DNA of 33,144 nt. Origin: Ignisphaera sp. (lineage in GTDB: Archaea > Thermoproteota > Thermoprotei_A > Sulfolobales > Ignisphaeraceae). Positions 1 through 33,144 of the stretch are shown in pieces. The notes under the pieces are model-generated. The model did no database searches. It had not been told where the DNA came from and was given only the letters and a program-made list of their open reading frames with translations. Both the position numbers and the translations under genes were made by a program. Numbering within the stretch: position 1 is the first letter of the stretch; every line of letters begins with the position of its first letter. Location: the NCBI GenBank assembly GCA_025058535.1, contig JANXEL010000053.1, positions 1-33,144 of the forward strand, written 5' to 3'.

Positions 1-106
1 CACCATCTCCAACGCCTTCACCAACACCCAGTCCCACTCCTACCCCGAGGCCTACTCCATCTCCAACGCCTACTCCAAGGCCTACTCCAACGCCTTCACC
101 AACACC
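1..106 (+). repeat. Imperfect tandem repeat encoding a Pro-Thr/Ser linker
   Basis: Six-base units of the form CCNACN or CCTWCN recur, grouped into longer units that share CCTACTCCAACG or CCTACTCCAAGG. They encode the P-T-P-S and P-R-P-T linker of the surface protein. Such low-complexity DNA changes length easily by slippage, so linker length may vary between strains. Confidence 0.7.
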
Positions 107-308
107 AGCAGTAGTGACCACAACTGTAACAGTTACACAAACAACAACAGTAGCAACAACATCAACAACCCTAGTAACAACAACTAGGGTGGATACTGTT
201 ACAACAACTAAGGTTGAAACAGTAACAGACTGGACAACAACAACACTACTAGCAGTAGTACTCCTAATAATAGGAATAGCAGTAGGATACATAACAAAAA
301 GAAAATAA
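1..308 (+). CDS. C-terminal part of a Thr-rich, membrane-anchored surface protein (5' end outside window)
   Basis: The frame that ends at the TAA of 306-308 is open back to the window edge, so the gene is cut at its 5' end. It begins with about 35 residues alternating Pro with Thr, Ser or Arg, then a stalk of about 40 residues made mostly of Thr and Val, then a hydrophobic helix (LLAVVLLIIGIAVGY) and a short basic tail ending KRK. This is the usual C-terminal anchor of crenarchaeal surface proteins, including extracellular substrate-binding proteins and S-layer-associated proteins. The protein would sit outside the cell on a probably glycosylated stalk, with the KRK tail in the cytoplasm. The functional domain lies upstream and cannot be seen, so no specific role is assigned. 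An internal GTG at 114 is not a real start because the frame stays open before it. Confidence 0.85.
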   Translation, partial: PSPTPSPTPSPTPTPRPTPSPTPTPRPTPTPSPTPAVVTTTVTVTQTTTVATTSTTLVTTTRVDTVTTTKVETVTDWTTTTLLAVVLLIIGIAVGYITKRK

Positions 309-311
309 CAT

Positions 312-355
312 AGAGTAATTGAAATAAAAAGTAAATGTATTACTCTTTAATTTTT
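312..355 (+). terminator. Stem-loop plus T-rich tract between convergent genes
   Basis: AGAGTAAT (312-319) pairs perfectly with ATTACTCT (339-346) around a 19-base loop, followed by TTTAATTTTT. It lies just after the stop of the surface protein and before the end of the convergent GH3 gene. Archaeal termination mainly needs a T-rich tract, so the stem may be incidental. Confidence 0.4.
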
Positions 356-366
356 AAGATATTTTT

Positions 367-2658
367 CTAATACACTTCAATGTGTGAGAAGTATTGCCTC
401 TTTTCACTAACAGTTACCGCATCCCCGACTACCTTAAATTTTCCTTCAAGCAGTACTTCCTCCGAGTTTCTTCCTATTATAACTCTGTACTCTCCAGGTT
501 CTATGACTAGCCTCATGTATCTGTCATAGAATGCCAGTGTTTCTACTGGTAGTGTAAATACTACTCTTTTTCTTTCCCCCGATCTAATGAGTATCTTCTT
601 GAATCCCTTTAGCTCCTTTACCGGCCTTGTTACCGATGAGTATTCCTTTGCTATGTAGAGCTGAACCGTCTCCTCCCCATCGAGCCTTCCAATATTCTCG
701 ACGTCTACGCCTATCTTTACGAATCCAAACGGCTTTACTTCCACAGGGTCTATTGATAGGTTGCTGTATCTGTACTCTGTATAGCTTAGCCCGAATCCGA
801 ATGGGAAGAGCGGCTTGGCCTGATACTCCAGGTATTCTCTAAATGAAGATGGTTTTCTTGAGTAGTAGATAGGCACCTGCCCCACATCATATGGTATTGA
901 AACTGGTAGTCTTCCACTTGGGTTGCAGTCACCAAATATCACATCAGCCACAGCATTTCCACCTTCCTCACCTGGGAACCACGCTTCTATAACAGCACTA
1001 ACATAAGTTAGTATTGGTGCTATGGACAGAGGTCTCCCATTTATGAGCACCAGAATTATTGGTTTTCCAGTTCTATGGAGTTCTCTAATAAGCTCCTCCT
1101 GAACACCGGGTAGTCTAATTGATGCTCTATCGACGCCCTCCCCGGATGTATACTGCGTTTCTTCAAAGGTTTTTCCGAAGAATCTTGGGCTCAAGCCGGA
1201 TCTCTCACCCATGACGGCTATAATAGCATCCGCCTCTCTAGCAATTCTGACAGCCTCCTCAAAACCCCTTCTGTCGGTAGAGGCTACGTCACAGCCCTTG
1301 GCGTAGAGAACCCTGGTGGATGATGATACCTTTCTCCTTATACCTTCAAGAATGGTGACGACCTTTATGGAGGTGTCCTCCTTTTCCTTTGGTATGTGGG
1401 CATCGTAGTGATAGTCCCCCAGAAGATTTCTCTGGCTGTCTGCATTGGGCCCTATAACTGCTACAGCACTTATGTTCTTTGGTAGTGGCAGGATTCCATC
1501 GTTCTTAAGTAGCACTATGGATTTCCTTGCAGCCTCTAGAGCAAGCCTCCTATAGTTCTCACCATCTAAAGTCTCTGGAACCTTCGACTCGTCAACAAAT
1601 GGATTATCGAATAGACCGAGCACGTACTTTAGCTTGAGTATCCTCTCGACAGCTCTGTCGATGAGAGACTCTGAGACAGTGCCCTCCTTAATAGCTTCAA
1701 CCAGCTCGCTAAAGCACACCACATCTGGAAAGTTAATATCAACACCAGCCTCCAGAGCCATTTTAAATGCCTCTCTACAGTCTCTAGCTATCCTGTGAAC
1801 TGTACCGAGCTGCACCACCCCGCCATAGTCGGATACCACAATGCCCTTGAAGCCCCATGCCCACCTCAGGATATCGGTTAGAAGCTCCCTGTTTGCGTGA
1901 CACGGAATACCATCAATCTCGTGATAAGCAGGCATTACAGATAGCGCACCAGCAACCCTTATAGCGGCCTCGAATGGATACAGGTGCTGTTCTCTAAACT
2001 CTCTAGCACCGAGGTGAACCTGAGCAATATTTCTCCCACCCTCAGAGAATCCGTGGCCTGCAAAGTGTTTTGTTGTAGCAACAACCCCTCTCGATATCTC
2101 AGTGCCTTGGAGGCCTGTGATGTAGGCGAGCCCTATTGATGAGACAAGGTATGGATCCTCACCGTACGTCTCCTCACATCTACCCCACCTGGGATCTCTA
2201 CATAGGTCTAAAACTGGGGAAAGGCAGTGCCTCGACCCTATGGACAGGACCTGCTCCCTGATAGCCGAAGCAACCCTGTACACTAGATCGGGGTCCCAGG
2301 TAGATGCTAATGCAATTGCCTGTGGGAATGCTGTTGCTGTTGGAGCCATTAAGCCAGCCAGGCACTCCTCATGAACTATAGCAGGTATGCCAAGCCTAGT
2401 CCTCTCGACAAGAAACCTCTGAATACTATTCACAGTTCTAGCAGCATCCCTAGGGCTGAGACCAATTCTAGAACCACCAACCCTAGTAATCTGGCCTATA
2501 CCAAATCTGAGCAGGTCCCTGGCTTTCTCCTCTGAAAATTTCCTTCCATCTAAAAGTTTGTCCACCGGGATAGACTGAAGCTGTGCAACCTTTTCTTCGA
2601 TAGACATTCTCTTCAGCAGCTCTTTCACCTTTGAATCAACATCCAAGTGCCTCCCCAA
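367..2658 (-). CDS. Glycoside hydrolase family 3 (beta-glucosidase / beta-xylosidase type), cytoplasmic
   Basis: This 763-residue protein has full GH3 architecture: an N-terminal barrel with ATTKHFAGHG (about 194-203), the nucleophile motif VVSDYGG with Asp277, a C-terminal alpha/beta sandwich beginning near residue 375 (SIVLLKNDGILPLP), and a fibronectin-III-like domain near 645-735 (GEETVQLYI). GH3 enzymes remove terminal beta-linked glucose, xylose or arabinose from oligosaccharides; the exact sugar cannot be read here. There is no signal peptide, so it should act on imported oligosaccharides. The start is TTG at 2658: a TATA element (ATTTTTAAAT, 2681-2690) is centred about 27 bases upstream, which implies a leaderless transcript starting at or next to this codon. 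It lies in a carbohydrate region with a Dpp-type transporter, a DUF4038 hydrolase and a GH35 enzyme. Confidence 0.95.
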   Translation of the reverse strand: MGRHLDVDSKVKELLKRMSIEEKVAQLQSIPVDKLLDGRKFSEEKARDLLRFGIGQITRVGGSRIGLSPRDAARTVNSIQRFLVERTRLGIPAIVHEECLAGLMAPTATAFPQAIALASTWDPDLVYRVASAIREQVLSIGSRHCLSPVLDLCRDPRWGRCEETYGEDPYLVSSIGLAYITGLQGTEISRGVVATTKHFAGHGFSEGGRNIAQVHLGAREFREQHLYPFEAAIRVAGALSVMPAYHEIDGIPCHANRELLTDILRWAWGFKGIVVSDYGGVVQLGTVHRIARDCREAFKMALEAGVDINFPDVVCFSELVEAIKEGTVSESLIDRAVERILKLKYVLGLFDNPFVDESKVPETLDGENYRRLALEAARKSIVLLKNDGILPLPKNISAVAVIGPNADSQRNLLGDYHYDAHIPKEKEDTSIKVVTILEGIRRKVSSSTRVLYAKGCDVASTDRRGFEEAVRIAREADAIIAVMGERSGLSPRFFGKTFEETQYTSGEGVDRASIRLPGVQEELIRELHRTGKPIILVLINGRPLSIAPILTYVSAVIEAWFPGEEGGNAVADVIFGDCNPSGRLPVSIPYDVGQVPIYYSRKPSSFREYLEYQAKPLFPFGFGLSYTEYRYSNLSIDPVEVKPFGFVKIGVDVENIGRLDGEETVQLYIAKEYSSVTRPVKELKGFKKILIRSGERKRVVFTLPVETLAFYDRYMRLVIEPGEYRVIIGRNSEEVLLEGKFKVVGDAVTVSEKRQYFSHIEVY

Positions 2659-2680
2659 TTCTGCAGAAGGATTGAGCTGG

Positions 2681-2690
2681 ATTTAAAAAT
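2681..2690 (-). promoter_or_regulatory. TATA box of the GH3 gene, leaderless
   Basis: Read on the minus strand the element is ATTTTTAAAT, centred about 27 bases before the TTG start at 2658. That leaves essentially no 5' untranslated region and supports TTG as the start. Confidence 0.55.
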
Positions 2691-2756
2691 GCATACACCT
2701 CTGCATACATACATACTCTCAAAGAGAACCTGTTGAAAATCTTGATGTCAGCATTA

Positions 2757-2933
2757 TGAATAGAGAGTGCCTTGAGAAAGATGAATTTTGGAAACAGTAT
2801 ACCTGCTGGTATCAGCTTCCGAGCAAGGTTTTACGTCTTGAAGTAGTATTCCTCACTGTAGCAGGTCATCAGCTCTTCCAGAAGACTATTGAGAAGCTTA
2901 GAGGAGAGAGTTTTACTGCTAGCATTTACTGAG
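2757..2933 (+). CDS. Possible small protein or gene fragment, 58 residues, unknown
   Basis: The gap 2691-3135 has no recognisable gene. An ATG frame on the plus strand gives a 58-residue product starting MNRECLEKDEFW and ending ESFTASIY, with a composition unlike random translation (three Trp/Tyr-rich turns, a hydrophobic VVFLTVAG core, an amphipathic end). No ribosome site precedes it. A competing minus-strand frame (2831-3070, 79 residues, TTG start, no ribosome site) overlaps it, and only one at most can be real. No family is recognised. Both may be chance or a decayed gene. Confidence 0.15.
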
Positions 2934-3135
2934 ATTAAATTAGTGGAGATGGAGTTAGCTAGATTTATGTACTGAGTATAGCTGGAGGTCTTTTGACAGC
3001 ATCTAACGAGGTCTTCATATGCAGTATGCACTGCACCAAAGATGCAAATGGAGTTGAATTCTCCCTTCAATAAATGTATGACCGTGGAGCTTTACACAAC
3101 GATTTGGATAACGATTGCTGGTGGTCTTGGCCAAT

Positions 3136-4140
3136 CTATCTCTCTACCTCGAATTTTAACGGTACAAGACTCAAAACATCGTATATTCTTACAGCTATAT
3201 TTTCGTATGCATAGATAACTTTAAAGAGTACGTGCTCTCTAGTGGAATTCCCCATGATATTGTTTTTCAATTCAGAGAGATCTCTCCTCAGATCCTCACA
3301 CATTCTCATATCATCGTACAACTCTACTAGATCTGCTGATAGAAAGAGACCCTTCCTAATAATCTTTCCAAAGATCTCATCTAGACCATCTACATCCTTT
3401 TTGAATCTATGCAGTAATTCGTTCGAAATACTGTTCAGTTGAATTAATTGAGCTATCCCTCTAGCAGCCTTCTTAGCTTCATCACCCATCTCCTCAATTG
3501 CCTTTGCCGTCATCCTGAGGTCCACTAGCTTTAGAAGGTCCCTCTGATCAATTGAGGACGAAACTATCTTCTTTCTTATGGTTCTCGTCACGTAGAAGTA
3601 CAGCCTATTTAAATCGAAATCCCTGAGGGGGACAGCCTCAGCGAGCTCACTATCTCCATTAACTAGAGCGTTTAAAGCATCTAAATACATAGACCTCGCA
3701 ATCTTACCCATATTCCTTATGAGGCTGGGAACGTCGCCTTCAACTGTAGAAAGGATTTGGAGGGTTACACTACTGCTGTCCATATCAATGATCTCTAGAC
3801 CGAGCAGAACCTGCCTAGCATCATCTAGAATCCTCTTAATCTCCCTCTCCATGGCTCCACCAGCAAAGTTTATTGTAATAATGTCGAAGCCCCTTAGATA
3901 CGATGTTATAATTGCGTTGAAAGTGCTCTTAACGTCATTCACATCAACAACTATTCTAGAGCCTAATTCACTCTTAATCCTGTTTCCAGCACCTACAGGC
4001 TGTATTTTAATAGATCCATCAGCATCTATGGTCATCTCGACAGGGGATCCTTTATCGAGGTTAAAGCTTCTCAGCCACTCCCTAGGTAGAGCAACATATA
4101 TAGAGCCACCAATACTCTGAAGCCTGTACACTCTTCTCAT
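3136..4140 (-). CDS. AbrB-PhoU regulator (phosphate-uptake-regulator-like)
   Basis: Residues 1-50 form a SpoVT/AbrB-type swapped-hairpin DNA-binding domain (RRVYRLQSIGGSIYVALPRE, then DKGSPVEM and GSIKIQPV). The rest (about 95-330) is helical and PhoU-like, with two helical repeats. The fusion is common in archaea and usually annotated as a PhoU-type phosphate regulator; the AbrB half suggests direct DNA binding. The ATG at 4140 is preceded by GGGAGGTG on the minus strand (4142-4149), a strong ribosome site. It is transcribed divergently from the transporter operon at 4249, with repeated AGTTTAAA elements in the shared intergenic region. No phosphate transporter is nearby, so its target may be the adjacent sugar or peptide transporter; that is inference. 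Confidence 0.85.
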   Translation of the reverse strand: MRRVYRLQSIGGSIYVALPREWLRSFNLDKGSPVEMTIDADGSIKIQPVGAGNRIKSELGSRIVVDVNDVKSTFNAIITSYLRGFDIITINFAGGAMEREIKRILDDARQVLLGLEIIDMDSSSVTLQILSTVEGDVPSLIRNMGKIARSMYLDALNALVNGDSELAEAVPLRDFDLNRLYFYVTRTIRKKIVSSSIDQRDLLKLVDLRMTAKAIEEMGDEAKKAARGIAQLIQLNSISNELLHRFKKDVDGLDEIFGKIIRKGLFLSADLVELYDDMRMCEDLRRDLSELKNNIMGNSTREHVLFKVIYAYENIAVRIYDVLSLVPLKFEVER

Positions 4141-4170
4141 AACACCTCCCAGATACTACAGATCCTTCCC

Positions 4171-4221
4171 AGTTTAAATAGTTTAAATATTATTAGATAG
4201 TAACCTATAAATAGTTTAAAC
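4171..4221. promoter_or_regulatory. Divergent promoter region with repeated AGTTTAAA elements
   Basis: Between the AbrB-PhoU gene (minus) and the binding-protein gene (plus) the octamer AGTTTAAA occurs at 4171-4178, 4180-4187 and 4213-4220; the last extends to the palindrome GTTTAAAC (4214-4221). The plus-strand TATA box CTATAAATA (4205-4213) directly abuts that palindrome and predicts a transcript start near 4235, 14 bases before the ATG at 4249. The other two copies can serve as the minus-strand TATA for the regulator. Their arrangement could allow autoregulation by the AbrB protein. Confidence 0.45.
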
Positions 4222-4248
4222 ATGGTAGCTATCTCTGATGTGAACTAG

Positions 4249-5823
4249 ATGCAGGGGACAGATAGCATGTCCAGGAGAATTGTAGCCGTAATCATTATAA
4301 TTTTAGCGATGGTTATCGGTTCTTCACTATACATCACCAACTGGTCAAGCAGACTGTGGAGAGACCTCCACAGCGCTAAGGAGCTTAGAATTGCCATATC
4401 AACAGACATTACAACGCTTGACATCAACTACGCTACGAGTGTTACCGACTTTGAGGTTCTTGGAAAGGTCTACGAAAGCCTATTTCGAATAGACTATGAT
4501 CCAGTTGCAAAGAAGCTCACATACTCTAAGTGGCTTGTTGAGGATTATAAGCCCATTAACGATACAAACTGGCTCTTCATACTCAGAAGCAACATAAGGT
4601 TCCATAATGGAGAGGAGCTGACGGCGTGGGATGTTAAGGCAAGTATAGAAAGATCAGCGGCGGTGAGCCCCATAGGAAAGATGCTTCTTAGGGATGCACA
4701 TGGACAGCCAATTATAGAGAGCATTATAGTGTACAATAGAACAGCGTTTATAGTAAGGTTGAAAAAGCCCTTCGTACCGCTCCTAGAGCACCTAGCACAC
4801 CTAGCCGTTGCTATAATGCCTAGAGATGTAGCGGAGAAGTATAGGGATGGTAGAATAGATAGTGTAGCTGATGTTGTGGGAACAGGTCCGTACAGACTAG
4901 TGGAGTACGTGCGGGGGCAGCACGTAAAACTTCAACGATTTAATGAGTACTGGCGTCGTGAACCGCGCATCGAAAGCGTGTTATATATGATAATAACAGA
5001 TCCGAGCACTAGAGCTGCTGCTGTAGAGACTGGTCAGGTGGATATAGCTGTTGGGATAGCCCCAGAGATGGCCATCCGATTAAAGGAGAGGGGTCTTCAA
5101 ATACATAATGAAACTGGGGTTAGATTCGTAATAGCAGCCATAAACGTTCAGAAGATCTCTGATGTAAGGATTAGACAGGCCATGAACTACGCAGTTGATA
5201 GAAGGGCTGTTGTGTATAGAATGATGGGAGGTTTTGCAGTGGTGGCGCAGAGTATAGTATCACCGATATTCCCAGGGCATGCGCAGCTGGAGAGCTACAG
5301 CTACGATCCTGAGAGGGCGAGAGAGCTAATTGAGGATGCAGGTGGTTTAAATAGAACGCTTACGCTTGTAGTCTCAACCCGCAGTCCAAAGGATGTAGAG
5401 CTTGCACAGGTGCTGCAAAGTTATCTCTCTGCAGTTGGTATAGATGTTGAGATCCAGACCATGGAGCACACAGCATTTCTGAAAAAGGTGTTTACGGAGC
5501 ACGACTTTGACTTAGCTATATACGGCCCTTCACCATCCTCGCTATACTACGGGCTAACGTACTGGAGGTCTGGGGCAGCACTCAATGCACCCCTCTACAG
5601 CAATCCCGAGGTGGATAGGCTTCTGGATGAGGCTGCTAGAGAGGGCAGCAGGGAGAGGCAGTACGAGCTGTACAGAAGGGTGCAGGAGATAGTATGGCAC
5701 GAGTGTCCAGCTATATGGCTATACTACGAAAATATAATCGTAGCTACGAGGCCTGGAATAGAGGGGCTGAAGATCCTTCCCTTCCAAATGCTCATCTTAG
5801 ATGGTGTATCTGTTAGGGGCTAG
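4249..5823 (+). CDS. Family 5 extracellular substrate-binding protein of a Dpp/Opp-type ABC transporter
   Basis: The 524-residue product matches the SBP_bac_5 family: the N-lobe opening LRIAISTDITTLD, then VYESLFR, WLFILRSNIRFHNGEELTAWDV, and DVRIRQAMNYAVDR in the middle. An N-terminal hydrophobic helix (about residues 10-28, IVAVIIIILAMVIGSSLYI) has no following Cys, so it is probably held in the membrane by an uncleaved anchor instead of a lipid. In archaea this family carries oligosaccharides as often as peptides, and the neighbouring glycosidases favour a sugar ligand. A second ATG at 4267 (MSRRIV) is a possible start; 4249 fits the TATA-predicted transcript start. It heads an operon with two permeases; no ATPase gene follows. 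Confidence 0.92.
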   Translation: MQGTDSMSRRIVAVIIIILAMVIGSSLYITNWSSRLWRDLHSAKELRIAISTDITTLDINYATSVTDFEVLGKVYESLFRIDYDPVAKKLTYSKWLVEDYKPINDTNWLFILRSNIRFHNGEELTAWDVKASIERSAAVSPIGKMLLRDAHGQPIIESIIVYNRTAFIVRLKKPFVPLLEHLAHLAVAIMPRDVAEKYRDGRIDSVADVVGTGPYRLVEYVRGQHVKLQRFNEYWRREPRIESVLYMIITDPSTRAAAVETGQVDIAVGIAPEMAIRLKERGLQIHNETGVRFVIAAINVQKISDVRIRQAMNYAVDRRAVVYRMMGGFAVVAQSIVSPIFPGHAQLESYSYDPERARELIEDAGGLNRTLTLVVSTRSPKDVELAQVLQSYLSAVGIDVEIQTMEHTAFLKKVFTEHDFDLAIYGPSPSSLYYGLTYWRSGAALNAPLYSNPEVDRLLDEAAREGSRERQYELYRRVQEIVWHECPAIWLYYENIIVATRPGIEGLKILPFQMLILDGVSVRG

Positions 5824-5826
5824 GGC

Positions 5827-6735
5827 ATGCCCTTTTTGAGGGCTGCTGGAAAGAAGATACTCATCTACACACTTCTTTTCCTGATCATAGTAGCATTTCT
5901 ACATGTGTCAGCCAGGCTTATCCCTGGGGATCCGATTACGGTTATATACGGCGAAATTGCCGAGGACGCTGCCGCTAGGTATGCTCTTGAACGCAGACTC
6001 GGTCTTGATAAACCTGTGTACATGCAGCTCTTGATGTACATAGGGAATATCCTCTCCGGCAACTGGGGGAAATCGATATACACCGGGGAGAGCGTTATTT
6101 CATTGATATCGAGAGGCTTCATATCATCACTGAAACTCGCTCTCCTTTCAACAGTGCTGGTACTAGCCATATGCAGCCTCCTGCTCTATGCAGAATTTGT
6201 GCATAGTCTAAGTAGCAGAGCGCTTCAGGTAGCGACATCACTGCTCAGCTCTATGCCCACAGCCATGTGGGGCGCTGTACTCATTCTACTCCTGACTTGG
6301 TTTAAACAGCCTGTGATTGTTGGCAGCATTCTACCTCCACTAATAGTCCTAACCATTGTGGGAGCTGGGCTTCTATACAAGGTGTTTAGATCAGCTCTAG
6401 AGTACAGCTACCAACAGCCATTTGTAGAAACCTACGTAATGATGGGGTACAGCAGGAGGTACATATTTTTGAGAGCTCTAGGCTACTCGGTTCCAACAAT
6501 CCTCTCGGCAGTAATGTATCGGGCGGGGCTAATTATAGCTGGTGCTATAGTTGCTGAAACTATGTTTATGTATCCAGGCATGGGATTCATATTCTATACA
6601 GCACTATCATCTAGAGACTACCCAGTCTTAATTGGATGGGGGGTTGCTGTTTCAGTAACCCTGATCTGCATAAACCTTGCGGTTGACCTCCTCCACAGTG
6701 TAATTGATCCAAGGGTTGCTGGCAGTGAACAATAG
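5827..6735 (+). CDS. ABC transporter permease, DppB type
   Basis: This 302-residue membrane protein has the DppB layout: an N-terminal helix, the signature RLIPGDPI near residues 30-37, a periplasmic-side segment (YALERRLGLDKPVYMQL), six helices in total and the cytoplasmic EAA-like loop YVMMGYSRRYIFLRAL that docks to the ATPase. It ends with the typical DLLHSVIDPRV. The ATG lies 4 bases after the stop of the binding-protein gene and has AGGGGC/AGGGC purine tracts before it, so the genes are one operon. Its partner is the DppC-type protein that follows. It forms half of the membrane channel for the substrate delivered by the binding protein. Confidence 0.93.
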   Translation: MPFLRAAGKKILIYTLLFLIIVAFLHVSARLIPGDPITVIYGEIAEDAAARYALERRLGLDKPVYMQLLMYIGNILSGNWGKSIYTGESVISLISRGFISSLKLALLSTVLVLAICSLLLYAEFVHSLSSRALQVATSLLSSMPTAMWGAVLILLLTWFKQPVIVGSILPPLIVLTIVGAGLLYKVFRSALEYSYQQPFVETYVMMGYSRRYIFLRALGYSVPTILSAVMYRAGLIIAGAIVAETMFMYPGMGFIFYTALSSRDYPVLIGWGVAVSVTLICINLAVDLLHSVIDPRVAGSEQ

Positions 6736-7525
6736 GCTAGCTTCAGTGGTCGTAATATCGATGCTCGTCTTGTTGCTAGCTCTAATCGACAGGCTCACCC
6801 CATATAGATATGATGATGAGGTGAATCTGGATGAGAGGCTTCTACCACCCTCGCCAAAGCACCTACTTGGAACAGACTCGCTTGGAAGGGATGTGCTTAC
6901 TAGGCTTCTGCACGGATTCAGACTCTCACTAGCACTATCACTTCTATCCATAGCTTTATCTGCAGCCGTAGGCTCTCTCATAGGGATTTCATCAGCCCTT
7001 TCCAAACCCATTCAAATTGTTGTAGATCCTCTATTCAGCTTTCTCTACGTAGTCCCATCAGTGATCGTAGCAGCTGTAATTGCCTTTACAGTGGGATTCG
7101 GACTCCATGTAGTCGCTATAGCAATAGCGCTAAGACTCCTCCCAGTATTCTACAGAATTGTGAGAACTGTAGCACTAACGGTGGCTGTACAGCCGTACAT
7201 AGAGGCCGCCAGAGCTATGGGTGCATCACTTCTGCATATAGTGCTTCACTACATAGGTAGGGAGGCTATGCGTACAGTAGCAGTTCTATCCATCTACAGT
7301 TTTCCTGAGGCACTCTCAATGGAAATCTCCCTCAGCTTCATAGGGCTTGGAGTGCAGCCACCGACACCCTCTATAGGTGGAATGCTCGCAGAAGGTGTGA
7401 GGTATGTAGCAGTAGCACCTCACATCATACTACCACCAGCAGTGGTCGTGTTTGCAACAATTCTGGTGCTTGATGTTGTTGGAGAGGAAATTGAGAAATA
7501 TAGAAGGGAGCGAACTCTAATCTAG
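6725..7525 (+). CDS. ABC transporter permease, DppC type
   Basis: This inner-membrane protein has the DppC hallmarks: a single N-terminal helix, RLLPPSPKHLLGTDSLGRDV, then five helices with the ATPase-docking loop EAARAMGASLLHIVLHY, and a C-terminal SFIGLGVQPPTPSIGGML. The frame is open from a TTG at 6704, overlapping the DppB gene; I prefer GTG at 6725, which still overlaps it and gives a 266-residue protein beginning MNNRLASV. TTG at 6704 or 6716 remain possible. The protein pairs with the upstream DppB-type permease. The operon ends here: the next 1.1 kb has no ATPase gene, although transporters of this class need two ATPase subunits or a homodimer. Confidence 0.92.
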   Translation: MNNRLASVVVISMLVLLLALIDRLTPYRYDDEVNLDERLLPPSPKHLLGTDSLGRDVLTRLLHGFRLSLALSLLSIALSAAVGSLIGISSALSKPIQIVVDPLFSFLYVVPSVIVAAVIAFTVGFGLHVVAIAIALRLLPVFYRIVRTVALTVAVQPYIEAARAMGASLLHIVLHYIGREAMRTVAVLSIYSFPEALSMEISLSFIGLGVQPPTPSIGGMLAEGVRYVAVAPHIILPPAVVVFATILVLDVVGEEIEKYRRERTLI

Positions 7526-8175
7526 TGCACTGCTGGCGGAGCATGATCTAGAGACCCCTATAACAATGAAATCCATGCAGGGTAGCTCCATTAACATGGA
7601 AGGGGTGTCCCTCTTAGATGAGGGGATCCACATATCTCTGCAACTCTTTCTATAAATCCATTATACTAAAGTGTCTGGATGGTAGACCGCGTTCAATGGT
7701 TTGATACTATTTCAAACACGCATGCATCGCGTTGATCGAATTGTTAATAATAGTGCTCACTAAGTTGGTTGGATTAAGGAGCATCTGTGTTTATCATAGG
7801 GGTGCTCTCCTAAGTTCACCGTGCTGGAGTACGTTTTTAGCACCACCCTTAATGAGCATGGAGAATCATTTGCGTTGCCAGAGCTACTTCTATTTGGCTT
7901 AATAATATTGATAGCTGCAGGTGGTTGTTCAGTTATACTGGGGTCCACATGATGATGAATGTTGCACAGGACAGAGTCTCTCCCCATCAATGGACTCAAG
8001 CAAAAAGCCTCTACCTGTGAATCAGTTTGTAGGTTTCTAATCCCTCTCACTATAACAGTTAGTGAGGGAACCTAAATAGTACCACTGTGTAGGTCTAAGG
8101 TTCTAAACTCAGATCCCTGTTAAATGCTTGATAAAAAGTGCCTGAATACTGTTAGAAAGAAGGTGAGGGCTAAAG
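7526..8175. other. Gene-poor gap with possible coding relics
   Basis: No intact gene is recognised. A frame at 7821-7952 (plus, GTG start) reads VLEYVFSTTLNEHG and continues into a hydrophobic stretch (ELLLFGLIILIAAGG), which looks like a protein fragment but has no family I recognise. A minus-strand frame of 96 residues (7760-8050) overlaps it and has no ribosome site. The repeated stop codons on both strands suggest decayed sequence. Confidence 0.4.
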
Positions 8176-8343
8176 ATGCCTAGGGATAGAACGATTACCT
8201 ATAATTCTGTAGGGGATGATTATAGTGAAAGCAAATCCGTAAGCGGAATACTGGGGTTGACAGCACGGATTAGAATTTGTGAATGCAAAGCCCACAGGAG
8301 TTTTCACCTATTTAAGATGGGGAAAATCCTTAAAAATGGTTAA
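8176..8343 (+). CDS. Possible small protein, 55 residues, unknown
   Basis: An ATG frame beginning MPRDRTITYNSVGDD and ending MGKILKNG is preceded by GGTGAGG (8162-8168), a good crenarchaeal ribosome site at 7 bases spacing. A weak A/T element (TTGATAAAAA, 8128-8137) sits about 25 bases before the expected transcript start. The product is basic in its second half, with two Cys in ICECK. No family is recognised, and it is too short to judge codon use. It may be a real small gene or a remnant. Confidence 0.25.
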   Translation: MPRDRTITYNSVGDDYSESKSVSGILGLTARIRICECKAHRSFHLFKMGKILKNG

Positions 8344-8555
8344 GAGAGTAATTGAAGAGAAGTGTAGACATTTAGCACTTCGTGGTAGGCTGTGATGAGC
8401 TTTCGGTCGCTGTGAATTTAATAGATGTGCTGTATTCCTCCCTCTGAGCTGAAGCACCAATCCCTGGAGGCTAGCATATCTCAAAGGCCACAGCGCTTCC
8501 TCTGTAAGCTCTTCACTGATTCAATTTTTAATTTGAATTGATTTTTGCAAAAGAG
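8344..8555. other. Gap upstream of the DUF4038 gene
   Basis: Nothing beyond short stop-rich frames is visible. A GTGATGA at 8392 followed by CTGA about 45 bases later recalls C and D boxes of a guide RNA, but the internal D'/C' boxes do not fit, so no RNA gene is called. Confidence 0.3.
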
Positions 8556-8564
8556 TTTATATAG
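8556..8564 (+). promoter_or_regulatory. TATA box of the DUF4038 hydrolase gene
   Basis: TTTATATAG lies in an A/T-rich stretch and predicts a transcript start near 8585. That leaves an 85-base leader to the ATG at 8670, unusually long for this window, or 50 bases to an in-frame TTG at 8634. Confidence 0.4.
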
Positions 8565-8669
8565 TTTTTCGTAATCGTATTTTGAAATTAGACGATCAGA
8601 AAGTTTACTATCCCTCTAAACATTCTCTCTTCATTGAGAGTGTGGATCCATCTATGGAAGTGTGTGGTT

Positions 8670-9941
8670 ATGGGGAAAGTACTCATTTCTGAGACCCGTG
8701 ACTACTTTCTAAAAGATGGTGAGAAGTTCTTCTATCTAGCTGACACCTGCTGGAGTGCCTTTACCAATGCTTCAATTGATGAGTGGAGCTACTATCTAGA
8801 GTACAGAATGATGCAGGGGTTCAATGCACTTCAGATAAATGTTCTTCCTCAGCACGACAGGAGCTCCTCAAGCAACTACATGGATCCATTTGAGGCTGCT
8901 TCAGATGGTGGGTGGAACTTTGGAAGGAGGAATGAGAAGTACTTTGATAGAGCTGAGAGAATGGTTGAGTTAGCTGTTAAGAAAGACTTTACCCCCGCTC
9001 TAGTGCTTCTCTGGTGCAACTACGTTAGGGGTACATGGGGTTCCAGCATAACACCGTCGAGAATAATTCCAATTGAGTACGTAGAGGATTATGTAGAGTA
9101 CGTAGTGGATAGATTTGGAAAGTACAACCCCATCTTCATAGTGAGTGGGGATACCAACTTTGAAACAAGTGAAGCAGTAGAATACTACACCAGAGCGCTG
9201 GAAATTGTAAAGAGGAGGGCACCAAATTCCCTAACCACCATGCATCTAATGGCAGGGCTGACCCTTCCAGATGTATTTGTGAGGTCACAAAATCTCGATT
9301 TCTACATGTATCAATCAGGTCACAGTAGAGAGAGACAGACACTACCATTTGAGCTTGCCCAGAAGCACTACAGTATGCCTATCAAGAGACCCATCATTAA
9401 TGGTGAGCCCTGCTACGAGGGGCATGCACACAGTGGAAAGTATGGGAGATTCAGCAACTTTGATGTTAGGAAGGCTATATGGCAGAGCCTACTATCAGGA
9501 GCTAAGGCTGGAGTATCCTATGGTGCCCACGGTATATGGAACTGGCATGTAAAGGGAAGTAGATTTATGGGGGAGGCATTCTCGGGAGAGTCATACGATT
9601 GGAGAACAGCGCTGGGGTTTCCAGGAGCATTTGATGCAGTATTTGCAAAGTGGGTATTTGAAAGATACAACTTATTTGATATAGAGCCTGCAAATGATAA
9701 GCTTCTATACAACACAGGTTCAGAGATTAGAGTCTCCATGTCTAAGGATAAGATAGTGGTCTACACACCGTACAACTGGAGCATAAAGTTGAAAACAAAT
9801 GGAGAGACATACAGATGGGATGGAATAGAACTTGCATCTAGAAGAGTCTTCAAGCCAAGGATAGAGATCTCAGGGGATTACACCATAATAAAGATGTCTG
9901 AATTTAACAGCGATCTCCTCATAATAGGCACTACTACATAG
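8670..9941 (+). CDS. DUF4038 (apiosidase-like) glycoside hydrolase with C-terminal beta domain
   Basis: The protein begins with the DUF4038 signature (DYFLKDGEKFFYLADTCWSAF) and runs through a TIM barrel. Candidate catalytic acids are Asp161 in IFIVSGDTNF and Glu246 in PIINGEPCYEG, placed as in GH140 apiosidase-type enzymes. The last 75 residues or so form a small beta domain of the kind named putative collagen-binding (KDKIVVYTPYNWSIK). GH140 enzymes remove apiose-linked groups from rhamnogalacturonan II; other DUF4038 members have unknown substrates, so only a sugar-cleaving role is claimed. No signal peptide is visible. I chose ATG 8670 (423 residues) because homology starts there; an in-frame TTG at 8634 would add 12 residues. 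It is convergent with the GH35 gene. Confidence 0.85.
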   Translation: MGKVLISETRDYFLKDGEKFFYLADTCWSAFTNASIDEWSYYLEYRMMQGFNALQINVLPQHDRSSSSNYMDPFEAASDGGWNFGRRNEKYFDRAERMVELAVKKDFTPALVLLWCNYVRGTWGSSITPSRIIPIEYVEDYVEYVVDRFGKYNPIFIVSGDTNFETSEAVEYYTRALEIVKRRAPNSLTTMHLMAGLTLPDVFVRSQNLDFYMYQSGHSRERQTLPFELAQKHYSMPIKRPIINGEPCYEGHAHSGKYGRFSNFDVRKAIWQSLLSGAKAGVSYGAHGIWNWHVKGSRFMGEAFSGESYDWRTALGFPGAFDAVFAKWVFERYNLFDIEPANDKLLYNTGSEIRVSMSKDKIVVYTPYNWSIKLKTNGETYRWDGIELASRRVFKPRIEISGDYTIIKMSEFNSDLLIIGTTT

Positions 9942-10075
9942 AAATGCAGACCTTTCATTGAAATGCTGTTCACCACGGGCTTTCCAGGCGCACAACCAGT
10001 TATGCTATCTAAAAATAGAATTTGGATAGAGTTTCGGCTGTCCATCCAATCCCGCTGCAAGGTGTGTGCCGAAGA

Positions 10076-13000
10076 TTACGATAGCTCTACACGAACGCTT
10101 CTGTGGATGTAGTAAGGTTCTACAGATAATCTGCAGATATGGGCACAGGTGCTAACAGTGTGGAGTAGTACTGCCACCTTGTTTTCTCCTCTTCTGATTA
10201 ATTGCTCCGGTATATAGAATTCCGTCTGAGGCCCTTCATCAGCGTACCTCCCTATGAGCTGCCCATTAAAGTACAGTAGAGCTCTGAAACCAGATCCTCT
10301 AATGGTTATCCTCAGAGGAGCTACAGCGTTTTCCTCCCCTTCTATATACACTCTTCCCCTCAACCACACCAACCTTCCCATAGAGTTCTCCATGTATAGA
10401 GGTAGCTCAACCAACTCCCATTTACTATCATCGTAGTCCTCTCTGTACCAACCATTAGCTAGACCCTCTGTATACTCCTTAACTCTCCACACCCCATCAA
10501 CAGCGTACTGGTACCTCTTGATTAATGGAGCAAGCCCGGGAGTCCGCTCAACAGCAATAGCAATTTCGTTCTCCCCTTCCACAATGTGGTCCGTAATGTC
10601 TACAGGCCCTATATACACACCAACAAATCTCTTATTTATGAATAGAAGTGCCCTTGGGTAGTAGTTACTGTACATAGCTCTGCTGAGATCCAGTATGTAT
10701 CTACCAACCTTTTTATCGATATAGAGGCTGCTGATGTACACTCCTGGAGATGATATCACCTCGACGTGCTTCACACCTCTGCCACTCTCAAGGTTTAGAA
10801 GTACATCCTCTACCTCCTTTGGATTGCGTAGAAAACTGGACATGCTGAACTCTACTCCATATTTCGGTGTGTACTCTACGTATCTCCAGCTATCCAACAG
10901 CTCCTCACCGATCCTACCAATATACACCCTCCCTACAATTCCATTCGGCGTGTATATCAGGCCATCATTAGGATGCCCCGTTGATTCAAGAATTATATTA
11001 AGCCTATTCTTACCCTCCTTCAGTAGCAGTGATACATCAGCTTCCAAACTGTGGTAGCCTGAGCCTATGGGAGTTCCATTAAGTTCAGCTGTGATGTAGT
11101 CATTGAAGTAGTTTATGTACATTATTGCATCCTTTATAGAATCCAAAATCTCTCTATCGAGATCAAATTCGATAGAATATACTGCATACCCGTTGAACAA
11201 CATCCCCAACTCCTCAAGCGGCTTTCCAGCTTCCGTAGTACCACCACCCTGTGGAAGAGCCTCTGTAGAGCTTCTCCAACTGTTATCTACAGAGATAACC
11301 ACTCCCCTTCCGCTGCCATCACACCCATTAATATAGAACCTGTACACCAGACCGTATACATGCTCAAGCGGAACCTGCTTACCAGCCACTGTAGCACGTG
11401 ATAGCGGCTTGAATGACACCAGTGTTACATAGCCGCAGCTATTTTCATCAAGCTCGAGCTCCACTATACTTCTTCCATCTACCGTTGAAAGTCTTCCTAC
11501 AAAGTATATGTTGGATATTAGTATCAGTGGAGGTCTCTCATCATCTATGTACCACGTTCTATTAGCTCTGGATCTGGAGACAGCAATAATGTAAAGTCTG
11601 CTTGATCCGGATTTCAGTACGGCGATTCTATCACTGCTATCATGTATGCAGCTCACCACCACCTTCCCGGCATCTAGTCTGGATACAACTACACCATCCG
11701 TGAATTCTATCTCTAGAGGTTCGCTAGCCTCTACACCCACCTCGCCAAGTTCGAGAGCATCACCATACACTATCACCACAGAATTACCATCAACGGTTTC
11801 CATCAACAAGGGTTCTGAGGAGGTGTAGAGTATTTTGAATGGTGTCCCACTGAGTCTATAGTTCAGCAGAACTATCTTTGCGTTTCTTGGAGGAACTCTG
11901 ATGCTGCCAATAAGTGGATAGTGTTCGCCTCTATAGAGCACCCTCGTATAATGGGGAGATTCAGATAGATTTCTCAGAACAACTACAGCCTCACCACTCT
12001 CCCCAACTCTAGCAAAGGCCTCGATATTACCAGAAACCGCAACTGCACCATCAACAGGCCTTGTACGGCTTATAAGGTCGTGGAACGTTTTTACAAATAG
12101 CGCCACCCTCTTTATCCCGTAGTACCTCTGCGAGAGCTCCCCCCATTCCCTAATTGCAGCCTCGTAGTCATAGGTCGTCGTTATGTACTTTCCTGTGTAG
12201 TAGCCTGGGTTTGTACCTCCATGAAACATGTACACGCTTATCCCGTTTATACCCATGGCTATGGCACTCTTAATTAGCGTCTCCGTCCACTCTGCCGGAA
12301 AGCTTCCCCTATTAGTAGGTAGAGGTGCTCCAAAAGTCGAAAACCATCCTCCCTCCAGCTCCATAAATACTTTCGGCCTTCCAGGCTGTGTGGTGGTGTA
12401 CCTCCTAACCTTACTGTCGAACTCCCGCACGCTCCATGGGGGAGGGTAGTCATCTATGGTGTTTACTATCGGCGTCTCCTCTACATACCAGTCCTCGTTG
12501 GTTATAATCGGTATGTCTCTGATGTACCTTCTGGCAATCTCATAGAGCCTCATGAGATATGGTGCATCCCCCCAAAAGTACTCGTTCTCGATCTGGAGAA
12601 GTAGCGTAGGTCCACCCTTCGGATATGTGGTTCTTTCTATAATAGGTAATACTGTTGAGTACCACTTCTCGCTATACCTAATATAGTCTGGGTCGAGCGA
12701 TCTGAGTGTATGTGACTTTTCATACAGCCAGTTTGGATGACCACCACTATCCCACTCCGAGCATATGTAAGGACCCGGTCTAGCTATAAAGAACATGCCG
12801 AGCTTCTTAACCAACTCTATGTATCCCAGTAAATCCCTACTAAAGGCTTTTGACTCATAGGGTGATTGGGGGTGCTCATCACCAAAGAGGATCCTGCCCT
12901 CCACCGGCTCATGCCAATTCCACGGAATATAGCTGGCAATGCAGTTCAGACCAGCTCTTCTAGCCTTTAGCAATCTATCGGTCCACACACCCTTGGGGAC

Positions 13001-13096
13001 TCTGAAGTAGTGGATCTCGCCACAGAATAGAAAAACCTTACTGCCACCAACAGTAACGAAACCGCTATCGTAACCTACACTTAATATACCATCCAT
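10076..13096 (-). CDS. Large glycoside hydrolase family 35 enzyme (beta-galactosidase or exo-beta-glucosaminidase type)
   Basis: The N-terminal barrel carries all GH35 signatures: GEIHYFRVP, SYIPWNWHEP, IARPGPYICSEW, the acid/base motif QIENEYFWG (Glu172 from the chosen start) and nucleophile Glu246 in FMELEGGWF. After about residue 360 come several beta-sandwich domains, including jelly-roll domains near the C-terminus (LLYFNGQLIGRYADEGPQTE). At about 1006 residues it is longer than typical bacterial GH35 proteins of 600-800. GH35 removes terminal beta-galactose; archaeal members can also be exo-beta-D-glucosaminidases, so the substrate is open. No signal peptide. The ATG at 13096 is preceded at 8 bases by GGAGGGG, and the TATA box places the transcript start near 13115, so the GTG at 13111 is less likely. 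Confidence 0.92.
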   Translation of the reverse strand: MDGILSVGYDSGFVTVGGSKVFLFCGEIHYFRVPKGVWTDRLLKARRAGLNCIASYIPWNWHEPVEGRILFGDEHPQSPYESKAFSRDLLGYIELVKKLGMFFIARPGPYICSEWDSGGHPNWLYEKSHTLRSLDPDYIRYSEKWYSTVLPIIERTTYPKGGPTLLLQIENEYFWGDAPYLMRLYEIARRYIRDIPIITNEDWYVEETPIVNTIDDYPPPWSVREFDSKVRRYTTTQPGRPKVFMELEGGWFSTFGAPLPTNRGSFPAEWTETLIKSAIAMGINGISVYMFHGGTNPGYYTGKYITTTYDYEAAIREWGELSQRYYGIKRVALFVKTFHDLISRTRPVDGAVAVSGNIEAFARVGESGEAVVVLRNLSESPHYTRVLYRGEHYPLIGSIRVPPRNAKIVLLNYRLSGTPFKILYTSSEPLLMETVDGNSVVIVYGDALELGEVGVEASEPLEIEFTDGVVVSRLDAGKVVVSCIHDSSDRIAVLKSGSSRLYIIAVSRSRANRTWYIDDERPPLILISNIYFVGRLSTVDGRSIVELELDENSCGYVTLVSFKPLSRATVAGKQVPLEHVYGLVYRFYINGCDGSGRGVVISVDNSWRSSTEALPQGGGTTEAGKPLEELGMLFNGYAVYSIEFDLDREILDSIKDAIMYINYFNDYITAELNGTPIGSGYHSLEADVSLLLKEGKNRLNIILESTGHPNDGLIYTPNGIVGRVYIGRIGEELLDSWRYVEYTPKYGVEFSMSSFLRNPKEVEDVLLNLESGRGVKHVEVISSPGVYISSLYIDKKVGRYILDLSRAMYSNYYPRALLFINKRFVGVYIGPVDITDHIVEGENEIAIAVERTPGLAPLIKRYQYAVDGVWRVKEYTEGLANGWYREDYDDSKWELVELPLYMENSMGRLVWLRGRVYIEGEENAVAPLRITIRGSGFRALLYFNGQLIGRYADEGPQTEFYIPEQLIRRGENKVAVLLHTVSTCAHICRLSVEPYYIHRSVRVELS

Positions 13097-13137
13097 TTCC
13101 AGCCCCTCCACACAATCTACATACCTATTATGCTTCT

Positions 13138-13147
13138 AAAATTTAAA
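13138..13147 (-). promoter_or_regulatory. TATA box of the GH35 gene
   Basis: On the minus strand it reads TTTAAATTTT, predicting a transcript start about 26 bases away near 13115, just upstream of the GGAGGGG ribosome site and the ATG at 13096. Confidence 0.5.
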
Positions 13148-13926
13148 CCTTGCACCGGATAAACTGGCATACAAATTCAATTTAATTGTTACCTAGAGAT
13201 TAGAACCTCTTCTACAAAGCGCTGAGAGAAAATAGACCCAGTCAGCACAAACAACAACTCTAAGTGTTGATAGAACTAGCACCTAAATCATTAAGGATAC
13301 CCCAAGGAATTCCAGAAGGTAGTTGAATGATGGTTGATTATTATAATCCTTCACCCCTATCAGAAATCTGTATCTGACTCAATTCAAATTACATGGACAG
13401 TGCTATCTGAAATTCATAGCATTGTTAAACACAGGTCCTCACTCTAGACATTCTATTCCCTACCTATTAGAGATAACCCATGGCATGCTGCTCTCATTCT
13501 CTAGCTGAAAGAGTGGTAGATGAGTGGTTGCTTGAGGCTGGTGTTAAGTGTGTAGAAAGGAACATTGTGTAGTGTTGATGGGGTCGCAGATGAGCTCACT
13601 ATAAATTGCTTACTCAATTGATAGTGCATCTATGCTTATGGTTGGAGGGCTTGGAGATTTTCAACGGTAATACTATTACAAGTAGCTGTACCTACTAGAG
13701 TATTGTTTCTACAAAATGAGGGAAGGTATGTTGCTTTGTGAAGGTACTAGGTGATGTAGCACTGGAATTGATGCACAATATGTGCAGATTTTTCCTTTTC
13801 TGGGGTGAGGGAAGTTTTAGGCTTGCTTACAGCTATAAAGATCCCAGCTGTAGGGAGGCTGTGAATGTACTAACCAGCTTCATACCCACTAGGCTGATAT
13901 GTATGGAGATGAACTCCTCTCCACAT
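13148..13926. other. Gap without an intact gene; possible decayed coding sequence
   Basis: No recognisable full gene. The plus strand between 13480 and 13620 reads as a fragment (see the pseudogene entry). A 64-residue plus frame at 13738-13932 has no ribosome site and no family resemblance, and is not called. Confidence 0.4.
13480..13620 (+). pseudogene. Possible frameshifted gene relic, family unknown
   Basis: From ATG 13480 the frame reads SLAERVVDEWLLEAG, then VKCVERNIV, and stops at TAG 13570-13572. Two bases into the next frame the reading continues VDGVADELTINCLLN before another stop. The join looks like one protein interrupted by a frameshift: an amphipathic helix, a turn and a beta-strand pair. 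The pattern resembles the start of some nuclease folds, but that is only an impression and no function is claimed. Confidence 0.25.
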
Positions 13927-14823
13927 TTATAGTGCTCTACGGAATGGTGTTGTTCCATCACATATGTAGTTTTTTGTGTGGAGGTGTGGAAAACCTTCTC
14001 TGCAAGTTGCGAACCCAAGCCCATACCCTTCTACCATACTTTTTAGCTCTGCCATGAGTCTATACCTTAACTGCCTAGGAAGGTAGAGATAGCCATGCAT
14101 CCTCTCACCAGTATCTATGTACAGCCTCTTCCACAGCCTCTCGGTATCCGGAAAGGCCAACGCCAACCTCTTTAGACTATCGTACCTCGCCTTGTAGGTG
14201 GATACTGTTATCTGCTTAGCCCCAGTCTCAACAAATTTTCCAATCATACTCTTGAGCTCATTCAAATCATCATTCAGACCAGGGATTATTGGATCGATTC
14301 TCACTGTTACATATAAGCCGCATTTACTCAGCTCCTCAACCACCCTAACTCTATCAGCTGGCTGAGGAGCAAATGGCTCCAAAAGCTTTGCCACACTACT
14401 ACTAAGCGTAGTTATGGTTACTGCAACCGAGACTCTATCTCTGTACTTCTCAAGAGTATGGATGTGGTTGGACAGCAGTGAGGTCCCCTTGGTTGCTATT
14501 AGAATTCTGTGGCCCCTACTAAGCAGCAGCTCTATAATTTTAGAGGAGTAGCCAAGCACACCATCCATAGGCTGGAACGGGTCAGTGCTAGAGGAAAGCT
14601 CAATAGTACTACCAGGTGGAATGAGTAGCGAATCCCTACCGACAACCTCCAGAATACCTCTCTTCACCCTGGGGCTGTAGAACCTCGGCACATAGCCTGA
14701 GACATAGCAGTAGAGACATCCGTGGCCACACCCAGTATAGGGATTCAGGCTCCACTTCGGTGGGCAAGTGCATAGAGGGGATCTCCACGGATCGAACGGC
14801 TTAATGTATCTAGTGCTAACCAC
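13927..14823 (-). CDS. Radical SAM protein, SplB / Rv2578c-like
   Basis: The 298-residue protein has the cluster-binding motif CGHGCLYC (Cys32, Cys36, Cys39, spacing CX3CX2C) within NPYTGCGHGCLYCYV, typical of spore-photoproduct-lyase-like and Rv2578c-family radical SAM proteins. Further signs are IELSSSTDPFQPMD, ILIATKGTSLL and VTVRIDPIIPGLND, which line the barrel. These proteins bind a [4Fe-4S] cluster and S-adenosylmethionine; the substrate of this subgroup is generally unknown, with nucleic-acid repair or modification as suggestions. The GTG start at 14823 is supported by GAGGTG 7 bases upstream; the nearer ATG is in a stopped frame. It stands alone, and its 3' end faces the preceding gap. 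Confidence 0.85.
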   Translation of the reverse strand: MVSTRYIKPFDPWRSPLCTCPPKWSLNPYTGCGHGCLYCYVSGYVPRFYSPRVKRGILEVVGRDSLLIPPGSTIELSSSTDPFQPMDGVLGYSSKIIELLLSRGHRILIATKGTSLLSNHIHTLEKYRDRVSVAVTITTLSSSVAKLLEPFAPQPADRVRVVEELSKCGLYVTVRIDPIIPGLNDDLNELKSMIGKFVETGAKQITVSTYKARYDSLKRLALAFPDTERLWKRLYIDTGERMHGYLYLPRQLRYRLMAELKSMVEGYGLGFATCREGFPHLHTKNYICDGTTPFRRAL

Positions 14824-14860
14824 AATACATCACCTCTGCGGAGATTTGCTGAGCCATAGA

Positions 14861-14868
14861 TTTTACAT
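14861..14868 (-). promoter_or_regulatory. TATA-like element of the radical SAM gene
   Basis: On the minus strand ATGTAAAA lies about 26 bases before a predicted start near 14839, followed by GAGGTG (14831-14836) and the GTG codon. Confidence 0.35.
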
Positions 14869-15251
14869 TCAATTACAGCAGCATACACAAAGTGTACACC
14901 CCCTCCTCACAAGCTTTACACAAAATCTCGATTAAAAACTACTCTGCATGCAAAGCTATAAAAGTGTGCTACTGGATGGCCAGCCCTGAAAGGGTCTTGG
15001 GTATTGCTCGAAATCGCATTTCCATCCAAACTCTCCACCCCTTAGTAGCGTAGAATGAGAGCTGTAGCTAAACGTACATTTCACTCCATTACTTTGATGT
15101 CTTGTCTCATTCGAGCGATCCCTCCTGGCAATAAGAATGTGAATCCTGGCCGTCTGTGTAGACCTCAGCAATAGTCTGGAATTCTAGGCTCTCTGGAACT
15201 GAGTGTGGATCGAATGTAAGGAATCTGCATCAATTTGTGGACAATGCTGAG
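14869..15251. other. Gap between the radical SAM and hypD genes
   Basis: No gene is recognised. A plus-strand TATA-like GCTATAAAAG at 14955-14964 could start a short transcript, but no open frame or clear RNA fold follows. The 71-residue minus frame at 14956-15171 lacks a ribosome site and is rich in Ser, Arg and Cys, as chance frames are. Confidence 0.35.
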
Positions 15252-16493
15252 CTAGAGCAGCTCTAGTTCTTTAGCAATTTCCTCAGCCAGACCCCCAACC
15301 CCTAGCCTTGCCCATATCGAGCAAGTTCCCTCCATTGACACCATGCAGGGACCTATAGGAGTGCTGGGGGTGCAGCCTCTCATGAACAGTGGGCACTGTG
15401 TAGGTTTTATTCTACCAATAATAACTTCTCCACACCTACAGCCTGGTGGAAGGTCGTATCTCCAGCTCTCCGGTGTCAAATCCCTAATATCATACTCCTT
15501 AAAGGCATCGTACCTACCGTACCTGTCTCTAAGCCTTAGACCACTCTTTGGTATGAAGCCAATGCCTCTCCAGGCATCGTCAACAGTTTCAAAGATGCTG
15601 GCTATTAGGCCTTGAGCTCTTTGGTCACCATCCCATGTCACCATCCTAGCGTACTCGATAATTGTCCTGGCCTCACCTCTACTGAGCTGTCTCAGAATCT
15701 CTGCTATAGATATGAGGACATCTATCGGCTCAAATCCAGATACCACCACCGGAATTCCAAACCTTTCAGCAACAGGTGCCCACGCCCTGCCCCCTACTAT
15801 TGTTGATACATGGCCTGGTGCTATCACACCCATTACAGGCGGCTCTGCTGCAGTCTTCTCTCTGAGTGCCTCTATAGAGTAGAGCATAGCTGGAGGTGTG
15901 AGCTTAACAAGGCTCAAAATCTTCAGATTGTTCGGTACAAGCCCCCTGTCCACTGCGTGCGCATAACCCGGTGCCACTGTTTCGAAACCTATACCTACAA
16001 ACACCGCATCCCTCCCAACATCCCTCGCACTGGTAATAGCATCGAGTATGCTGGTCACTATCCTCACGCTACCTCCCAGCGCTCTTGCATCGCTAAGGGA
16101 GCTGGCTCCCCTTACGGCTCTAATACTCCTAAGCCTATACACATCCCCATAGGTATACACAACCACACCATCAAGAGCTAGCTTTACAACCTCCTCAATA
16201 AAGTAGGAGGGTGTAACACAAACCGGGCACCCAGGACCTGCAACGAGTTCTATGTTGGGCGGCATTAGGCTGCGTATCCCAAAGTGTGTAATAGTCCACT
16301 CATGTGTACCGCAGAAATCCATTATCCTGTACTTGAAGTCTCCACCATACTTCTTCTCGACATCTAGAGCTAGAGACCTAATCTTTGAAGCAAGCTTCCT
16401 AGCAAGAGGTAGATTGTTTCTAAACGAAGCTACTAGCCCTTTAACTGTGCTGAGAGCTGCTTCGTAGTCCCTATCCATGGGCTTCGACCACAA
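15252..16493 (-). CDS. hypD: HypD, Fe(CN)2CO cofactor assembly scaffold for [NiFe]-hydrogenase
   Basis: The family signatures are intact: MDFCGTHEW (Cys61), GIRSLMPPN, AGPGCPVCVTP (Cys89, Cys92), GFETVAPGYA, GVIAPGHVSTI, and a cysteine-rich C-terminus (PPGCRCGEVI, TQCPLFMRGC, PIGPCMVSMEGTC) that binds the [4Fe-4S] cluster. HypD works with HypC as the scaffold on which cyanide and CO are attached to iron before transfer to hydrogenase. Length (413, or 408 from ATG 16478) is slightly above the usual 370-390 because of an N-terminal extension. The start is uncertain: TTG 16493 or ATG 16478, neither with a clear ribosome site. No hypC, hypE, hypF or hydrogenase gene is in the window, so the gene is isolated here. 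Confidence 0.95.
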   Translation of the reverse strand: MWSKPMDRDYEAALSTVKGLVASFRNNLPLARKLASKIRSLALDVEKKYGGDFKYRIMDFCGTHEWTITHFGIRSLMPPNIELVAGPGCPVCVTPSYFIEEVVKLALDGVVVYTYGDVYRLRSIRAVRGASSLSDARALGGSVRIVTSILDAITSARDVGRDAVFVGIGFETVAPGYAHAVDRGLVPNNLKILSLVKLTPPAMLYSIEALREKTAAEPPVMGVIAPGHVSTIVGGRAWAPVAERFGIPVVVSGFEPIDVLISIAEILRQLSRGEARTIIEYARMVTWDGDQRAQGLIASIFETVDDAWRGIGFIPKSGLRLRDRYGRYDAFKEYDIRDLTPESWRYDLPPGCRCGEVIIGRIKPTQCPLFMRGCTPSTPIGPCMVSMEGTCSIWARLGVGGLAEEIAKELELL

Positions 16494-16545
16494 GAGGCTC
16501 TATGACTAGCAGTACTAACCGACCCTCACCATACTCTCTAAGAAT

Positions 16546-16555
16546 ACTTATAAGC
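16546..16555 (-). promoter_or_regulatory. TATA box of hypD
   Basis: The minus-strand sequence GCTTATAAGT is near palindromic and predicts a start about 26 bases away near 16525, leaving a leader of 30-45 bases depending on which hypD start is used. Confidence 0.45.
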
Positions 16556-16654
16556 CTCCAATGCTCTCAGTACCACCCTTAATGAAGGTGAACTGCAGAT
16601 TAGCTGCATGTAGAAGGTGCTATTATCTGTATCCTTTTAAACGGCACACACTTA

Positions 16655-16828
16655 ATGCTACTCTCAAGTAGAGCTTCCATAAGTGAAGATCTGAGCAGCG
16701 TAGTTAATAAGATGATTGGGAATCGTATTAGATACACATCGGTTCTCAAAGTAGTGGTGGACCTCATTGGTGTCGTGGATATGCGAGATGTGTTGAGAGC
16801 TTCTGCGGCTGGTTGCACCATGCCTTAG
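16655..16828 (+). pseudogene. CBS-domain fragment, probably a gene relic
   Basis: A 57-residue ATG frame reads ASISEDLSSVVNKMI, then IRYTSVLKVVVDLIGVV and DMRDVLRASA. This follows the CBS-domain pattern: helix (SLSEVVNKMIENNI), strand (R-Y-x-V), strand (LIGVVxMRDVLRA). The spacing between SVLKV and DLIGV is shorter than usual, and the frame stops soon after one domain, whereas functional CBS proteins carry domains in pairs. There is no ribosome site, and the open frame before the ATG begins only about 45 bases upstream. A decayed piece of a CBS-domain protein is the best reading. Confidence 0.4.
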
Positions 16829-16930
16829 ACATTCACTTGAACAGGTAGTAGGTGCTGGTCACCAAAGTCTACATCCAATCCGCTTCTGACCCACCATCAC
16901 AATGCATGCTATCGCTATACTGTGAGCGAA

Positions 16931-16938
16931 TTTATAAA
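16931..16938 (+). promoter_or_regulatory. TATA box of the M29/NicX-like gene
   Basis: TTTATAAA predicts transcription from about 16960. It lies inside the longest open frame, so in-frame codons upstream of it, including 16852, cannot be the start; ATG 16984 with GGTG 8 bases upstream fits. Confidence 0.55.
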
Positions 16939-16983
16939 CTTCTGCCAACCATTTTCAGCTGGAAAACGCTTTGGTGTTCCACC

Positions 16984-18036
16984 ATGGTTACCTACATGGA
17001 TTTTGAGTTAATGCACTCAGCTGCCAAGCTTGTTAAGGATGTGATGAAGGTGTCAGCTGGAGAGGAAGTTGTTTTAACTGCCGATACAGCTAGTGATTGG
17101 AGTGTTGTTGAGGCAACCGCACGGGCTGTAGCTATAGTTGGTGCTAAGCCTGTTATCTTTTTGCACCAAACCCCAGTGGGGGTGGGTAGAGCTGCGGATC
17201 CATACCTTCCCGTAAGAACACTTACAGCCGTACTAACCTCTGCTGACACATGGATTGAATACAATAGAAACTGGCTCCTCTACTCGACACCGTACTGGAG
17301 GGCTATGGAGGTCGGAAAGCTTAAGTACATATGTTTAGTTGGAATGCACGCTGACATGATGGTGAGAACTATTGGTAGAGTTGATCTAGACGCAATGTAT
17401 GCATTCCAGAGGAAACTTGCTGAGGTAACCAGAAGGTGCAGATACATGAGAATAACAACACCGGCTGGAATGGACGTTGAATTCGAGAATGACTCTGAAA
17501 GACCGGTTCTCGTTGAGGGAGAGGTGCAGGGACCTGGGGAATACATGCTGTTTGGACAGGTGGATTGGGCACCTATAGAGGATAGCATAAATGGTGTTAT
17601 AGTTTTTGATGGCTCCGTATGGCCACCTGAGGAGCTAGGTGTTCTAAAAACCCCGATAAAGCTGTTTGTAAGAGATGGAGTTGTACATAGAGTTGATGGA
17701 GGGTGGGAGGCTAAGTACTTCGAAAGATGGCTGAGATCATTCAGTGATGATAACATGTTCAGAATTGCCCACATTTCATACGGTTGCAACCCTGGTGCAA
17801 AGCTCAGTGGCAACATACTGGAGGATGAGAGAGTGTGGGGTGTTGTTGAATGGGGGTTAGGTGCACAGTCCTCAACATTTAGAGGAAAACTCGGTTCGTC
17901 TGCATCACATACAGATGGTGTGTGTATGAATCCTACTGTGATTGGCGACGGTGAGAAAATTATCGAGAATGGGGACTACGTCCACCCGGACCTTACAGAG
18001 CTGGTCTCCAGGCTCAGAACTGCAAAAAGACGATAG
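16984..18036 (+). CDS. M29 aminopeptidase-like / NicX-like metalloenzyme
   Basis: This 350-residue protein belongs to the COG2309-type family that includes M29 aminopeptidases and the ring-opening dioxygenase NicX. Visible marks are an N-terminal Rossmann-like half (GEEVVLTADTA; ATARAVAIVGAKPVI), the central PIEDSINGVIVFDGS, and metal-ligand candidates His263 (IAHISYG), His309 and Asp311 (SASHTDG). An H-x-D near the end is shared by both subfamilies, so the reaction is unsettled: peptide or amide hydrolysis, or an Fe(II)-dependent ring cleavage. The upstream TATA box excludes the longer frame from 16852. It is convergent with the racemase-DUF917 operon, close to an oligopeptide-type transporter and an M20 hydrolase, suggesting a catabolic role. 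Confidence 0.8.
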   Translation: MVTYMDFELMHSAAKLVKDVMKVSAGEEVVLTADTASDWSVVEATARAVAIVGAKPVIFLHQTPVGVGRAADPYLPVRTLTAVLTSADTWIEYNRNWLLYSTPYWRAMEVGKLKYICLVGMHADMMVRTIGRVDLDAMYAFQRKLAEVTRRCRYMRITTPAGMDVEFENDSERPVLVEGEVQGPGEYMLFGQVDWAPIEDSINGVIVFDGSVWPPEELGVLKTPIKLFVRDGVVHRVDGGWEAKYFERWLRSFSDDNMFRIAHISYGCNPGAKLSGNILEDERVWGVVEWGLGAQSSTFRGKLGSSASHTDGVCMNPTVIGDGEKIIENGDYVHPDLTELVSRLRTAKRR

Positions 18037-18043
18037 TGTGAAA

Positions 18044-18757
18044 TTAGTAGGGCTTTGTGAGCCTGTTGAATAAGTAGATCTTGCTGTGCTTAAGCCCTAG
18101 CCTCACAATAGACTCAGCCATCTTCAGTGTGACAATAGTAGGATCTACAACCGGAACTCCACTTACCCTTGAGAGTTCCTCAGCGAGACCTATAAACCCT
18201 CCACACCCAAGGACCACAACCTCAGCACCATAGCTCTCCACAGCCCTTCTTATTTCGCTAAGCAGAAGCTCTCTAACCCTACCCACATCCCTTCTGATGC
18301 TGAGCACTGGAACCTCTATACCTGATGTGTAGATTATCCTCTTTTCTATACCCAGTGCAACGGCCCTTCTATAGTATGCAACCACAGAGTTCCTACCTGT
18401 AGAAACTACCGCTATACGGTACCCCAGAAGAAGGGCCACCACCATAGAGGTCTCACCGATGCCGAGAACAGGTATCTCCGAAATCTCTCTCGACGCCTCT
18501 AGACCAGGATCATCAAAGCAGTTGATTATAACTGCATTGAACCCCTCCCTGTTGGCCTTTACAACCTCTCCAATGACGTGAGGCGCAGCTAGATCCCTAT
18601 CATATTCGCACTCAATAGCTGGTGGTGCACCAGGCAGGCTCTTCACCACAACCTCCACATCCTCTGGAAGCACTGCCCTTGCAAATCGAAGCACATGCTC
18701 ATTCCACTCGGAGGTTGACACCGGATTTATTATGAGGAGTCTATAACCAGAGGCCAT
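18044..18757 (-). CDS. Hydantoin racemase / Asp-Glu racemase family protein, copy 1
   Basis: The 237-residue product has the cofactor-free two-cysteine racemase fold: LLIINPVSTSEWN at the N-terminus, first catalytic Cys80 in INCFDDPGLEASRE and second Cys185 in VVLGCGGFIGLAEEL. The 105-residue spacing and the CFDDPGL motif are those of hydantoin racemases (HyuE) more than aspartate or maleate enzymes. It would interconvert D and L 5-substituted hydantoins; the actual substrate is not known. An upstream in-frame ATG at 18769 overlaps the preceding gene, but ATG 18757 has GGTGA 5 bases before it, so I chose the latter. It is the last gene of a three-gene minus-strand operon and translationally coupled to copy 2. 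Confidence 0.88.
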   Translation of the reverse strand: MASGYRLLIINPVSTSEWNEHVLRFARAVLPEDVEVVVKSLPGAPPAIECEYDRDLAAPHVIGEVVKANREGFNAVIINCFDDPGLEASREISEIPVLGIGETSMVVALLLGYRIAVVSTGRNSVVAYYRRAVALGIEKRIIYTSGIEVPVLSIRRDVGRVRELLLSEIRRAVESYGAEVVVLGCGGFIGLAEELSRVSGVPVVDPTIVTLKMAESIVRLGLKHSKIYLFNRLTKPY

Positions 18758-18762
18758 AGGTA

Positions 18763-19437
18763 TCACCATCCCCTAGCTCTCGGACTGTAGAGACCTAGCC
18801 TCACCATGGTCTCAGCCATCTTCACAGCGGCTCCCGCAGGATCGATAACAGGTCTGCCTACAGCTCTCCCAATGGTATCAGCCATACCTGCTAGACCCGT
18901 GCACCCAAGGACCACAACCTCAGCACCATTGTCCACACTCTTTTTAGCAGCTTCAATCACCGCCTCTTTCGTTCTCCCCAAGTCCTCATCAAGCTGAAGA
19001 ACTGATAGCCCTATTCCCCTAATTGATGTTACGTAATCTCTGTAGCCAAGCTGGTTAATCCTGTCCTCAATCATCCAGAGAGCCTCACCTCCAACGCTCA
19101 CAATAGCTATTCTCCTGCTGAGTATCGATGCTATGGCTAAGGAGGACTCACATGGCCCCACTACAGGTTTCCTAATCATCCCCCTCAAGAGATCCACTGC
19201 AGGATCTAGGAAACAGTTGACTATAATGGCATCGAAGCCGCTGTGGAGCTCTAGAGCTCTATCAACCACCATGGGAATGACCTCCGCGTGGCTCTTAGGG
19301 CTTTCAACGCTCGGAGGACCCCTTGGAAGAGATATCACATCGACTTCCGTGCCCTGGGATGCAAATGAACTGTACAGCCTTTTATCCTGCTCATCCCACC
19401 TCGAGTGTCCTACAGGATTTATCACAAGTATCCTCAT
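18763..19437 (-). CDS. Hydantoin racemase / Asp-Glu racemase family protein, copy 2
   Basis: The 224-residue paralogue of the downstream protein opens ILVINPVGHSRWDEQ and keeps both catalytic cysteines, Cys75 in IVNCFLDPAVD and Cys179 in VVLGCTGLAGMADT, 104 residues apart. The DP of the first motif is kept, but DPGL has become DPAV, so its substrate may differ from that of copy 1. The ATG overlaps the stop of the DUF917 gene by four bases (ATGA), showing coupled translation in the order DUF917, copy 2, copy 1. Tandem racemases in one operon suggest either two substrates or a heteromeric enzyme; both ideas are inference. Confidence 0.88.
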   Translation of the reverse strand: MRILVINPVGHSRWDEQDKRLYSSFASQGTEVDVISLPRGPPSVESPKSHAEVIPMVVDRALELHSGFDAIIVNCFLDPAVDLLRGMIRKPVVGPCESSLAIASILSRRIAIVSVGGEALWMIEDRINQLGYRDYVTSIRGIGLSVLQLDEDLGRTKEAVIEAAKKSVDNGAEVVVLGCTGLAGMADTIGRAVGRPVIDPAGAAVKMAETMVRLGLYSPRARGW

Positions 19438-20537
19438 AGACCAAACCTCTTCACAAGCTCTTCAACAGGTACATAGCTGTAGTCAAAGCCGAAGTGTCTA
19501 GGTCCGAATAGATCTAAACCCTTTGGAGACCTCCATACATCTGGAGCCTTTGCAGCAATGACGTGAATTCTATCACCGATCTTCAGCACTGTGTTTGTTA
19601 TAGGCTCACCATCATCTCTAGTGAAGATTATTAGGTCTGGGGCCATAACTATGGGCTCACCATCTATCCACGCCATGAGATGCTCATTCTTTATCCACGT
19701 CCTAAGCACTCTACCACCCAGTCTACCGGAGCCCCTGACACGCGTTTCTCCAACGAGAAAGCCACCTTCATCCCTCCAGCTATACTCCTCAACAGTCCCC
19801 TCGAATATCTTCCATCCACCGAGGGAGTCAACAATGGCTTTAACAGGATCTCTACCAACAGCCCTAGCCTCTCTAACAGCTCTACCCACCTTTAGACACA
19901 GTGAAATTGTTCCCCGTACAACTGCCTTTTTAGCATCGCTTACAGTGAGTGGAGTGTCAACAACTGCCACAAACCTACCCGATAGAATTGATAGGTGTCT
20001 AGCCATAGATTCATAATCGTCTACATCTGCATATTTTTCAACAATCACAATATTGCCGGTTGGGGTAACCAGAACCGAGGGATACATGGGCAGGTTGAAG
20101 ATGTGAACAGTATTTTGGTGAAGCTCCGGAGCAGCTCTCCCCAAGAGATCACCATCCACCACTGGTATACCGAGCTCCGCCGCAATGCGAATGGCCACAG
20201 CAGTATTGCCACCGCCAAGCTCTGTGGCAACAGCTGCTGATACCCTCTTGCCCAGAACTCTCGACATGATTTTAAAGGCCTCCCCAATAGAATTGGTGAT
20301 CCTTACAGGCTTTCTTATTTTGGCAGTAGGTGCAATTGTCCCCACATAATATGGTGAAACTATAATGCTGTCCTCTGGAAGCTCATCGATATCAACAATG
20401 GTGATCTCCAGCCCTCTCTCAATAAGCTCCCTAAGCATACTGAAGCCCTCAGCAGGACTTCCACCACCACCAGTGCCCAGCACTGTTGCTCCCATTATCA
20501 TATCACCAGCTTCCTCCAGCGACTTTATGGTAAACAT
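19434..20537 (-). CDS. DUF917 family protein (S-methyl-thiohydantoin desulfurase-like)
   Basis: The 367-residue protein shows the DUF917 hallmarks: ATVLGTGGGGSP (17-28), VATELGGGNTAVA (103-115) and PVVDGDLLGRAAPELHQ (125-141), then a C-terminal beta-rich half (GEPIVMAPDLIIF). As I recall, Pfam now names this family after S-methyl-thiohydantoin desulfurase, which turns an S-methyl-thiohydantoin into a hydantoin, and fungal proteins fuse it to hydantoinase/oxoprolinase domains. Lying first in an operon with two hydantoin racemases supports a hydantoin-like substrate. The ATG is preceded by AGGGTG within a leader of about 15 bases. It is divergent from the peptide-type transporter operon at 20710 and probably co-regulated with it. 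Confidence 0.88.
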   Translation of the reverse strand: MFTIKSLEEAGDMIMGATVLGTGGGGSPAEGFSMLRELIERGLEITIVDIDELPEDSIIVSPYYVGTIAPTAKIRKPVRITNSIGEAFKIMSRVLGKRVSAAVATELGGGNTAVAIRIAAELGIPVVDGDLLGRAAPELHQNTVHIFNLPMYPSVLVTPTGNIVIVEKYADVDDYESMARHLSILSGRFVAVVDTPLTVSDAKKAVVRGTISLCLKVGRAVREARAVGRDPVKAIVDSLGGWKIFEGTVEEYSWRDEGGFLVGETRVRGSGRLGGRVLRTWIKNEHLMAWIDGEPIVMAPDLIIFTRDDGEPITNTVLKIGDRIHVIAAKAPDVWRSPKGLDLFGPRHFGFDYSYVPVEELVKRFGL

Positions 20538-20570
20538 TCTCTACACCCTAGGTTGTAGTGTTTGAATGCA

Positions 20571-20582
20571 CTAATATTTATA
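20571..20582 (-). promoter_or_regulatory. TATA box of the DUF917-racemase operon
   Basis: On the minus strand it reads TATAAATATTAG, a near-ideal archaeal TATA box, predicting transcription from about 20552, 15 bases before the ATG at 20537. Confidence 0.6.
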
Positions 20583-20619
20583 CTAATGTGTTCAAATAGG
20601 CTATAACCTCAACATGAAA

Positions 20620-20674
20620 TAAACACTGGTTTAAACAGATAGTGCTGTTATTGCTGTGTAAACACTGATAAACA
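20620..20674. promoter_or_regulatory. Direct repeat in the divergent promoter region, candidate operator
   Basis: TAAACACTGGTTTAAACA (20620-20637) recurs as TAAACACTGATAAACA (20659-20674), with starts 39 bases apart. The copies lie between two divergent promoters; the second abuts the TATA box of the transporter operon, so a bound protein could block that promoter. The first contains the palindrome GTTTAAAC, also present beside the promoter at 4214-4221. Confidence 0.4.
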
Positions 20675-20682
20675 TTTTTAAA
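20675..20682 (+). promoter_or_regulatory. TATA box of the second transporter operon
   Basis: TTTTTAAA is centred 31 bases before the ATG at 20710, predicting a nearly leaderless transcript starting near 20705. Confidence 0.5.
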
Positions 20683-20709
20683 CCAAGATACTGCAGCTAC
20701 CTAGATGGG

Positions 20710-22371
20710 ATGAGAAAGATGAGGATCTTCAGGTATGGCATATCGAGAGCGGTATTGGTAATTATAATAGCTATAGCCGTTGCGGTGGGTGTTGTGGGCT
20801 ACTACGCATTGGCCATAAGGGAGCAACCTCAGACTAGAAAGACCATGACCATATTTGCAAGCATATCTGAGATGACAACAGCAGATCCAAGCACAGAGTT
20901 TTCAAACTCCATTAGATGGCTTCCTCTGGTCTACGAGACTCTGCTGTGGTATGATCCAATAAAGAATGAATTCATACCAGCGTTAGCTGAAAGGTACGAG
21001 TCTAGAGATGATGGTATGACATGGGTTTTCTACATTAGAAGGGGTGCGAAGTTCCATGACAATACTCCAGTTACAGCACACGCTGTCAAGCTATCGATAG
21101 AGAGAACCATAGCCCTAGGTCAAGGGGCTGCGTTCATATGGGCTCCTGTTAACGAGATAGAGGTTGTAGACGACTATACGGTCGTGTTTAAGCTCAAGTA
21201 CCCTGCGCCACTTAATAAGATTGCTGCCTCCGGATATGGAGCCTACATATTCAGTCCAAAGGTTGTTGAGCTGGCTGGTGCCAAGAATCTGACTGATCCA
21301 AAGGTGGCTGAGTGGCTTAACAGAGGTAATGATGCTGGATCTGGACCATATAGGCTGATCAAGTGGGAGCCCGAAACTGAGGTGGTGCTTGAGAAGTGGC
21401 CTGAATGGTGGGGGTGGAAGCTTCCGGGCTACCCTCTAAAGTCCGATAAAGCTCCTGATATATACATACTCAAAATCATTAAAGATGCGGTTACACAGGA
21501 GAGGCTGCTGCTGGCTGGGGATATAGATGTAGCCCAGTATGTTCCTCTGGAGGATCTGGAGAAGCTGAAGGGTGATCCAAAGGTACAAGTTGTTATCAAG
21601 CCGAGCTTCCAGAACCTTCTAATGCTAATAAACACAAAGAAGCCTCCTTTGAATAATGTGCTTGTACGGAGAGCTATAGCCCACGCCATACCATATGAGG
21701 ATATAGTTAAGATAGCTAGATCGGGATTAGCTAGAATTGCAAGTGGTCCCATACCACATGGTATGTGGGGACACTTCGACAACCTAACCTACACCTACGA
21801 CTTGGATCTTGCCAAGAGACTCCTAGCGGAAGCTGGTTATCCAAACGGTGTAGACAGGCCCCTTCTACTCGTTTACACAGCTGGCGATATATATGAGAAG
21901 AGAACTGCAGAACTGATAGCTGTTAACCTAGCAAAGATTGGTATAAACGTTGAGATAAGGCCTATGAGCTGGGAGGAACAGTGGGCACTTGCACAGAGAG
22001 GATGGGAGGATCCGGAGGCAGTACAGGACCTGTTCCTATTCTACTGGTGGCCAACGTACATAACACCATTCGACTTCCTGTACAACATGTTCCACAGCGA
22101 GAGCAAGGCGTTCAATCTATGCTATTATGAGAATCAGGAGTTTGAAAAGCTGATAATGGAGGCATCTGTTCTGGAAGGCTATGATCAGGCAAGGGCGCTA
22201 GAGATGTACTATAAGGCACAGCAAATACTTTACCGGGATGTTCCAGCTGTACCTCTATGGGACATGATATATGTGGAGGTTGGATCTAGGAAGGTAGGAA
22301 ATCTTGACAAGGCTATTAATCCGGCATACCCAACAGCAGTATTTGCTCAAGTACTGAGCATCGAAGAATAG
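20710..22371 (+). CDS. Family 5 substrate-binding protein, second Dpp/Opp-type transporter
   Basis: The 553-residue SBP_bac_5 protein has an N-terminal hydrophobic anchor (about residues 14-33, AVLVIIIAIAVAVGVVGYYA) without a lipobox Cys. Its ligand-binding domain begins TMTIFASISEMTTADPSTEF and includes VYETLLWYDP, FYIRRGAKFHDNTPVTAHAV and RRAIAHAIPYEDI. It should collect an oligopeptide-like or other amide ligand outside the cell and hand it to the two permeases downstream. A gap of 190 bases with its own promoter signals separates it from the permease gene. The divergent DUF917-racemase operon and downstream M20 hydrolase suggest the ligand is a substrate for those enzymes. It is a distant paralogue of the protein at 4249. 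Confidence 0.92.
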   Translation: MRKMRIFRYGISRAVLVIIIAIAVAVGVVGYYALAIREQPQTRKTMTIFASISEMTTADPSTEFSNSIRWLPLVYETLLWYDPIKNEFIPALAERYESRDDGMTWVFYIRRGAKFHDNTPVTAHAVKLSIERTIALGQGAAFIWAPVNEIEVVDDYTVVFKLKYPAPLNKIAASGYGAYIFSPKVVELAGAKNLTDPKVAEWLNRGNDAGSGPYRLIKWEPETEVVLEKWPEWWGWKLPGYPLKSDKAPDIYILKIIKDAVTQERLLLAGDIDVAQYVPLEDLEKLKGDPKVQVVIKPSFQNLLMLINTKKPPLNNVLVRRAIAHAIPYEDIVKIARSGLARIASGPIPHGMWGHFDNLTYTYDLDLAKRLLAEAGYPNGVDRPLLLVYTAGDIYEKRTAELIAVNLAKIGINVEIRPMSWEEQWALAQRGWEDPEAVQDLFLFYWWPTYITPFDFLYNMFHSESKAFNLCYYENQEFEKLIMEASVLEGYDQARALEMYYKAQQILYRDVPAVPLWDMIYVEVGSRKVGNLDKAINPAYPTAVFAQVLSIEE

Positions 22372-22378
22372 ACTATAT
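22369..22378. repeat. 10-base palindrome after the binding-protein gene
   Basis: ACTATATAGT is a perfect palindrome overlapping the TAG stop of the binding-protein gene. It may mark a partial stop or RNA-processing point before the permease genes, but it is short and could be chance. Confidence 0.2.
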
Positions 22379-22500
22379 AGTGCAGCTGATGCTATGCGTA
22401 CCATCCACATATTTAGCGAAATCGGACATCTATATTGTGAAAGTGTGTGGAGAGCGCACATGGTATGTATCGGTCTGCACACCAATAATGTACGCATCAC

Positions 22501-22508
22501 TTATTTAA
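22501..22508 (+). promoter_or_regulatory. Possible internal promoter before the permease genes
   Basis: TTATTTAA lies 55 bases before the ATG at 22563 and would start transcription near 22530. AAGGAG (22550-22555) follows as a ribosome site. It would let permeases and ATPases be made separately from the binding protein. Confidence 0.4.
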
Positions 22509-22562
22509 ACTCTGTTTTGTTTATTATACACGTAATATGTTGACCATCCAAGGAGCTAAATA

Positions 22563-23585
22563 ATGCCAATCAATAGAGAGTATATAATCAAGAGGGCTCT
22601 GTCTCTCGTATTTGTGGTTCTCGGAGTGGTAGTGGTAACCTTCATCATCACTAGGGTAATTCCAGCTAGACCTGAGCTTCTATGGACAGGTCCCCATGCA
22701 ACAATTGAGCAGATAGAGCGTGCTAGAAGAGAGCTCCACTTGGATAAACCCATCCACGTGCAGCTGTGGCACTACTTTGTAGACCTGTTTTCAGGTAACT
22801 GGGGCGTTTCATGGAGGACAAAAATGCCGGTCCTACCATCCATACTAAGTTCCCTTCCAGCAACAATAGAGCTAGTGGTATCCGCCTTCATATTAGCTAC
22901 AGCTGTTGGAATACCTCTTGGTATATCAGCAGCTATCAGAAGGGGAAGTGGTGTGGATAGCGTGGTAAGGATATTTAGTGTTGTTGGAGCCTCCACACCC
23001 GTATTCTGGCTAGCTCTACTTCTACAACTAGCATTTTGCAACTGGCTCGGTTTACTACCAGCTGCAAAAAGGGTTGATGAGTACATAGCTATCTCCACAG
23101 GTTTTAAGCCACTCACAGGCTTCTACACTATTGATAGCGTGGTCCAAGGCAACATACCCGTGCTTATAGATGTGTTGAGGAGGATGTTCCTCCCAGCAGT
23201 GGTCCTCTCGCTATATCCAATGTGCCTAAGTGCCAGAATGACAAGAGCTCTCACCCTAGAGGTTCTCAGCGAACTGCATGTGAGGAGCTCCATTGCGTGG
23301 GGCATTCCACGTAGTAGGGTTCTCTATAAATACGTTCTGAGAAATGTTATAGCTCCTGTTGTAGCATCCCTTGGACTATCGTTCGGCTACACCATCGTGG
23401 GTGCCTTTATGGTTGAGATAATATTTGTTTGGCCCGGTATAGGGTACTACACTGCTATGTCGCTCCTCAGCTACGACTATCCAGCTATAATTGGTTCTGT
23501 AATCTTTGTAGCGATCATATACTCTGTAATAAATACAGCTATAGATATACTTCACGCCACCATAGATCCTAGGGTGGAGCTCTAG
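22563..23585 (+). CDS. ABC transporter permease, DppB type, second system
   Basis: A 340-residue membrane protein of the DppB family: the N-terminal helix carries LVFVVLGVVVVTFIITRVIPARPE, where the usual GDP after IP is replaced by ARP, then LHLDKPIHVQLWHYF, GNWGVSW, six helices, an ATPase-docking loop (VRSSIAWGIPRSRVLYKYVL) and the C-terminal DILHATIDPRVEL. The ATG has AAGGAG about 7 bases upstream. The stop codon overlaps the GTG start of the next gene by one base. It forms the channel with the DppC-type partner. Confidence 0.94.
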   Translation: MPINREYIIKRALSLVFVVLGVVVVTFIITRVIPARPELLWTGPHATIEQIERARRELHLDKPIHVQLWHYFVDLFSGNWGVSWRTKMPVLPSILSSLPATIELVVSAFILATAVGIPLGISAAIRRGSGVDSVVRIFSVVGASTPVFWLALLLQLAFCNWLGLLPAAKRVDEYIAISTGFKPLTGFYTIDSVVQGNIPVLIDVLRRMFLPAVVLSLYPMCLSARMTRALTLEVLSELHVRSSIAWGIPRSRVLYKYVLRNVIAPVVASLGLSFGYTIVGAFMVEIIFVWPGIGYYTAMSLLSYDYPAIIGSVIFVAIIYSVINTAIDILHATIDPRVEL

Positions 23586-24463
23586 TGGGTTTGAATGAGA
23601 TTGCATCAGTGCTTAAGCTGATCAAATCAAATCCTCTATCGATGTTGGGCATAATCATAGTCGCTACCTTTATCGTAATTGGGGTGGCGTCTCCATACAT
23701 AGCACCCTATCCAAGCGATGCCTGGGGCTATTCATATAACCTAGAGACAAGACTCCTACCACCGTCACCCAGATACCCATTTGGTACTGATGAGATGGGT
23801 AGAGATCTATTCAGCAGGGTGTTACTCGGCGCAAGATTCTCGCTAATCATAGCAGTAGGAGTTGTAAGTATAGCACTGGTGATAGGAGTTGTGGTAGGGT
23901 TGACTGCAGGCTATATGGGGGGATTCGCAGGCATGGTTCTAATGAGGTTAACGGACATGTTTCTAGCCTTTCCACCACTTCTACTTGCAATAGCCTTCGC
24001 AGCAACCCTTGGCAGAGGACTATTCAATGTAATTATAGCCCTTGCTCTCTCCTGGTGGCCATGGTACGCAAGGCTGGTCTACATCCAGGTAAACTCTGTA
24101 AAGAATCTGCCGTTCATCGATGCTGCAAGGATTATAGGGCTAAGCCCGGTCAAGATAATGTTTAAACACGTACTTCCCAATTCCATAACCCCGGTAGTGA
24201 TCCAGGCAGCTCTTGACATGGGGTCAGCAGTACTTGAAGCTGCAGGGCTTAGCTTTCTGGGTATAGGCGTCCCTCCGCCAACGCCTGAGTGGGGGCTTCT
24301 CGTGAGCCAGGGATGGGCCCTCATAAATAGCGCATGGTGGCTAAGTTTCTTTCCCGGAATTGCAATTGTTGTAACAGTTGTGGGCTTTAACCTTCTTGCA
24401 GACACCTTTCAGGAGGTCATGGATCCAAGGCTCAGAAGCACGATGGTCATGAGGGGCATGTGA
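23585..24463 (+). CDS. ABC transporter permease, DppC type, second system
   Basis: The 292-residue protein has an N-terminal helix (MLGIIIVATFIVIGVASPYI), RLLPPSPRYPFGTDEMGRD, a five-helix core, the docking loop DAARIIGLSPVKIMFKHVLP and the C-terminal SFLGIGVPPPTPEWG. All are typical of DppC/OppC subunits. It starts with GTG overlapping the DppB stop (TAGTG) and ends in ATGTGATG, where the next gene's ATG overlaps its TGA, so all four downstream genes are translationally coupled. It pairs with the preceding permease. Confidence 0.94.
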   Translation: MGLNEIASVLKLIKSNPLSMLGIIIVATFIVIGVASPYIAPYPSDAWGYSYNLETRLLPPSPRYPFGTDEMGRDLFSRVLLGARFSLIIAVGVVSIALVIGVVVGLTAGYMGGFAGMVLMRLTDMFLAFPPLLLAIAFAATLGRGLFNVIIALALSWWPWYARLVYIQVNSVKNLPFIDAARIIGLSPVKIMFKHVLPNSITPVVIQAALDMGSAVLEAAGLSFLGIGVPPPTPEWGLLVSQGWALINSAWWLSFFPGIAIVVTVVGFNLLADTFQEVMDPRLRSTMVMRGM

Positions 24464-25452
24464 TGTCTGGAACTGCAATTCTAGCCGTGAACGATCTGCA
24501 TATAGACTATTATACGTTTGAGGGTGTTGTTAGGGCTGTTAGAGGTGTTTCGATAGAGCTGTGCAGAGGGGAATCCCTTTGTATAGTTGGTGAAAGTGGG
24601 TCGGGAAAGTCAACAATAGGGCTAGCCATTGTGAGAGCGCTGCCTCCAAACGGTATTGTTGCAAGGGGGGAGATTTTGTACAACAATGTAGATATTCTCA
24701 GGCTCAGCGAGGAGGAGATGTCGAAGAGGATAAGAGGTAAGGAGATATCTATAGTGTTCCAGGATCCTGCAGCTACATTCAATCCACTCTTCACCATAGG
24801 CGAGGTAATGCTTGATGTAATAGCTGCACAGCTCGGTGTAAGGGATAGGAGGAGAGCATATGAACATGGGATCAAGATGCTGAAGCTCGTTGAGCTTCCA
24901 GATCCTGAAAGGGTTATGAATTCATACCCTCACGAGCTAAGCGGAGGGATGCTCCAGAGAGCGGCAATAGCGGTAGCGCTATCTGCTAATCCAAAACTGC
25001 TTATAGCTGACGAGCCTACGACAATGCTCGACGTAACCATACAGGCCCAGGTTCTAGACCTCCTCAAGAGACTCAGAAAAGAACTATCATTATCAATGAT
25101 ATTTATAACCCACAATCTCGGAGTTGCCGCTGAGGTGTGCGACAGAATTATGGTTCTCTATGCCGGTACTATGTTTGAAGAGGGGTATGCGGACACCATA
25201 CTCACAAATCCTATCCACCCGTATACTAGAAAGCTGCTTGAGTGCATTCCAAGGGCAAGCAGAAGGGTTTCAAGACTAAGGTACATACCTGGTTCGCTTC
25301 CTGATCTCAAAACACCTGTATCCGGATGCCCATTTGAACCCAGGTGCGATTACGCTACTAAGATATGCAGCGTATCTCCACCGCTTGTACGTGTGGTCGG
25401 CCATAGGCACAGGGTAGCGTGTCATCTAGCTCAGGAGAAAGGTGGGGTGTAG
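24463..25452 (+). CDS. ABC transporter ATPase, DppD/OppD type
   Basis: About 329 residues with a complete nucleotide-binding domain: Walker A GESGSGKST near residue 43, Q-loop FQDPAATFNP, signature LSGGMLQRA, Walker B LLIADEPT and H-loop ITHNL. The C-terminal extension contains PIHPYTRKLLECIP and four cysteines (SGCPFEPRC, KIC, ACHL) of the oligo_HPY domain, which in OppD/DppD proteins binds an iron-sulfur cluster. I chose ATG 24463, with GAGGGG about 7 bases upstream; GTG 24460 is an alternative. It pairs with the next gene's product to power uptake. Because the transporter at 4249-7525 lacks ATPases, this subunit may also serve that system. Confidence 0.95.
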   Translation: MSGTAILAVNDLHIDYYTFEGVVRAVRGVSIELCRGESLCIVGESGSGKSTIGLAIVRALPPNGIVARGEILYNNVDILRLSEEEMSKRIRGKEISIVFQDPAATFNPLFTIGEVMLDVIAAQLGVRDRRRAYEHGIKMLKLVELPDPERVMNSYPHELSGGMLQRAAIAVALSANPKLLIADEPTTMLDVTIQAQVLDLLKRLRKELSLSMIFITHNLGVAAEVCDRIMVLYAGTMFEEGYADTILTNPIHPYTRKLLECIPRASRRVSRLRYIPGSLPDLKTPVSGCPFEPRCDYATKICSVSPPLVRVVGHRHRVACHLAQEKGGV

Positions 25453-26424
25453 GTGCTTCTAGATATTCTGAGGCTTAAGATGTACTTTCCCATAAGAAGG
25501 GGTGTCCTGGGTAGGGTGATAGGCTACGTAAAGGCCGTGGATGACATAACATTTAGCATAAATTCTAATGAGGTGTACTCACTTGTTGGCGAGAGTGGTT
25601 CAGGAAAATCAACTGTTGCAAGATGTATACTCAAGCTCTACGAACCGACAGAGGGCAGAATTCTGTTTGAGGGCAGGGATGTAACCCGTACTAGAGGTCG
25701 CGAGCTTCTAGAGTACAGAAAGATGGTTCAAGCAGTCTTCCAGAACCCCTACCTTTCGCTCAATCCAAGAATGAGCATAGCTGATATTGTGGCTGAACCA
25801 ATACTGGAACACACCGGTGTTGGCAAAGACGAGGCTTATAGAGCTGCGCTGGAGCTTCTCGAGAGGGTTGGAATATCAAGAGAGCTGGCCAGGAGATATC
25901 CGAGCAGCCTAAGTGGGGGTCAGGCTCAGAGGGTTGCTATAGCCCGTGCAATAGCCCTAAAACCAAAGCTTGTAGTGCTCGATGAGCCAACATCATCACT
26001 TGATGTATCCCTACAGGCCCAGATACTGAATCTTCTTGAGGACCTCTATAGCGAGTATAGGATGTCCTACCTCCTCATATCACACGATCTATCAGTTGTA
26101 AGGTACGTAAGCGACCGTGTTGGAGTTATGTATCTCGGTAAGCTTGTTGAGGAGGGCTATACAGAGAACCTCTTTGAAAATCCTCTGCATCCATACACCC
26201 AGGCACTAATTTCATCCATCCCAGAACCAGACCCTGCATATGGTAAGTTAAATAGGAGAATTACACTACCTGGGGAGCCTCCTAGTGCGGTCAGTCCCCC
26301 ACCAGGCTGTAGACTCAATCCCAGGTGCCCCCGCTTTATGGATCTATGCAGAAGGGAGGAGCCTCCGGTTGTAGAAGTTGAAAAAGGCCACACGGTTAGC
26401 TGCTGGCTGTACGCTAAAGTATAG
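25453..26424 (+). CDS. ABC transporter ATPase, DppF/OppF type
   Basis: The 323-residue partner ATPase has Walker A GESGSGKST near residue 46, Q-loop FQNPYLSLNP, signature LSGGQAQRV, Walker B LVVLDEPT and H-loop ISHDL. Its C-terminal oligo_HPY region (PLHPYTQALISSIP) carries cysteines in PPGCRLNPRCP, LCRRE and SCWLY. GTG starts right after the TAG of the DppD gene, with GGTGGGG as ribosome site. Its last 11 bases overlap the end of the convergent M20 gene, so long transcripts of the two would be complementary there. It completes the transporter. Confidence 0.95.
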   Translation: MLLDILRLKMYFPIRRGVLGRVIGYVKAVDDITFSINSNEVYSLVGESGSGKSTVARCILKLYEPTEGRILFEGRDVTRTRGRELLEYRKMVQAVFQNPYLSLNPRMSIADIVAEPILEHTGVGKDEAYRAALELLERVGISRELARRYPSSLSGGQAQRVAIARAIALKPKLVVLDEPTSSLDVSLQAQILNLLEDLYSEYRMSYLLISHDLSVVRYVSDRVGVMYLGKLVEEGYTENLFENPLHPYTQALISSIPEPDPAYGKLNRRITLPGEPPSAVSPPPGCRLNPRCPRFMDLCRREEPPVVEVEKGHTVSCWLYAKV

Positions 26425-27676
26425 ACAGTGCCGCTATAACCTTTGCATCGCTAACGATATTCTCGAGCCTAGCGTACTCATTTGGCTCGTGTGCTGTACT
26501 ATCTATTGTAGACCAAACAGCTGCTGGTATTCCCACAGCTCTAAACACTGCGGCTACCGTTCCCCCACCGATTCCTACAATCCTTGCATCTACTCCTCTA
26601 AGGATCTTTATAACCTTCTTTAGCAGCTGAACTATTTCAGAGTTCGGATCTGTTGGCTTTGGTGCATCCTCCCTCTGAATAACCTCTATATCTATCTCTG
26701 GGTATTCATTCATTGCGTATAGCCTTTTAACCTCCCCAGCTATGCTGTACACATCTGAGAGCACATCATCTACCCTGTAGACCGGGAGTAGCCTGCAGTC
26801 AAAGGTGAACTCGTGATAGCCCGGTATTATGTTTGGAGCACTGCTGCTGTTGGTTGATGTAGTTGGTTCAAAGGTGCTTTCAGGAGGGTCGAACAGCGAA
26901 TCTCTTGCAGAATACTTTTCGTGAAGTACTCTATCTAGCCTCTGTATAAGGTCTACCGCAATCCTATGGGCATTCAACCCCCTATGGGGAGTGCTTCCAT
27001 GCGTCTGTCTACCCCTTACCCTGGCTCTAAACCAGAGGATGCTCTTCTCAGCGACCTCTATGCAGCTTCCATCTGGAGCTCCGTAGTCCGGCACGAGAGC
27101 CTGGTCACCAGGTTTGAATAACTCTGAATGATTCTCCATAAGCCACTTGATACCGTATCTACTACCGGTCTCCTCATCGCTTACAAATGCCAGTGCAACC
27201 GTTCTCCTAGGCCTTATGCCGAGATCGATGAGGGTCTTTACAGCGTAGAGGGAGGACACTATGGCCTGGCCATTGTCCTCAGCACCTCTCCCGTAGATTC
27301 TGCCATCTCTAAACAAAGGATTGAATGGTTTCGTTACAGTCCACTGGCTAAGATCTCCAGCTGGAACAACATCCATGTGACTCAGCACCCATGTTCTTGG
27401 AGCATCGCGATTCTCAGCATAGTAGTAAGCAATGATGTTAGGCCTAGCACCATTCTTAGCCCTGGGATCGCTGGCATTAAATACGTCTATCCTATCAAAG
27501 CCCCAACCACCAATAGTATCCAGAAGCAACTTAGCCTTGTCAAACTCTCCCTCGTACCCATAGTCGGGGCTGATAGCCGGCACACTGATCAAATCCATCA
27601 GAGTTCTAACCATCTCCTCCCTATACCTCTCTACAGCACTTGAAATAACCTGTAGCTTCTTCTCAAGATCCTCCAT
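26414..27676 (-). CDS. M20 family metallo-amidohydrolase (ArgE/DapE/carbamoylase type)
   Basis: The M20 zinc-ligand motifs are present: LSHMDVVP (His100, Asp102), GRGAEDNGQ (Asp134) and SDEETGS (Glu168, Glu169), plus the HGSTPH motif of the dimerisation domain and a late metal-site region near the C-terminus (STAHEPNEYA). The family removes acyl or carbamoyl groups from amino acids or cuts dipeptides. Near hydantoin racemases an N-carbamoyl-amino-acid hydrolase is attractive, but a peptidase is equally allowed. I chose ATG 27676 (420 residues), because the TATA element at 27712-27722 predicts a start near 27691, downstream of the TTG that opens the longer frame; GAGG lies 5 bases before the ATG. 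It is convergent with the transporter operon. Confidence 0.88.
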   Translation of the reverse strand: MEDLEKKLQVISSAVERYREEMVRTLMDLISVPAISPDYGYEGEFDKAKLLLDTIGGWGFDRIDVFNASDPRAKNGARPNIIAYYYAENRDAPRTWVLSHMDVVPAGDLSQWTVTKPFNPLFRDGRIYGRGAEDNGQAIVSSLYAVKTLIDLGIRPRRTVALAFVSDEETGSRYGIKWLMENHSELFKPGDQALVPDYGAPDGSCIEVAEKSILWFRARVRGRQTHGSTPHRGLNAHRIAVDLIQRLDRVLHEKYSARDSLFDPPESTFEPTTSTNSSSAPNIIPGYHEFTFDCRLLPVYRVDDVLSDVYSIAGEVKRLYAMNEYPEIDIEVIQREDAPKPTDPNSEIVQLLKKVIKILRGVDARIVGIGGGTVAAVFRAVGIPAAVWSTIDSTAHEPNEYARLENIVSDAKVIAALSIL

Positions 27677-27711
27677 AGATGCCTCAGCCCAAAGTAGGGG
27701 AGGAAAAAGGC

Positions 27712-27722
27712 GCAAAAATAAG
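27712..27722 (-). promoter_or_regulatory. TATA box of the M20 gene
   Basis: On the minus strand it reads CTTATTTTTGC, predicting a start near 27691 and a leader of about 15 bases containing TGAGG. Confidence 0.45.
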
Positions 27723-27828
27723 TCTATCCGACACCAATTACACTCACAGGAACGAATTTTTGCAAATCATATGAACGCCCCAGCTGCTATAGAACATTAC
27801 ACTTTGGAGAACACAACGTACTTTCAGG

Positions 27829-28098
27829 TCATTGGGACACAATTGGTTGATGCTTCATGCTAAGGTAGTTAGCCATAGTGTGCAGAAGATGGGGGTGGAA
27901 GTTTTCAATAGTAGTTGAATTAGAGAAAGGGTGTTTGACCACATCTTCTCGATACGCATCTCCCTCAGGTATGATCCCTAGGGATTCTAAATGTCTTCTA
28001 GCTAGCCTAAATAGATTAGACATCCTCTTTTCCAGAACACTAAGAACCTGCCAGCTACTAATCGTACAGTAGACTGCAAAGCTTATTCGGCACCCCAT
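27829..28098 (-). CDS. Possible small helical protein, unknown
   Basis: A minus-strand ATG frame encodes 89 residues. The part after MSNLFRLARRHLESLG reads like a real helix followed by IIPEGDAYREDVVK, and the end is polar (LLHTMANYLSMK). No ribosome site precedes either the ATG at 28098 or the inner ATG of MSNLF, and no family is recognised. It lies in a gap of nearly 900 bases that otherwise shows only short frames. It may be a fragment of a helical-repeat protein. Confidence 0.25.
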   Translation of the reverse strand: MGCRISFAVYCTISSWQVLSVLEKRMSNLFRLARRHLESLGIIPEGDAYREDVVKHPFSNSTTIENFHPHLLHTMANYLSMKHQPIVSQ

Positions 28099-28592
28099 CT
28101 ACTTACGTACTGCTTCGATGCGCACAGCCCAAAATGCTCTATGCTACCTCTTCCAACCTTTAAGAGTGCAACCTTCAGCTGAGAATCTCCATCACATCCT
28201 TGGCCTAACAGCGATGAATCTGATCTACCTAAAACAGTAGTTCTGCACGTGGTTCAGTATACCGGCTGGGTAGATACATTCAGCGATGCTGATTGAGTGC
28301 AGATCAAGAATAGATAGAGTGTTTTGTAGGGTTATTATGTATTCCAACGTGCTTGAAAATTAAAATCATGTGAAACTCTAGACAGGGTGCTAAGCATTTC
28401 TGTTTATTGCAATTCCGTGCAGCACCATAGAGGGCTAACGTGCAGCCTGTCAAGCAATAAACAGCTGTGCAGAAGTTTATTTTAACCAAATCGCTATTGC
28501 ATCTAAATGAATAGGTGTAGATTTTGTCTAATGTCTTGTAAAATGGTTAAGTTTATTAGACTAATTCCCACCACCTTCCTAGGTGAAGAGCT
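28099..28592. other. Gap with an inverted repeat, no gene
   Basis: No open frame with start and ribosome site is convincing. The notable element is the inverted repeat at 28400-28464. A minus-strand frame of 61 residues (28304-28489) covers it but looks spurious. Confidence 0.35.
28400..28464. repeat. 11-base inverted repeat enclosing two direct repeats
   Basis: CTGTTTATTGC (28400-28410) is the exact reverse complement of GCAATAAACAG (28454-28464). The 43-base spacer contains CGTGCAGC twice (28416-28423 and 28439-28446), and a related GTGCAG follows at 28467. Such symmetry could be a protein-binding site or the stem of an RNA; chance cannot be excluded. Confidence 0.35.
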
Positions 28593-28796
28593 TTGCCTAT
28601 AGTTGTTGTATACACGTGGAGTGGAATTTCAAGTGAGGCTAAGAAGAAAGTAGTCTCCGGAATTACAAAGGTTTTTGAGGATATAGGCATTCCGCGTCAT
28701 GCTGTTGAAATTATAATTGTTGAGACTCCCAAAGAGAATTGGGGTGTTGGTGGAGAGCAGGCAAGCGAAAAATTTAGGGATATAAAACCGCCGTAG
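28593..28796 (+). CDS. 4-oxalocrotonate tautomerase family protein
   Basis: The 67-residue product reads MPIVVVYTWSG at its start and has the family's helix (EAKKKVVSGITKVF), the GIPRHAVEIIIVE strand and the conserved PKENWGVGGEQAS end. After Met removal, Pro1 is the general base of this superfamily, and it is present. The family catalyses keto-enol tautomerisation in catabolism of aromatic and related acids. The start is TTG, supported by AGGTGA (28581-28586) about 6 bases upstream and by the requirement for Pro right after Met. It stands alone, next to an acetamidase/formamidase gene and downstream of the hydantoin region, so it may act in the same catabolic network; this is inference. Confidence 0.85.
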   Translation: MPIVVVYTWSGISSEAKKKVVSGITKVFEDIGIPRHAVEIIIVETPKENWGVGGEQASEKFRDIKPP

Positions 28797-29148
28797 CGTC
28801 CAATCATCTTCCTCATCAAACAATTGCTGTAGTAGAGGACATTCTAATTCGCCTTTCTCCTCCTATCGTGTTGAGCCTTTGCATCCAGTTCGTATGGCTA
28901 TGTTTTGTACTCAGCTTCCTTCATGTATCTACACTTCTGAAGAGATTTACAGGGATTTCCTCTACCCTCCATCTTTTTGTCAACGTGCTGGATGATGCTA
29001 TAAAAGCGATTTTGGCTAAAGGATTCTGGGACTCCCATAGATTTATTTTAACTATTTCTCAGCTAAGCTAATTACTAAGAGAGTGCTTATACACGAGTTT
29101 CTAAAGACTGTGTTTTCTTCACTAAATTTGGTGGAGATGTGGCGAACT
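28797..29148. other. Gap without a confident gene
   Basis: A plus-strand frame (28868-29071, 67 residues, hydrophobic start then LDDAIKAILAKGFWDSH) is open further upstream without a start and lacks a ribosome site. It may be a degraded membrane-protein piece or chance. Nothing else is visible. Confidence 0.3.
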
Positions 29149-30045
29149 CTATGGGTACAGAAGGTGGTCTAGCCTAACGTACTTCTTTGGAATCTCAGCC
29201 CTCACACCCTTTACAGGATCTACAACCTGGTTTATTCTAACATCGACTAATAGGCTTGAGAGCATGTAGGCCTCCTCAAATGGTGCATTGAAAGCTCTTG
29301 AAAGTATTGAAACTGCTTCCTCAGATGCTCTGTAGACTGCTTCATCTAAATCCCTTCCAAAGGTGATTATTGCGTATCTATCCAGAGTTTCAACAATTGG
29401 ATAGTGCGGTCTTCTTCCCTTTATCAGACCTATTTTCACCTGAATCTCTCCAGAAACTTCAACAGCAGCTACGCAGAGCTCTCCATCAGCTTGAACTGCG
29501 TGTAGGTCTCCAATAGCTACAAGTGCTCCTTCAACAAAGACGGGTAGGTAGACCTTACTTCCAGCTGTTATCAGATTTACATCCATGTTACCTCCATGGT
29601 AGCCGGAGGTACCCGTAGGAATATCACCATCCTCAGGTGCCACGCCTATTACACCTATCATGGGCTTTACACCAATTTCTATATCATTGAAGAGGAGTCT
29701 TCCATTCTTAACCCATACAACTTTAGCTCTAGGTCTAAAGCTCCTATCGTGGAGTGCTCCAAAGCCAGGCGCAACTACTATAACGCCACGGTCTGAAACC
29801 TCTATGGACTCTATCTCAACAACAAGTGTATCACCTGCTTCAGCACCCTCTACATATAGAGGACCTGTAGCTGGATTGACCCTACTCCAGTCTATAGACT
29901 CTATTGGGGTAGCTTCATCAACTATCTGACCACCTAGAGCATCCAGGGTTTCAAAAACTACACTATCACCCGGTCTAGCCCTATAGCGAGCAGGGTGCCT
30001 TCTAGAAAAACTATACACAGTGTGGTTCCTCGGAATCCTGATCAT
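29149..30045 (-). CDS. Acetamidase/formamidase family amidohydrolase
   Basis: The 298-residue product carries the FmdA/AmdA hallmarks: RPGDSVVFETLDA, NPATGPLYVEGAEAGDTL, GYHGGNMDVN (metal-site region) and GDLHAVQADGELCVAAVE. The family hydrolyses short aliphatic amides such as formamide and acetamide to ammonia and the acid; relatives act on other amides, so the substrate is open. I chose ATG 30045, not the longer frame from 30114: a minus-strand TATA (GTTTTATAGG, 30083-30092) predicts transcription from about 30062, and GAGG lies 9 bases before this ATG, while homology begins near it. In this window it adds a third amide-cleaving enzyme to the M20 and M29-like proteins. Confidence 0.9.
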   Translation of the reverse strand: MIRIPRNHTVYSFSRRHPARYRARPGDSVVFETLDALGGQIVDEATPIESIDWSRVNPATGPLYVEGAEAGDTLVVEIESIEVSDRGVIVVAPGFGALHDRSFRPRAKVVWVKNGRLLFNDIEIGVKPMIGVIGVAPEDGDIPTGTSGYHGGNMDVNLITAGSKVYLPVFVEGALVAIGDLHAVQADGELCVAAVEVSGEIQVKIGLIKGRRPHYPIVETLDRYAIITFGRDLDEAVYRASEEAVSILSRAFNAPFEEAYMLSSLLVDVRINQVVDPVKGVRAEIPKKYVRLDHLLYP

Positions 30046-30082
30046 GTTAAACAGCCTCAAAATAGTAGCTGTGAAGACCACA

Positions 30083-30092
30083 CCTATAAAAC
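30083..30092 (-). promoter_or_regulatory. TATA box of the acetamidase/formamidase gene
   Basis: On the minus strand it reads GTTTTATAGG. Its distance fixes the transcript start near 30062 and excludes the upstream in-frame start at 30114. Confidence 0.5.
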
Positions 30093-30300
30093 TAACCGCA
30101 TAAGTGGAGAGCACATGTATTGTGATCTGGAAGCTGCTGAACCAGTGCTTAGAAGAATAGCCTTTGTGGGAAACTCTGTTACCAAATTTAAGCTGCGTTG
30201 CACAGTAGTATGGGAGTAGATGATGTTAGCTGGGCCGGATCTGAATCTCATGAAGAGTAATCCCGCCCCCACTGATTCTATTAAAGCTTTAGCCTGACAC

Positions 30301-30309
30301 CTTATATAG
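30301..30309 (+). promoter_or_regulatory. TATA box of the alpha-glucan phosphorylase gene
   Basis: CTTATATAG predicts transcription from about 30330, leaving a 12-base leader with AGGGG before the ATG at 30342. Confidence 0.55.
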
Positions 30310-30341
30310 TAGCTGAAAAGCAAGACTCGTGTAGGGGCTAA

Positions 30342-31865
30342 ATGGTTGGAGTCTTCATTGACATAGCTATGGAGGCCGCATTTGAGGGTTCTGCAAACTA
30401 TGCTGGTGGTCTGGGTGTGCTGATTGCTGACAAGTTCTACACAGCTGGTAGAATTGGACTACCATACATTCTGGTTGTTCCCCTCTACCGAAAAGGGTAT
30501 GTTGATTGGGAGAGCATTAACGGGGCTAAATACACTGAGGTTGCACATAGACACAGCCTCTCGTTTCTCTCGAAGCTAAGGTGTATAGGCAGCCTGGACG
30601 TTAGATCCAGCAACGGTAGGCTTATAGCTGAAGCTGAGCTGTATGAGTACACCTATGGTTCTGCAAAGGCTATACTCTACAGGGTAAAGAGGCCTGTAGT
30701 TGCTGCGAGGATGTTCAGATATTTATACAGGCACCACAACGATGAGTGTACATACTACATGGTAGCCGCGGCTGTATCCAGTGAGATAGTAAGGAGGATA
30801 GCTTCATCAGCAGAGGTTTCGGCTGTAGATATTCAGGAGGCCCATTTAGCCCTCACACCATACCTACTACCTAAGAGCATCAAAGTACGCTTCGTGACCC
30901 ACACACCTGGTCCGTGGGGTCATCCAAAGCTCTGTAAAGAAGCTGGTGAAGTCCTCGGTATTTCACTACCTGATGTTAAGACAATGACTGAGGCTGCTAT
31001 GGAGGTTTGCGAGAAGGTTTTCACAGTATCTAGGAAGCATTTTGAGGTAACTAGAATGGTCTTTCCAAGGTACGTCAATAAACTCACCTATGTAACGAAT
31101 GCAATTGATGTAAAGAGATGGCAAAGAATAGAGAGTGATCCAGGCGATGCAGCATCGTTCTCCAAACTCCATCAGAATCTCAAGAATGAACTCACCACCA
31201 TAATTAGGACGCTATCTGGAAAAGATGCTGGGGATAGAATGATCATATCGTGGTGCAGAAGGATCACCAGGTATAAGAGGCCGTACTTCGTTGAATGGCT
31301 GCTGGAGGAGGATATGGATCTAGATAGCGTATTTATAGTTACCTCAGGTAAGCCACACCCAAGCGATGAGTGGGGTAGAAGGCAGGCACAGCTATTTGCA
31401 AAATTCTCAAGGGTTATACCAAACTTCTACTTCCATCCAAGCTACGGAACAGATTTTGCATACTATACACTCTCAGGCTCTGACCTACTCCTGTTCACAC
31501 CATTTAGCTGTTGGGAGGCCAGCGGCACCAGCATGATGAAAGCGGGAGTGAATGGAGTTCCAACTCTATCATCGAGGGACGGTGCAAGCCTTGAGCTCAT
31601 CGAAGATGGCGTTAATGGGTGGCTCTTTGGAGAGGAGCTAAACGAATTCATAGATATTGAAAGGGACACCAGAGCCTCTGAGATTGATGGAAAAGATTAC
31701 AGAGACTTCGTTAAAAAACTGCTGAATATAGTTAACCTCTACAACTCTGATAGAGAGAAATTCATGGAGATAGCGTACAGTGCCTACAAAACATTTACAC
31801 AGCGCACCAGTATGGAACGGCTACTCGAACAGTACTATCACGAATTTATGGAAGGGAAGGAGTAG
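30342..31865 (+). CDS. GT35 alpha-glucan (glycogen/maltodextrin) phosphorylase, short archaeal form
   Basis: The 507-residue protein opens with the phosphorylase pattern SANYAGGLGVLIADKFYTAG and VVPLYRKGYVD, then has RRITRYKRPYF in the second half and the cofactor motif CWEASGTSMMKAGVNG, in which Lys400 matches the pyridoxal-phosphate lysine of glycogen phosphorylase. SRDGASLELIEDGVNGWLFG completes the site. The enzyme releases glucose-1-phosphate from alpha-1,4-glucan with phosphate. It is much shorter than typical phosphorylases (700-850 residues) and lacks the N-terminal regulatory region, as other DUF3417-like archaeal forms do. The ATG is preceded by AGGGG and a good TATA box. It is sometimes misread as glycogen synthase because the overall fold is the same. 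Confidence 0.85.
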   Translation: MVGVFIDIAMEAAFEGSANYAGGLGVLIADKFYTAGRIGLPYILVVPLYRKGYVDWESINGAKYTEVAHRHSLSFLSKLRCIGSLDVRSSNGRLIAEAELYEYTYGSAKAILYRVKRPVVAARMFRYLYRHHNDECTYYMVAAAVSSEIVRRIASSAEVSAVDIQEAHLALTPYLLPKSIKVRFVTHTPGPWGHPKLCKEAGEVLGISLPDVKTMTEAAMEVCEKVFTVSRKHFEVTRMVFPRYVNKLTYVTNAIDVKRWQRIESDPGDAASFSKLHQNLKNELTTIIRTLSGKDAGDRMIISWCRRITRYKRPYFVEWLLEEDMDLDSVFIVTSGKPHPSDEWGRRQAQLFAKFSRVIPNFYFHPSYGTDFAYYTLSGSDLLLFTPFSCWEASGTSMMKAGVNGVPTLSSRDGASLELIEDGVNGWLFGEELNEFIDIERDTRASEIDGKDYRDFVKKLLNIVNLYNSDREKFMEIAYSAYKTFTQRTSMERLLEQYYHEFMEGKE

Positions 31866-32049
31866 TATGACTGCAGCTTGAGATCAGTTCGAGTCTGTCC
31901 AGCGCTACTCCCCAACCACTCCTTCTGTACCTCAATAATGCAACGTATAATAGCACCTTCATCAGCCTTCCCAGCAATCATCACCTAATTCAGTGCATGA
32001 AGGGTTCATCACACAACCTTGGTAAAAACAGATTGAGTTGCTCCCCCTT
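31866..32049. other. Convergent spacer between phosphorylase and membrane-protein genes
   Basis: No gene, strong hairpin or long T-tract is visible; short pyrimidine runs may serve as terminators for both genes. Confidence 0.3.
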
Positions 32050-32409
32050 CTACATCCGCTCTATGCCGATAGCCTTAGCTATATCGTACACCACTGGAGG
32101 CTTCCACCATGTTGGTTGAAGTGATTTGATCACACCAATAATCCACACGATGATCAGACCTATAGTTATAAGCCCAGCCAGCACCCAGCCTACAAATGGG
32201 ATTAGTGATAGGATGGTGTTTACTATGGTTGCTATAATTACCGTTATAAAGAATGATGCTGATAGGTAAGCCCAGTACTTTGCGTACCTGTAACCGGGCT
32301 TCAGCAGTAGTGCAAGAATTGCCCCAACTATCAATAGAAGCCATGCTAAAAAGCCCCACAGCTTCTCGTCGTCGCTAATGCTCGGCTGCTCGGGTGATTG
32401 GTGAGACAT
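32050..32409 (-). CDS. DUF4870-like small membrane protein
   Basis: The 119-residue protein has a soluble N-terminus (MSHQSPEQPSISDDEKLW), three hydrophobic segments (GFLAWLLLIVGAILALLL; YLSASFFITVIIATIV; FVGWVLAGLITIGLIIVWII) and a short C-terminal tail. The YAKYWAYLSASFF segment after the first helix is the pattern of DUF4870, formerly Tic20-like, whose function is unknown. The ATG is preceded by GGGAGGT on the minus strand (32413-32419), and a TATA box lies farther upstream. It is convergent with the phosphorylase gene and has no functional link to it that I can see. Confidence 0.8.
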   Translation of the reverse strand: MSHQSPEQPSISDDEKLWGFLAWLLLIVGAILALLLKPGYRYAKYWAYLSASFFITVIIATIVNTILSLIPFVGWVLAGLITIGLIIVWIIGVIKSLQPTWWKPPVVYDIAKAIGIERM

Positions 32410-32440
32410 CTGACCTCCCAGTAACTCTTATCGAAGCTAC

Positions 32441-32452
32441 TATATATATTTT
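32441..32452 (-). promoter_or_regulatory. TATA box of the DUF4870-like gene
   Basis: The A/T run read on the minus strand as GTAAAATATATA lies about 26 bases before a predicted start near 32420, giving a leader of about ten bases that consists mostly of the ribosome site. Confidence 0.5.
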
Positions 32453-33144
32453 ACCTTTGTATTAGATCCCTGTGTTGCGCAATACCTTATAAGATCATTC
32501 GATCTTCCGCAGGTTGCACGATCATTACCTCTAAGATTTTTGTTAATAGAGGGCTGTCAAAACTGTAGTGCTATTCAAGTAGCGCCCATCTCATCGATTT
32601 CGCTTAAGCATATTGTTTATAGAATGCTGTATAAGGTGTAGAACACTGCTTGGCTCTAACACATTTCTAAAACCTACTAAAAACTGAAACTACAGTGATT
32701 ATGTAGTTGAAAAGGTGGAGCTGTGATTGTTCCTCAGCAACAGCATCTCAAGTCCTTTCATACCTAACTGTGCTAGCTTCACTTTTTCCAAGGTTAATCC
32801 CTGGTGATGGGGAAAGAGCCGTTCACTTCTGTTGGTGAAACCCACTAAGCTTTCCTGCACATAAACAGCCTAACGAATTGTCTAAAGGTCTGTAAGCTCT
32901 ATGGTGCTATGGTAAGTGAGGTAGAATTATAGATGCTATCAAATACATATACAGTTAATGAGAATCGAAAATGACGTTTTTAGCTGTTGCTAAACGTGTA
33001 TCTGCATCAGACACCACCTACCCTACATCCAGCTTTGCAACTCTGTTTCACATCAGCCCACAGCGTAGGGGTGCGCAGTGTATATGCTACTCTTTTATGA
33101 ACTCCAGGAGCGCCAAGGTGGTATGAAATTTAGTTGTTAGTTTG
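32453..33144. other. Gene-poor end of the window
   Basis: No intact gene is recognised up to the edge. The plus strand at 32707-32835 reads like a decayed permease start (separate entry), and 32878-32934 has a short frame reading LKVCKLYGAMVSEVEL, faintly like an ABC ATPase N-terminus. Both are too short to be sure. Confidence 0.35.
32707..32835 (+). pseudogene. Possible relic of a DppB-type permease N-terminus
   Basis: A plus frame from TTG 32707 reads LKRW and then SYLTVLASLFPRLIPGDGERAV before a stop at 32833-32835. The RLIPGD motif after a short hydrophobic segment is the DppB signature, present in the intact protein at 5827 as RLIPGDPI. Here the first membrane helix is shortened and the frame stops within 42 codons, so it is not functional. 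Confidence 0.3.

Follow-up and report, generated by a model that had tools for sequence, protein, structure and literature searches.

The PF13204 protein encoded by an Ignisphaera-like archaeal MAG is predicted here to be a cytoplasmic apiosidase, belonging to a clade that is sister to the GH140 apiosidases; we put the probability of this reading at roughly 0.6. The window, that is, the whole stretch of 33,144 nucleotides that was analysed, is contig C64 of this MAG (G000; 1.72 Mb, 103 contigs, 94.1% complete). The reading is based on the fold of a structure model, the pocket, the clade, the gene context of bacterial relatives and an N-terminus free of hydrophobicity. Plants contain apiose, a rare branched sugar, in their walls and in secondary metabolites. 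If the reading is true, apioside use reaches hot-spring archaea, proteins so far labelled just DUF4038, among them the Listeria and Limosilactobacillus ones, acquire a function, and very heat-stable apiosidases would be at hand for flavour and flavonoid chemistry.

Genes of the window

A sequence-only reading of this DNA had described GH3, DUF4038/GH140-like and GH35 enzymes lying around a transporter and lacking export signals. Open reading frames, Pfam matches and hydropathy agree with this description (Table 1). The genes at 4249-7525 on the plus strand form part of a peptide/sugar-type ABC transporter. Among the ORFs and Pfam matches of the window, no ATPase gene was found adjoining the binding protein and the two permeases. 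A search of the gap at 7526-8669 for remnants of an ATPase or for any other gene gave a single 16-residue match (E 8e-4), judged to be due to chance. A 66-bp element was seen in this gap, and a search of the window with Rfam at gathering scores gave no match.

Table 1. Genes of the window considered in this study
Gene product	Position	Strand	Size	Basis or remarks
GH3, beta-xylosidase/alpha-arabinosidase type	367-2658	-	763 aa	PF00933/PF01915/PF14310 (Pfam)
MazE/AbrB-PhoU domain protein, probable regulator	3136-4140	-		domain match
ABC solute-binding protein, family 5 (SBP_bac_5)	4249-5823	+		N-terminal hydrophobic segment
ABC permease (BPD_transp_1)	5827-6735	+		Pfam
ABC permease (BPD_transp_1)	6704-7525	+		Pfam
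PF13204 apiosidase-like enzyme	8670-9941	+	423 aa	ORF from 8634; Asp161, Glu246
GH35 beta-galactosidase	10076-13111	-	1011 aa	Glu176 in ENEY, Glu251 in MELEGGW

Export was checked by simple hydropathy, taken as the highest 15-residue mean over the first 45 start positions. The peak values were 0.36 for GH3, 0.58 for the PF13204 protein and 1.35 for GH35, and by the same measure the window's two binding proteins reached 3.18 and 3.47. None of the three enzymes has a hydrophobic N-terminus, as expected for the intracellular glycosidases proposed earlier.

By sequence comparison, the GH3 and GH35 enzymes look like an ordinary beta-xylosidase and an ordinary beta-galactosidase. The best matches of GH3 among solved structures were the beta-xylosidases 7zb3 (859 bits) and 8c7f (856 bits), and the protein contains an SDY motif and Asp277. 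Its score against the xylosidase/arabinosidase model NF052329 (722 bits) was below the cut-off of 1050, and its exact activity was therefore left broad. GH35 matched the solved beta-galactosidase 8qqh over residues 28-1005 (824 bits) and 8uid with 666 bits; it is a single chain, whereas 8uid is listed with chains of 738 and 227 residues. The catalytic domain and both catalytic Glu motifs are present, and Glu176 and Glu251 presumably play the two catalytic roles. The coordinate 13096 given earlier for this minus-strand gene fits the next ATG; the ORF itself extends to 13111.

Fold of the PF13204 protein

The PF13204 ('Apiosidase') profile matched the ORF at 8634-9941 with 290 bits (cut-off 26.5). 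The ATG at 8670 is a better start, and the alignment of eight relatives opens there. Sequence search with the protein retrieved 8t9w (106 bits), BT_1012 (70 bits) and 4qfu (50 bits). A structure model (pLDDT 85, pTM 0.88), for which the window protein plus seven relatives served as input, had as its top match the GH140 apiosidase 8t9w (Foldseek E 1.9e-30). Comparison by VIA gave a Z of 42.0 with this structure (rmsd 2.7, 400 aligned), followed by 5msy (BT_1012, 38.4), 3kzs (38.0) and 4qfu (37.6), the next entry being at 27.4. The modelled fold is thus the apiosidase fold expected of GH140.

Like the GH140 beta-apiosidases, namely BT_1012 (5msy/3kzs) and 8t9w from a mangrove metagenome, the window protein has PF13204 with a common fold over about 390-400 residues, the catalytic Asp and Glu, and equivalents of W63, W149, Y166 and Y287. 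Unlike them, it has no hydrophobic N-terminus and its C-terminal part gave no match to PF12904 at E 0.1; identity in the structural alignments is 20-22%, and the protein falls in a separate clade.

Phylogenetic position

The tree of PF13204 proteins comprised 46 rows and 411 columns. Fragments, near-duplicates and sequences with no real match (L002, L022, L024, L025, L029, L030, L031, L038, L051 and L092) were omitted; L026 is also absent, as is a homologue from G110 that was obtained after the tree. The window protein belongs to a clade of 23 rows, 15 archaeal (itself included) and 8 bacterial, with support 96/98 and a stem of 0.94. A second clade of 15 rows (support 98/92) contains 8t9w and BT_1012. 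It gathers all five sequences named 'glycoside hydrolase family 140' at NCBI, three DUF4038 rows (L087, L088, L090), three PDB chains and the archaeal rows L042-L045. Since archaeal rows occur in both clades, the phylum carries both kinds of protein.

The window protein thus sits beside, and outside, the clade of solved or characterised apiosidases, which is GH140 in the narrow sense. Membership of GH140 in this sense, as assumed earlier, is unsupported because the tree gives a sister clade, which appears to be an uncharacterised one. The sequence-only reading had named placement outside GH140 with loss of the catalytic acids as grounds against itself; the first was found, in the form of the sister clade, but the acids are present.

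Among sequences absent from the tree, L026 (G351) is 52-65% identical to L044, which puts it on the GH140 side; L029 (G078), a piece at a contig end, falls on the window side (64% over 86 residues), and the G110 homologue is 67% identical. The bacterial row L037 joins the archaeal rows (support 100/99) and is about 66% identical to the window protein. We infer a hot-spring origin for L037 from the naming scheme of its MAG, which is the same as that of the Ignisphaera MAG L032. The two annotated window-clade rows from a plasmid collection, Listeria (H2) and Limosilactobacillus (H3), carry just the name DUF4038. As for long rows, L086, L087 and L095 lie outside the window clade, L036 and L041 inside it.

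Active site and pocket

Asp161 and Glu246 of the window protein align with Asp187 and Glu284 of BT_1012 and are invariant in all 23 window-clade rows. In the model, strands 155-157 and 242-245 stand before these two residues, at the ends of strands 4 and 7. The earlier reading of an apiosidase-like enzyme is therefore upheld, with both catalytic acids in place. In the usual layout of clan GH-A, the roles of the Asp and the Glu would be swapped relative to those published for BT_1012. The published assignment (PMC4032388), in which Asp187 is the nucleophile/base and Glu284 the proton donor, was made from structure alone.

We compared seven pocket residues named for BT_1012 in PMC4032388. Six of them (W63, W149, Y166, D187, E284 and Y287) are identical in 23/23 window-clade and 15/15 GH140-clade rows. 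At the position of the seventh, Y174, the window protein has F, and the residue varies across the window clade. The multiple alignment pairs W149 with W115 and the pairwise one with W123, both being invariant in the eight-row alignment. Eight control rows from outside both clades indicated that some pocket residues are general to PF13204. Three of these control rows, all archaeal (L023, L060 and L061), keep five of the six residues, with L in place of Y141; pocket conservation thus supports apiose and does not prove the sugar.

Some positions that are otherwise fixed have also changed specifically in the window clade, for example G185>S159, W197>Y173, N236>Y212 and Y312>W271. Together with the sister-clade position and the long stem, these changes would suit an enzyme that takes off another terminal sugar, such as beta-linked arabinofuranose or galactose. 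We consider this alternative unlikely, although it is the stronger of the two rivals to the apiosidase reading, and the identity of six of the seven checked residues in every row of both clades argues against it.

Distribution and archaeal gene neighbourhoods

In a sample of 398 genomes of the phylum, which we take to be Thermoproteota, PF13204 matches were found in 30 genomes. The window clade was found in 17, from eight genera and seven families: 15 were placed by the tree, G110 by its 67% identity and G078 by its 86-residue piece. Only two of the 11 Ignisphaera genomes carry a window-clade gene. This patchy distribution suggests transfer between lineages. The earlier remark that apiose or RG-II use would be unusual in a hyperthermophilic archaeon holds in part. 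With 30 of 398 genomes, the gene is not rare in the phylum, but our literature search (titles and abstract openings, subscription papers being mostly out of reach) yielded no characterised archaeal apiosidase. The same search yielded no assay of any window-clade member.

The closest named match of the PF13204 protein is that of the Ignisphaera MAG L032 (genome G333, 81% identical). At this locus (L051), the PF13204 gene again has a convergent GH35 neighbour (70%), and within a few kb of it lie the PhoU gene and the genes for the binding protein (72%) and two permeases. The GH3 counterpart (82%) is on a different contig, in the company of GH4 and of genes for an L-fucose isomerase and a DUF72-like protein (the last read from sequence). 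Among 14 archaeal window-clade neighbourhoods of 6-20 kb, the GH35, transporter and PhoU genes of the window occurred in L051 alone and its GH3 in none; the window's GH3, GH35 and transporter genes were all absent from the other 13. An operon running GH3-transporter-PF13204-GH35 was considered and rejected, since none of the 14 neighbourhoods contains GH3 and just L051 contains the rest. The earlier term 'set' is too strong because both strands are used and GH3 is apart in the nearest relative. As judged from these comparisons, the window genes are a loose neighbourhood with no conserved set, and GH3 is probably an unlinked neighbour of the other glycosidase genes.

Glycosidase-type direct neighbours occurred in 5 of the 14 loci: GH35 in L051, GH35/DUF5597 in L056 and L057, GH67N/DUF4838 in L049 and DUF4838 in L050. 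The GH35/DUF5597-type gene of L056 and L057 differs from the window's GH35. These other neighbours are consistent with removal of a sugar other than apiose.

Apiose-type genes near bacterial clade members

PMC13001218 describes D-apiose clusters of apsI, aplK, aptA and aptB in Pectobacterium and, without apsI, in E. coli, strains of which grow on D-apiose when they carry the aptA/aptB cluster. Some bacterial members of the window clade lie in or near clusters of this type. Apiose-type genes were found in or near the locus in four bacterial lineages, Listeria, Hespellia, Streptococcus (for a paralogue) and L037, with a split transketolase in two of them (Listeria and Streptococcus). This context speaks against another sugar; the rival reading would take apiose-type neighbours as a trait of just part of the clade.

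The Listeria genes are ordered LacI regulator, isomerase, two half-transketolases, FGGY kinase, beta-glucoside PTS and clade member. The half-transketolases share 45% identity with AptA and 39% with AptB of E. coli, and the isomerase is 71% identical to that of a Monoglobus run in which isomerase, transketolase halves and kinase are followed by a DUF5060-PF13204 protein. On plasmids of Rahnella and Sodalis, AptA and AptB lie in one run with an isomerase of this kind and a kinase; the Rahnella proteins are 79% (AptA) and 76% (AptB) identical to their E. coli SE15 counterparts. From its position and family, the isomerase would correspond to apsI. Streptococcus moroccensis has two clade members. 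A few genes separate the second from a preceding set of isomerase, kinase and transketolase halves (67% and 64% identity to the Listeria halves), and a PTS EIIC gene comes after it. In Hespellia the order is PTS, clade member, two LacI-like genes (read from sequence), isomerase and kinase.

In L037, the clade member is directly followed by a gene with 51-52% identity to the isomerase found in the AptA-AptB clusters of Rahnella and Sodalis. An FGGY kinase comes next that shares just 22-26% identity with the apiose-cluster kinases; upstream lie genes for a DRL-type oxidoreductase and an alcohol dehydrogenase, and no transketolase was seen near this clade member. Clostridia SKW22 has a similar isomerase (53% to that of L037), kinase, DRL oxidoreductase and alcohol dehydrogenase on a contig different from that of its clade member. 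Other clade members neighbour a PTS gene (Samsonia), a GH1 gene (L036) or a GH4 gene (a Thermotogota piece), and the Limosilactobacillus member lies among nucleoside genes on a plasmid, in a region without apiose-type genes. At E 1e-20, an isomerase profile matched 5/7 bacterial genomes, four strongly and one weakly, L037 and L039 among the strong matches having been used to build the profile. The Samsonia and Thermotogota genomes have the clade gene (a short piece in Thermotogota) and gave no isomerase match at this threshold. The PTS and phospho-glucosidase-type neighbours suggest small apiosyl-glucosides, and the bacterial contexts as a whole suggest small apiosides as substrates, not RG-II.

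Apiose pathway genes in the archaea

Unlike the apsI/aplK/aptA/aptB systems, the archaeal neighbourhoods show no linkage of this kind: relatives of the apiose isomerase, kinase and transketolase were absent from the 14 archaeal neighbourhoods (6-20 kb) at E 1e-15 and at 1e-3, as an enzyme for another sugar would predict. A complete apiose pathway was looked for in G000 and not found as a set. No apsI-type isomerase was detected in this genome at E 1e-20, an absence that is soft in a MAG that is 94% complete. G333 has such an isomerase (27-30% identity to its bacterial counterparts) away from the PF13204 locus, in a region with genes for an FGGY kinase, a transaldolase-type protein, a class II aldolase, an aldehyde ferredoxin oxidoreductase and an ABC transporter (the latter read from sequence). 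Contig C57 of G000 ends inside the kinase gene that precedes this region in G333 (matched by eye), so the absence in G000 may be an assembly gap. The one PF02952 protein of G000 is a full three-domain L-fucose isomerase. Among four FGGY matches, one resembles AplK (37%) and lies beside an FAD-dependent oxidoreductase gene; we read it as a glycerol kinase. The single Transket_pyr match, on C48, belongs to a split pair with 34% identity to AptA and 39% to AptB, within a context of 2.6 kb.

In the phylum sample, counting matches at E up to about 1e-70, the apsI-type isomerase occurred in 7/16 window-clade genomes versus 23/382 others (Fisher p 5e-5) and, by genus, in 4/8 versus 8/155 (p 0.001). 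With G078 counted as a clade holder the figures are 7/17 and 23/381, the p values being those of the 7/16 count and the genus counts unchanged. This co-occurrence is given little weight, since kinship confounds it and in the seven genomes with both genes they never share a contig. No apiose-type kinase was found at E 1e-8 in the isomerase neighbourhoods of G206, G015, G051 and G006; those of G015 and G006 contain one-piece transketolase-like genes.

Pectin and RG-II

BT_1012, which has a role in RG-II, belongs to the other clade. Neither GH28 polygalacturonase nor GH53 was found in G000 or G333. A GH78 rhamnosidase is encoded in G000 (C53, 307 bits) and also in G333, and fits RG-II or rhamnosylated plant glycosides alike. 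The branched pectin or RG-II substrate proposed earlier is unsupported because GH28 was not found and the bacterial members neighbour PTS, GH1, GH4 and apiose-type genes. A set for pectin or RG-II side chains, with GH35, GH3 and the apiosidase-like enzyme acting on branched oligosaccharides imported by the transporter, is improbable: it would suit GH78, the L-fucose isomerase gene, the GH35 adjoining the PF13204 gene in both Ignisphaera genomes that have it and the GH53 galactanase reported for Ignisphaera aggregans in PMC8447715, but not the lack of GH28 and GH53, the clade of BT_1012 or the 13 archaeal neighbourhoods in which neither GH3 nor GH35 nor the transporter of the window occurs.

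Proposed function

The predicted apiosidase would be a retaining glycosidase of clan GH-A that removes terminal beta-D-apiose in the cytoplasm, with Asp161 and Glu246 acting as the two catalytic acids. Its substrates may be small imported plant apiosides, such as apiosyl-glucosides of flavonoids, taken up through the neighbouring transporter. A wider proposal is more tentative: the clade could form a family or subfamily of its own, sister to GH140, of cytoplasmic apiosidases for small apiosides, patchily spread in at least seven families of the phylum including hyperthermophiles, the apiose being used or stripped by a route other than the transketolase one. GH35, acting on terminal galactose, and GH3, acting on terminal xylose or arabinose, would work on other imported oligosaccharides, and GH35 may have its uptake in common with the apiosidase.

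Sequence features around the PF13204 gene and in the rest of the window

A 66-bp stretch of the 1.1 kb intergenic gap upstream of the PF13204 gene, which encodes the probable apiosidase, showed 89% identity to the sequence upstream of its homologue in the closest relative, the Ignisphaera genome G333, while the rest of the gap could not be aligned between the two. A 56-base span within this stretch carries GTGATGA at one end and CTGA at the other, a motif pattern of archaeal C/D box guide RNAs. As judged from its sequence, the span resembles such an RNA. No match to this element was found in Rfam at gathering scores.

Coordinates of the features described.
Feature	Location	Strand	Content or remark
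Candidate guide-RNA-like element	window 8392-8447	+	within 66-bp stretch, about 8384-8449
Second family-5 ABC system	window 20710-26424		binding protein, two ATP-binding proteins, two permease-like genes
Open frame at contig end	window 3-308		read by eye
Sugar region	G333:C2 46.8-65.7 kb (L079, L080)		apsI-like isomerase, kinase
Streptococcus moroccensis clade members	L146:13474-14808; L035:9992-11284		two copies

The transporter encoded near the PF13204 gene (4249-7525) is without ATPases, unlike the second ABC system, and may borrow them. The second system looks complete, its two permease-like genes having been identified by reading the sequence.

The sugar region of G333 follows a further kinase gene, and it is at this gene that contig C57 (L077) of the genome carrying the window comes to its end.

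PF13204 proteins from four genomes of the same phylum (L042-L045; G063, G288, G280 and G189) fell inside the clade of the solved GH140 apiosidases 8t9w and BT_1012 in the tree, and are further, separate archaeal apiosidase candidates. About 4.6 kb from the PF13204 gene of L043 (G288) lies a weak relative of apiose-type isomerases (27-29% identity, E 1e-10). Of the Streptococcus moroccensis members of the sister clade, one comes after a transketolase-isomerase-kinase set and the other adjoins genes for a PTS EIIC and a BD-FAE esterase.

The contig-end frame encodes long runs of Pro-Thr-Pro-Ser as well as a hydrophobic segment at the C terminus, and its product appears similar to the stalk of a cell-surface protein.
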